A stretch of DNA of 64,000 nucleotides, from NCBI GenBank assembly GCA_009760855.2, contig WPIO01000001.1, positions 24,740,920 through 24,804,919 of the forward strand. The letters run 5' to 3'. Positions 1 to 64,000 of this stretch are shown here, piece by piece (position 1 is the stretch's first letter; the number at the start of each line of letters is the position of its first letter). The position numbers and the translations under genes are program-made. The DNA is from Cristatella mucedo. Lineage: Eukaryota > Bryozoa > Phylactolaemata > Cristatellidae. Below the pieces are notes generated by a model, which saw only the letters and a list, made by a program, of their open reading frames with translations, had not been told where the DNA came from and searched no databases.

Positions 1-1304
1 ATAAGGCCATCCCTAAGATAAGAACACGTTTACTACCTCCGGAGGAGTGGGCTTATATCAGGAGTCGACTGTATCATAAAACCTGTTTGGCCATGTCAGC
101 GAATCACCACTGTCGTTGTCATTATCATCATAATTGTGAATTTATATCTGTCTATCACACTTCAAAGGCAGTTATGTTTCATAACCTCACACTGAGTGGC
201 AGAGATTCCAAGGGATATGGACATTGATTCAATTAGGCCAAGCCTGGCAACCTGACGGCTTCGGCAGATGTTGGGGGACTAGCTTCATTCTACAGAGAGG
301 ATATAGAATCAAGGAGCAATGCTATATCCACCTTTCCGGCAGGCATAAAGTACTAGTATCTTAATGAGCTCTGGTATTGGTGCATGGTTTTAGCATGAGC
401 TAGTGAAAAGCTGTTTAACAATCATTGTATATTGATTGCCATACACTGTTGGGCCAATGCTGAAGAGCAAGAAATCGAGCCCTGCTATTGATCCCGACAC
501 CGCTAGGATAGCTAACCTACTCATGCAAAGAAAGGGGATCATGTGCTAGCATAGAATAACACAAAAGGTGAATGTGTGGTGGCAGCCGGTGGCAAGTAGT
601 TGGGTGTCTCCTGCATGATCCAGCACCAGTGATGGGTAGCACTGTCATATCCCAGCTGATTGCACAACCGTAAGCACTGCAATAGCAGCCACAAGCAGCA
701 GCAAGGCTATTCCCCACAGAGTTTATGCAGATCAAAAACTCCACGGCTGCCCTTGCTAGCCGAGAATAATTGGTGTGCCAGTCTTACGGTTCAATTGTGA
801 TTGCTGCATTCCCATGGAGTTCAAACAGCAGCACCCATTCACATCCACGATGATTGAATTGTGCATGTGGAAGTCCCATGAGAACTCACTATCAGTCCAA
901 ACACGATGCCAGCAGAAAAATGCTGTCAGCCTACTTCTTCGATAAACTAGAGAGCACGAGCCAGTGAACTAGCAGACTTCGCTGAAGAAGTGCAGTGGTA
1001 CACCGTACTTGGCCTCTGATAACCTGCTAGACTTTGTAACCATATACAATAAGTGCATCATGTATCCTTCAGCACCGCACACAGCTTCCAAGGTCCTCCT
1101 GAGTTGACTAAGACCATGCAAAGGCAGTGACAAACTTTGTAGATTAGGCCAATGTCTTATGAGTCACAACAGACTAACCAGTGTATAGGTCATCTAGGCC
1201 TAGAACTGAAACACGAAACTCTGCTACCTCTCCCACTGCATGGTCCTGGCTACTAGAAAAATCCAAGTCAAATTTTGAATTGCAAAACAATGTAATGTAG
1301 GCAT
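1..1304. other. Unassigned sequence
   Basis: Mixed-composition DNA. Open frames are short and show no recognisable domain. I saw no repeat, RNA gene or splice-bounded exon that I could defend. Confidence 0.4.
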
Positions 1305-1505
1305 AAAGTTATGGTTGGCTCAATCAACAGCCTCATTTACATAGCGGTTGAGGACCTTTTATGACTTTTGCCACCACTTTCACTGGTCAATAAAGGATCC
1401 CACACTGCAGGTTTCGAACCCACGACCTGGGTCGTGCCTAGGAGTGAAAGAATATGTCATTAATGGCCTAGCTTTGCATTACGCTTCTGCCACACACTCA
1501 TGCTC
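1305..1505 (-). repeat. SINE2 copy (tRNA-derived)
   Basis: On the + strand this begins with the SINE2 tail in reverse (CAACAGCCTCATTTACATAG) and continues to a B-box-like GGTTTCGAACCCACGACC context at about 1410-1430. Read on the minus strand it is a tRNA-like head followed by a tail ending in 'gaggctgttga'. The same arrangement recurs at 3965, 15355, 25398 and 37487 (minus) and at 21170 and 43493 (plus), which defines the family. Confidence 0.6.
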
Positions 1506-2596
1506 GTGGATTAGAAGAAAAGGTGAGGATCCGAAATAAAAGATTTCGAAAACTCGTGAGCTCAAACCGCCAAACTCAGGCTCCTCGGCAGAGTCAAAGT
1601 CAAAGGAGAATGCTAGCAGCTGGAAATGAAAGCACACAGCATGGCCCAATTAAGAATGCTAGAGTGGGTGGGCTAAAACAGCTGCTTTGGTGCCACCGAA
1701 GGCTGTGTGTGGCCTTTGCTGAAGCCTAGCTGATTGGAGCAGTCAGCACCAGTGAGCCTTACAAGCATCAACCATGTCGTGCCAAGGACTGCTATCAAAG
1801 AAAAGGCAAAAGAGATGGTGTATCCACTCAGCTTGACTCCACTTCCACCGGCCTCAGATGTCTAGAAACTCCAAGGCAAACAAAGATTGAAGCTTCAAAC
1901 TTTGGAGTGCAATAAGACAACCCTAGCCAGATGCCCAACCCACTATTGTTACTACACTGCTACCAGATTGGAACTATCTCTCGAGACTATCTCATCAACT
2001 CAGCCATAGACATGATGCACGGCATCGTGAGTTTGCTACAGCTGCAGTGATTCCATCCTATTAAAGGTGACAGGGTCAGCTGGCAATGAGCCGCAATGTG
2101 CCAGGTCATGAACTTGCATGTCGATGCATGTACCTTATTTGCACAGTGCTACATAACCGTACAATTCTACAGAGTTAATGCATTAGGCATGCATACGTGG
2201 AAATGGGAAGAGGAGCTCTTCAAATAACTTTGTTTAGAATACTTGCTAGCATCTTATATGTGCTTGTTGGGGGCTGTTTCCAAATCCTTCCGGCTGCCTC
2301 TCTGGCATCCATTTCTACTGTGGTGACTGCCAAATTTTCATTACTGGCTGCCTCCAGAGGAGATATTCTGGCCGAGCGCATATTCAGAGTTAGTTCCTAG
2401 TCACCCAAAGTTTGCCCTATGCTGGCTGGTAAGTAGGTTATCATTGAATTTGAGAAAGTTAGCTGAAAAGAAGTTGTGCTATTGTCGAGTAACCTTCCTA
2501 TTTTTAAGCGCTCCAGATTAGCCAGCTCGTGCGTCTCAGGCTGTTTGATTCACGGAGAGTGGATCAGAACTCATGCATAACTGCATATACAGCCAA
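1506..2596. other. Unassigned sequence
   Basis: No recognisable coding domain, RNA gene or repeat family. The frame at 2197-2400 (+) is hydrophobic but matches nothing I know and has no supporting splice context. Confidence 0.35.
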
Positions 2597-2962
2597 TAAC
2601 AATAATAATAATAATACACTTGATAAAGCACCCTCGGAGAACTCAATCTCTTTCTAGGCGCTTTACATTTGCTGCAAATGGAAACAAGATTGAATGGTGA
2701 GTAATATCATGCTTGATAAACAACATGAATAACATGGTTAGGGGTGACATGCACAGGGTCAGCATGCAAGTGTGCTTAGTGGCAGCATGCAGTGTCAGCA
2801 CACATAAGCACATAAAGGACGAATCACAGGGACCCATTAAATGATGCTATCAATAGATGCGTTTAAAGTTTCTTTTTAAATGTGATCAAGTCAGGAGATG
2901 TCGTGACGAAAGTCGGGAGTGAGATCCAGGCTTTGGGAGCACATACAAGACTGGCAGATTAC
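2597..2962 (-). repeat. LINE A 3' end
   Basis: Starts on the + strand with an AAT-repeat run (2602-2617), the reverse of the LINE A ATT tail. It then carries the shared 3'-end sequence (cctcggagaactcaatctct), the 3' UTR with its CATGCACAGGGTCAGCATGC-type motif, and at 2895-2960 the reverse complement of the last RT-ORF codons. A 5'-truncated copy. Confidence 0.75.
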
Positions 2963-3964
2963 CACCTAAAACTGTTAGCACCAATGGCTTGCAAACTATT
3001 ATGAATCATTCCAAACTCTGTTTCTGGTTTTGTCAGCCTCTATCCATGTGCTCTGTCCAAACACCAAGCATTAACAGTGGTAAACTGTCATTTGCATCGC
3101 AACGTTAAGGTGAGACTGGGGTACATTGTGACTAATCGAACGGTGAGCCTCTTCTCCCAGGTCATCTACTGGTATAATAACTGCCCGCCCCTTCCCTAAG
3201 CAGAAACTTCCGAAAAAGGCTTGATACTAGTGAATGTCAAAATGTATCCTACTCTAATTGCACTGTGAACCAGTACTCTGAAGAAAAAAAGTTGCATTAG
3301 GTTAGAAGGATAAAGACCTGACACTTATTGTGGCCACATATATGGACAATAGAAACTAGTTTACCAGCAAGCATGCACCCATCAGACCCTTCCGAGTTGT
3401 CATTTAATTGTCATCGCTGTTTTAAGCTTTTTCCAATTATGGAGCCTGCACCTTATATGAGCTGTACGTACCATACTGTTTAATATCATCTTCTTGATAA
3501 TCCAAGAACTGGCAGGGTGCCTGCCGACAGCTGGACCGAGGTCGGTCAATGGCCGAGCTGCTTTCGAAGATTAGCCAGTAAGAAGGGTCTGTCCGGTATA
3601 CACTTCAGTGAGGTTAAAGTGCATACTGCAGCCGTCGTGACTTGGAAAATAAATGGGTATACTATGCCAAGTACTGATCACATACTCACAGCTAACACGG
3701 TCCCCTTGGACGATACATTGCTGAGTCTTCCTGAGGATCGGCTGCCTCTGGAAAGTTCAAGATCGGCCTCCTTGGCTTAATCCTAGCTATCACCCTGAAG
3801 CCCAGCACAGGACATGGCAGCTAAGCTATATTGGCTAAGACAAAGTCAAAATATTGAACGCCAGTGTGCCTAACCCGGCACTAGTGGACAGCCTGAATGG
3901 TAAATAAAATGTCAGCCAAGTAAAGTACGTAGACGACCTTACGGGTATCTATTTATAAAAATGT
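2963..3964. other. Unassigned sequence
   Basis: One frame (3517-3780, +, 87 aa) is open but has no recognisable motif. Nothing else identified. Confidence 0.35.
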
Positions 3965-4125
3965 AAAGGTCGGCTAATTTACCAGCCTCATTCATATAGC
4001 AGAAGAACAGCTCTAGTAGCAATCATTCAACTTATAGGAGCCCTTAAAGGATTGCCCACTGCACGACTCAAATCAGCGACCTGGTCTGATTACTATCCAG
4101 CTGCAATGCACTCATTTATAGCAGA
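3965..4125 (-). repeat. SINE2 copy, degenerate
   Basis: Reverse-oriented tail (ggctaatttaccagcctcat) followed by 'aaaggattgcccactgca', the reverse of the SINE2 body. The B box is decayed. Confidence 0.5.
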
Positions 4126-5049
4126 GCACGGACAGTTTCTCATGCCTCTAACAGTTAATCGCGTTTGTTGTCAGGTCGAATAAATCATGGGTCTTGCATT
4201 AGCAGGAGCAGACGGCAGCAAAGAAGAGAGACTCGAGGCTCAGGTGGATAGTGAGACAAGACATGGAAGCGGGTCTCCTGCTACGTGGCGAGTGCTTTGT
4301 ACAATTAGCAGTGGGGATGAAGAATCTTGTAACGAGTTATCGATCGGCACGGTAGATCGGTATCATAGTTACCTCCCCACCCAAAGAGCCCATTCGTAAC
4401 AATGCAAAACCTTGCCGGGGCCCAGGTTTCGCCAAGTCGGTAGCCATGCCCCTCGGATAGAATCATGTGGGACATCCAAGAGCTTGCTATAGCCATCAGC
4501 AAATACAGACCAACACACCGACCATCGAAAACACGTGCTTTTAACCTCCGAGAGCCAGACAGAGAAGCTGCACGACCATATATGGTATTTGTTCCTAGCC
4601 GTGAGTTGCCCGGGAAGGGAGCCGTAGTGAGAGAGCTCTTCCTAGTGGCTCATCCTGGCCTGCCCTATCAATGGCTCATATGCTAGCAATTACCAATCTC
4701 CTGAACGAAGGAGAGCCTCTCGGTAGTCTGGGTAATTAACAGGCAAAGCTAAGCTGGAGGACACTCGGGCAGGAACAGCAGACCATCGGTGCCACAGCTC
4801 TCTCCATCAATTAATACAGTATGGAACCAGCCCTAGGCTGCAGTCATTGGAACGAGGTGGGGGCAGTGCCGGCATGCTTTTCTAGGCTATCAGCTGTCTG
4901 CAGCTCCCATTGCAAGAGTAAATGTGGCAAGAATCTGTTTTCGGGAAATGTCCCTGCCATCATTCAAGTACTAGATGATCAAGAAAAAAAATGTGCTACT
5001 GATTGCTGAGAGTGTGAGAGACAAGGCTTGAGTATGTGCGTACACACGC

Positions 5050-5052
<3 letters not shown>
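4126..5052. other. Unassigned sequence
   Basis: No recognisable gene, RNA or repeat. Short open frames on both strands carry no identifiable domain. Confidence 0.35.

Positions 5053-5087
<35 letters not shown>
5053..5087. repeat. (CA)n microsatellite
   Basis: Uninterrupted CA dinucleotide array immediately upstream of a larger purine array. Confidence 0.95.
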
Positions 5088-5090
<3 letters not shown>

Positions 5091-5165
5091 CGTGCGCGAA
5101 AACATGCACACTTTAGCATGCATTTGTATACAGAGAAGTGAGTGAGGAAAAGAGAGAATGAGAAT

Positions 5166-5372
<207 letters not shown>

Positions 5373-5661
5373 AGAGTGATAGGCAGGCAGTCATAAGAGG
5401 GAATGAAGCAAGGCTGCACGAAGAAGCCGCAAGAGAATGAGAGAGAAAATAATTAGAGAGCGACAGAGAAAAAGGTATGAATTACAAAACCTAAAAAACT
5501 ATAGAGGTCAGACAGGAATAGCACAAAAGCATCAAGACAGTGCAAAAGGAAACCATTATAGCATCCGGAGCAGAGACCTGATATAAAGACAGACATATGT
5601 GGGATGATATAAACATATAGACAAGTAGAAGATACATTAATATATACATATCACTTTTAGA

Positions 5662-6115
<454 letters not shown>

Positions 6116-6216
6116 CAGAGAGCTGCAGATGGCAGATGGAAACCCTAGCACTGCAGAATGGTGCATAAGCCACAGCAGGAAAAGATAGCTCGAAGCTGCT
6201 AGCATAATTCAAAATG

Positions 6217-6372
6217 TGTAATTCATTTGTACAGCGCCCTGGGAGAACTTCTCTCTTTAGGTGCTTCACATAAGCCACGGGACTCGAGCTTAAGATCTCG
6301 GCCATCAAATACATTCACCTTGACACTGGTTAGGGCAAGCACCTTACCCACTGGGCCACACCAGCGCGGCAC
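6217..6372 (-). repeat. SINE1 copy
   Basis: Read on the minus strand: tRNA-like head (gtgtggcccagtgggtaagg, A-box-like), a linker containing 'tcaaggtgaatg', a B-box region and the tail ending in 'gcgctgtacaaatgaatt'. Full-length but diverged. Confidence 0.7.
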
Positions 6373-6485
6373 TGATGACAGTCATCGATTTTGCTAACTA
6401 TGCATTCTGCTACTACCCGAAAGCAGATAAATGGCACTGCCAGACCACGGACCATACCACCAGCAGGCATGCCGGTGTAGGCAAG

Positions 6486-6586
<101 letters not shown>

Positions 6587-6722
6587 ATTCATTTATATAG
6601 CGCCCCAAGAGAACTTAATCTCTATTCAGGCGCTTCACATATGCCGCGGGGCTCGAGCCCGCGACCTCAGTCAGACCTTGGTCGGGGTGAGAACCTTAAC
6701 CGCTAGACCAAACCAGCTCGGC
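6587..6722 (-). repeat. SINE1 copy, well preserved
   Basis: Minus strand: 'tggtttggtctagcggttaa' head, then a gtcgcgggctcgagcccc B-box context, then 'cacatgtgaagcgcctgaat'-like tail to 'gcgctatataaatgaattat'. Very close to the copies at 9258 and 51785. Confidence 0.8.
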
Positions 6723-7580
6723 AAAAAGCGGTTGCCCCTGCTGACGCAGAGAAACTGCCTGTGGGATCACCAAATTTACAAACACATTGTGCAGACACGT
6801 CAGCACCTGGCACGAACAGGTATCAAGACTTGAGTGATTGCCTAGGGAAAGTGCATGTACATTCACACTAGGCAGGGAAGAGAGACCTCTCCCTTGGGCT
6901 GCATGGCTGCCCACTGCAATAAGGGCAACATGCATGACCGAGTGGGTGCTGCTTACATGCCCTAATTGAGGCCACTGGTAGAGCCATGAGAAAATTAATC
7001 TACATGCTATTGGTGGGCCAAATCGTGTGGCAGTGCATGTACAAGGCAATCAATCCAGTAGTTACATAACGTTTGGGAGCACATGCACAAGGCAATCCAG
7101 TGGTCAGTTGACCACTGTTGCAGCCATAACTACAGCAGCTACTGAGAGGGAGGATAGAGGCAGGCCAAGGTTTGCTCAAAGCCCCAAGTGAATAAGGGGG
7201 CCGACGAGAATCTCCCCACCAGCTGCTAACAAACCCGAATGCTTGACGATGACTAGGTCTGGCCACGTGGGTGCTTCGGCCTGCAGCAACTCAGCCTTGA
7301 CAACAGTTCAAGAAACAACAGTGATCGCCCAGTCCGGTGAGCTTTGTCTTAGTGGCTCAATCCAAGTTGCTGAAGGGTAAGGGGGCTTTGCGAGCTTGTG
7401 GGAAAACAAGCCTAAAGATTGGAGCCTGGGCCAGATCAGCTCATACGGGAGCTTGGAAGGCAGGTTGTTCACTCAAACGCATTTCGACTGCAAAAGGAGC
7501 ACTCAGCGCTTCTGTTACACGACTGAGCACCCTGGAATGAGCATGAATGCGAGGCAAATACAGTGCCGCAGTGCAGTGAA
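6723..7580. other. Unassigned sequence
   Basis: Open frames of 60-117 aa overlap on both strands without recognisable motifs. No repeat identified. Confidence 0.35.
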
Positions 7581-7611
7581 GAAAATGTGTGTGTGCATGT
7601 GTGTGCGACCA

Positions 7612-7614
7612 CGT

Positions 7615-7662
<48 letters not shown>

Positions 7663-7664
7663 AC
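7612..7664. repeat. (GT)n microsatellite
   Basis: GT dinucleotide array. Cys/Val and Thr/His frames over it are artefacts. Confidence 0.95.
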
Positions 7665-7672
7665 GTGCGTGA

Positions 7673-9257
7673 GTATGCAAGAGAGGGAGAGAAAGTGAGA
7701 TGGACAGTCGGACAGAGGCAGCTGCAGAGACCTCGAGACAGGGCCAGAGAAAGCACCCAAAGTAAGAGCCTAAGACTATGAAAGCTCTACGTGCCCTTAG
7801 ACGGACTGTCACTACACAAAGGCAGGTGCCAAAGCCGAGCAGCGCGTACTGCCGTGGCAGAGTGCAGGTAGGCAGAGCCAACGAGCGGCTAGGGAGCGAC
7901 CGTGCTGATGATCACGGACTTATTAAATGAAAGTGCAGTAATTGGGAGACTTATTAGGCAAGCAAGCATGCCTGCCATTTCCAGATGTGCCTCTAGGTAA
8001 TAGGAGAAGAGCAGCAGGGCACCACGGAAGGCAAATGCAAGGGGACCTATACAAGGGGCAACTAGAGTTTGTGCCATGGTAAGCCTAAATCATGCATTGA
8101 TTTACGTAAGAGCTGCCATACTGGAGCGTTGCTCTCTAAATTAAGCAGGAAGAGCTCGCTGTCAGGATGGCTTGCTCGTGACCGGCTTTGGTGCCTACTA
8201 TGTCCCGTTCATGTGCCACCGGAATCCATCGCTTCGGATGAAAAAGAGCACAGATGAAAGGACCGAGCGAAGGCAGCGAGTCACACACGACAACGCTTTC
8301 GCGAAAGTGTTTGCCTTAGGCTGCCAATCAATTACATTAGCAGGTATCTCTCGCTGGATAGAAAAAGAATTGCTCCAGTGCCAGCTGCCAGCAGAGGCGC
8401 GATGAGCAGCTCGAAGAAGTGCATTCAAGCAAGCGATCCCAGCACCAGGCTCCAGCCATGCCAGCTGCGCCAGCATCGTGCGAAAGTGGCAGTCAAAGAG
8501 AGGCTCACTTCGTCAAACACGCCTGCATGAGCTGCTAGTGGCAAGGCAGTGTGCGGCCAGTGCGAGGTCATGTAGAGCACGAGCACATGTGTATGCCCCA
8601 TGCCTGCCTGTTTCCCCTCCCCCCTGTAAGCGACATAACCCGAGTAGCACTGCACGTTAGGGTGCAAGACGGTGCTGCCTCTCGAAGCAGTACCAGGATG
8701 GGTCATCACTGCATGCCGAAGTTACAAGCTAGTTCGTAGCATAGAGCCAGCCATCACTAGGCACGCATCAGACTAGCTTGATGGACGGCGGCTGAGTCCG
8801 ACTGAGCTGAACTGGCTGCTCCATGACGGTGAGAGGAGCATTATCAGCATTTGAAGGGTTGCAGCGGCTCGTCGACATGCAAACGATGAGATCCAGCGAG
8901 CTAGCCACCCCCCCCCCCCCCCGAGTCGTACCTTGTCTTGAAGACGCTCGATAAAGCAGCGCCGATTGCCGAATCCTTCACCAGCCAATGCGACTCGTTC
9001 TGGCTGAGACATGCCATCGCAGCAGGCAGCAACGCAGCACAGGCCAATAAAATCGTTCTGAAACAAAAGCGCCACGTGGTGGGAAGGTTGCAATGTTTGC
9101 CTCTGTCGTGTCGCTCGCTGCGCACTCGATGACGTTGACCTTGTCGTACTTCCTTGCTAGGCCGAGATCGACAAGCAAGGATGGGACCAAAGGTTTAGCG
9201 CCTGGAGCGAAGGGGCATAACTTTGATAAACAAATAAATCGCACATGCTAACCGAAT
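7673..9257. other. Unassigned sequence with a poly-C tract
   Basis: Contains a pure C run at about 8907-8922. Several frames of 60-106 aa overlap on both strands with no coherent domain. No gene called. Confidence 0.35.
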
Positions 9258-9391
9258 GCCGAGCTGGTTAAGGTGCTCGCCCCGACCAAGGTCTGACTGA
9301 GGTCGTGGGCTCGAGCCCCGAGGCATATGTGAAGCGCCTGAATAGAGATTAAGTTCTCTTGGGGTGCTATATAAATGAATTATTAAATGAT
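9258..9391 (+). repeat. SINE1 copy, well preserved
   Basis: A-box-like 'gctggttaaggtgctcgcc', B-box 'ggtcgtgggctcgagcccc', then tail 'atgtgaagcgcctgaataga' through 'gctatataaatgaattatta'. A useful reference copy for comparing the tail with LINE A. Confidence 0.8.
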
Positions 9392-9738
9392 TAAATCCCA
9401 ATGGCCCTCATCTCCAGTGCCTCATCACAACTTGGCTGACACTGTTGCTTTACCACATTTGCTATGCTAGTTGCTGCGAGGAAACCCAATGAGAATGTGA
9501 GTGATCTGACTGGCTACCAGGATCGGTAAGAATCTTACTTGCCAGCCTGCTACCACTCACGCCTTTGATTTCTTGTCCACGACAGAAGAGGCACAAGAGA
9601 AATATGCCTCCAAAGTGCACAGCAGCAGCGGCGGCTCGGCAGGACCATGTAGCTCAGGGGGAATGTGTGCGCTGCTGGTTCGAGAGGATCGGGAAAGCTA
9701 AAATTGAACTCATCGGGTCGCTTGTGCACTCGAGCTGA

Positions 9739-9739
<1 letters not shown>

Positions 9740-9811
<72 letters not shown>
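9740..9811. repeat. (GA)n microsatellite
   Basis: Pure GA dinucleotide array of about 70 bp. Confidence 0.95.
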
Positions 9812-9814
<3 letters not shown>

Positions 9815-12059
9815 GGCTGCCCGATCCACGGAGGAAGTTGCCTGGCATGCACCGGCTGAGTGCAGCCTGCCTGTCTGTCCTACCTCCAGGCCAAGCCTAG
9901 TACTGATCAAACTAACAGCTGATTCTGCAGTAGGGGTCACAGGCTGCAGGCAGGTGGCAGCAAGAGGAGCATGACTCCTAGAACAGCCTCAGCAGCAGAG
10001 CCAATAATAAGTCCTGACGTTGGATCGAAATCCCTGAGGAGGCTGGCTGAGTAGCTCTATCGCCAAGGTCAAGAGGGCATCTACGAGCTTTCGGGCTGGA
10101 ATGCCTTGTGTGCCATGCTGCTTAGAGCTTTCTCTTAGCACCAATCAGTACGCTGGCCGGCAGAGAGTTGTTGGGACTGATGAAGCCAAGGGGTGTTGTT
10201 GGTCTCTGCAGTAGCTCGATTCGAACGTGGGGCAACTTATTTCTGGGTGGCTGCATGTTTGGTGTCACGAGGTCTCTTCTTCTTCTTCGCGCACGTGCGC
10301 ATACACACACACACACTCTCCCACACACATGTACCCTCATGCTTCATCATTAGGGGTGGCAGCTGCAGCAGCGACAATGTTCTGCACGGCCTTTGAGACA
10401 GTTTGTGCTACTGCTACATCAGCTGGAACCGTGTGCAGACGATTAGGAAGCAAGCGGCTGTGCACTTTCTATCCTTTGTGGGAACCTCAGCTCATTAAGA
10501 CCTGCACAGTGTGCTTCGGCTATAGCACTAGCGCTTTCTAAATAGGGAAAGTCAAACACTGGCTGATATAATCCTGTGTACCTATGACACTAAGTATAAG
10601 ATCAACAATTACGGATGCAAACAGCATTAGGCTTAGTGACCTGCTATAGGAAGGTATATTACAATGGCTGCTGGCTGGCTCCAAGCTGCTCAATGCTGCT
10701 GCTGCAAAAGATGGACGCCTGATTAGTTTATCGGCTGGGGGTCACCGAAATTTGGCGAAAGAGCTACAAGGTAAGTACGTAACCCTTGACCCATCAATGA
10801 GTATCGAGCAGCCTGAGGCTCTTATGTAAACCCCAAGACCACTCGCATCATTTACATCAGAAGAATCCAGAACAAGACAAGCAGCCACGTGAGCGATCGG
10901 TTAAACCAAAGATGAACTTGATTCAAACCAATTTTTGAATCGCTACACGGCCAAAAGAAAATTCACCTGGCATCCTGCCACATCAGCCACTAATACTGGA
11001 AAGAGCAACATTGGCTGCACTGCCACAGCTACAAGAAAAGTAAGAATGGACTGTGTTTCGTGTTTCTGCACCTCGGTCCTCTCTCCTTTCTTCTCTCCCT
11101 CTCTCTCTCTCTCTCTTTCTTTCTTTAGCTCTTTCTTCTCCACCCTTCTCACCTTCCATACAATCATCCCTCAGCCCTCAGTCCTCCATGTATCCACCAG
11201 CCCTCCCCCTCTCCTCTTCCTATCTGCACACCACCGGCCCTTTACATCCACATCCATGGGAATTATTGTTCGCGTGCCCACACACACACATGCATGCGCA
11301 CACGCGCAAGCATGCACGTGTCTCACACCAGCTGTTGGCATATCCAAGATACTTGACTGGTTCACCCCATCAGGCCTGCAGTGAAGTTTGAAGTTTCGCA
11401 CGATGGTAGTGATTACAGCTGGCTCCAACCCGACTTGCAAATGCTAGCCGGCTGCTGTGCGCACTGCTTTCGTGCATACGCCGGTGCAAATAGCAGAACC
11501 GAGCTACCCGGGCCACCTGCAAGCTCCACAAAAATGACTCTCGGCAAAGATATTGGTTGGCTCGACTGAGAGAGATCGGAGGCTGGGGAGAAGAGGCGCT
11601 CTCCCTCGCTGGCTGCTTTCTTCCACAGAGCCAGCGACAGCTCCCTCTCAAGCTCTCCCAGCTCCTCGACCGACAGACAAAGAGGGCACAGAGCCACCTT
11701 GTAGTACGTATTCTATACTGGGCGATCGCTGCTTTTGGTCGAGTCCCGAACTAGTCAGGGAGGCTGCGATAACGCCAAGCTGCACATTAATTCAACACAG
11801 TATTGAACCGGCCGAGTTGGCCCTGGCGCAGCACCGAGTTGGCCCAGGCGCTAGGCCGAGACGACCCTGGCGAAGTAGAGCAGTGGAGCAGCAATGCCAG
11901 GTGACTGCTACCGCAGCTGCAGCAGCCGCAGAATGCCTTTCGTATGCTCGCGGCTCTCCGGTTGCTCCCGGAAAAAACGAGCGCCTCAAAACCACTTAGA
12001 ACAGCGAAATCGTTTAAGCACGCATTGATGACAGAGTAAAATCAATAGTTCGCTCGGGC
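9812..12059. other. Unassigned sequence, pyrimidine-rich in part
   Basis: A CT-rich stretch (about 11080-11240) and short CA runs (10305-10330, 11278-11310) produce long frames without domains. GC content rises toward 12 kb at the edge of the CpG island. No exon could be defended. Confidence 0.35.
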
Positions 12060-13600
12060 AGAGCGTGGGCCAGCGACTAACTGGACGCCGCCGACCGACC
12101 GACCGACCGACCGACTGACGGCGTTTCGCGAATGGCTGCGGCCTCATCGGCGATCTCAGCGCCACAGGCCGGTCTACGGATGTAGCAGCCCCGCCGCCGA
12201 CACCGCCGGCGCGGCGCCACCGAAAGCGGCGACGCGCGAGCGCCGGAGTCGGGGCGCGCCGGCGGCAGAAGCGGCGGCAGCAACCGCTAACGGAGCGGCG
12301 GCAGCTGCAACTTATGGAGGACGCTTGAAGGCGAGCGGAGTGAAACGCGACGGCACTGCAGGGCAGCAGCGGTAGCAGCGCGCGCTGCTGCTCGGCTACC
12401 GCCGTTGCGCGCGCGCTCCGCTCAGCACCGCGGCTGCTGCACCGCCGACCATTGGCTCACCGTGCGGAGGAAAGAGACGTCGTCCTGCTCCGCGCCGTCC
12501 GGCTGCGAAGCCATTTCTAGACGGGGCTGCCCGCGCCTCCTTCGAGCAGCGTGTGCGTCGCCCGGTCCGGCCGACGCAAAGCGGCAGCCCCTGCCCTTTC
12601 GACGCTTCGGAGGAGGTGCTTAGGAGAGTCGCCGCCGGAGCCGCCGCTGGGCGAGCGAGCCCGACTGTTGCGCCGGACCGCTCCTTCCAAGGCGACTTTC
12701 TCTGCAGCAGCGCCAGCAACCGGCGAAAAGCTCAGGCGCGGGCGCACATCCGGCGCGCTGCAGCGCACTTAGTGAGAGATCGCCGCCGCCGCCGCCGCCG
12801 CGCGCCCACCCTCTAGCCAAAAGCCGGGGCCGAGAGCGGCGTGCTGACGTACCAAAAATAGGCAACCCAGCGGCCGTCAGAGGGCGCGCGCGCGACTATC
12901 GAGTTCGCGCCCCGGTCCGAGCGCCGCGCGCGTCGGGAGCTGGGACCGCGCTGCGCCGTACGCTTCTGTTGTCCGTCAGCCGGTCGGTCGGCCGCCGGCC
13001 GAGCGCTAGGTTTACCAGGGAGCAGCCCTCTGCAGGGCAAGCGACCGCCACTAGCCGCCGCCGCTGCCGCCGCCGCCGCCGCCGAGCACACCGTTGCGCG
13101 GCGAGCCGCGCGAGCTGGCCGGTCGCGCCGCTCCGCCCCGCGGGGGTGCCGCCGCAGCGTGCGGCGTAGCGAAGTCTCCAGTGGCCAATCCCGCCGCAGC
13201 GCTAGCGCCACTATCGGCGCCATGGACGTGCGCGCTCGCGCTTTGGCCTCTAAGCAGAGGAGCCGGCTGCGTCGCACACCCGACACACCCGCCGACCGGC
13301 CGCTCGGCGGCGGGTCAAGCCAGTGGAGCGACCGAGAGCGCGCCGACAGCTCCTCGGCGCGCCGTAAGACTCCGACCGCGTCGGTGGGGGGATGGCCGCG
13401 CGAAAGAAAAAGCCCCTGTCGCGAGCACGAATTGCCTTCGTTCCCCGAGACTGCTGAGTGGCAGCGGTGTCGAGCGTTAGGAACGAGCGGGCGCGGCAAA
13501 TCCGGATTTAAAGTCTCTACCGCGAAGCGCCGCGCCCCCAGCGGCTTCCAGTTCTTGCTGACGTGCGATTGAGTCTCGGCCAAACTGGCGGCTCACAGCA
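12060..13600. promoter_or_regulatory. CpG island 1
   Basis: Sharp rise in G+C with frequent CpG, including a CCGA tandem (about 12096-12115), GCC/CCG trinucleotide runs (12780-12800, 13060-13084) and CCAAT-type sites on both strands (12449-12455, 13182-13189). The long Arg/Ala/Pro/Ser frames on both strands, such as 256 aa on minus at 12813-13583, are what GC-rich DNA yields by chance. By composition it is a candidate promoter/first-exon region, but no 5' exon could be assigned. Confidence 0.55.
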
Positions 13601-13828
13601 AGTGCGCAGCTTGGAGAATCTCAGGAGACGCGCCGATGCACGCAGGTAGTTTCGGCCATGATATGAAGAGGACAGCAGCCAAGAACGCCCATGACACACC
13701 CACGTGCGGTACGGATAGCAAAGTCCAGCAGTGCCCGCAGTTTCATTCAGACGCCATTCTACTCACTCTGGCGTGCCCGTGGCATGTTTTCGCACCTAGC
13801 CCGCTCTGAGGGTCAAATAGCGCTCATG

Positions 13829-13998
13829 CCGCACTGGTTTGGCCCAGCGGTTAAGGTGCTCGCTTTTAACGAACGAGGTGAAGGACACAGTGAAACAAAA
13901 ATTGATAACTGAGGTCGTGGGCTCGAGCCCTGTGGCATATGTGAAGCGGTTTAATAGAGATAAAGCTTTCTCAGTGCGTTATATATGTGAATTATATT
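13829..13998 (+). repeat. SINE1 copy, long form
   Basis: Head 'gcactggtttggcccagcgg', an expanded linker with 'aggtgaaggacacagtgaaa', B box in 'gtcgtgggctcgagccctg', and a decayed tail ending 'gttatatatgtgaattata'. Confidence 0.75.
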
Positions 13999-14285
13999 GT
14001 TATCATCGTTGTTGTTATGAAAACAGTTCGCCTTTTAGATAAACCTGTGCATTGCTCGAAGGAAGCGCCTGCGCTCGTGACAACCTGATCCTGGTAAAAC
14101 TAATATGGTAGGAACTCGTTTGGCAAACAACCTGGTTCAGAAACGGCTGTTGTTGCGTTTTTCTGCCTTTCCGAGCAAATTTTGCTTCGCAGTCGATACG
14201 GCCCAGTTGAGCTCGCGACAATGCGAAAAAAACCTCCGAGGCGCTTAGATTAGGAAAGCTCTCAGCCAATGCGGTCAATGCATTT

Positions 14286-14880
14286 GTGAGATTTCTACTA
14301 GACTCCTGTAACCCTCTCGTTGCAGGGCTCGCTGACTGTACAGGCAGACGCGCACAGACTGTTCACAATTCGGAAGCTAGGCTTGTCCGCCGTGAACGTC
14401 GCAACTGCCGCATTACACCACTTCTCTTCGTCCTGCACGGGCTTCTCAGCAAGCAACGCGTCGACCACGAGGTCCAGTCGCCTCCCCCACCCTTCGTTCT
14501 CCTCGCTATTGGTGATCTCTCTGAGCCGCCTGCGCGGTCGGCCGTCCCTTACAGGCTAGGCGTCGCACCACTCGCTCCTCTGAATCTTCTAGGCCTTTAG
14601 CCGTGCGCCTCGAGCTAACTTCAAATCCTTTTGAGACCATGCATTGAGTTCGTATGCACCTAAAGCTGAGAGCTCTCTGCCGAGTGAGATCAAGGCGTCC
14701 CCTACGTCAGACAGCGAAGCTCGCATGTTCCTGCTCACAGTTTGTGCCTAGCCCACTAGAAACTCCAGCACGTCGTTATGAGCATTTCGCTTAAGCTTGC
14801 TATCGCACTAGTAAGTTTATATGCCCCCTTTATAGCCCATATGTAGCGCTTGACAGCACAGCTTTATCAGTGGAAGAAGC
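14286..14880 (+). pseudogene. LINE A RT C-terminus and 3' UTR, decayed
   Basis: Frame-shifted remnants of the LINE A segment after the RT catalytic core. Recognisable are the codons around 14300 (matching 'DSCNPLVAGL'), 'HGLLSKQRVDHEV' and a decayed copy of the tail near 14850. Compare the intact frame on minus at 31364-31918. Multiple stops and indels. Confidence 0.55.
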
Positions 14881-15098
14881 CTTCGATCATTCTAAGCGGT
14901 AGCGTATGTATGTGTACAGATGGGTCGCTCGCTACAATTTTGGAAGCTGCGGTCGAAGTAGCGCCCTTGCTCGGGTGCGGTAACCGGGGGCGACCCTGGC
15001 CATGGTCAAAGCTTCGGCAATAACGAAAGGTCTTATCGCATATGCAACAGAATAGCGTAAAAATAGATCTATTTATCAAGGTGCTATAAAGTACACAC

Positions 15099-15165
15099 AT
15101 ATATATATATATATATATATATGTAAGTTTGTGTGCGTGCGTGCGTGCGTGCGTGCGTGCGTGTG

Positions 15166-15209
<44 letters not shown>

Positions 15210-15216
15210 CGTGCGT
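15099..15216. repeat. Compound (AT)n/(GCGT)n/(GT)n microsatellite
   Basis: Three consecutive arrays: AT (15099-15121), GCGT (about 15131-15160) and GT (about 15160-15216). The block abuts the 3' end of the SINE1 copy that starts at 15219. Confidence 0.95.
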
Positions 15217-15218
15217 AT

Positions 15219-15588
15219 ATTATTCATTTGTAGAGCACCTTAAGAGAACTTAACATAAATCCAGGCGTTTCACCTATATCGCAGGGCTCGAGCCTCAAAT
15301 TGGCTCAAACGACAAGGCTACCAAAAGCTATCTTTTCATGTAACCATAAAAAATTAAAAAATACTAGCTGATTTAACAGCCTTTTGTATAGCGACAGAAG
15401 AGCCTTTACGGCTATCACTATCGCTTGCAGCGGCAGGGATAAAGGATCACCCTCTGCAGGGTTCGAAAGCACGGCCTCAGGACCGAGGTCGTGAAAAGCA
15501 ATCACCTTACCTAGTGCGCCATCATGGCTCAGGGCGAGCACCTTAACCCGTGGACCAAATCCGGTGGGCGGAATTGTCGACCGGCTGG
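15219..15588 (-). repeat. SINE1 copy split by a SINE2 insertion
   Basis: The minus-oriented SINE1 tail and B-box half occupies 15219-15300. The A-box half (cagggcgagcaccttaaccc, reverse of the head) resumes at about 15531. Between them lies a SINE2 copy and a short A-rich spacer, so SINE2 appears to have landed inside SINE1. Confidence 0.6.
15355..15530 (-). repeat. SINE2 copy nested in SINE1
   Basis: Tail 'agctgatttaacagcctttt' (reverse), body with 'aaaggatcaccctctgcagg', B box 'gggttcgaaagcacggcctc', and head ending near 'gtgcgccatcatgg'. One of the best SINE2 copies here. Confidence 0.7.
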
Positions 15589-16074
15589 CCATTTTTTGCC
15601 GCGAGAATCGTCCAACCGCCCCTTTTTAATTATAACAGAACAGCAAGACGAGAGTACATTTTAGCAGCATGAAGCCATAGGGGCGCAACTCCCCATGAGG
15701 AAGCGAAAAGAGATACACTGTGAGCATTTGACCACGACGCGCAGCTGCCGCGCTGGTCGAACGCGGCAGCTGCGCGTCTGCTCCGTACGCGGTCACTACC
15801 GGTTGGCTCTAATCGGAGGCTCTGCCGAGCCGGAAGCTCGCAGGAAAGCCCAGTGTCTTGGGTGGAAATGCCCTGCTAGCAGGAATACTCGTGGGAACAA
15901 TCTGTCCTGCGTTCTTCACTGCACTAGCAGGTGAGAGTTTAATCTCTAGCAAGCTTCGTGGAAAATATCAGGCTCTTCGCACGCAGCACTGATTTTATCG
16001 GGTGGAACTTTTTATGACTATGTGAATATCCGGTATTCTGTAGGTATTGCAACAAACGGGGCGTTGTATTTTCT

Positions 16075-16690
16075 ATAATAATAATAGCTATGAAACTTGC
16101 ATGGCACCCTAAGAGAACTAAGTCTCTTTCTAACCACTTCAGAATCGTATTAAAGGAAGCATTTCAATTGGTTAATCCTTGCCTACAGGTGTCAGCACGC
16201 ATAGACCCACGAAAAAGGACAGTCGCGACGATGTAGCAGATGCTGGGAGGTAAAGGTGCGTATTAGTTTCTGATTAAATGTTGGCAAGTCGTGGGATATC
16301 TTCATCTCAGTCGCAGTGAGTTCTGGGCTTTGAGAGCTACACAACTAGAGGCACGGTCTCCAAAGAATATGAGGTTAATTAGAAGCACAGTTAAACGACT
16401 TGAGTCAGAAAGCGGGCGGTACAATTCCCAGTCTGTTTGAGAAGTAGTTCGGATAGGCAGGCTGGAACGAGAGAATGAGGGGGCCTACAACTTAGTGACA
16501 AAACCTTGAGTCGATACGCTGCTTGACTGGGAGCCAGAGCAGGTCGGAGAGAAGTGGTTTAAATGGCAGTTCCGGTATTTAGGACATACTAGATAGCTTT
16601 AGAGTATCGTACCAACTTTAAGCTTCTTACTGCACAGGCCGGAAGACTTACTAGCTGTAAGTTATAGAAGTCTAGAAAGGATGTCGTCAA
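16075..16690 (-). pseudogene. LINE A fragment (RT C-terminus plus 3' UTR)
   Basis: Begins at the AAT-type tail (16077-16087), then the 3'-end motif 'gagaactaagtctctttcta', the 3' UTR, and from about 16300 the reverse complement of the C-terminal RT region, including a segment parallel to 31560-31760. Frame is broken. Confidence 0.65.
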
Positions 16691-17080
16691 TGCATGTGAA
16701 ACGTTGGCTTGCTAGTGAGCCAGATAGTGACTGCCGAGATATCTATCGTTCGTGGTTCCGGAAGCACAACGGCTAAGCACCGGCTAAATGATAATCTATG
16801 CTTAGGTGGCATAAATACTAAAGTCATTTAAGAGGCAGTCAGTTGCGTTCAATATGTTGAGCTAGGCATGAGTTGTTCTCTAGACTTAGAGCCATGCAGG
16901 GGATTTCCTCTAGATGTGTCGCCTGACAGGAGCGGCGCTCTAGACACCAGATCAGGCTGCTGAGAGGCGCTATGGGCACCGTACGAGAGTCGCGGTGCGA
17001 AATGGCTGATACCGGGCGCCTGCAAATCTCCGCCGCTGTCAACGGAACTTCTCGGCGCTATAGATACGGACTCGTTAGCT

Positions 17081-17231
17081 AGCCGCACTGGTTTGGCGCA
17101 CCGGTAAAGACGCTCGCCTCTGAGAAAGTCAAGGTGAATGCATATGAAGAGCGAGGTCGTGGGCTCGAGCCCCGGGTCATATGTGAAGCCCCTGAATAGA
17201 GATTAAGTTCTCTTAGGGCGCTCTACAAGTG

Positions 17232-17232
<1 letters not shown>
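17081..17232 (+). repeat. SINE1 copy
   Basis: Head 'gccgcactggtttggcgcac', linker 'gtcaaggtgaatgcatatga', B box 'gtcgtgggctcgagccccgg', tail 'gcgctctacaagtgaattat' followed directly by TA repeats. Confidence 0.8.

Positions 17233-17275
<43 letters not shown>
17233..17275. repeat. (TA)n at a SINE1 3' end
   Basis: About 43 bp of pure TA continuing from the SINE1 terminal 'aattata'. Confidence 0.95.
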
Positions 17276-17278
<3 letters not shown>

Positions 17279-18523
17279 ATAAGATAATACGGTCGCTTTC
17301 CGGCCTATGAACGTATGCGAAGAAGCTGCAAGCCGAAGCACCACAGCTCCACGTTGGCAGCATTACTTTGAGGAACGTTCCGCAAGGGGGTTGAGTTTAG
17401 CCGCTTGTTTTAGTTCTTCCGTTGATTCGCAGATGAAAGCGACGATCCGACGAGCTCCTTTCGACCGCTGTCCTCCAGGGATAAAGCTCGATCGAGCAGG
17501 TAGTGGGCAGGAATAATTTCGGAGCTGTCGCTCTGATGTATGGTAAGCCAACCACTTGGGTTCCGGGTTGTCAATCGCATAAATGGACAAGAAGGCTTTT
17601 TCGGGATCTAAGAGCGAGAAGCAGTACATCGGGTTATAACTCGCTGCTGGCAAAGGATTACTGGTTCAATCATTATTGACCGATAAAGGTTCTTCTGTCA
17701 AGGACTAGCTTATCTATGTGTTCAGAAAAACCCACCATATCGGTATCGCTGGATTCGAGATAGTCACTGCGTAGAAATAGTTCTCCACCAAAAGAGAGAA
17801 ATTATTGAATGTTTTTAGGCCCACTGCTTTTGTACAGTGATTCGAAAGAAGAGAGGTTCTCAGAGCTGTTTTCAAGGCTTGCAGTTGCTATTTCCACAGC
17901 TTCGACCCTAGTGCGCTTGACCTAATATTTGAAAATTCAGGACTTATAGAGGCACAGAGTGAGCTCGTATTAGAAGAAAGGGAGATGTCTTGATGGATCG
18001 TGATGCAGGAGAACAAATACTGCTTCACTATCTGACTGCAATAGTAATGTCAAAGCTCTGAGATTTTGCTCGTGTGATATAGCCTGCTGGTCTATGTGGG
18101 TCCTGGAGTTCTGGACGAACACTTACGCCGAGAGCCTAAATCACATTATGAAAGTGCTAAGACAATGGCAGGGATAGCCGCTTCACTAGGTAACAAAGAT
18201 TCTGGTTCAACACACTTGACTGGACAGGTCTTATTTGTTTGGTAAAGACAATTTTTACATTTCTCGTACGAGTGTGAACTCCTTCACGCCCGTCGGCAAT
18301 CAGGCCAAAATGAAGCAGGAGTAGGATTTCACAGCAACAGTGGTGAAATTTCTTGCATTAACGCACAATGAAATCGTACTATTTATGACAGTACAGTCTA
18401 TAGTGACGCGGTCGTCAGTTCTTGTTGCTAGAGGATCTTGCTGCATGGGCGCCAGGACTCATAGCAGGAAACAAATTTTAGCATACGAAACCACTTCCGT
18501 TGATCAATTCTCTACGACGAGAG
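17276..18523. other. Unassigned sequence
   Basis: No coding domain, RNA gene or repeat family recognised. Open frames are short. Confidence 0.35.
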
Positions 18524-18890
18524 TAATAATACTACAAATAGATTCTTATAGCACTCGCAGAGAAGTTCTATCCTTGTTGATACTGTTCACATTACCACGA
18601 GCCATTCAGACCATGCTCCATTTGCAGCATATTTAAAGTGCCTAGCAAGCGATTATGTGGTTAGAGTGAACATGCGCAGTGTCAACATATAAATATGGTT
18701 AGTGGTAAAATACACAGTGTCAGCACGCATAAACATACAAATGAGAAAACGGACGTGCCCAGCAAATGCTGTGAGAAACAGGTGCGCTTTTAGCTCCTTT
18801 TTAAATTTCTTCATGTCAGGGGGTTACGTGCCGTCAATCAGGAGAATGATGTTTAAGCTGACCGAATTAAGTCTTCGTATATTTTGTAAG
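18524..18890 (-). repeat. LINE A 3' end, decayed
   Basis: Reverse-oriented tail (agcactcgcagagaagttct), the 3' UTR with 'cacagtgtcagcacgcataa' at about 18715, and 'catgtcagggggttacgtgc' marking the codon end of the RT ORF. Confidence 0.5.
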
Positions 18891-18911
18891 CCAATAATTA
18901 TGTTTATTTAG

Positions 18912-19170
18912 TTACTGCCGGCTATGGCACATCCTTTTCAGCGGTCCTGAGCTGCTACTTCTATGCTACTCACTACCTCAACTGCTCTCCTGACTCTGCT
19001 ATGCTTCCCACTTTTTCTTTATTGCATGAGACGAAGTCTGTTGGCTACCGAATGCGTACCGAAAGCCGCTTAGGCTGTGAGTGCGCTATACAAAGCTCTC
19101 CTGCGTAACACCCACATGGTCTTTATGACTTTGTGGAGTTACAGACGGAGATACATTACATTACATATGC
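18912..19170 (+). repeat. LINE B 3' end
   Basis: Matches 22565-22815 of the longer LINE B copy through 'gcacatcctttt...gctgctact', 'gaagtctgttggctaccgaa', and the terminal 'gagttacagacggagataca' with ATTACATTAC at the end. Heavily 5'-truncated. Confidence 0.7.
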
Positions 19171-19179
19171 TCCCAGTCA

Positions 19180-19850
19180 CGACCAAGCTAAATTCGGAAG
19201 GGAAATGCTGCCAGCAGCACAGTGCCATTTACAATCTAGGTGGATTTGCTTGAAGTCCCTTCCTCGAAAGCGGCGAATGGCTCAAAGCCTCGAATCACTG
19301 GCTGGGGCCACTGGCTGGGCCGGCACGATGGGGACCATTTGCATGACGAGTGCATGAGATGTTGTGCATGAAGCCTGAACTACGTTGTCTGTACACTGGA
19401 CTTGAAAAATAGCTTTTCACAGCTCATTCTGAAAATATCAACATACCGGTCGTTATTTAATAGTGACGCGCCAGGCCCTTGAAGACTATTTGCACGAGAA
19501 AGACCCGCCTGCGATTTCAAGAAGTCTCAAGAATAAAACCCGACACCCTTGTCCACAGTGTGGAATGAAGACAGCAGTTTCTCGAAGCTTATTTTGGAAA
19601 TGGCTCGAAGTGGATCGAGGTTCGATGGTGCCCGGCCGGCTACTCGTTGGGCCGGACGGTAACGTGCACGAGATCAAGTATGCGAAATTGCATAAAATTT
19701 AGTCAGTAAACCTGGAACACCATTGTCTATGATGCAGATTTGAAACCGCAGTTTCCCTGTGTCTATTTTAAAATGAAAGGTGGACAACAGTGGATCGAAG
19801 TGGCCAGTAGTTGGTCGCGGGACCCAAAAGGGTCAACTACGTATTTACTC
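19180..19850 (+). repeat. Diverged tandem-like segment with a CPQCG-containing frame
   Basis: Two or three stretches (about 19255-19330, 19580-19680 and 19780-19830) share a pattern of 'aatggctc.aag', a Gly/Pro-rich GC stretch and 'gggccgg'. The frame at 19463-19702 (79 aa) contains CPQCG and ends at a TAG. I do not recognise it. It could be a decayed transposon frame or a degenerate satellite. Confidence 0.25.
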
Positions 19851-21169
19851 GTTCCTGATTGTTAAACCTATAAGCAGCTTAAGAACATGTATTCATGAGA
19901 TGCCAGCGAGCCACACTATTCTGGTAAGCGTTTGTGCAACAGTCACTCAATAGTATAACGTTCTAACAGTATAGAGTTTCCAACTAGCCCAACTTGTAAA
20001 TTTCTAGCGTGCTACAAGCGTCAAGTCTTCGGGGTCAGCCATTACTTGACAATAATTCAATCATTTGGTCTATAATAATCTTTTTAGAATTCTTAAGGTG
20101 AGATGAATATTCACGGTGCCGACTTTCAGTATCAATTTGATGACTTGCTATTCAAAAGCCCTCAAAGAATATCGGACTCGTCTGTACCCACAGACTGAGC
20201 AACATCAAGGTATTACTATTATTAACCAAATTTTTGAAACAAAGCAGATACAGTAGGACTAATAAATTACTTGTGAGATTTTGTTAGATTGCTGCAGACC
20301 TAAATCTCATTCAGAATTAACAAATTTTTTCAGGTGCAAAGGCCTCAGGTTCTAGGGCAGTTGAAAATAATATCTCAATAATCTTTACTTACTATCACCT
20401 ACTGGCTAGAGACTACAAGGACCCTCCTGGAAATATTCTTTATTGCATGCGACCAAGTGAAAACAAGCCATGTCTACGCCAATGAATTTATTTAGCTTTT
20501 TTGATGTGCAAGGGAAAGGCAGTTTACTGAACGTTGAGTCGAAATAAAAACTGTCTTTCTGCTGCCCGTCTGATGCACTCAAATTCTACTGGATCACGAT
20601 TTTAAGATTAATATCTACTTTCACAATGAACCAAACCGAAATGAATCTCTATTAGATGGAACGGTTAACAATGCCATGTTTGCACTTCGGATTGATATCA
20701 CTGCCATAAAAAGTTAGTATTACTCCTGTAATTTATTCAGCGACTGCGTGAAGGAAAACCGGCATCGCATGTCTCATTAAATTGAATCCTAGCTAAGTAC
20801 CGTTTATTAAGTATTAACGATCAATACCTATTCGGCAGGCCTGGGCAATGCTCATTTAATGTTTAACAATCAATAACGAATATTATTTAAGCGCTTTGAT
20901 TTTGTTGCTGATAAATAATATGTAAATAACTGCCAATCAGATGCTGGATTAATTTTGTCTATTAATGTTTTTCTGCAATGATTACTAAATTAAATGTATC
21001 CTCTTAAGAAACCCCCACTTTATAGTTAAACACAGTGGAATTATGATGTGGTCACGTGGTTTTCATTAGGGTTTAATATCCGAATTGATTATCGCATAGT
21101 CTTGATGGAAGCCACTGATTTACTGTAGCAACCTATATCGTCCTCGTGGCTATGTAGATTTATAGACGT
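19851..21169. other. AT-rich unassigned sequence
   Basis: AT-rich DNA with no frame longer than 60 aa and no recognised repeat. Probably intergenic or intronic. Confidence 0.4.
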
Positions 21170-21297
21170 AGGTAACTTCGGCGATTGTGGACTCAAACCC
21201 TGCAGTGGTGATCCTTTGTTTCCAACTGCAAGTGGTGGTGATAGCTGCTAAGGCCATTCTGCCGCTATACACACAACGCTTTTAAATCAGCTAATAT
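21170..21297 (+). repeat. SINE2 copy
   Basis: B box in 'gtggactcaaaccctgcagt', body 'ggtgatagctgctaaggcca', tail 'ttttaaatcagctaatat' running into CA repeats. The A-box half is decayed. Confidence 0.6.
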
Positions 21298-21446
<149 letters not shown>

Positions 21447-21449
21447 TTA

Positions 21450-22818
21450 AACCGGGCACACATGTTGTTTTTTCAAATCAAGTAACTAAGGGGTACTCAC
21501 AGGGTTGCTCCCTGACTGTACAAGCGGTCCAACTCTTCATTCAAAATTATCTTCGCTCCGGTATGCTTAGAGAGATGGAACGTCTCGTAATAATCTCCAC
21601 AAGTTTCTTGGGGGCTCTATATGTTACCGTATTTGTGTCGGTAATTGTTTACTTGGTATTACTTGAACATTTGAGAACAATGATCGGTCTGGCAGACGAG
21701 GCACCGGCGTTGTTCAAATCGTATTTGTCCGGCAGTGTGCAATCCGTGTTGTGTGGGGTTCAGGTCACATCCGCCAGGTCAGTAACCCGTGGAGTCCCTC
21801 AAACGTCCGTCCTCAATCCTTTGCTGTTCTCGATTTATACTGAACTTCATGAATAAATGTTTCGGACCCACGGTATCGGCTATCACTTCTATGCTGACGA
21901 TACTCAGCTGCAAACCATCAGAATCTGCTGCAGCGACGTATAAACTGAATGCTTGCCCGTACCGGGAAACTTCCATTCACAAAGCTACGATAAGCCGAAC
22001 TGCTACTCATGGGACACCCAGAGCGAAAGGATGGACTTATAGACTTTTCTTTTCTAATAAGTGATGCTGTCGTGCGACCGTCATCATGTGCTCGAAATTT
22101 AGGGATCGTCTTTGACCGCTGCCTAAATTTGTAAGTCGCATTCATTAGACCGCACCCACTGCAAGTCATCATGCCCCATCCCTATCTAAGATACGGGACT
22201 GCCTAACACGGCTTGCGCAAAAAATAACTAGCTCCGTGGTTCTGTCTAGATTGCAATTCCATTTGGCCAGGCTACCAGAAAGCCATTAGGCAACTGCAGC
22301 TGGTAATAAATATGGCTGCAAGGCTAGTTAACAAGGCCCGGAGGTTCAGCTACGAGTCCCATTTTGCTGAAGGAGCTGAGCTAGCTCGCGATTGATCAAC
22401 GGATACAGAGTAAAGTTCTTGCACTGAACCAATAGGCCAACATGCTTAGCTAAACTACTGCACCATTTTCAACTTCCTTATGCCCTCGGTCCTCTATAGA
22501 CAATAAATTAGCAGGCCCTAGACTGTGGAACTCACTTCCTTAACTCTTACGCCGAGACATCTACTCTCCTGTTGCCGACTGAGGCACATCCTTTCCAGCC
22601 GTCCTGAGCTGCTACTGCCTTGCTAGTTACTATCTCGTCTGCCCTCCTGACTCAGCTATGCTTCTAACTTTCTCTTCATTGCATAAGATGAAGTCTCTTG
22701 GCGACTGCATGCGTACCGAACGTCGATTAGGTTTTGAGTGCACTATAGAAAACTCTCCTGCTTAAGATTCACTTAGTATTTATTTACTAAGTTATGAACG
22801 GAGATACGTTACATTACT
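21450..22818 (+). pseudogene. LINE B (CR1/L2-like) RT remnant with 3' end
   Basis: The frame at 21422-21856 contains the RT fingers/palm segment (SYLSGSVQSV, TRGVPQ, NPLLFSIY). In another frame at about 21880-21905 lies YHFYADDTQL, the catalytic YADD box. Frameshifts and stops follow. From about 22480 the C-terminal region resembles 45340-45650, and the copy ends in the LINE B 3' UTR (22680-22815) with a TTACATTAC tail. Non-functional. Assignment to a CR1/L2-like group rests on the RT motifs. Confidence 0.7.
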
Positions 22819-24692
22819 TTACATAAAGCGCAGAATATCGGGCAGCCATTGCGATTTTGCAATGCATAGTAACATGAGTTTAGATTATCTTAAATCGTAT
22901 TGTAAAGTGATCCTGGCCTGGAAATAAGACTTCGACAACTATAGCCAGTTTGTCATCTAAACAGTCACAATGGAAAGAGATTATTCAGGCTAAATCAAAC
23001 TTTATCCGTAGCGGATTTTTCAAAGTAACATCAGCCTCCTCATGTTCTCAGGTTCTCGTAGGAAAAGGAGATATCAGACTCTTTCATTTTCTTTTACTAC
23101 AGTACGTAAAAAAAAGGCTATTCCTTAGTAATAAGTGTTTATTTTGCAATTACTTATGTTGTGATAGTAAAGAAAATAATCATTATTTCCCGCAAACTTT
23201 GCTGTTGTGACCAGAGCTGTGATACATTTTAAATGTAAACACTTTAATTTGCGTCTTTTGGTCCACATTTCGTCAGAAAAAAAAAGATTAACGAGTCAAA
23301 ATTAACACGTATTTATGCAAAAATTATCAATACAGATTTAGAAGTGAGCCGTTTTGGAAAGTTATGACTATACTGTAAATAACTTTAATGAGTCAGCTTC
23401 CAAATGCAGTCTTCCACAGTGTTCTCGTTATAATGTTAAACTGTTCTTCGTAGCCACGTTCCAAGTCCAGTATATCCTGACCGAAGCGTTTGCGTGGCTT
23501 CTCCGAGCAAGCCATCATGTTCTTCTTGGTGGGCTTACTCTGACCGGCGACTGCACACTTTCATTCAATAAGTTACACTGCTTCAACCTAGACGTCAAAG
23601 CCTCGGCATTGGGCTCGATAAGACTGAGACCTCCGATCAAGTCGCAGAGGTCTTTTTTGCTTTGTTAGTTTGGGGTTCTCTCCTCGGAGCTCCAGCTTTT
23701 AAATTGTCGTCTGGATTGCCTATCGCCTGGCTCCACACTCTGACACGCTGCTCTCTTCTGATGATGGCTGCTCTCTCTTCATGTGAGAGGAAGCTCAGGG
23801 CAGTGCGGCACCGGAAGCAATCGATGACTGAAGGTCTCGATGTGTGGATATATTTTTCATGGAGTACTTGGTCACCATTGTTTGGATAAATTGGCCCCAG
23901 AAATAATTCTCAGAAAAATTCATAAATGTATTCACTTAGATTGCTGCAACTAAACCAACTAAATCAGCTTCATGTTGCCGTAATTCTATTATCTCAGCTA
24001 CTAGGTTTCAGCCCCAATTTAAGAAAATAGAAATTTGAAAAACTACCGCAGATCCGGCAAAAATTCGGTTCCGTTTCCAGGAGGTAAAGATGGTGCACAG
24101 TGAATTTAATAAAAATGGTAAACTCACAGGATAGCTGAACAAATGTCAAACTCACACTTTACACACATCTGTTCCCGGATGGTAGATGATATCACGCAGC
24201 TCTCAACAAACGTAGACGGAACCAGAAAAGCCGAACAACTTACTTGAAAATCCGCTTCCGGATGGTCACACGATGTGAAACGAAGGAAGAAAAGGATTTG
24301 TACTAAAATTGCAGTCGTAGTGTAGACAGCGAAAAATGTTGGGTTGCAATGAAAACCCTTTAAATAACCCTATTTTTAAGTTCATATTCCCGCGAAGCTC
24401 CAGCGCATAGCGTTTTGCATGAGTCCATTATTTGATAATGTGTTATCATGGAATAATAAAGGCAAATCCTTATTTAATTGTGTGTGCTTATTATCTAATA
24501 GTCTAGTGCTAGCGTTACAAAATTGTGATGGACTCACTCGCTAACTAATCTAGCTTATTACAGGGGTTGACTGGAAATTAGTAACGAAGTAGGTATGAGT
24601 AATCGCGACATATTAATGCTGAGAACAACTGATCACTACCATGCCTTAATGACTTCATTCCGCGACCAACAGTAAAGTTTGCAATATGTAAT
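22819..24692. other. Unassigned sequence
   Basis: AT-rich, with frames of 75-104 aa (22950-23210, 23354-23668, 23662-23889, all +) that show no recognisable domain. No repeat identified. Confidence 0.35.
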
Positions 24693-24945
24693 ATAAGTAT
24701 CTCCGTCTGTAAATCCACAAATCCACAAGGACTATGTGAAGGTTACGCAGGCGAGTTTTTTATAGCACACAGCCTAACCGGCTCTCAGTACACATTTGGT
24801 AGCCAACAGACTTCATCTCACGTAACAAAAAGAAAGTGAGAAGCATAGCTGAGTCAGGAGAGCAGTTGAGATATTTATAGAATGGAAGTAGCAGCTCAGA
24901 TCTGCTAGAGGGATTGCAATAATCGGCAACATTTTGAAGCGTTCA
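24693..24945 (-). repeat. LINE B 3' end
   Basis: Reverse complement of the LINE B 3' UTR: 'agtatctccgtctgtaaat' at the start, then 'ccaacagacttcatctcacg' and 'gctgagtcaggagagcagtt'. Confidence 0.7.
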
Positions 24946-25397
24946 GCACTCCGTGGGAATTTTATGGTGCTTAAGAGTTAGGTCTGCTCAAGAGTGATTT
25001 GGTATTCGGCCGAATAGTGGTTGTCGGACCAAATAAGAGTAGTGGTCACATGACATCTGTTTCTGCTGACGCGGCTGCTACAGTGGTAGATTGAAGTAAA
25101 TCCTTCATTGACATAACATATATGTAAGGATTACATTGGGGTCCTCAGCAAGTTAATAGATACAATAAAGATAATATGTGTAAACAATTCATGATTTTTT
25201 TAGGTGGTAAATTTATTGAGCTGCAACTTTGCTTACATTTTATGTTTTGAATGTTGTCGATAGGCGTATTTTTTACACTTTTCGTCTTAGGCTGAATAAT
25301 TGATGGTATGTTCTTATTCGGTAGGTTATGAAAATAACTATTAGGTGCTGCCCTAGTTTGAACAAGGGACGATTTAAAGGTTAATTGAAGGTCAACG

Positions 25398-25545
25398 GTT
25401 AGTTGATTCAACAGCCTCATTTGCATAGCGGTAAAAAAGCCTTAACGGCTATCATACCACTTGCATTAGGCAAAACAGGATCTCTCACTACAGGACCTGG
25501 GTCGTAATATGCGAGCACCTCACTCCAGGGCAAAGACTAGAGTGA
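25398..25545 (-). repeat. SINE2 copy, decayed
   Basis: Reverse tail 'gattcaacagcctcatttgc', then 'cggctatcataccacttgca' and a degraded B box. A second fragment of the same tail lies at about 25588-25630. Confidence 0.55.
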
Positions 25546-26945
25546 CTACGAACAACAACTACATTTTATATAAAAGTATGAAGTTACTTGATTTACAGCC
25601 CTACTTATAGCCGTAGCTGAATCTGCAATGTTTAGGGAAAGAAAGAAATTTAAAATCCACCACTGACCTCACAAAAGCTATGCTTGAGTGGAAAAGAGCG
25701 AAGACTATACTTTTGAGGCATAATTAATTGGGCAATAACAAGACCCAGGAATAAAAATGAAATTACAAGATCATTATAGAGCTACGATTTCTGGTGGCTG
25801 CTGGCTTTTGATCCGAGACTGTGGAACAGGTTTCTAAAATTCTGTAACAACTCGGCTCTTTCTTGCCGCCTGTAGTTTGAGTGTATGCCAGCTCCTCTGA
25901 TGAGCCTGTGATATGGCATGGACACAGGCCGGCAACCGCTGGTGGCCAGATGGTGGATTCACCATCAGGGTCGGCCACTGCACAGTTGTGGTCCTCGATG
26001 AATCATCGGGGTCAACCAGGGGACTAGAGGAAGGGAGGGAGACGAGTGTGAGAAGAGGGCGAAGGCAGTCGTGCGTCTTGCTGCTCCGTGCCTTGTACAA
26101 TAAACCGTTGGCGTCGTTCTGGGCCAGCGTTCTGTATGCCGAACCACACCGCCGACTCTGCCACTTCTTTTACGGTCACCCTTGGCATCCACTTTCTTCG
26201 CTGATGTCCGCCTGTCCGTGCTGCGCACTTTTCGCTTGTCCGTACGAAGGCGAGTCGCTCTGTCTGCGACTCTACATGCGCCCACGTAGACATAGCAGGG
26301 TGCGTCGCTGCTATGTCTATGCATGACCATTTTGAACCTTAAGCGAAGGAAACGTCCGCAGGAGAATAGCTGGCTCATTCGCGGGCTTTCGCCTTTTTTA
26401 CGAGCTGGGATCGATCAGCCGAGGCTACAATCGTCCACGTGGCCTCCTGCAATTCCTAATTAACAGCCGCGCGTCGTCTGGAAGATATTCTGCCTCGTGC
26501 GACCGCTCGCACTCCTGTACGCGCAAGCGCATCGAGATCGAACTTTGGCCGATTCGCATTAACTGGAAGGGAGCCCTCCAAGGAGCAAAGCAATAGAAGC
26601 CGACGCTATGGCTAGAATAAGTTTGCCCAGCAGGCGAGGCCAAACGAAGCACTAATATGGATCTGCGGGTAACAGAGTATTTTAATTTTCATGAATAGCT
26701 TTATCCGTCATCTGCGATACCTTGGGAGATTTCAAGGATGCTGCTGCTGTGTGTGCCTGCGGTTTCTGCTGCTGTAATTAGCGAAGCGCCTTACACTGAT
26801 GTACACGCCTCACCCATGGCTAATAGTGAAGCCGCTGAAGCGGGCGCAGCCGTCAGGCCACTAATGCAGATTACATTTCGCGCTGTCTGCTGCGATTGAT
26901 TGGGCCCCCATGTGTGTGCCAGTTGAGAGTAATACAGGACAGTCT
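25546..26945. other. Unassigned sequence
   Basis: Moderately GC-rich from about 25900. Overlapping frames of 70-137 aa occur on both strands between 25763 and 26652 without known motifs. It may hold exons connected to the candidate at 26953-27097, but none can be defended. Confidence 0.3.
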
Positions 26946-26952
26946 CGCTTAC

Positions 26953-27097
26953 GCATCAACCGCTGTGTCTCCGCGAGACTCCCACTCGAACAGCCGCCGC
27001 CGCCGGAGGCGCCGTTATACAACACTACAGGTTGCGACTCAAGGGACACAGTCGGGTAGCTGAATGCGGTCGCTTCTGCTACGGACATGGTGGACAT
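26953..27097 (-). CDS. Candidate first coding exon, unknown protein
   Basis: On the minus strand an open frame runs from an ATG at 27097, with a second ATG in good Kozak context (CCACC before ATG at 27088-27086), to a strong donor-like ATGC|GTAAGC at 26953/26952. The predicted peptide is about 48 aa, Ser/Ala/Gly-rich, with a GGGG run and 'SLAETQRLM' at the end. An acceptor-like CCACAG lies upstream near 27142, so it might instead be internal. No family is recognised and no downstream exon was matched. Called only because a good start context and a good donor share one frame. Confidence 0.3.
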
Positions 27098-27446
27098 ACA
27101 AGCAGGCAGCAGTGGCGTTGTGCGAGCATGATGATGTGAAATCTGTGGCAACGAGGAAGGAAAAACGCATTAGCGTGCGTAACATTCATAACGACAGCAC
27201 GTGGGTAACCGCGTGTCCACGGAGTGCCTAGAATTGTATTGCGAAACGGCGCTATACTAACGGCGCTAGAAGAAGCGGTCGAAGCAAAACGCCACGCCGC
27301 CTAGCCCGGTTTGTCGTCGTACGCAAACGGCCTATGAATGCTCGCCGAGTGCTTACGAAAACTTTCCAACAGTTTCGCTGCAGCCGAGTGAGACAGCCGA
27401 GCTGGCCTTGGTACGACTAGGATACCGAAAAGCACCTGTTCCGTCG

Positions 27447-28580
27447 CTGCTTTGAGGCGATGGAAAGCACAAACATCACCCTTCGAGAGTTATAGAAGAA
27501 GCACTATAACTTCGTGATAAGCCTCAGAAAAATCAATATGGCCTGGCAGGGTGTTACAAAGAGGACCTTTACCTCTGCGTGGATGAAGCTGTGGCTTGAG
27601 ATTGTGTCTGAAGCAATCTTTGAAAGACTTGAACCCGAAGCGGCAGAGCAGGTGGAGGAGATTGTATCCCTTGGCAAGTCCGTGGGCCTGGACGTGGATG
27701 AGGGTGACATCAACGTGCTCATCGAGTAGTACTCCAAAGAACTGACATTCACAGTAGTACTCCAAAGAACTGACATTTTTTTAGTACATATCCCCTTAAC
27801 GAGCTCATCGAATAGTACTCCAACAGACTGACAGGACTGACAGGACGAGCTAAAGGAGCTACAGAAGCAGCAGCACACGGAGGTTTCGCAGGAAATAGGA
27901 ATAGGCTGAGGATGTGGGAGAAACTTTCAGGCTTTAATCAATACAGCACCCCGAAAAAGTTTCAGTGAGCGTGTGACAGAGCTATTTTATGACACTTGCC
28001 TAACTCAACTCACAAACATTCTTAAAGTGAGGATGAAGTAGATGTCATTGGAGAGGTTTATATCGAATACCCCAGATGCAGATGAAAGTGAGGATGAAGT
28101 AGATGTCATTGGAGAGGTTTATATCGAATACCCCAGATGCAGATGAAAGTGAGGATGAAGTAGATGTCATTGGAGAGGTTTATATCGAATACCCCAGATG
28201 CAGATGAAAGTGAGGATGAAGTAGATGTCATTGGAGAGGTTTATATCGAATACCCCAGATGCAGATGAAAGTGAGGAAAGCGTTCAGCATTTCTCCTCCA
28301 ACTCTGTCAGCATCTTCAAGTCGCGTCATCTTCAAGTTAATGATGTAAATTATAAAAAAAATAAAACCCGTTTATTGCTGTCATTCTATTGTATCGTGTT
28401 TTTAAACAATATTTGTTATTTATGAAAAAATCGTGGTGTTTTTGTGTGGGTCCAAAGTGGATTAATGGCATTTCAGTTCATTCATTCAGTTTAATTGGGA
28501 AAATTGACTTGACATACGATTAATTTGAGTTACGAGCTCCGTCTCGGAGCGAATTAAACTCGTAAGCCAAGGTACCACAG
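27447..28580 (+). pseudogene. Tigger/pogo-type (TcMar) transposase remnant with 3' terminal repeat
   Basis: The frames at about 27460-27730 read like the C-terminal third of Tigger transposases. They include 'ITLRE', then KKHYNFVI, then TKRTFTSAWMKLW, then EEIVSLGKSVGLDVDEGDIN. A decayed 'LKELQKQQHTEV' lies near 27850, and a C-terminal 'SLERFISNTPDADESE' at 28230-28275. At 28500-28580 the sequence ends with the terminal inverted repeat 'actcgtaagccaaggtacc' plus ACAG, followed by TA, as expected for a TA-target element. The DDE catalytic part and the 5' repeat are absent. Stops and a small duplication near 27720-27815 show it is dead. Confidence 0.75.
28026..28275 (+). repeat. 61-bp minisatellite inside the Tigger remnant
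   Basis: About four near-identical tandem copies of a 61-bp unit starting 'agtgaggatgaagtagatgt'. The unit derives from the transposase C-terminal codons (DADESEDEVD...). Because 61 is not a multiple of 3, each copy shifts the frame, so the array is not a peptide repeat. Confidence 0.9.
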
Positions 28581-28586
28581 TATTTA

Positions 28587-28735
28587 CATGCTTACCCTGT
28601 GCGTGTCTGCTCTAACCATGTTATGCTTGTTGTCATTGAGCATGCTACCACTAACCATTCAATCCTACTTCTTTGCAGCAGATGTAAAGTGCCTACAAAG
28701 AGATAAAGTTCTCTGTACAGAGTATTTAAATATTG
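28587..28735 (+). repeat. LINE A 3' end
   Basis: Directly follows the Tigger terminal repeat. It carries the 3' UTR (accatgttatgcttgttgtc), then 'gtgcctacaaagagataaag' and the tail end. Tigger and this fragment share a border, so one inserted beside or into the other. Confidence 0.6.
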
Positions 28736-29338
28736 CTAGAGTGGCTCCGTGTATGCGTCGAGCAGGACTCCTATCGTGCCTACTTCTGGACAAACAAAGC
28801 TCGGAAGAGCCCAAAATGCAGGAAATGAACAGCGGTCCGCAGCAGGGACAAAGGGCTACAGCTTGCTTGATGCTCGTACTAGATGACCAAGTTCATAGGT
28901 TCTGATACTGCAGAAGGCAATTCTATAGAGTCCAATGAAATCAGGTTGAAAGCTGCCGACGCGCTTGGGTATCGACATCAATGAGACTGTTGAATCAGCT
29001 GATCTTTACTTTCTAATGTAGTATGTATATAGAAAATACATGCAAAAAGAGTGCTCACGGAAGCGAACAGTAGGCGTCATTAACTAAAATGAAATCCAAA
29101 TAAATAAAGACCACAGAACTCCTCAAATTGAGATCCCATGACTAATGTATCCAACAGAGAGCCATTCGGAGAGAGGCCGAACCACTCATGTCCATAGTCT
29201 ATAAACATCAGCCACCGGAAGTGCAAGCAGATCTGATAAGCCAAACCAGATGCGATTTGGGGTGCTCGCATTATTATACGCCGAGCCACGACCTTTCGGT
29301 AGACGATGCAAATAACTGCTAACGGTTGCCAGGAACAG
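28736..29338. other. Unassigned sequence, 3' flank of the phosphatase gene
   Basis: No coding domain recognised. A short SINE2-tail-like piece (gaatcagctgatctttactt) lies at about 28992-29012. Confidence 0.35.
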
Positions 29339-29344
29339 TTTATT
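29339..29344 (-). promoter_or_regulatory. Polyadenylation signal AATAAA for the phosphatase gene
   Basis: TTTATT on the + strand gives AATAAA on the minus strand, about 430 bp past the stop codon of the terminal phosphatase exon. Position and strand suit a 3' UTR of that length. Inferred, no transcript evidence. Confidence 0.45.
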
Positions 29345-29770
29345 TACGGGCTGTGCTTGCAGCGCTGTAAGGTTCGGTCAACAAAAGCAAACCGCAGAGC
29401 CAAGTACACACATCATATCAAAATTTGACAAAAAAGCTCCTTTGTTGATTAAGCAAAGGTAACGAATGAGATTTTCAGCCACCACTGGTAGTCAGCACAT
29501 GCCGAATTACGTGCAAACAGAATGCTCGGCATTGGCTAACCTATCCAGATAGGAGTGCACGAGAGAAGAGATAGATTCTTTATATCAGATGGCTGACATG
29601 CGTTTTGTCATCCACTCCACACGGCCGCAGGCAGCTGTGACATAAAGTTGAGCACTGTTACCCGAACCACGCGGCCGGCATGAGGTGCCAGGGCGTTGAG
29701 CAAGCAGCTTGGCTGAAGAGACAGCCAATCGCCACGACTGGCGTCCAAAAGGCCCACCGGGGAAGGTAGA

Positions 29771-30126
29771 TTAGTGGACGCTCTTTGAGTGGCCCCTCTT
29801 GCAGCCAAACGCCTGTTTCGCTGGGCGAGTGCTCTCGTGATCCAACTGCTGCTGCTCACTTGCGTAGCACAGAGAGCCGAAAAACAGTACCTTTGGCTTC
29901 CGGCGTATGGAAGACAGCAGGCCTCGCTTGGCCGCCATTCTCTTAAGCTCCTCTTCCAGACAGATCAGCTGAAGCAGGAAGCCGTGGTTCGGCCATATTT
30001 GAGGCCTCTTGCTGTGCACGCTCTCGACCGCCCTCGCCAATGACATCTGCTTGTGAATCATGAGGTAGGCAATGACGATGGTGGGCGAACGGCTGAGGCC
30101 AACCTTGCAGTGCACCAGCACGCAAC
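29771..30126 (-). CDS. Atypical dual-specificity phosphatase, exon 3 (catalytic, terminal)
   Basis: Third and last coding exon of a minus-strand DUSP gene. It opens after the acceptor TTTGCAG at 30127 and completes the glycine codon begun by the G ending exon 2. It then encodes CVLVHCKVGLSRSPTIVIAY: the HCx5R phosphatase loop with predicted nucleophile Cys149 and Arg155, followed by 'YLMIHKQMSLARAVESV' and 'PNHGFLLQL', typical of the DUSP3/13/29 group. The enzyme is expected to remove phosphate from Tyr and Ser/Thr of protein substrates in cytosol or nucleus. The fold normally ends near 'LEEELKRM'. The frame runs on to a TAA at 29771-29773, giving about 260 aa, roughly 40-70 more than usual for the group. 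A donor-like AAAG|GTACTG in the extension leaves open a further splice. Confidence 0.85.
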
Positions 30127-30594
30127 CTGCAAAGTCAAGGTCGGGCACCAATTGTCGAAATGATGACTGGCGGTGATGGCTCGATGCTCGATGCAGGCAG
30201 ACACCGTTTAGCAGCGCTGCTGTTTCGCGACAGGCAGCAAAACGCCCAACGCTCGCACATCGTGCCAACGAATTCCCAGTGTCTCACTACTTTGTCAACA
30301 GCGCTCTCGCCAAGGCGAGTAGAAACAAATAGTCGACTCCACACCTAAGCTGAGTGCCCAGCACACACAATCTCTGCGGCTGAGTCTCAAACAGCAAGTG
30401 AGATAAGAATTAATATGCGATAGGATCGCGAAGCACAACCGCAAGCAGCCAACGCCGTGCCGATCTGTCAAACTCGGCATGGAACGACATCGAATCGATC
30501 GATGGACCTCAAACGATGATCTGATGAGCCAGCTGAACTGCATTAGCTCATGGGCTTCGTATTGTAGACATCTTGCTTGACGTTCTTTTCAGCC

Positions 30595-32885
30595 ATGTCT
30601 TCAGTTTGGGAATACACCGCAAAACGAAAGAATCTAATAACAAAAGAGCTGGAAGGTCATGTGAACGATGCAATAAAATTTTCAAATGTTCTGGAAACTC
30701 CACGAGAACGTTGATGAATCAACTGAAAATACATGCAATTGATTTTGAAAACCTGCGAAAGGGTGTACATCCAAGGAAAATCTCATGAACAATACGAGAA
30801 CAAAAACGAATGCCGATTTCCAGAGGGGAAAGAGTCTGGGGGAAATTGTTACCGATCTGGCTACTGAGGAAATATGGATTAGAGCTATCTCTAGAAACAA
30901 GTATATACGGCGATCAATCTCACGGAATGAATGCACACTTTCAGTGAACAAAAGTGATGTGATGAGGCTGTTGCACGATGATTACAAAGAAAAGAAAAAA
31001 AAAAGATTGCCAACATCAAGGGAAACTCGAGGAGTAAAGTTTCGCATGACTCCGGATAAATAAACAACCGTGAAAAGACTGGATGTATACACAACCGTAA
31101 TAATACATTTATAAAACGCCCTCCGAGAACTCAATCTCTTTCTAGGCACTTTACAATTGTTGCAAAGGAAGCACGATCGAATGGTTAGTGGTAGTATGCT
31201 AAATAAACAACAAGAACAACATGGTTAGGGGTGACATGCACAGGGTCCGAATGCAAGTATGGTTAGTGGCAACATGCACAGTGTCAGCGTGCGTAAGCAC
31301 GTAAAGGACTAGTCACAGGGACCCACTAAATGCCGTGATAACCAGATGTGTCTTTATTTTCTTTTAAACTATAGACAAGTCAGGAGGTGTTGTAATGCAA
31401 GTTGGGAGTGAATTCCATACTCTGGGAGCATACGAACTAAAGGCACAGTCTCCAAAGGATTTGAGGTTTATACGAGGTGTAGGCAAGCAGCTAAATTCGG
31501 AAAAGTGGGTGGTACGATGCTTAGCCTGGTGTGGGAGTAGATCTGATAAGTAGGCTGGAGCCAAAGAATGAAGGAACCTAAAAGTGAGTAACAAAACCTT
31601 GAAGTCGATGCGTTGTTTGACTGGTAGCCAGTGCAGGTCTGCGAGAAGTGGTTTGATGTGGCAACTGCACCGCTCACGACAGACAAGCCTAGCTGCCGAG
31701 TTTTGCACCAGCTGTAAACGCCTGACTGCACATGCCGGTAGGCCAGCAAGCAGTGACTCACAGAAGTCAAGAAAGGATGTCACAAATGCATGGACCAACT
31801 TAGATGTGGTATCCCTGTCTAAACAAGCCCGAATTTTAGCAACGTTGTGTAACTGAAAGTAGGCAGACATGACTGTGGAGCTGATGTGGTCGTCTAATGA
31901 AAGGTCACCTTGGAACATGACACCTATATTTCGTGGAGATTCAACAGGGGATATGCTGATTAGAGCCGATTTTGAGCGCTAGCTTTTTCAATTTCTGAAT
32001 CACACTTGGTTAGCCCATAACTAGTAAGTGAGCGAACTGTGGACGTATACACAACCGTGAGAGGACTACGGATGTATACACAAGCGTAAGAGGTCGTCGA
32101 TTCTTCGGTGTCAACATTAACAATTGCAGCGATAAAACAACAATCAAGACGGATCTTGTTTGCTAATTGATTCGCGCACTGCTCAACATGGTCTAATCAA
32201 TGAAACACCATTTGAGTGAGCGTTTTTGGAATAATAATGGGAGGGATTTGGTGGGATCTACTCAGGATGCAGCCGCAGTAAATAAGAAATGCATTAGCAA
32301 CATCGATGTTATCGGACAGTTCTGCTTAAACCATGGTCTGAACCTTGGAGTATGTGACACATTGTACAAGAAGAGTACTGAGACGGACGATATAAACATA
32401 GATGGTAACGGTATTGATTAAATGGATAATTTTGAGCAGGTACAGGCTTGGAAGTGATCAGCGATGATACATTAGAATGAGACGTCAATTAACACGATCT
32501 GCTCACGCAATCCTCCAGGCATGTAAAGCTCATCTAAACATCGACTGTTCGAAATAATGTCTTGTAATCTAAAGTAAAAGCTGGGTTCGGAGGCGAGACT
32601 GAACTGCATTTGACGTGAAGAAGCGCTGAAACTCCATCCCAACAATGTTAGAGCAGCTATTGAAGACAGAAGTCGCCATCCTCGAGACACAAATCGAATT
32701 CTGGGTGCTGGAAATGATTTGAGACATTAGATTTTGATGTTCACAAAGCTCCTCTGAAGGCAGTGGAACCTGTGAAAGTTACTGCTGAGAATCTAAGTTG
32801 AGAAGACGCGACGTTGTTGAGTGCCGATACAATTTTAGAATTAATGTTCAATAAAGTCCGAATTCACGCTCTTCCGGAACTCTGG
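30595..32885 (+). pseudogene. hAT transposase remnant (BED finger type), split by LINE A
   Basis: Begins with an ATG at 30595 encoding MSSVWEYT, a common hAT start. After a frameshift comes a BED-type zinc finger (SCERCNKIF ... TLMNQLKIHAI, about 30650-30735). Then come 'LGEIVTDLATEE' and 'ISRNKYIRRSISRNECTL' (30785-30945), characteristic of the N-terminal half. After a minus-strand LINE A insertion the transposase resumes at about 32200-32421 with 'DAAAVNKK' and 'QFCLNHGLNLGVCDTLYKKS', and at about 32770-32880 with 'AVEPVKVTAEN' and 'DATLLSADTILE'. Stops and indels abound. It lies in intron 2 of the phosphatase gene, on the opposite strand. Confidence 0.7.
31096..32025 (-). pseudogene. LINE A copy with intact C-terminal RT frame
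   Basis: Minus frame 31364-31918 (184 aa) covers the region after the RT catalytic core: 'LSLDDHISSTVMSAYFQLHN', 'LDFCESLLAGLP', 'LQLVQNSAARLV', 'LADLHWLPVKQRIDFKV', 'LAPAYLSDLL' and 'WNSLPTC'. This is the pattern of CR1/L2-like non-LTR retrotransposons. The 3' UTR and AAT/ATT tail occupy 31096-31360. The copy is 5'-truncated near 32025 and flanked by near-identical 'gtatacacaaccgt', so it inserted into the hAT element. Confidence 0.8.
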
Positions 32886-33329
32886 TTAGCGTCTATCCAT
32901 TAACCCGACATCAACGGACGTTAAATGAATTTTTTCGGTTAGTAACAATTTCTGTATGGAATTAGGATCGCGTCTCAGACAAGCCATCTAATGCACTTGT
33001 ATTCTTGAAATATTATTATAAGTAGTACAAATGTATTGATTTAGAAATTATCACAAATGTTATATAACAAAACGGTGTTCATCACAAAAATAAGCTATCG
33101 ACAGTAAAACTAGTGAAGGGAAGGAAAAACAGCAAAAAAGCTGTTAACAGCTGTTTTTTGAAAATTGTCAACAGTAAACGATGTTTTTCCCCCAGAAATT
33201 ACTTGTTTTTCATAAATCCTTATAGGAATGCCACTTCCTAGGTGGTCCATGCAATTTGTGATACCCTGTCTTTACTACTACAAACTGCTATTCTCAGCAT
33301 AAGTAAGAACATTAGGCAAGCTAATCAAT

Positions 33330-33945
33330 TCATTTGTGACATATTGTCTCGACTTCTGCAACTCACTACTTCCAGGTCTTCCACGTGAGCAATACTGCCT
33401 TTATAGTTGGTGCAAATCTCTGCAATTAGGCTTTTCTGTCGTGAATATCACAATTGCTAGGTTATACCACTTCTCATAAACCTCAATTGACTCCTGATCA
33501 AGGAGCATATTGGCTTCAAGGTTCTGTCCTTCAGTTTTAGGTTTCTTCATTCTCTTGCTCCAGCCAACCTATCCAAACTACTATCCAATCAGGCTAGGCA
33601 TTGTACCACCTGTTCTTCTGACTCAAGTCACTCAGCTGTTCCACTAAACAATTGCAATTCCATTGGAGACTGTACTCTCAGTTTGTATGTTCCAATGCTT
33701 GAACTCGATCCTGCTGACATCACGACATTCCCGACCTGACTACATTTAAAAAGAAGCTAGAACTAGCTGTTCCTCGCAGCATTTGCTGGGATTATGCGAA
33801 TTGTCTTGAGTGTGGTTATGGTTAGTGAAATTGTGAATATTATTACTAACAAATTGACATTCTTCCTCTCCACCACATGTGAAGTGCCAGAAAGCGATCC
33901 AGTTCTCTCCGGGTGCTATATAAATGTTTTCTTATCGTCTTTACT
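33330..33945 (+). pseudogene. LINE A-related fragment, diverged
   Basis: Decayed codons for 'CDILSRLLQLTTSRSST' (the LDFCNSLL-type region) near 33345, then 'cttcattctcttgctccagc' and 'ggagactgtactctcagttt', followed by the tail 'tgaagtgccagaaagcgatc' and 'gggtgctatataaatg'. An older subfamily by divergence. Confidence 0.6.
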
Positions 33946-34057
33946 TGTTTACTATCCTTAATAATATTATTATAATAATTACAGGCTGAGTACGTGCAAA
34001 ATATTCTAATACTTGCATACAGTTACTACACCTGAATACACATGTATATTATACATA

Positions 34058-34560
34058 CAGCACTGGCCCAAAAAATGTATGCACCCTGAGGTTTGACTTA
34101 TAACCTCTGATAAATCAGTTTTTTTCAAGGACTGCAGGTCAACAAAATTTCACCATAACATATGATTTGCACGAGTTAGCAATATTTGTTATAAATCGGA
34201 CATGGTACCAACCAAGTTATCCTACCAGGTGAAAAATATTCGCAGTGACCCTGCTTTTTTAGTAACTGGGGTCATTTCTGGCTACCGACAGTCAGCATTA
34301 CGGAAAGATATAATTTTCTAATGCCGTCGACCACTGCGAAGTAAGATTTACTTGATGGATATAGCATCCAACTCTATAGAAATGTATCTCACCAACCGTA
34401 TTGGGCATTTTTCAGAAATCATCGAGAATTTGAAGCACGCTAATTAAAGCTAATAAAGCATTCACAACCATAAGTTTGATATGGTTCGAAGAGATGCTAA
34501 AATTCGATGACGAGGTGGAAAGGAAAAGATCGAAAAGCGTTTTCTGGTAAACAAGGAATT
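34058..34560 (+). mobile_element. Possible Tc1/mariner-type terminus
   Basis: The sequence after TA at 34058-34059 begins 'cagcactggcccaaaaaatg' and 'tatgcaccc', resembling termini of Tc1/mariner elements. Downstream DNA is AT-rich, with an isolated decayed segment near 34480-34530. No second terminus was found, so the call is weak. Confidence 0.3.
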
Positions 34561-35317
34561 TAAGAGTTCTTTAAAATTATGTCCTAGGTTTTAACTAACT
34601 CAATTGGCTAAATGCATTCACTAATTCAAACTACCGTCCCCTAATTTCGGGGAACACTTTATAACCCAAGCAGGTCACTATGGCTTTAGCATCTCATGTG
34701 TTTGCCAAGACTTCTAAAGCAGTGTTATAGTGCTCTATGGCTCTTACGTAGCGAGCTGTTTTCTAGCTCTAACTGCACTACCGATTTCTTGCATATTCTC
34801 AAACCAGATCTGGCCTGTGCATGTGCATGCACAAAACAAGAAGTCTCAAACCGTGAACATTCCCTAAACTAGTGCCTGACACAGTTGTTAGATGCATTTT
34901 TCTAGAGAGGTATATTTGGCACATCCAAACAGAGCTGTGGAAGTGACTACTATAGTTTGGACCAGTAGCATGTAAGTGTTCAGTCACCTAAAATCCCAAG
35001 TAAAGGAACAGGACAGCTAATCTACAGCCCAGCGATGAGCTGCTGGTACAAGGCAGCCAAGAAGTGCTGCAACAAAATTCAGTCGGCATAAAGCGGGTCA
35101 GGCCAAGACAGGTCACAAAGGTCAGAACGAGAATTATGTCACAGCTCCTGGTATAACGGAATAAATTCCAACTTCTTGAGCGTTGGGAATAAATGACTGA
35201 ATTTCTCGATTTATATTGTCAATGAACTAGCAGCCAGGCTCTAAGAAAATGCAGCTCCTTTCGTGTTAGACAAAATGGCTGGCCAGAAACTCAGCCATTA
35301 AGCAGTGCTGCCCAAAT
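34561..35317. other. Unassigned intronic sequence
   Basis: Within intron 2 of the phosphatase gene. No repeat or frame recognised. Confidence 0.35.
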
Positions 35318-35760
35318 GCAGCCACATAATAATAACAACACACGATAAAGCGCCCTCGGAGAACTCAATCACTTACTCGGCACTTTGCATTTGCTGCAAA
35401 GGAAACAAGATCGAATTGTTAGTGGTAGCATGCTCAATTAACAAGAAGAATAACATGGTTAGGAGTGACGTGTACAGTGTCAGCATGCAAGTGTGGTTAG
35501 TGACAGCATGCACAGTGTCAGCACGCATAAGCACATAAAGATCGAATCGCAGGGATCCACTAAATGCTTAAGCAAAAGATATGCTTTTATTTCTTTTTAA
35601 ATGTCAGGGGATGTCGTGGCACAAGTCGGGAGTGAGTTCAAGGCTTTGGGAGCATATGAACTAAATGTAAGATCTCCAAAAGATTTGAGGTTTGTACGAG
35701 GTATAGGTAAACAGATTCCGAAAAGCGGTGGTACTATGCTTAGCCTGGTGGGGCACATGC
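35318..35760 (-). pseudogene. LINE A 3' end, in intron 2
   Basis: AAT-type tail at about 35326-35335, then 'cctcggagaactcaatcact', the 3' UTR motifs, and the last RT codons in reverse (about 35600-35760). 5'-truncated just before the inverted-repeat arm. Confidence 0.7.
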
Positions 35761-35803
35761 TTCGAACACAACAAGAAATGCAAAATGGCCAGCGAATAGT
35801 ACC

Positions 35804-35888
35804 TGCAGCTGCCAAAGTCGGTAAACAACGAGAAAGCCCAAATACTCCCACTAGCTTGCAAAGCACATTCTCTGAAGATCTTTAAATG
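35804..35888 (+). repeat. Inverted-repeat arm, exon-2 proximal
   Basis: About 85 bp that reappears in reverse complement at 36667-36753 with only a handful of mismatches. This arm lies in intron 2, about 70 bp from the exon 2 donor. It does not match LINE A or either SINE. Confidence 0.9.
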
Positions 35889-35956
35889 GAATGAACACAA
35901 GTCCAAAGGGGCAGGATTGCTGCAAACGCTAGCCGGGTTCGGAGACGCACCTTTAC

Positions 35957-36177
35957 CTGAGCTCAGGGCGGAGTGGATGAAATTGGCCGCTTCCTGAAAG
36001 AAAGGCAGCATGTTGAAGTGTGGCACATCGTCGGCAGGAACTCCCATAAATATGATGCCCTTTTTTGCATAGGTCCGGTCGGACGTGTTGACCTGCCGAT
36101 GACCTCGACCGTGAGCGCAGTTTAGAACGTGTGTTATGCGCAAGAGCTTCAGGCCGAGGGTGTTTGACACGATCTGC
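35957..36177 (-). CDS. Atypical dual-specificity phosphatase, exon 2
   Basis: Middle coding exon (221 nt). It starts after acceptor TTGTAG at 36178; its first G completes the Glu codon begun in exon 1. It encodes residues 70-142: 'LRITHVLNCAHG' (the conserved beta-strand of atypical DUSPs), 'VNTSDRTYAKKGIIFMGV', then ADD at residues 117-119, where the general-acid aspartate sits in DUSP3 relatives, and 'FFQEAANFIHSALSS', the helix before the active-site loop. It ends in CAG|GTAAAG, splitting a Gly codon after its first base, which matches the exon 3 phase. An ~85-bp inverted repeat lies on both sides of it, one arm in each intron. Confidence 0.85.
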
Positions 36178-36666
36178 CTACAACAGAGAGCGATCTCTTA
36201 CATTGACGGTGGCAACGAGCTTCGTCGAGCAAGGTGCTGCCCTCACTGCACGACAGGTACGACCGAAACAGAAATACAGTGCAGTATTTTGACAGCAGCG
36301 CTGGTACACCAGCCAACAGTGCAGCGACAGCTGCCAAAGTGGGGCAGCAACAACGTGGGGGGAGTGTGTGGAAAGCGAGGCAGCGACGGCTGCTAAAAGC
36401 GAAGTCGGGGCTGAACTGGCTACTGCTGTCGCTTGCTTGTGGATTTATCATTCTCGTGATTCGACCGGGCCGGCTGCTTGTGTCAGACCGCAGAGGGCAA
36501 AAGAGCTGCAGCTCAAGCTTCAGGCCCCCGGCTTGGCCCTTTGTCCTCTCTACGGTTTGCATCTGGCAGACTCTGCTCTGCAGTGCTGGCTCCTGCTCTT
36601 GACTGGCACAAAGCAGCTTGGTGGTCGGTAGAGTGGCTGCAGCTGCATGCAGCAGCTGCGTTCATT

Positions 36667-36753
36667 CCTTTTAAGAGATCTTCAGAGAACGTGCTTTGCA
36701 AGCTAGCAGGAGTATTTGGGCTTTCTCGTTGTTTACCGACTTTGGCAGCTGCA
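36667..36753 (-). repeat. Inverted-repeat arm, intron 1 side
   Basis: Reverse-complement partner of 35804-35888. Together the arms enclose about 780 bp containing exon 2. Confidence 0.9.
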
Positions 36754-37486
36754 TGAAGCAGCTTCTAGGATCTACTGCCCAATGCAACACTGCTCAGGAC
36801 GATGCCTGCACTTACTCGGCAGCAGTAGACGGCTGCCTGCTGCAGCCACCAACCACACCGGGCTGCTGGCGTCCACAAGCATGAGCTGCTGCGATACGCC
36901 AATGTACAACCCACAAAATATGAACGAGAAATTTCCGGTATCATGAAGAATTTCAATAATAACGTGAACTTGCAACTCAAAGGAGTGGTCAAAACATAGT
37001 CGAAGAGAAAAACTCGGCAGAAATGTCTGACACTAGTGGGAATATATTGCAATGCACAAGAACCGGGATTTCTCCAATGAAGACCAGAAAACTCTCTTCC
37101 TGCCTGCGGAGCTTCTCTGTATACACTTAGCCAGGATTGAGCCAATAGAGGGTTCACACCTAGGTCTTGGATGTGGCAGCCAATCATTGGAAGGCTGCCG
37201 GGCATGTCAGGTGGCTTCACTGAGCGGCCAAGCCACTGGGCACACCCCTTCAGCTAAGTCCCCCAAGAAGAACCGGGGCCAGCTAGCCCCCCTTCCCCAT
37301 CCATATACCTAAGCTTCTCCTTAGCATCCCAATTGTCACTTTAAATGAGCCAACAGCACACTCGCGGCTCTTTGGCGCTTGAGGTGCAATACAAAACTGC
37401 TTCTCGATCCTGGTCACATATCTATGAAGGAGTCACACAAGGCAGCCACAACATGCCCTGCCCATCTTTGGGCCTCCAGTGCAATG
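36754..37486. other. Unassigned intronic sequence
   Basis: Intron 1 of the phosphatase gene. Frames on both strands up to 151 aa have no recognisable domain. Confidence 0.35.
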
Positions 37487-37640
37487 CTGATTCAGCAGCT
37501 TCTTTTTGTATGGAGGCAGAAAAGCCTTACAGGCTATCAACACTGCTTGCAAAGGCAATAAAGGATCGCTCAAGGCAGGATTCGAACCCACGACCTCGGA
37601 ATGAAGGTCATAAAAGCAACCATCTGCCCCTGCTCATTAT
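37487..37640 (-). repeat. SINE2 copy
   Basis: Reverse tail 'gattcagcagcttctttttg', body 'aataaaggatcgctcaaggc', B box 'ggattcgaacccacgacctc', decayed A-box end. Confidence 0.65.
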
Positions 37641-38425
37641 TGCGTCCAATTCTCAAATAAGTTGCGTGATTAAAGCCTGCTGACAAAATCAAAGAACACC
37701 TGCTGGTTTGGCGAGCTTTCGGAGGCTGCTCTGTAATCTTTTCAATCACCGATCCTGTCTCCGTGCTCGGCTACTATCTCATCTGCACTACCTGAAGGCA
37801 ATAATGAACACTCTGCAGTCACTGGCTCGTCGAGCGACTTTATGAAGCATAGAAAGTCGACACGGACCGAGAAACTGACCAGCCAAGAATTTACAAAAAC
37901 AAATATGTGATTGCAATTGAACATGCCTTCGAACTCGACGAGCAAATGTCGGGCCAATGGTCAGAGCAGCAGTGTTTGCTGCCAAAGAGGCTTACACGAT
38001 GGCCAGCCATGAGCTCATTCCCGGAGAGCAAGCCATGAGCGCATTCCCGGAGAGCAGACTAGGCCATGGGCAATGCTCATGCACTTGCAGGCGCTGAGGG
38101 GAACGTGCGGTGGCAGGCAGGCACTCGAGGCCTGCACGCCACACAGGATCGCAAGCAACAGCACTGCACACTCCTCGCTTTGACTGCTTTTTGCGTTCTT
38201 TACTGCTGCTGCATTACTGCCTCTCCGATGCAGTGTCATGCGTGCGAGCTCCGATGGCTTCCGGGCAAGCCGAGTCGACTGGGAGGCATGCAACGGCCGA
38301 CAGAGCCAGTCACGATTGCAAAGCCAAGTTTTTGGCGAATGGGAGGGGGTCTCAATGACAGGCTGCCCAACGCCCCATCGGGGCGTTCTGCAATGACTCA
38401 CGAGACAGGTAGAATGAGGCTCGCG
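37641..38425. other. Unassigned intronic sequence
   Basis: A 22-bp direct duplication (gagctcattcccggagagca / gagcgcattcccggagagca) occurs at about 38010-38055. Frames up to 146 aa on both strands show no domain. Confidence 0.35.
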
Positions 38426-38690
38426 ATTATAATAATAATAATAATCATAATGCACTTGATAAAGCGCCCTCAGAGAACTTAATCTCTGTCTAGGCGCTTT
38501 ACATTTGCTGCAAAGGAAAATGCAATTGAATGGTAAGTAAAATCATGCTTGAAAAACAAACAAAATGAATAACATGGTTAGGGGTGACATGCACAGGGTC
38601 AGCATGCAAACGTGGTTAGTGGCAGCATGCACAGGGTCAGCATGCAAGTGTGGCTAGTGGCAGCATGCACAGTGTCAGCACGCGATTGCC
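38426..38690 (-). repeat. LINE A 3' end with internal tandem units
   Basis: AAT tail (38430-38447), shared 3' end, then a 3' UTR in which a ~37-bp unit containing 'gcatgcacagggtcagcatg' occurs three times (38580-38685). Confidence 0.75.
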
Positions 38691-38764
38691 GATGACGATC
38701 ATGTGGCCATTTTTCTAGCGGGCTACGGTCATTGCAGGCTAGCAGATAGTCTTTGAGGTTCTAG

Positions 38765-39255
38765 GTGAATTCATCAAAAAATATTTCATCAAAAAATATT
38801 TCATCAAGCATCTTTTACTGCAAAAATTGAGGCATGATATCACTGATATAAAGATATAAAAACTGTTTGGCTTTGAACTATACTTGGTCTCAATCAAGGA
38901 GATGGACCTTTTAATCACTATAAGAGTTCTAGGTGGCAGAATTTCTCTGATATTGTCAGTCTAGCTATGTGTAGCTGTGCAGTCCCAATGACTCTTTAGC
39001 TAGTTCTGACGTTGGTAGCTTTATTGGTATTGCTAAAGCTTCAACAAGAAATAACATCGCTATGTGAGGTATTTTTCTGACAAATGACTCGAGTAAAAGT
39101 CCATCTCCTTGAATGAGACCAGGTATAGTTCAAAGCCAAACAGTGGTTAAGTCTTTATATATTTATATCATGCTTCACTTTTTGCTATAAACGATGTTCG
39201 ATGAAATGATTTTTGATGAATTAATTTGTGATAAATTAATTTTGGATGAACTTGT
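38765..39255. mobile_element. Foldback-type element with ~150-bp inverted arms
   Basis: Left arm (about 38767-38905) carries two copies of an AT-rich TTCATCAAAAAATAT-type unit, then 'gcatgatatca', then 'ctgtttggctttgaactata', then 'caaggagatggac'. The right arm (about 39087-39255) is its reverse complement with mismatches, including 'gtccatctccttgaatgaga' and three terminal units. The ~180-bp centre is unrelated. It has no coding capacity. The layout suits a foldback or long-terminal-inverted-repeat miniature element. Confidence 0.75.
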
Positions 39256-40332
39256 CTCTCCCCATCTTCGACTACACGGCCAAGCAGATTCGGCTTGACG
39301 TCCAAGTGGCTGCTCTGACACTAGCAATTTGTCATGGCAGCTGGAGTTGGTACATCTACTGGTCTGCTGTAGGCTTGCCCGGCATGCTCTCGTCATTCGG
39401 TATGCACAGCTGCGAACACGACGTGCAGACCTAGGGACCCGAAGCATGAAACTACACTGCTGTGAACACTCCATTTTCTAATGCTCGGGTTGTATCACAC
39501 CAGTACTGCCGGCCCTTAAGGTGAAGCAACGGACCTTTGGTTATACAGTGGGTAGGTGCAACAAACCCTAGCACCTAGGTGATTGTGAAGATGGTCACAC
39601 TAATGAGCACTGACAGCAGCAGCGGTCAGAATGTCGGTCAGAATCTCGGTCAGAGCGGCAAAAGAGCAGTCGGCGCATTAAGGAAAAGCAGGTGGGCAGA
39701 GCCAGGTTTGCTTAGTCCGGATGACTCTCCGTGTGCCCATCTATGCAGAGGCCTCAGCCTCGAAGTATTTTCGGCTCGGCTAAGTTTACAATTTTGATCC
39801 CATTTATCGTCGGAGCTGCCATGCTAAACAAGGGACCCTTAAAGGGCAGCTCTGGATGAGCAACCCTAATTACCCTCAAGTCTTTCCTCCTCTGACTCAC
39901 CGGCAGTACCTAGTGCCTTTTCGAACAGGTCAGCTAGCTCAGCAAGCATTAGTTCCAGGCATTACTGTGGGGAGTGGAGATCCTTCCAACTCAGTGGTAA
40001 TGACGCACGCATGCAAGCACACAGACATGCGAGCTCACTCACACAGGCACAGCCAGGCGCACGATCTCAGCTCATTGGCTCAGCCGATGCCTTTTCTTGG
40101 TTGGCTAGCTTGAGCTAGGTGGAGGGGGCTTTGCCTTAGTTGACGATACTCAACTAGTGACACAGTGTGGTAGGTGCTTGGCTGCTCGAGAGCACCCAGG
40201 ACTTTGTTATCATGAAAAGCAGTTCCGATAATCGCATGAAAAACGGGCTTTCATTTCCAGTCACCTTCTCAATAATAACAAGAAGAGGACGGCATCAGCA
40301 GTTCGCATACATGCGAATTGCAAAAGACATCC
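39256..40332. other. Unassigned intronic sequence
   Basis: Intron 1 of the phosphatase gene. No domain-bearing frame. Short 'ggtcagaatctcggtcagag' direct repeat near 39623-39655. Confidence 0.35.
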
Positions 40333-40365
<33 letters not shown>

Positions 40366-40582
40366 TTGATATAGTGCCCTCGGAGAACTCAATCTTTTTC
40401 TAGGCACTTTACATTTGTTGGAAAAGAAGCACGATCGAACGGTTAGTGGTAGCATGCTCAATAAACAACAAGAATAAGATGTTAGGGGTGACATACACAG
40501 GGGCAGTATGCAAGTAAGTTTGGTGGCAGCATGCACAATGTCAGCATGCAAAAGCACACAAAGGACGAATCACAGGGGCCTG
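40333..40582 (-). repeat. LINE A 3' end
   Basis: Long AAT run (40335-40362), then 'gccctcggagaactcaatct', the 3' UTR with the 'catgcacaatgtcagcatgc' motif, truncated near 'gacgaatcacagggg'. Confidence 0.75.
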
Positions 40583-40784
40583 CCTCAATACGATTGCCAT
40601 TCGATTCCAATTATAGTGCAGCTTCAAAGTTACTGCATAAGAAATTGAGCCAGAGCTCCTCGATCATCGTGACCAGCACAAGGTTCGTTGCCACAGCAGC
40701 AGACCAATGTGCAAAGCTCCAGCTTTTCTTTCCGAGGCTGAGTACTACCCTACTATCCTTATCATCAAGGCTAGGTGGTGGTTC

Positions 40785-40786
<2 letters not shown>

Positions 40787-40879
<93 letters not shown>
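40787..40879. repeat. (GA)n microsatellite
   Basis: About 93 bp of pure GA within intron 1. Confidence 0.95.
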
Positions 40880-40882
<3 letters not shown>

Positions 40883-41315
40883 TAAGTAAGTCGTACGCTG
40901 CACACGAGTATGTTACGTCCAGCGAGTCATTAGGTCGTGGTGGTAAATAGCTCTCGAAGAATAATCATCGTATATGATGTGCTGTGTGTTCTTTGCAGGG
41001 CGTTTTTTCTATGAGAGTCGATTCGTAGCTGCCGTCATATTCTACAGACACCGATGGCCATCTACACTCACCCGTATTCAACCTTCAACTTTCTAGCCAC
41101 GACACAAAGGATTGCAAGAAACAGAGTAGCCACCTTTAGCTATCGAGGGAATATGCCTAATCACTTGGCCTCCATCTGAGTCACTCTGCTTGCCCGAGGA
41201 GCTGGAGACGGATTGCCTCGATTCATAAGAAAAACATGAAATCGTTCGACAGCGTTAGCATGGCTGCCCATAAGATGAGGTGAAGTCTAGCTAGGTTTGG
41301 AAAGGAGAGACTTAC

Positions 41316-41521
41316 TCATCGCCGAGGAAAATCCCAGGATAGACCTCGTCCACGGCATTGGCGGGCGGCAGTGGAGGTTCACTGGCTCCTGCCGAGGAGC
41401 TGCTGAGGATCCTGTGCAGTTCCGTGATTGTGGTCACGGATGGAGCATTGCTTCCGCGTCTTTCACGTTGCCTCAGCCACGGAAAGCAGCAGAGAGTGCC
41501 GATCAAGCTCTTCGACGACAT
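41316..41521 (-). CDS. Atypical dual-specificity phosphatase, exon 1 (start codon)
   Basis: First coding exon (206 nt). The ATG at 41521-41519 is the first in frame after an in-frame TGA about 24 bp upstream. It encodes 69 residues with the last codon split: a Ser/Arg-rich N-terminus, 'ITELHRILSSSSAGASEP', a Pro/Ala linker, and 'VDEVYPGIFLGDE', the signature that opens the catalytic domain of DUSP3/DUSP13/DUSP29 relatives. The donor GATGA|GTAAGT is near-consensus and leaves phase 2; joining exon 2 restores GAG (Glu69) followed by 'QIVSNTLGLKLL'. Intron 1 is about 5.1 kb. Further non-coding 5' exons may lie upstream, possibly in the CpG-rich region at 46.85-49.3 kb. Confidence 0.82.
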
Positions 41522-42240
41522 CGTCGAAGCCACAGGGCTGTCTCAAGTTGTCACCGGCAAGCGTCTCCTTTTTCTCTCAGTTTCTGCACAGCTCGAAGTA
41601 ACTGCCGAATTCTCGTTTCACTATCACAAGATGACTTGCCAGGGGCCGTGTGTAGGAGCTCGTAGCTGCACTGGGCAGACGGTGTGCACCGACGCCCGGT
41701 AGCTGTGTCACGTGTAGAAGACTCGAAACAAAGGAGCTGTCTGCAAGAAACAAAGAAATAGCCATTCGATTGGCTCGCAGGAGGCAGCAGCTGCCACACT
41801 TAATATGCAAAGTGAGATACCAGAAAGAGAGAGGAGAGTGAGAGTGGGGGGGGGGTGGGGGTGGTCATGAGAATGGACAGACAGATAAAACAGCTCACTC
41901 GGTTGTGGCATTCCTACCACCGACACTTTTCAGCCAACAACTGGCGATGCCACTTAGGATGAGCACACGACTGCAAAATTGCTTGACCCTCTAATAATGG
42001 ATGACTTGGCAGGAAATGACAGCTTCATATTCGTATGCCTACTGCAAATTAGGTGCACCGGATCACAAGGGCCCTCTGACTAGTGCTATGGACAGCACTG
42101 GCAGCCTCTTACTTCTGGCCTCGGCCCAGCAGTCTCTGACTGCTCGCCAGTTTTTGGCCCAGCAGTCTCCTACTGGTGGCCCTGGCCCAACAGTGACTTG
42201 TGGTTAGACTGAGCACAACTAGGACGTCTGCACAAGCACA
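41522..42240. other. Upstream flank of phosphatase exon 1
   Basis: Possible 5' UTR or intron. Contains a G-rich tract at about 41844-41863. A proline/glutamine-like frame at 42001-42207 has an internal 'QQSLTARQFLAQQSPT' repeat but no known domain. Confidence 0.35.
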
Positions 42241-42315
42241 GTAATAATAACAGCAACAGTACATTTGTATGGCGCTCTCAAAGAACTTGATTTCTTTCTA
42301 GCCACTTTACATAGG
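42241..42315 (-). repeat. LINE A tail fragment
   Basis: 'gtaataataacagcaacagt' followed by 'gcgctctcaaagaacttgat' and 'ctagccactttacat', the reverse of the LINE A 3' end. Confidence 0.55.
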
Positions 42316-43492
42316 CAGTTAAGCATTACAGTGTGAGTGCACTCACACCCACGAGCCTGCAAAGCAACGGTCGGGAACTTTTTGTGAGATACCCTAACGC
42401 TTTCTCTATATCAGCTGGGGTGTGACAGGTAGTGAGAGAAAGGCTGCATTGGCAAAGCAGGTCGAGTGGCTCGGTAGCTCTTCGGAGGGGCTATCTGTCA
42501 TGCTTGCGCACTAGCTGGTTTCCTCTGGTATCGAGAAAAATGCCAACCACAGTCCTCCCATGCAATGCAGAGCAATGAAGCTACGGTGGTAATCATAGCA
42601 CCAACGTATTTGCTTGTCAAGAGCGCACGCGACCAGAACTATGGACACCATTAGTGCCACGGTTGGGGCCAGGTGCAAGTGGTGGCCCGATGAAGAAATA
42701 ACTAATGACAAAACCTTCACATGTAATACAAGAACGACGACTGTATTGTACAGGCAGGCAAGTGTACCTAGTACTAGTGACGATGTGCAGGTGGCAGAAA
42801 AGGCAGAAAGTTGCAGCCTTACTCCATTCCTGAAAGAACTTCCTCTCGAGATACAGATCATTCCTAATCATAATACAGACGTTTATCAAGTATCGGCAGC
42901 CAATCTTTCTTGGCAAGTAAACATTTAGTCACCCTAATATTTTCTGACAAATTATGTCAGCACTTTTGACGACCTAGTTCATCATTCATTCATTTCCATA
43001 CATTTTGGCTTAGTGCAAGTACCATTGCTTGCTAGTCACTTTATCAGCTTAGATTCGCCCGTACAAATATGTAAAAACAAGCGAGCTGATGGAAAACACT
43101 CAACTTCTTAACCTCTCCTCAGTGGTGATCTGTCTTTCTTAATGCCCACCTTTTAAGTTCAGCAGTGAACAGAAGCCACTGCCTGCTCTACGGGCATTGG
43201 GTTGGCAAAATATTGGTGGCAGCATGAAGGAATCGGATCTCGGAAATGCAAAGTCTTCGAGATGCTGAGCACGATGCAAGCAGCTGTCTACTGGCTGTGC
43301 TTGGCACCTCGGCACCCACTGTTACGTAGCAGGCATGCAAGCAGTCAGCCAACGAAATGAATACATACGGCTCCACCTATACCAATGTACCAAGCCAACA
43401 ACTAAGGAATAAGTACCGGGTGTCAACATCTATTTAACATAAGAGCAGGAGTTGGTACGAATTAATAGGGCCAGAAGAAACTGCATATGCCC
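42316..43492. other. Unassigned sequence
   Basis: Frames of about 100-116 aa overlap on both strands at 42511-42928. None carries a recognisable domain. Confidence 0.35.
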
Positions 43493-43612
43493 CTGGGTTT
43501 GCTCTTTACAACCAGGGTCGTAGGTTCAAGCTTTTGTCCACTGCAGGTGGTGATAGCCGTTAAGGATCTTCGGCCTCTGAATAAATGAGGCTGTTAAATC
43601 AGCTAAACTTTA
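43493..43612 (+). repeat. SINE2 copy
   Basis: B-box-like 'gtcgtaggttcaagcttttg', body 'actgcaggtggtgatagccg', tail 'aaatgaggctgttaaatcag' followed by an A/T-rich end. Confidence 0.65.
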
Positions 43613-44941
43613 TCTACTCATTTATTTACTGCAGATCGAAGGTATTAAAATAAGTGCTCTATAAGTTATGCCAAAAGGTGCAGAGGGGCTTCACGTTTGT
43701 GTCCAGCTACCTCTCATTCATCTCTGCCTGTCTGTCTGTCTCAGTCTCTACCTCAATATCTCTCTTCTCTTCTTTTATTTCTCTCACTCACTTTGTCTCT
43801 CCCCTGCTTTATGCCTACGATAAACTAATCCCGATGGTGCTATCAATGACTGGCATGTAAGCAGCACACGACAGAAGCTATGTGATGCACATACAAAAAT
43901 ACCTCAAATAAAGGAAAAAACATTTTCAGCCGTGTGCAGCCACGGTGCGGAGAGACTGTAGTTAGAGACTGAGTGTTAGCCAACTAGGCTAACCCTGTTA
44001 GATGAATAGCAGTGCTACTATTTGCCAATGAGAACTAGCCAGCTGGCGAACAGAACTGAACAGAAATAAACAGTGAGCTTGAGTGGAGGTCACGAGGACA
44101 GCTGCTGCGCAGGCACGGAAGGGTGACAGGTAGCTGCTCTTGAGCTTGGAGAGCCTGTGCCCGTGTCTCGCTCTGGCTGAAGGAGTCAAATCTGAGTGCT
44201 ACCTGGAAGCGCAGCGATGTGAGCAACTGTCTTGCACACGTCCACGGTTTCTGACACCATGAACGGACGGTTTGCTAACCAGCAGTGCACAGCAATCCTA
44301 AAGGAGACAGATTTTTTGTGTGCACAAACCCTAGCGCCAAGTTTCCCAACAGAAGCCATTAGTGTGAGACCAGTGTTGGAGATGACAATTCGGCCTATAT
44401 CGTATAACGATTGAAATGTCAGTTCACAGAGCAAATCCTACTTTAAATAAAAATACAACAGGTCAGCTTCATATCGATTGACTAGACATTACTGACAACA
44501 GCTTTCTAATAAGAGCCTATGTATATATTAAGAGGCAAATGCTTTAAGGGTAAGAGAGAGCCAGAGACAGGGGGATGGCATGCAAGAGGAGAAGTCACAA
44601 AGCAAGTTTGCCCCCTTTTCCGCTTTTAGAAGGCCTAACATCTAGTAACATTGCTTCATCTCGTGAACCGTTACTGTGCCCTCACAAGAGGACATCAGCA
44701 CCGAGATTGTCTAGCAACGTGACTTATTAAGTGTGTACATACGAGTTTTTTTCAAATCTTCGCAATGCAGACCTTTGTAATCTTCAAACAGACTCCACAC
44801 AGCAAGAGACTCTCACTGCTGCAATACACTCTAAACTTAGGCATGCTTTCGACGAGCAAACTCTATTAGAGGCTGTCGTGTATGGAGCCGGAAAGATACC
44901 TGTACCTTTCTGTTAATTGAAAACTTCGATAAATGTGTACG
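43613..44941. other. Unassigned sequence
   Basis: No recognised repeat or coding domain. A short CT-rich stretch lies at 43715-43800. Confidence 0.35.
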
Positions 44942-45128
44942 TATGTGTGTATCTCTGTAACTCCACAAAGCCACCAAGACTAAGTGGGTATCACGCAGGA
45001 GTATAGCAGAGTTTTCTATCGTGCACTCAAAGCCTAAGCGGATTTCGTTATGCATTACGTAGTCAACAGACTTCATCTCACAAAACAAAGGGAAAGTGAG
45101 AAGCATAGCTGAGTCAGGAGGGCAGTTA
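44942..45128 (-). repeat. LINE B 3' end
   Basis: 'gtgtatctctgtaactccac', then 'agtcaacagacttcatctca' and 'gctgagtcaggagggcagtt', the reverse of the LINE B 3' UTR. Confidence 0.65.
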
Positions 45129-45224
45129 TTGGTTTAGCCAGGTGCAAGGACTACGTCGATATCTACACTCGGAAGCTTAGGAGTGTCAGAGCTTCTTTTT
45201 TCACTCACATGCGAGAAAAAAACG

Positions 45225-45300
45225 GTAAAGGCCGGCTGATTCAACGATCTCATCTATATCATAGCAGAAAAGCCTCAGAGCTATCAACCCATTCTGCTTC
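45225..45300 (-). repeat. SINE2 tail fragment
   Basis: 'ggctgattcaacgatctcat' followed by 'gcagaaaagcctcagagcta', the reverse of the SINE2 tail and body. Confidence 0.45.
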
Positions 45301-45339
45301 GTGACCTTAGCAGCTAGCAACCTCTTCTGCTATGCGACC

Positions 45340-45650
45340 TCCTCAGTATGACCAATGATACTCTATTCATCCTGCTTGATCTATCGGCAGCATCTGATAC
45401 GAGCTGGGGTAGTTCCCATTTTACAAAAAAATACAGGGTGAAATTCTTACTCTTACCCACAAGCGCTACCATGGACTGGGTCCTTTATACCTAGCTGAAC
45501 TGCTTCACCAGTTTCAGCCTCCTCGTGCCCACAGGTCGTCCCACGACAATAAATTAGCTGTAAAAACCTGTGATGGCTGAACCTTTTCCTGTGCATGTCC
45601 TTGACTGTGGAACTCACTTCCAAGATGCTTATGCAACGACATCTTCAATC
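45340..45650 (+). pseudogene. LINE B RT fragments, internally deleted
   Basis: Decayed palm codons (FILLDLSAAS near 45375-45405) are joined to C-terminal codons matching 'LGPLYLAELLHQFQPPRAHR' and 'NKLAV' (45475-45565), which parallel 22440-22520. Intervening RT sequence is missing. Confidence 0.55.
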
Positions 45651-45845
45651 CTAATATTAATAATAACAGTAGTAGTTCGTTTGTACGACACCCTAAGAGA
45701 ACTTAATCTTTGTCCAGGCACTTTGCAACTCACTGAGCGATAATCAGATAAAGAGTTAGTAATGCACAAGGTATCAAGCATGCAAAAGCAAACAAGTATC
45801 GTGCATAGGTCAGCATGCTCATGCAAACGTGAAGACACTCACGGC
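45651..45845 (-). repeat. LINE A 3' end, diverged
   Basis: AAT-type tail, 'accctaagagaacttaatct', 'ccaggcactttgcaa', then UTR-like 'gcataggtcagcatgctcat'. Confidence 0.55.
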
Positions 45846-46122
45846 CACCGATTAGTAAGAACGCTAGTTAGTAACTTACTGCTTAGCTAGTAACATTCAC
45901 TAAATTGGCACAGGTATGCGGGCAAAGCACACCGGGTAAAAAAGATATGTTCACAGGGTCGAATGGAAAGCTGACCAGAACAGATACCTATTTAACTGAG
46001 ACGTATAGGAAGCAAGGTTACTGAAGGTAGTAACCATACCCTGAAGCGGGTTCAAGACTTGGTGAATACGTGATGAAGGCTCGATGGCTAGAAGATTTCA
46101 ATTTAGTGCCTGCTGCCAGCTC

Positions 46123-46205
46123 ATGTAATAATAATAACAATAATAATACACTTGATAAAGCGCCCTCGGAGAACTCAGTCTCTTTCTAGGCGCTTTACAT
46201 TTGCA
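46123..46205 (-). repeat. LINE A tail fragment
   Basis: AAT run followed by 'cgccctcggagaactcagtc' and 'ctaggcgctttacatttgc'. Only the last ~80 nt are present. Confidence 0.65.
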
Positions 46206-46464
46206 TCTCTACGATCGCTAACGCCGTTAGACCGCCGGCGGCAGCCGGGCGGTGAGAGTGGGCGCCAATCGACTGCTACGATTTAGCCGCTTCACAAGCG
46301 TTACTTGGATCTTAAGCAGCAGTCCAAATCAGCAGCCAATATGCTTGGTATCGTCGCCTTATAAAGCTAGGTCCGGATCTTCAGAAAAGAGCTAGGGATC
46401 TACACCGACTAGCCCACACTATAAATACAACAAACATGTATACATCGTGGGCTCTCACTTTCTC

Positions 46465-46645
46465 AACGATCCGCATGACGCAGCTATACTTCTCACTTTA
46501 TTTTCGTCGCTTGAAATAAAGTCTTTTGGCTGCCTCGTGGGCACCGAAAGCTGCTTAGAATTTGAGGGCGCTATATAAAACTTTCCAGAGTAACACCAGC
46601 TTAGTCTATCTGGCGTCGTTAAGCTGCAGACAGAGATGCATGCAT
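46465..46645 (+). repeat. LINE B 3' end
   Basis: 'atgacgcagctatacttctc', 'gaaataaagtcttttggctg', 'gcgctatataaaactttcca' and a terminal 'ctgcagacagagatgcatgc'. A diverged copy. Confidence 0.55.
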
Positions 46646-46657
46646 AAGTACGTTGGG

Positions 46658-46750
46658 AGAGAGAGAGAGGGAGGGAGAGACAGAGAGTGAGAGAGAGAGA
46701 GGGAGAGAGAGAGAGAGAGAGAGAGAGTGAGGGAGAGAGAGTGGGGGAGA

Positions 46751-46814
<64 letters not shown>

Positions 46815-46836
46815 GAGAGAGAGAGAGAGAGAGAGA
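46658..46836. repeat. Imperfect (GA)n array
   Basis: GA repeats with GGGA and GTGA interruptions over about 180 bp. Confidence 0.95.
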
Positions 46837-48391
46837 CGAAATTCGTGCACGGCGGCTAGGGCTACTACTACCTAAACGACGTCCGGATGCAGATAGTCCC
46901 GATCGGCAACTATTAAATCACACGGCGCTGGTAACCTTTCAGCCATAGTCGGGCGAATGAACGAATAACTGGGCGGCTAGCGGATAGGCAGCCACCCTTA
47001 GGCGACCGACGAGTCCGGCCTTCGCTAGGCTGATGACGAACGAAAGACCTCCACTGAGCTGGAGCCGCCGAGCGGTGTGCAGTCGGCTCGGAGGTCGCGT
47101 TGGTATTTCGCGACTGCGTAGCCGAGCCCAGCGCTTCAGCCAGCTCTTTATACATTTCTTTTTTAGAGCCCTCCGCGTGCATGTGATAAACAAAGCTGTC
47201 GCTCGGTGGTCGATCGGAGAAAAATTCCCGCGTTCGGCGGTCCAATCTCAGCACAGCGAAGGCGGCGCCCGATCGACGAACCGAACTCGAACCGCAGCCT
47301 TCACGCCACCTGCCCGGCAGGTGGCGCCGTCGGCGTCAAGGCAGATCCTTATACGCACGACGAGCGGCGACTGCAGTCCAGCCGAGACCGCGCGGCAGCT
47401 GGCTCGCTATGAAAACTCGATGCGCGCGAGGCACCGCAGCCCGCAGGCTGGACCAACAGCCTCCCGGTTGCGACCGGCGCGCACTTACGATCCCACCGGC
47501 AGCGCGTCAACGTCGGCGGTGGCTGGTGGGCGGCGGCGGCCCGTCAGACGCAAGCGGTCGACGCAACTCGGGCCACAAAGCAAGCACACAGAAGCTCGGC
47601 GGCGGTCTCGTATTCTCACCGTCGAGTGGGCGGGCGGGCGGGCTGGCCAAAGCAGTCCGCGAGGGGCGAGAACACCTCATCCTAGGTCAGCGAGCGTTAA
47701 GCGCCTGCATGCGGTCGTGAACGGACAGCGGTTTTCGCTAGACCGGTAATAGCGCGCAAGCACCGACGCAGCAAAACGGCGCGGCGTCGCGGACCAGGAA
47801 ATGAGCGCATTTTCTCGAGGCACGGAAAGGGAACGAGCCGCGTCACGTGGCCAGCGCACGGCCGACGGGAGTCGGCGGTCCAACGATGCAATACGGCTCG
47901 TCCCAGGCAACTGAAGGACAGCTAGCGAAGCGTCGGATCGGCGGCGGGACGAGCGAGCGAACCTGTTCAGCGCAAACTTACTAGCATCAAAATGGTCAGC
48001 CGAAGCACGTCGCTGCAAGCGAGGCTGTGCCGCTTTCCCGCGCTTCACGCAGTGCGCGTCATGCTCGCGAGCCTCCGGTTACTCCGCCGGGCAGCCGGCC
48101 AGGCTGGCAGCCAGGTGCACTCACTTCCTCACCCGGGTACTGCTCTCCGCTGCTTCGGGGCGCTATCGACCCGCTACTGCGTCGGGCTCGCGGAGGGCAG
48201 GGTGATTAGCGAATCATAATCGATACCGTTTTAGCACTCAATCGCGTTGCCAATCAAGGATCAGAGATAATGAAACGACGGCCGGAAGAACGGCGCCTTA
48301 TTACGCCTTATTACTTAAAAAGGCATCCCAGGCCCTAGGGTAATCGGATCGAATCCGTCCGCGGATTTCGGACACGTCCGCAAAAGCTACA

Positions 48392-48423
48392 GTCCTCGGA
48401 TGGAGGGCGGCCCATCCGAGGAC
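48392..48423. repeat. Perfect 12-bp inverted repeat
   Basis: GTCCTCGGATGG (48392-48403) and its exact reverse complement (48412-48423) with an 8-nt spacer. A 12-nt direct repeat, CCGTCCGCGGAT, brackets it at 48355-48366 and 48435-48446. Confidence 0.85.
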
Positions 48424-48486
48424 AGACGGTCCTTCCGTCCGCGGATCAAAGATCCTTGTTGCCGCCGCCGACCGTCGCCGCCACCG

Positions 48487-48727
48487 CAGTGGCGTACTGA
48501 TGGGGGGGGGGCATATGTCGCCGGGCGCTGGGCCAGGGGGCGCCAAAATGGGCGCCAAATACTGGGGGATGGGCTCCATCCTTGTTGTTCGTAACCGGGC
48601 GCACAATATCCATTGAGCTCGTCTTCCCCACCGGCTACGCCGTTGGATGCACACACCCCGTCCGCATCCTTCAGCTTTGCCGCCCTGGGGCGCGCCCGTT
48701 AGAGGGCGCTCGTCCGCGCCGCCACTG
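48487..48727. mobile_element. Possible 241-bp non-autonomous DNA transposon
   Basis: Termini CAGTGGCG (48487-48494) and CGCCACTG (48720-48727) are inverted. The left end continues into a G run and 'gccgggcgctgggcc', then 'gggcgccaaaatgggcgcc', a style seen in non-autonomous DNA elements of many animals. Target duplications are not clear. Confidence 0.4.
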
Positions 48728-49928
48728 GCCGCACCATCCATCCCTCGCCCCATTCGTTCAACCTGCAAGGTGTCGCTGAACGGCACCTTCTCCCGCGCCG
48801 CTGCTCGAGCGTATTCTCGTCTCATAAGCTGCGCTTATTTTAAGGGCTGTTCGGGCCTACCTACCCTTTGTCGGCAGCCAGTTCCGCTGCAACGACGATA
48901 GGTTTTGTCGTACGATAGTGGGGTAGTCGCTGCAGTGCGACCCTCCGTTGATTGAACTGACCGGGTGCTCCCACTTGGCCCTAGGCTGCAAACTGCTTGC
49001 CGGGACAGGATCGACCCTAGCGACTCGCAACCGCAACCAGGCACGCGGTATTCTTGAGGCCAGCGTGGGCCCGCCTTCTTAATGATACCGCTCAGATCGC
49101 GGCCGAGACGAATTCAGATTGCGGAAGTCCAATAGGGGTGGGGAAAAGTACATCGACCGGGTAGAAATACACTCGCGAGCGAAGCTAGCAGAGCCAGCAT
49201 AGAAGCGTCGGTGTCAAAGCAAAGATTTCTAACCTTAGCACACCGCGAGAGACACGTCTGACCTTAATCGCACGGATCCAGTTTACACCCCAGAGAGGTT
49301 AATAGGGCAAGTCGATATATCTTGCCGCGGCTCCGACCGCACGGTCGTCACAGCACTGGGCATTGCTCAACGTATGCCGTCATACGCTATTGCCTTCGAC
49401 CAGGAGGATATTTCGTTACTTGCCAGAATGTTTTTACCTGCTGCTTCTTTATGGGCGTGAAATCTTTGCCCGATCCGTCGTCGGACCCTATAAAGCATAT
49501 GCGTCGAACGCGATTTGTTAGCTAATTCGGAGCGAGACTGGAGCGTCAGCTGGTCTCGCGGATTCAGCGCACCCACTTCCAACCCGTGCTGAACAGCAGG
49601 ATGGCTGCGTACACTCGACGAGGTTACAAACGCGCTGCATGTGCCGGCTCCTGCGCTCTGGTTCCTCTGTCCACAAACGCGGTGCTCGTAGCGAGCGCTC
49701 GTGGCGGCCATCGGTCGTCCCAGGTGCGTCAACGTACAGCCGAAACTGCCTCCAGCATTCCAACTCTCGGCCTGCAACTGGACGCTTCAATCAACTAGCA
49801 GCCAGAGTTGATGGCAAGTGATCCTCAGCCTCAGCCCTACCTCTCCTAGCTTGAGTAATTCATGTGACTGCCGACGGTTGCTCGCACTCTCTCCTCTCCA
49901 GCTGTCCGGGAGCGACCGAAGCTCTTCT

Positions 49929-49929
<1 letters not shown>

Positions 49930-49983
<54 letters not shown>
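49930..49983. repeat. (TC)n microsatellite
   Basis: CT/TC dinucleotide array. Confidence 0.95.
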
Positions 49984-49985
<2 letters not shown>

Positions 49986-50109
49986 CTCTCACTCACTGTA
50001 CTAAGTCGTTGGCATTAAATTACGTTAACCATCCGGTGAATTGAGTTAATCATCCGAAATCATTCCCAATGTGCTCTTCCTTGCAGACTCGAGCGACGCA
50101 GAACGGCGT

Positions 50110-50480
50110 AGCTGGCTTCTCGAACCAGTGGTCGTAGAACCTATGGTCCCAAAGCCTGGAGCTCACTTCCAACTTGCGTCACGACATCACCTGAATGACC
50201 CACATTAAAAAAAACTAAAAACGCATTTATTTATTACAGCATTTAGTGGGTCCATGTGATTCATCATGTACGTGCTTATGCTTGCTGACCCTGAGTGTGC
50301 TGCCGCTAACCATACTCAATGCTGACACTGTGCATATCACTCCTAATCATGTTATTCTTGTTATTTATTGAGCATGCTACCACTAACCATTCGATCGTGC
50401 TTCCTTTACAGCAATTGGAATGCACCTTGATTGAGTCCTCTGAGGGCGCTTTATCAAATGTATTATTATTATATTTCAAA
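50110..50480 (+). pseudogene. LINE A 3' end with final RT codons
   Basis: Ends the RT frame near 'ggtcccaaagcctggagctc' (the P..WNSLP region), then the 3' UTR and terminal 'gaatgcaccttgattgagtc' and 'gagggcgctttatcaaatg' with an ATT tail. Confidence 0.65.
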
Positions 50481-50759
50481 GCTATCGAGAGGTTCACCGG
50501 CTCACAGCACCAAACATAGGATACAACCCTCTGACTAGGAGCCCGGAGTAAACTGACAATTGCAAAAGTCGGGCTTTTTATTTTAGCCTAACTATAGATC
50601 ATGACGTAACAGGTTCATAACCATAATTTAGCAACCGTAATTCATATACAGATATATAAGCAGTAATAATCAGGCTAATTTAGCATGCCATCGTTTCAGT
50701 ATCTTACAATCGCACCAAAAGTAAAAGCACTATAACTCAGTTAATAATATAAGTCCTAA
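50481..50759. other. Unassigned sequence
   Basis: No gene or repeat recognised. Confidence 0.35.
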
Positions 50760-50855
50760 TGATGATGATAATAACAATAATAATAAGACACTTGTATAGG
50801 TCCCTAGGAGAATTAGATTTCTCTCTGGGCATTTTAAATGTGCTGGAAAGGTAGA
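50760..50855 (-). repeat. LINE A tail fragment
   Basis: AAT-rich run, 'taggtccctaggagaattag' and 'tctctctgggcattttaaat', the reverse of the LINE A end, diverged. Confidence 0.5.
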
Positions 50856-51104
50856 CGAGTTCTTGCAACTCCAGTAGGTGAGTTGCCGAGTAATCTCTGA
50901 AGTTTTTCACCGACTGGTCATTTTTTATAAACAGTGCACTGATTCAAGTGGCTAGAATAACCATGCCACTATCTCGAGTACATATTTATCTCTGAAAGTG
51001 AAAGAGGTCGTCTTTGAAAAATAAGCTTGTGAAATGTTGGCTTGCTACATCAGCCTGATTAAGGCTGCCGAGACATTATTCGAGGTTCCTGAGTTTTAAT
51101 GACT

Positions 51105-51350
<246 letters not shown>

Positions 51351-51543
51351 TCCCCCCCCGATCCTTGTCGTTAAGTCACCCCTCCCCTCCCACGACATAA
51401 AACTCGTCAATGTTTTCCATTAGCCGAATTTCTCTCATTGCCAACGATAAATACTTGGTAGAGTGCTAGTGTTTATTCTCATCATCGCGGCTGCCGCGAC
51501 ACGCACGTTCGCCTACCGCCGGGCCGACTGTTCAACGGCTCAC

Positions 51544-51764
51544 GATCGTCGCGCGAAGCGCCTCTACGTCCCCGTCTCTACCGTCCGCACTGGAAATGGA
51601 GAGCTTCTTGGAAGCTGTGAGGGCAGCTTCCAATTCGGACTGAAGCCGCTTCACGAAAGGCATCGTGTCGTCATCAGGGGGCAGGGCGCAAGGTAGGCGG
51701 AGCGCTACGTCCAGAGAGCGAGGAAGAGCAGCAATAGGCTTTGCGTGAGCCACGCGCGCCGCAC
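51544..51764 (-). CDS. Candidate internal exon, unknown protein
   Basis: Minus-strand open frame bounded by a pyrimidine-rich acceptor (TTTTTTATATTAG) at 51765 and a donor-like GATC|GTGAGC at 51544/51543. The frame encodes about 73 residues, including 'IAALPRSLDVALRLPCALPP', then DDDTMPFVKRLQSELEAAL, then 'ISSADGRDGDVEALRATI'. Amino-acid composition is balanced and protein-like, unlike the repeat frames around it. It begins in phase 1, compatible with the candidate exon at 53252-53389. No family recognised. Not an established gene. Confidence 0.35.
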
Positions 51765-51784
51765 CTAATATAAAAAACATATAT

Positions 51785-51917
51785 AATTAATTTGCATAGC
51801 ACCCCGAGAGAACTTAATCTATATTCAGGTGCGTTACACATGCCTCGGGGCTCGAGCCCACGACCTCAGCCGACCTTGATGGGGGCGAGCGCCTTAACCG
51901 CTGGACCAAACCAGCGC
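51785..51917 (-). repeat. SINE1 copy
   Basis: Minus: head 'tggtttggtccagcggttaa', B box in 'gtcgtgggctcgagccccga', tail end at 'gctatgcaaattaattata'. Well preserved. Confidence 0.75.
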
Positions 51918-52449
51918 TTCGTTCGAGATCGGCGTCGCGGCGAGCTGGTTAGAGGAGAGCGGCTTCATTTGAAGAGTATCAGTTGTTCTCTCTGATAGCG
52001 TCGAAGCAAGAAAGTCTAGCAGATACTTTACAGCGAGCTTTAAACAAGAAAAGCTTTCAAGTCATGGAAAATTCCTTGTCTTTACTCCCCCAGACAGGAA
52101 ATAGAGTGTCCGATACTCCAGCTCGATCACGTTTAGCCCGCGATTGCGGCTCGTAACGAAACGGAATAAAACCTAGCCATTGTTACCCAACATAAAAAAA
52201 CGAATATCTCTTCGCGCCTAACTGCATACCTTTCAGTATGCAGGTCGGATTGTACCAAGCAGGATTCTATGCAGTATATTCCCGATTTTATGCAGTTTAA
52301 TGTCCTATAATGCTCAATAGTTGTATCCAGGAAGAGTCCTAAACTTGAGAAACTTCCATATTCAGTTGCTTGATTTAAAAAAATGAGCAAAAATAACTTA
52401 TCCTAAAGCGCACATGTAAACGCAAATTTAGTACCAAATGTAACTACAA

Positions 52450-53039
52450 AAGTTGTACTACAGCTAAGCATTATAATTATGCGAACGCACAGTTTACCTT
52501 AAACTGTGGTTGATGTACTCTGCGGTCGAGTAATAATAAGGATGAAAATTATATTGCTACGACCGCGCGACCCTCACTAAAACGGGTAGCAGCACAACGC
52601 TTGCAATAGTCTAAAATCTGGATCTAGCAATATACCAACGATAACGAAACAGCTCTCGATAAACCGCAAGCATCGCTAGCAACAGCACGATAGTAGAAAA
52701 AACACAAACCACAGCCTTATATTACGGCTGATGCGACAGGTGACTTGCAGCCGACTCGCTTACAGGCTGACAGCAGCTCACGCTCAGCGCTAGTACTCAC
52801 CGACCGACAGACGATTGCTCCTAGTGACCGACTGCGGTCAGGCACATGCCTTACTTATATAGTAGCCCGGCAATAAGTCAGACAATAATCCCGTTCGTAC
52901 ATAACAATCCATCACGCTTCTAATTAAGCCTCGGCTTATCGCGGCTATTTCTTAAGCGGCTCAGTTCTAATTCAGCGGCAAAGCTTGTAATCGAGGTTAA
53001 GCTGTCAAACGTTTAGCTTATAATCGTGGGACGTGACAC
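52450..53039 (-). mobile_element. Possible solo LTR
   Basis: Minus strand starts 'tgtcacgtcccacgattata', with a TATA-like 'actatataagtaagg' near 52850-52865. No coding frame for gag or pol lies beside it. The exact 3' border and a target duplication could not be fixed. It may instead be a cellular promoter. Confidence 0.3.
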
Positions 53040-53251
53040 TATATAAACCCTCCTTTAGAGAAACACACGTCCGTCCTAGGACATTTGGTTGGTCATAGAC
53101 TCGTAGTGCCTGTGACAGCTTCAATTGAGCTTGTAGACTCCAGATGCTGTCTGGGTTGCTGCTGCGAGCAGGGAGCTGGAAGGAGCCGGCGCTGGGCTGC
53201 AATGGAGCCGTTCTAATGACGCCGGTTGTATCACATCTTGCCACCGTCTAC

Positions 53252-53389
53252 CGCTAGCCGAGAAGTAAGTTGTAGACGCTCCGAAGCATGCCATCTGAAT
53301 CATGCTATCAGCCGACTGTAGCAGCAGTTGAGCGCTACCGGTCAAGATTGCCTCCTCCTGCACGTACTGCTTCTCCTGCTTCGGCATAC
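53252..53389 (-). CDS. Candidate exon, unknown protein
   Basis: Minus strand: acceptor ATGCTTTAG at 53390, then GT and an ATG (53387-53385), 45 codons reading 'MPKQEKQYVQEEAILTGSAQ', then 'LLLQSADSMIQMACFG' and 'STTYFSAS', and a donor-like AGCG|GTAGAC at 53252/53251. It ends in phase 1 and would splice in frame to the candidate at 51764 (G+GT, Gly). It looks helical and protein-like. The frame also stays open past the donor to 53121, so the boundary is uncertain. No family assigned. Confidence 0.33.
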
Positions 53390-53994
53390 CTAAAGCATTG
53401 AAATAGTACTCATTGAAATAGTACGAAGAGAAGAAAAGTGGAGAGCCAGAAGACAGACAGATAGCACTGTGGACAAAACGAGAAATCCGAAACTGGACTG
53501 GCTGCACCTATAATATACTCTTGGTAGTATCGAAGCTCGAGGGACGAACGTCCTTTCGCTTGATAGAGATACTCAAGAATTCGTAAAAAAAAAGACAGAA
53601 AGGCTGGCTTACATCACAAAGCGGAAACTAAAGCGGAACAGAAAAAATTGACAGCGACCATATTAATAATCAAGTCGGACGGACAGTCCATCTGAGCCAT
53701 GCATATCGTACTTAAAAAAGAAAATGTACCTTGGCCAAGGAGTTCTGCTGTTCCACTATGATCGTCGCATGCTCGATTACATTGTTACACCTTCAAACCT
53801 ATTCTAAACAAACAAAAAGTTCACCTCTAGGCGAATATTACTAATTAACGATGACAGTGCGATGACACCAAGGCACCGTCATTGAACTGACCCAAAAGGG
53901 TCAATAACAATTATCATTTGCCTACCAAGGCCAGAGAGGCACCAAACGACCAAAGCAAATCCTTTTATCCGCGCATTGCTACAGTTCCAATGAC
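53390..53994. other. Unassigned sequence
   Basis: Contains a GACCC-AAAA-GGGTC inverted motif at 53889-53902, also found at 19821-19834. Nothing else recognised. Confidence 0.35.
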
Positions 53995-54152
53995 GCCGCT
54001 CTGGTTCGGCCTAGTGGTCAAGGTGCTCGCCCCGACCACGGTCAAGGTGAATGCACTTGATGACTGAGGTCGTGGATTCTAACCCCGTTGCGTATGTGAA
54101 GCGCCTGAATAGAGACTAAGTTCTCTTAGGGCGCTATACAAATGAGTTATAT
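53995..54152 (+). repeat. SINE1 copy, full length
   Basis: 'gccgctctggttcggcctag' head, 'ggtcaaggtgaatgcacttg' linker, B box 'gtcgtggattctaaccccgt', tail 'tgtgaagcgcctgaatagag' to 'gctatacaaatgagttata'. Confidence 0.8.
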
Positions 54153-55754
54153 TTAGTATTACGAAGGCCCAATGAGAATCCATCTCAAACTACGCCATGA
54201 GTTCGCTGAGAGTCCGTAGCTCGGCTCCTAACTCGTACAAACTGCACACATCCCGTAACTTCCACGCTCAATAGTGGGAGCAGGGCGGCATGGTTATTCA
54301 TCTATTATTTTGTTAACACATGAAAAAACGTAGCTATTGTTTACCATAATGAAATGGCCTAAGCGCAAGTAAACAAATATCATGCAATGCAAGCAAAATC
54401 TACGAAGACCACTAGAAGCGGCTAAGATTTAGATTTAATCTCGCTCTGGTAAAGCAACGGATCTCGTTATCACTATTTTAACAAATACATAAGAGTAAGT
54501 CCAAACCGGCTTCAATCGCAGCTCAATTGTCCAATCCATGACAAAACAAAAATTCCCCAAGTGAGCAGCTCGAACCGGGCTCAATCTCAAGCACACTATT
54601 CCAAGACGGGCAAAGTAAGAAGCCCGCGTATAGCAAGCGAACGGGCTCGCACAAATCCCATCGACAATTGAAAACCATAAAGATTAGCTGTTCAAATAAA
54701 CAGTATGATGATGGCTTTTTCAACGCTAAATCTGAAAGCTGGCAAATAATTTCGCCAGATCCGTAATGCAACAACGTTATTGTAACCGAATAAATCACGG
54801 ACTGAATAGTGAAACGTATTCTTGATGCACGCATGTCTCTAAAGCAAGCGATCGTGCTGCTGCTACTTTTCGCGAAGGAAAGGAAGTCTTGTTTTCTTGC
54901 TATCTAAACGCCAGCTGGACACGTTTGAATGGTTTTTAAAACCACGTTTCTTTCCAAGCTACTGAGATTACCCAGTGGCTTCCTTGATGCACGAAAACCT
55001 TTCGGTGAAGCAAGCAAAGCTCCAAGCAAACTGAACTCGTGCTAGGAGAATGGCAGCACAACCTGAGCAGAGGGGCTCCATAACCATGAGTAAGCAGTAA
55101 AAAATGGCAAGATCACCGCACTGAAATTCGAGACGAAACCGGGCTCGCGACAGCTGAACCCAAGCTTTATTGACTACAAACGGTTCTTTCCGCCGTTAGC
55201 CTCTCGCGCTCTATCGCCACGCTCACTAAACTTAGCTCGAGCCTCTTCCATTCTTTTGCATGTCATAGCAAACAAAAAGAATAAGAAGCTCGTAGTCTCT
55301 CTCTCTCAGAAAAGCTACGGCTTCCTTCAGAGAAAGACACCGATACGCAAGATATGACGCCTCGCTTTACGTAACTGTCGTTACGGCAGCCCCCGCGTAC
55401 GGGAGCCTTCAGACGCCCGGTGTCTTCTATCTCACCCATCCCTCTGTCGAAATGTTTACATCGCACCAAAGATGTTAAATTATGACATGAGACTGTGCTT
55501 GAGAATACTAGGGTTTCGCGAATTATAATTGTTGGGAGCCAGATATGCAATTTCCCGTACTTAGATTGCATACAAGGCCGCTATTCATCAGATGCATAAT
55601 TTTTTGTACTCGGGCATAAAGCCGGAGAGTTGTACCTAAGGCTTCGAGGTGAGTTTTACGCTTTGGCTTGTGCTTTCATGCTTATAAATTCACGCCCAAA
55701 GTCTGCAGCTATGGAATAGGCTGGTCTAAAATAAAGACACGGACGTGTTATATT
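54153..55754. other. Unassigned sequence with an LTR-like segment
   Basis: Minus strand at about 55575-55140 is a GC-mixed stretch ending in a possible polyadenylation signal (gtcaataaagcttgggttca, about 55155-55175), which could be an LTR or a 3' UTR. The open frames at 54523-54834 and 55263-55571 (minus) have no known domain. Confidence 0.25.
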
Positions 55755-55872
55755 AGTGGTGTGTGCTCTTCCACTAACCATTCGATCCTGCTTCCTTTGC
55801 AGCAAATAAAAATTTCCGTGGAAGAGATTGAGTTCTCTGAGGTCGCTATATCAAGTGCATTACTATTGTGAT
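55755..55872 (+). repeat. LINE A tail
   Basis: 'ccactaaccattcgatcctg', 'gaagagattgagttctctga', 'gtcgctatatcaagtgcatt'. Only the last ~115 nt are present. Confidence 0.65.
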
Positions 55873-57009
55873 TATTTATTCCTGCCGCGCTCGACTAGCA
55901 TCGGAATACCTGCGTATATCGAGGCAGCAACATCGACTCGCTGTAGCCGTGCCACGAGACGACGCGCCCGCGCAGCCAGTAGCTGTCACGCGTCTGCAAG
56001 GAGTAGCAACGCTACGAGCGTTGCGCTTGTGGCCTAAACATTTTAGTGTAGCATAGTAGTAACACTATCAAAAGCCGACGTTTCGCTCCCGGAAATGGCG
56101 AAGGACTTCGAACGGCTTTGCCCCCTGCAATCAAGTTTGTGACAGCTCTAGGCGTTCGTAGACGAGATCCAGGTCGGTGCCCGTTATCTTGAATAGAATG
56201 CAGCTAAATAGACTTGGAAAGTCTTAGGCTCATTGCCCACTTACCGTTGGTTTAGCCTCGTTTATATGCAATGAAGTATCTAAATTATATTTTGCTATTT
56301 TCAAAGAAATTCGACTAATGAAGACGAGCTCCCGGGAAAGCAGTCTTTGCAGGCACTTCCTTTAATTCGGCATGTCGGAAACACACAGTGTGAGGTATCC
56401 AGTTGACAGCAAACTCATCCCCTTTGTTAGGGCACTTGGGGCGGCAGCCTGCGGTGGGATGCATGTTAGAAGCTTGCTAAGGCATCTACCCTGGCTATTG
56501 TCACGGTCTCTCTTATTAGGATGTTTACGCAAATATAGCATCTAAAGTCCCGAACGAGACTGAGGTCATAGCTATCTACATCGGACCCTGGCCCAAAGCG
56601 CGGTGGAGCGATTCAATGTAGATACAGCTGGGGTGTTGAGCCCAAACCACCACTGTGAGCGCATCCAGGGGCACAGCCCAAGCCTCTCTCAGCAGTATGG
56701 CTGCAGCATGGTCGAGGGCCGTCGTGCATCGCAGGCAGGCAACGAATTAGCTCAACGAAAATTTTTTTTTAGACACCAAGTCCGACCGGTAGCAGCAGCG
56801 GTAGAGAGGAAGACGCTCTGCGTGCTGCATCTACATTGCAAGTAAATACGGTGGAGTAATCGATAACCTATGGCCGCGTTTGTTGTACTTGTAAGGGGTA
56901 GCACTTGAGTAGAATTTTGGCATGCCCGCCTCTACGAAAGTAGACCATGCAAAGCTGTCGTATGATGTTTGTACGCCCCCTACTACTTTCGTATACCCCT
57001 TGCATTCAA
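55873..57009. other. Unassigned sequence
   Basis: No gene recognised. Frames of 62-80 aa only. A partial direct/inverted 'ctttcgta' pattern near 56935-56995 might be the decayed end of the hAT element that follows. Confidence 0.3.
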
Positions 57010-57900
57010 AGGTGGTAGTTTATTTTGCGTTTGTAGATAGCGTTTCACTTAAAGTGAAAGATTTCGCTTTATTTAATTTCCATTGAAGGAGGAGCAGGTG
57101 CACTTTGCCGCTACCGAAATCTTCGATCAATTTAGGGTAATCAAGTACAGCAATTAGTTCATGTTGTATGGATGTCATTGATAATTCATGACACTTTTCC
57201 AGAGCCATAGTTTAGCGTAAACAGGATTTTATGAGCCCCAATTTATAAAAACTGCGCTTTCCGCACACAATGCTTATTGCCATTAAAAGGATGATTTAAA
57301 AAAGCGACCATCACTTCAGACAAAATCTCTGGGAAGCCGCATCCAGAATATAATCCACCACATCGCGACCTCTCATGCACTTTAGTGAGAGTAAATGCGA
57401 AAGTGACCGAAGCTCCTCTACCAGCTCTGTCTTTTCAATTTCCACAATAAAAACTTCGCCTCCGGCATGCGCAGTGGACTCAACTGCCAAATATTCCAGT
57501 AGCTTCTGATTTTTCCAGTGTTTCTGCAAAGGAATGCCGTGTAATCATGCAAAGATGTCACGCTGCATGCTCAACATGGCAAACCGTTCATCAAGGGAGA
57601 CGAGAGTGACGTCAATTTTGTGAAAGAACTGCACTTTAAATTTGTGCAAAGCTTTGACGAGACGATCGTCTCGACCTTCACATAGAAAATGATGCGGCAC
57701 GCGACGGTGCCTTTCAATTACTATTTCAGCTGGTATGTCTAATTGTTCGCATAAATTTGTTTTCATGTCGACTGCTGATGATGAGAGTGTTGCTTTTGCG
57801 GTAGCTACGCAGCAAGCACTACTTGGCTCTGACAAGCTCCTGGAAGAAATCTATTTGCATGTTTTCTTCCTGGATTATCTGACTAACCTTATTGATCTCA
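57010..57900 (-). pseudogene. hAT transposase C-terminal remnant
   Basis: Three frame-shifted segments on the minus strand. About 57835-57550 contains 'KVQFFHKIDVTLVSLDERF', typical of the mid-region of TTF/ZMYM-like hAT transposases. About 57529-57311 contains 'LVEELRSLSHLLSLKCMRG'. About 57208-57020 contains 'MTSIQHELIAVLDYPKLIED' and FGSGKV, resembling the end of the dimerisation domain. No intact catalytic region or N-terminus is present. Confidence 0.55.
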
Positions 57901-57937
57901 ACTAGCAGATTGTGCCATTTTATCAAATCCGTCAGGA

Positions 57938-58110
57938 AAGCGGCTCTCTACCTGTGGGTCGCGACCCCTTTGGGGGCTTCACAGAGGTTGCCTAAGACCA
58001 TAGGAAAACACGTATTTCCACATTTTACACGTACTAATTTTATGGTTGGGGGCCGCAAAACATTAGGCTGTATTAAAAGATCACGGCATTAGGAAGCTTG
58101 AGAACCACGG
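57938..58110. mobile_element. Charlie-like hAT miniature element (~173 bp)
   Basis: Left end 'ctacctgtgggtcgcgaccc' and right end 'cggcattaggaagcttgaga'+ACCACGG match the well-known termini of non-autonomous Charlie-type hAT elements. The interior includes 'gttgcctaagaccataggaa' and 'ttttatggttgggggc'. Flanking octamers CGTCAGGA and CATTAGGA agree at 6 of 8 positions, consistent with an aged 8-bp target duplication. Confidence 0.75.
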
Positions 58111-58209
58111 CATTAGGAAGTAAAAAGAAGCAATTCCTCCTGCTAACGCATTCGCCTTAAATCCCGCTTTTGAATATTTGCCTTTGGAAGCGTCGCGAAT
58201 GTTTAAAAG

Positions 58210-58212
<3 letters not shown>

Positions 58213-58258
<46 letters not shown>

Positions 58259-58268
58259 CGTGTGTGTG
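58213..58268. repeat. (GT)n(CG)n microsatellite
   Basis: GT array passing into a short CG run and back to GT. Alternating purine-pyrimidine, Z-DNA-prone. Confidence 0.95.
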
Positions 58269-58460
58269 GATGTCCTCGGTTTCAAATCGAAGCGCTTTTA
58301 ACCTTGGAATTGTGTTGTCTCTGGGAGTATGTGATGGACACTTCAAAGGAATTGTGCAGAACTTTTTCAAAGCGTTGCTTCTTGAATTTTATGCCGCAAA
58401 AAAATTAATACACTCGGTGCAGGTAACCAAAGGAGGACCATTACCTTAGAGTCTGCTGCA

Positions 58461-59073
58461 TCACAGACAAAAATGCTGAGACTGTGATTGGTGCAAAGTA
58501 GAATTCACGCGGGTTAAAAGCATACAATCTAGGAAGAGTACGATTGAGTGCAGTGCGACTTTAGATACGAATGCACATAAGCCATGAGATATAATGAACC
58601 AGCATGAGCGAAACAATTCGGCACAAAATACGGGATCAGTTGGATTAGCGAAATGAATGTTGAAATCATCCAATACGAGGAAGGACGATTACTAAACCAC
58701 AGAACTAGATCAGAACAATTTTAAATAAAGCAAGTCTTAGTACCTTGGGGAGACAACTGCAACAATTGGCAGCAGACGGTTGAAGGGAATCGGTGCTAGA
58801 GCTCCGAAGGACTGGTTCGAAGGGGCTACAAACAGGTTAAAATTCAGCATGAAACGAGCGGCAATTGCTAATCTACTGTCAGCTTATATTGATTTCGGGA
58901 GAAAGAAAGATTATCCTGTAGTGATAACATTATTTACAGTCGAGCAGCAAGTCTATTTCAACCACGTGTCGCTCATGGCAAATAGGTCAACGGCGTCTTT
59001 AAAAAACATGTCTTGCATTATGAAAGGCTCATTGCATGCGAGACGAGCATTCCATGTTAGCACATTATTTTAA
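58461..59073 (-). pseudogene. LINE endonuclease-domain fragment
   Basis: Minus strand from 59073 reads 'NNVLTWNARLACNEPFIMQD', then 'DAVDLFAMSDTWLK' and a stop. This is the start of an apurinic-type endonuclease of non-LTR retrotransposons (normally ...NARS...ETWL). Further on, at about 58675, it reads 'LDDFNIHFANPTDPVF', the GDFN motif region. RT sequence is not found downstream; GT repeats and a hAT element follow instead. Confidence 0.6.
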
Positions 59074-59460
59074 ACGCCTCCCGTGGTTTTTAAGGAGAGA
59101 TTGACAACTTTTGAGTTAGAGTAATCAACGGCATTGCTTAAAAGAGAGCGTGATGAGTGGCTTGAAACAGTAAAAGAAATACTGGATATTCGTACCAATC
59201 GCTTCTCTTAATTCGCCTGGGCTTCCAGCAGAAAACATCACATTCACGAGCCCTGGCAGATGCAGCTGCGTCCAGTAATAATTTAGAACGCCAGTAATGG
59301 ACCAATAATATGCACGCACGACAGGACCGAATACTATGGTCACTATGAGCAGGCGAAGCCCAATAATGTCGGATAGCTCGTGAATGTTTGCGCATACAGA
59401 CATGACGGTGGGCAAATTCCGGAAGAATTCAATGTCCACAAACACGTAATTTCTTTTGCT
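59074..59460 (-). other. Open minus frame upstream of the endonuclease fragment
   Basis: Frame 59125-59445 (106 aa, minus) is hydrophobic, with 'IIGLRLLIVTIVFGPVV' and 'RAYYWSITGVLNYYWTQLHL'. It may be the decayed 5' part of the same LINE or unrelated. Not recognised. Confidence 0.25.
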
Positions 59461-60945
59461 TTGGAGAGAATAATCAGATGTGCTTTGAAAATGTCTTAAC
59501 TGTCTCAGATTCTGAGTTCAGCTGTAGTCACAGCTTTGATTTTTGGAAAATTCTTCAACAATCAGAAAACGGGGATAACACAAGATGAACCGGAAGGGTG
59601 TCGTTCTCTCAAGCATTATACATATCTATATCCATGCTTTATTATTAATATTGTTAAAAGTTTACCGGTAGATAGTATAAATTTCTTCTCTAGCCAGATT
59701 TCAGGCTGCAGATCGCTGAATTTTGACACCCACTTCATGCAGGTCCTCCCGATCCAGATCCCACTGGAGAACTCCCTGCTTAAAGTCTACAGGTTCGTCT
59801 CTCGGCATATATTAATAAATGTGTATGCAAAGTAACTAAAATAGTATTCTGTCACACACTTTTTGAATACAATTGATAAATAATAGTAAGCGAAAATGTG
59901 ATCTCTTGCCATATTATTAATTACTTCCGTTGGTTAAGAGAATACGTCAGGGTGGAATCAGATGATTGATAAACCTTGAAAATCGTAAGTTATCCATGAT
60001 AAACATCGTGAAAAGCACACACTACAAGTTGTTGTCTCTTTTGGATTTCACTATCGACTTCTGTCGAGCAGTGTCGCATGCGTTTACACATTTTCACGCT
60101 CACTTTACACACCATGCACACGATCGCAGAGCAAAGGCTACTTTCGCCGGGAGTTTACAAGGGATGCAGTAGACAGTTCGTTACTGTTAGCATGAGGACC
60201 TGCGGGCGCGAGGATGCTGACACTGATGCAAACCGAAACAGGCCTGAGTGTAAGACTAAGGGTCAAAGTCTAAGATTTTGCATACGTATGTATCTGCTGG
60301 TCAACCGATGCAATAGTTGCTCATTTAGAAAATGGGGCAAGAGACTCAATTTTCTTGGAATTTAATTGCCAACCTAGCGGCTGTATTTCCAAATACAAAG
60401 TCGCCAAAGGATTTTAACATTCAGCCTTGTTGTTCAGGCCGGTCACATCCACTGTAGTGTCATATTTGAGCTGGCAGACAAAATTGACGGCCAAGGGTGT
60501 GAGCGTAAGAGCTTAAAGGGCGTTTATTTATGCACTGGAGTGTTCAAAACAGTATTTTTAAATGGTGGTCCTGCAAGATGGACTGCGAGAGCAGCGCCGA
60601 GCCTGCAACGTGCCAGCAGTCTGCAATAAAAATTATTCAGCCATCTCGTCCTCATGGTAAGGCAAATAGGCCTATTCGAAAGCAGAACAACATTACAGTA
60701 CAGCATTACAGCAGTACAGCATTATTCACCATTTCCAGAGTCTGGATAGCTGCAGTGATATTAAATAGGAATTTCTTTTTAACAAACATAGTATTTGAAT
60801 CCTATGCATATTTGAATGTATTTGCATTCATATTCAGAAAAATACAACACTTGCAAAAAAGATTTATTCGAGAGAGACTTCCCGCTAAGATATAACAGAT
60901 GAGAGCTGGGGACAAGTCATCCGAAAAATTGCTCGAAGAAGCTAA
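59461..60945. other. Unassigned sequence
   Basis: AT-rich. Frames of 68-121 aa (59536, 59966, 60078 and 60530, all +) have no recognisable domain. Confidence 0.35.
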
Positions 60946-61012
60946 ATCGCCCTTGATGACCCAGGTCGTGGGTTTGAGTCATGCAACAGACGGTCCTTTA
61001 TTACCTGCAGAA
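60946..61012 (+). repeat. SINE2 head fragment
   Basis: 'gacccaggtcgtgggtttga' (B-box region) followed by 'gtcctttattacctgcag', broken off before the tail. Confidence 0.5.
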
Positions 61013-61026
61013 AAATACAAAATAAA

Positions 61027-61081
61027 ATTAATTTGGTAGCACCATAAGAGAAATTAATCTCTATTCAGGCGCTTCACATAT
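61027..61081 (-). repeat. SINE1/LINE A-type tail fragment
   Basis: 'agcaccataagagaaattaa' and 'ctattcaggcgcttcacata', the reverse of the SINE1 tail, lying immediately before the LINE A RT copy. Confidence 0.6.
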
Positions 61082-61088
61082 AACTCAG

Positions 61089-63490
61089 TTGCTCAATCCT
61101 CCTTCCAACCTGTTATCATTGGTAGATTGCTACAACACGACACTAGCTGATATGCTCGACGAGTTAGCACCTCTGACTAAGTGCACCGTTCGCCTTCGCT
61201 CAAATGGTCTATGGTTTGCCAGTGACATTAAACTAACTAGGGCTACACAGAGCAAGCTTGAAAAAGCATACAGAAGATCAGGACTGACTATCCATCGACA
61301 CGCGTACAAGGACTATTGTAGATGGTACCAATCGATCATAGCAAAGGCCAAGTCTAACTTCTATAAAAAAAACATTGTTGAATCACATATGCACAATCCA
61401 AAAATGCTTATATCGACGATCAACCATCTCCTTAATAACTCCTAGGTTAGCTCCTTACCTAGGGATCCTTGTGATGATCTAGCTGATCACTTCTCTAGCT
61501 TCTTTGTCAACAAGATAGAAAAGACCAGAAACTCCATCCCTTAGAAGGCAGCATCCTCCTTAGAAATATTGTCCCTCAATTCTATGCAGCACCTCAATAT
61601 CTACATTCAAGGAGGCCACGTGCGACCTCGTCATGGAGCTCATTTCCCAATCAAAGAAGACATATAGTCTTCTGGACCCTATTCCGACTGTCCTGCTTCT
61701 ACGATGCATCGATCTTGGCGAATGCGTACCGAAAGCCACTTAGGCCGTAAGTGCGCTATACAAAACTCTCCTGCGTAACACCCACATAGTCTTTATGGCT
61801 TTGTGGAGTTACAGACGGAGATACATAACATTATATTACATCTTCCGCTGTAATGCTTAACTAGCATAATAAATATTTCATTTGTCTCAGGTCATGCCCG
61901 GCACTTTTTAAAAGGACTGTAGTCAGGCCACTACTAAAGAAAGCAACACTAGACCAAGAAAACTTGAGCAACTTCTTCTCAGTCTCTCTAATACCGTTCC
62001 TATAAAAGACACTGGAATGAGTCGTGGCAGACCAGCTGAACTCATACATTAAAACTTCAAACCTTGCTAGTAAGTTCCAATCTTTTTTGGAGCTAATCAC
62101 TCCATAGGGTCAGCATTGCTTAGGGTGAATAACGACCTACTTAGTAATACAGACTTCGATAGATTACTCCTGCTTGTTTTGCTCAATCTTTCGACAGCTT
62201 TTGATGATATCGATCACCAAGTCCTTCTCGAGTGCCTCTCATCTTGCCTTTGCATCACTGGTACTGCATTGCAATGGTTTAAGTCTTATCTCAGTGGAAG
62301 ACTCCAGAGTATCGATGTGAATGGAAAAATATCATCTGACGAACAACTAATGTAATGGTGTACCTAATGGCTCTGTGCTTGGTACCGCGATTTTCACAGT
62401 TTATACTCTCCTTGTTGCCGGTGTGACTGCGAAGCACAATCATGGCTTTCACTTCTATGCAGATGACACTCAGCTGTACTTTTGCTATGATCCCTCGCAA
62501 CCCTCCAGCACGCTGAATTCTCTCAACTACCTTGCTGCATGTACAGATAACATCGGCACATGGATGGCAGCAAACTTTGTTAAATTGAATGATAATAAAA
62601 AACCTAGTTAAGGAAAAACTAAGAGTGATTCAGAAGTTGGAAAACCTAATGCTCAAAATCGGCTCTCCCAGCATACCCCCTGTCGAATCTGCATACAATC
62701 TAGGTGTCCTATTACAAAGTGATTTTTCATTAGACGACTACACAAGCTCCACCGTCAAGTCTGCCTAATTTCAGCTACATAATATTGCTAAATTCTGGCT
62801 TTCTAAGACAGGCATAATATATCTAAATTGGCCCATGCATTTGTGAGATCCAGTCTCGACTTCTGTAACTCACTGCTTGCTAAAAACTCTGCAACTAGGG
62901 CTGTCTGTCGTGAGCGTTGTAGTATCCACACCATACTACTTCTCGTCAACCTGCACTGGCTCCTAGTCAAGCAACGCATTAACTTCGAGGTTCTGTCACT
63001 CATTTTTAGGTCCCTTCATTCTTTGGCACCAGCCTACTTATCAGATGTACTCCCCTTCCAGACTAAGCATCGTACCATCCGCTTTTCGGAATCGAATAGT
63101 TTGCCTATATATCGTACAAACCTCAAATCCTTTGGAGACTGTGCCTTTAGTTCATATGGTTCCAAATCCTGGAAATAACTTCCGACTGGCGTTACGACAT
63201 CCCCTGACTTGACCACATTTAAAATCACGCTAAAAATGCACATATTTATCACAGCATGCAGTGGGTTCATTTGATTGGTCCTTTTCATATTTAAGCGTGC
63301 TGGCACTGTCAATGCTGCCACTAACCATATTTGCATGCTGACCTAGTGGTAGTCATCTCTAACCATGGTATGCTTGTTGCCATTAAGCATGCTACCACTA
63401 ACCATTTGACCATACTTCCTTTGCAGCAAATGTGAAGTGCCTAGAAGGAGATCGAGTTATCTGAGGGAGCTATAAAAAATGTATTATTAT
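61089..63490 (+). pseudogene. LINE A, longest copy (linker, RT, 3' UTR, ATT tail)
   Basis: Non-LTR retrotransposon of CR1/L2-like type. In order: the pre-RT linker (61089-61445: 'YNTTLADMLDELAPL', 'KSNFYKKNIVESHMH'); a region with stops that still reads like the RT entry (61860-62110); the palm (62116-62355: 'LLVLLNLSTAFDDIDHQVLL', 'WFKSYLSGRLQSI'); the catalytic box 'FHFYADDTQLY' (62375-62611); the C-terminal region (62828-63178: 'LDFCNSLL', 'LHWLLVKQRINFEV', 'LAPAYLSDVLPF'); then the 3' UTR and 'gtgaagtgcctagaaggaga' tail with ATT repeats ending near 63490. Stops, frameshifts and a nested LINE B tail show it is dead. The endonuclease domain is missing. Confidence 0.8.
61705..61838 (+). repeat. 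LINE B 3' end nested in LINE A
   Basis: 'ggcgaatgcgtaccgaaagc' through 'gagttacagacggagataca' and 'taacattatattaca' matches 19045-19165 closely and interrupts the LINE A linker-to-RT sequence. Confidence 0.75.
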
Positions 63491-63496
63491 TATTAT

Positions 63497-63592
63497 TACC
63501 ACAAGCTCAAGTCCATGACCTCGGTCATCAAATTCATTTACCTTGACCCTTAGTTCGAGGCGAGCACCTAACCACTGGGCCAAACCAGTTAC
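63497..63592 (-). repeat. SINE1 head half, joined to a LINE A tail
   Basis: Minus: 'aactggtttggcccagtggt' head, 'tcaaggtaaatgaatttgat' linker and B box 'catggacttgagcttgtg'. The SINE1 tail is absent; the oppositely oriented LINE A tail ends just before it. Confidence 0.6.
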
Positions 63593-64000
63593 CAAGGCTC
63601 GTGTAATGCTATATAAATTAGGCTGTTGGATCATCAAAGCTAATCTTTAGTTTAATTTCCGAAAGATTGTACCCAGGCTGGGTTCGGTTGGCTGGGACCG
63701 GGCGGCTATAATGAGGGTTAGGGTCACCGGCTAGGCTGGGGTCGGACCTACGGCATGTGCGGTGACGCGAGGTCACCGGGGCTCTTGGGTAAGGGAAGTT
63801 GGCCAAGTAAGTCGTGGAGTTGGAGGCTCCCCGTCTCGCCGAGTTATGCACCTGGATTCGTGCAGGCGTGCTCCGGCGATGCTGCCACGCACGCAAGGGA
63901 ACGAGTACCCAAGGCCCGAGCGGAGCTGGTTGCATGTAGCTCGCTCGTTGTTGAGACTTGTATATTCTGCGTTCCCCGCGTGGCGTGTTCGTGACCCCCC
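63593..64000. other. Unassigned GC-richer sequence at the window end
   Basis: Contains the direct repeat 'gtcaccgg' (63723, 63772) and several GGGT runs. Frames on both strands (63618-63935 minus, 63755-63994 plus) have no recognisable domain. Confidence 0.3.

Follow-up and report, generated by a model that had tools for sequence, protein, structure and literature searches.

Why does a short element with A and B boxes at its head (SINE1) end in the same letters as an L2-like LINE (LINE A)? The question arises at 63424-63490 (+), where a LINE A copy ends. The window (the whole stretch of 64,000 nucleotides that we analysed) lies at the end of a 24.8-Mb contig, one of 688 in a genome of 572 Mb. 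It is animal-type DNA of 47% GC with many dinucleotide arrays and a dual-specificity-phosphatase exon, an exon-like frame at 29774-30283 (-) that matches Pfam DSPc (1.4e-18). At 28024-28277, a 61-bp unit is repeated perfectly in tandem, 4.2 times.

Tails common to SINE1 and LINE A

The preliminary description had quoted tail letters for both families. Those of LINE A are present at 63424-63490 (+), and those of SINE1 were confirmed in all three copies named there. However, the LINE letters quoted come from a single old copy and are not the family consensus, which is nearer AAATGTAAAGYGCCTAGARAGAGATTRAGTTCTCTGAGGGCGCTWTA, where Y, R and W mark positions differing between LINE A subfamilies. Using the tail at 63424-63499 as a blastn query, we found 16 other places in the window, including SINE1 matches at 9323-9385, 54094-54162, 6644-6584, 17178-17237 and 51325-51266. 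An HMM search finds 25 copies of the tail (~61 nt) in the window, some behind a short head with A and B boxes (SINE1) and others behind the 3′ end of the L2-like LINE (LINE A). When the 24 tails then known were masked, the best remaining place in the window (score 55) was an additional tail at 42256-42315. Next came a step overlapping it (36) and a truncated tail near 18.6 kb (33); the others of the ten best places scored 23-28.

The LINE A copy at 61100..63499 (+) is 5′-truncated and decayed, and consists of ORF2 remnants, 3′UTR and tail. Its inter-domain region lies within 61032-61442, its reverse transcriptase (RT) pieces at 62074-62352 and 62390-62599, and its C-terminal piece at 62807-63175. 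A 3′-end piece of a second LINE (LINE B) interrupts it at about 61719-61836. The tail, with a predicted hairpin and (TTA)n, occupies 63424..63499 (+). On the minus strand, LINE A tails lie at 2601..2674 (mid type), 31098..31162 (with a C-terminal ORF2 piece at 31367-31978, also minus), 35326..35396, 38436..38510 (the sole young-type tail in the window, loop UUAAGU) and 40346..40420 (old type). Plus-strand tails were found at 28676..28715 (cut after the upper stem), 33868..33934 (behind LINE A ORF2 remnants at 33328-33762), 50405..50472 (with an internal deletion) and 55800..55874 (a short 5′-truncated copy). Five more tails stand on the minus strand. The one at 46132..46204 is a tail alone, as neither a LINE nor a SINE body was recognised immediately before it. 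The other four are old: those at 16076..16147 and 45670..45730 have unclassified upstream sequence, the latter with several SINE1-like letters; 50769..50845 has LINE-type letters directly upstream; and 42256..42315 is the tail missed by the first search.

SINE1 occurs in a short and a long form. Short forms lie at 9249..9395 (+; head with an A box and a near-B box, tail from 9323), 6584..6703 (-; young, used as genome query) and 51783..51899 (-). The long forms are at 17082..17237 (+; followed by (TA)21), 53995..54150 (+; used as genome query), 13840..13995 (+; diverged) and 6219..6370 (-). A tail fragment stands beside a (TG)n/(AT)n array at 51266..51331 (-), a decayed tail with part of the head at 15219..15294 (-), and another tail fragment at 61030..61083 (-), just upstream of the LINE A copy and on the opposite strand.

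The SINE1 and LINE A tails are alignable over 61 columns, so that the common 3′ end first put at ~55 nt holds and is slightly longer. Aligning the window consensus tails of LINE and SINE, we obtained a score of 75; the best of 10,000 dinucleotide-preserving shuffles reached 30. The similarity persists when copies are aggregated. We found 188 tails across 315,589 bases, comprising the window and loci fetched from its own 572-Mb genome; this sample is not random, since the loci were fetched by queries. In the final classes, LINE A tails number 41 old, 25 mid and 15 young, and 18 more are probable LINE tails; the rest are 37 SINE1 short, 16 SINE1 long, 9 unclear SINE and 27 unclassified. The consensus tails of the two SINE1 forms are identical to those of the three LINE A subfamilies at 50-52 of 61 columns (82-85%), with pairwise scores of 70-80. 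Between themselves, the short and long SINE1 consensus tails differ at 2 of 61 columns. Tail density was 25 in the 64 kb window and 47 in 108,040 bases of SINE-fetched locus flanks. Extrapolated to 572 Mb, with the flanks being a non-random sample, this would give roughly 220,000-250,000 tails genome-wide.

Bodies of LINE A and SINE1, and a second LINE

LINE A copies end in (TTA)n; before the tail they have ORF2 remnants and a 3′UTR. Among 150 scored LINE A C-terminal protein places, the window's own included, 144 had no stop inside the match. The recent copy L051 has an 898-aa frame with matches to RVT_1 (6e-31) and Exo_endo_phos (5e-8, profile positions 48-225 of 225). Thus an APE-type endonuclease, with profile positions 1-47 uncovered, and a reverse transcriptase stand in one LINE A ORF. 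The nearest solved structure to this frame is LINE-1 ORF2p. LINE A also carries LSAAFDTI, YADDTQLY and LHWLPVKQRIDFK, which we take to be motifs of the L2 clade. Judged by these motifs and by the inter-domain motif of PMC4176376, LINE A would be an L2-like LINE. According to PMC4176376, the protein region between the endonuclease and RT of ZfL2 binds the 3′ stem-loop. Comparing by eye the residues named there, we find that W325, R338 and E341 of ZfL2-1/ZfL2-2 recur at the same spacing in L051, and that R334 and W344 are conservatively replaced by K and Y. P324 is L in LINE A, and the tail sequence differs. Two further observations concern LINE A copies. At L050 about 1-4510 (C687:7932665), a 1941-aa open frame crosses a stretch of N and was not counted as a long frame because it reads through the N. 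Inside a LINE A 3′UTR, a 38-bp unit is repeated 2.4 times at 38588-38680.

The A and B boxes of Pol III internal promoters (consensus TRGYNNARNNG and GWTCRANNC) stand about 30-60 nt apart. In the SINE1 head, the A box is exact and the B box is one letter off, at a distance of 41 nt in the short form and 58 nt in the long form. The head had been described as tRNA-like. This label rests on the A and B boxes, because ARAGORN in default mode calls no tRNA in the window or on the two SINE1 head consensus sequences, and an Rfam search of two stretches, at E up to 5 or 10, finds no tRNA either. Relaxed ARAGORN settings do call the SINE1 heads, but also 49-81 of 300 shuffles. Nothing separates the head from the tail.

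The last letters of SINE1 copies are GAATTAT, and behind them there is often (AT)n, (TTTA)n or a run of T. By our own reading, 10 of the 33 short forms have at least 5 T close behind, which would fit a Pol III terminator. The target-site duplications that were seen are short (e.g. AACGGT, TATCCC, ATCCT) and only weakly above mismatched flank pairs (mean 3.2 vs 2.3, SD 0.4, 26 copies); the highest of 200 nulls reached 3.4. At L012:1440-1501 and L036:1440-1501 (minus strand), the 3′ terminal unit TATAAATGAATTATA of SINE1 is repeated after the tail, as reverse-transcription slippage would give. Microsatellites of dinucleotide type begin right at SINE1 3′ ends at 6488-6586, 17235-17276, 51107-51266 and 15133-15216, and for this reason SINE1 may seed microsatellites in this genome.

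LINE B is a second L2/CR1-like LINE, whose protein is 44% identical to that of LINE A over 194 aa. Its pieces lie at 21736-22830, 18916-19166, 24768-24867, 45028-45127, 46401-46651 and 61719-61836; beyond 21736-22347 they were assigned to LINE B by eye and from the repeats D8, D12 and D19. The 3′ end of LINE B differs from that of LINE A: it contains TGCGCTATACAAARCTCTCCTGCGTAAC and ends near repeated ACATT. Against the SINE1 tail, LINE B, the sole other LINE compared, scores 11-25, in contrast to 70-80 for LINE A, and we rejected it as the better match. Scores of 24-25 were reached by 0 of 300 shuffles in 2 of 12 comparisons, and a short stretch around GCGCTATACAAA may be common to LINE B and SINE1 too.

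When 47 unclassified upstream stretches were compared all against all, no other heads on the same tail were recognised; we took the matches among them, judged together rather than singly, for LINE-like pieces, neighbouring tails or self-complementary tails. Template jumping as a source of SINE-LINE tail chimeras was unsupported, with 9 same-strand neighbours within 150 nt vs 8.4 expected, and 6 on opposite strands. At L026:1500-1700, a SINE1 copy and a LINE A tail stand on the same strand, the tail 13 nt behind the SINE1 copy; the arrangement could be a chimera or a nested insertion.

Predicted hairpin of the tail

The SINE1 and LINE A consensus tails have a common predicted fold, with an outer stem, an internal loop, an inner stem and a hexaloop. 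Measured against 200 shuffles each, the fold has z values of -5.48 for the young-type LINE A tail and of -4.45 and -6.59 for the SINE1 tails, with 0 of 200 shuffles as good. An old LINE A tail (the L007 copy) folds more weakly (z -1.95, 10 of 200 shuffles as good).

Comparing the consensus tails column by column, we find that SINE1 and young LINE A differ at 0 of 30 stem and hexaloop columns vs 10 of 31 others (one-sided Fisher p 0.0005). Against mid LINE A, the counts are 1 of 30 vs 10 of 31 (p 0.003), and against old LINE A, 2 of 30 vs 7-9 of 31 (p 0.02-0.08), by the same one-sided test. In the internal loop, 4 or 5 of the 6 columns differ between SINE1 and LINE A. Because the SINE-LINE consensus differences avoid the stem and hexaloop columns, the hairpin appears to have been kept as the remainder drifted.

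Compensatory base changes were sought as proof of the hairpin, and none were seen beyond shuffles. Among 22 window tails, pair changes on both sides numbered 2 vs 2.1 in shuffles, and paired cells made up 85.6% vs 86.1%. Nor was the hairpin recovered by RNAalifold from the decayed window copies. The covariation test may be confounded by CpG decay at the GCGC letters of the stem. Thus, of the conserved stem-loop for which the preliminary description suggested a test, the same predicted fold with strong z values for three of four tails stands, but covariation and RNAalifold lend it no support.

Candidate partnership, its age and the loop states

Taking these observations together, we consider it highly probable that SINE1 and LINE A form a SINE/LINE pair of the stringent type and the L2 kind, in which SINE1 is copied in trans by the LINE A protein. 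The pairing had been proposed at the outset, and the aligned aggregated tails, the worse match of LINE B and the stem-loop predicted in both families support it. Since the end sequence and the predicted RNA hairpin are common to both, SINE1 probably borrows the copying enzyme of LINE A. RNA polymerase III would probably transcribe SINE1, with the A and B boxes of the head as its promoter. Its 3′ ~60 nt, apparently inherited from the LINE A lineage, would fold into the predicted two-stem hairpin with the hexaloop UUAAGU. Binding this hairpin like that of LINE A itself, the LINE A protein would nick the chromosome and use target-primed reverse transcription to copy SINE1. The SINE1 tail probably left LINE A several subfamilies ago, and we infer the direction from LINE to SINE because old, 3′UTR-bearing LINE A copies carry SINE1-like letters.

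Several other accounts were weighed. SINE1 could be moved by another, unseen LINE, or by a rare LINE A subfamily with a nearer tail, LINE A being a cousin of the true partner. The letters of the SINE1 internal loop (columns 18, 19, 21, 38 and 39) speak for this account, as they are nearly absent from recent LINE A tails (0 of 14-15 young and at most 1 of 24-25 mid tails per column). So does the finding that several SINE1 letters occur mainly on old LINE A copies, e.g. at 6 of 12 diagnostic columns in L058:1771-1834 and 6 of 11 in L035:860-913; each LINE A subfamily departs from SINE1 at one or more diagnostic columns. The LINE-class tail richest in SINE1 letters, L045:325-384 (8 of 10 columns), was left out as evidence because its assignment to the LINEs is doubtful, a SINE1 long form standing 59 nt beyond it. 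Yet when the 3′ ends of L058 and L035 were used as queries, no young relatives appeared among the best 40 of 4551 and the best 40 of 10964 candidates. Within these scored sets of 40, the best other matches were 83-84% for one query and 85% for the second, plus one 52-nt piece at 88%. LINE B, moreover, matches SINE1 far worse than LINE A does. We therefore regard an unseen partner as unlikely. The old LINE A copies can be read otherwise: because several SINE1 letters match mainly these copies, the SINE1 tail probably came from an older LINE A lineage and was not copied from the youngest LINE A tail. The simplest account would be that the tail was taken from an old LINE A lineage and was then copied by successive LINE A generations.

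That the tail moved from SINE to LINE, or that both families got it from a third element, is very improbable in our judgement. Common tails alone give no direction, which leaves room for such a transfer. However, the median divergence from the own consensus is higher for old LINE A tails (11.5%) than for SINE1 long (8.7%) and short (1.6%) tails in these query-biased samples, and reported pairs are read as SINEs carrying LINE tails (PMC3747384). Chance or convergent similarity from (TTA)n and low complexity might be suspected from the AT-rich ends of both elements and from the several SINE1 tails that adjoin microsatellites. But the tail core without its AT-rich end still scores 58 between SINE and LINE, against a maximum of 30 in 10,000 shuffles; its reverse complement scores 12. 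Dozens of copies in each family have the tail, and 0 of 10,000 shuffles came near the observed score. We rejected this account, whose probability is practically negligible.

How does the proposed pair compare with known ones? PMC3747384 reviews 58 SINE/LINE pairs in which tails of the CR1 and RTE clades predominate, with CR1 and L2 summed in a figure; the part of its Table 1 that we saw is vertebrate-rich and has one pair under protostomes. According to PMC4176376, PMC3747384 and PMC2653535, UnaL2 with UnaSINE1 and UnaSINE2 of the eel is likewise a combination of tRNA-promoter SINEs with the 3′ tail of an L2 LINE; this LINE needs its tail stem-loop, and it ends in short repeats, as LINE A does in (TTA)n. 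The loop of the UnaL2 type is GGAUA (PMC2653535), in contrast to the predicted UUAAGU/UUGAGU with LINE (TTA)n here. The UnaSINEs, moreover, are listed as CORE-SINEs, whereas the SINE1 head is joined to the tail without any intervening part. HAmo SINE/HAmoL2 of the carp is also similar, as a young tRNA SINE and an L2 LINE with a common structured tail of about 42 nt, forming a hairpin with a GGAUA loop as in eel UnaL2. The HAmo tails differ at one base, in contrast to 9-11 of 61 columns for SINE1 and LINE A (PMC2653535). By Table 1 of PMC3747384, SINE2-8_SP/L2-1_SP of the sea urchin and Nve-Nin-DC-SINE-1/L2-22_NV of the sea anemone are invertebrate tRNA-promoter SINEs with L2 tails. As far as sequence can show, LINE A and SINE1 would work as the known L2 pairs do, with differences in loop, terminal repeat and extent. 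They would thus be a fresh example of a well-known partnership of the UnaL2/UnaSINE and HAmo kind, adding one more pair, in an animal genome, to the list in PMC3747384. The letters GCTATATAAAT occur in 7 papers, none of which deals with SINEs to judge by its title. Among titles on SINEs and LINE tails, including those on molluscs, annelids and gastropods, we recognised no description of the SINE1/LINE A pair. A tblastn search of viral contigs returned no encoded relatives.

Recent copies exist for both families. The best 40 of 2392 SINE1 candidates, the window's own included, were 95-100% identical to a window copy. Among copies selected for their similarity to a query, the median pairwise identity was 94% for 10 LINEs and 95% for 26 SINEs. 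The SINE1 long forms are older, with other copies 82-87% identical to the window query (best 40 scored).

The hexaloop UUAAGU is present in 34 of 37 SINE1 short-form tails; in the long form, it is the consensus and occurs letter for letter in 4 of 16 tails. In LINE A, the hexaloop is UUGAGU in the mid generation and UUAAGU in the youngest, but the loop states in the tail classes arise partly by construction, because young LINE tails were defined with the A-loop letter. An independent order of loop states comes only from a tree of 40 LINE 3′UTRs without the tail, read without support values. Here, ten A-loop tips form one neighbouring run with terminal branches of 0.00-0.05. The mid group with G at the loop column has terminal branches of about 0.01-0.10, overlapping those of the A-loop tips, and five more diverged copies (0.08-0.24) also have A at this column. 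The zero branches of L007/L039 and of the L050 tails are meaningless, because L007 and L039 are one copy and one 3′UTR stands under two adjacent L050 tails.

Zebrafish L2 LINEs need their own loop for retrotransposition (PMC4176376). If the loop sets specificity in LINE A as in the ZfL2 LINEs, a UUGAGU loop would shed SINE1. One may speculate on a loop-switching contest, in which UUGAGU sheds the parasite, UUAAGU returns, and the tail loop records escape and re-capture. We think this quite improbable as an account of LINE A and SINE1, and a literature search on SINE-LINE loop escape gave nothing on point by title. The pattern, speculative as it is, would be of more than routine interest: mid LINE A has UUGAGU and the youngest has UUAAGU, as in the consensus of both SINE1 forms, and the recent burst of the SINE1 short form is of similar age to the youngest LINE A generation. 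With many tails of varied age and the hairpin kept, this genome offers natural variants for testing the loop-specificity rule of the ZfL2 LINEs.
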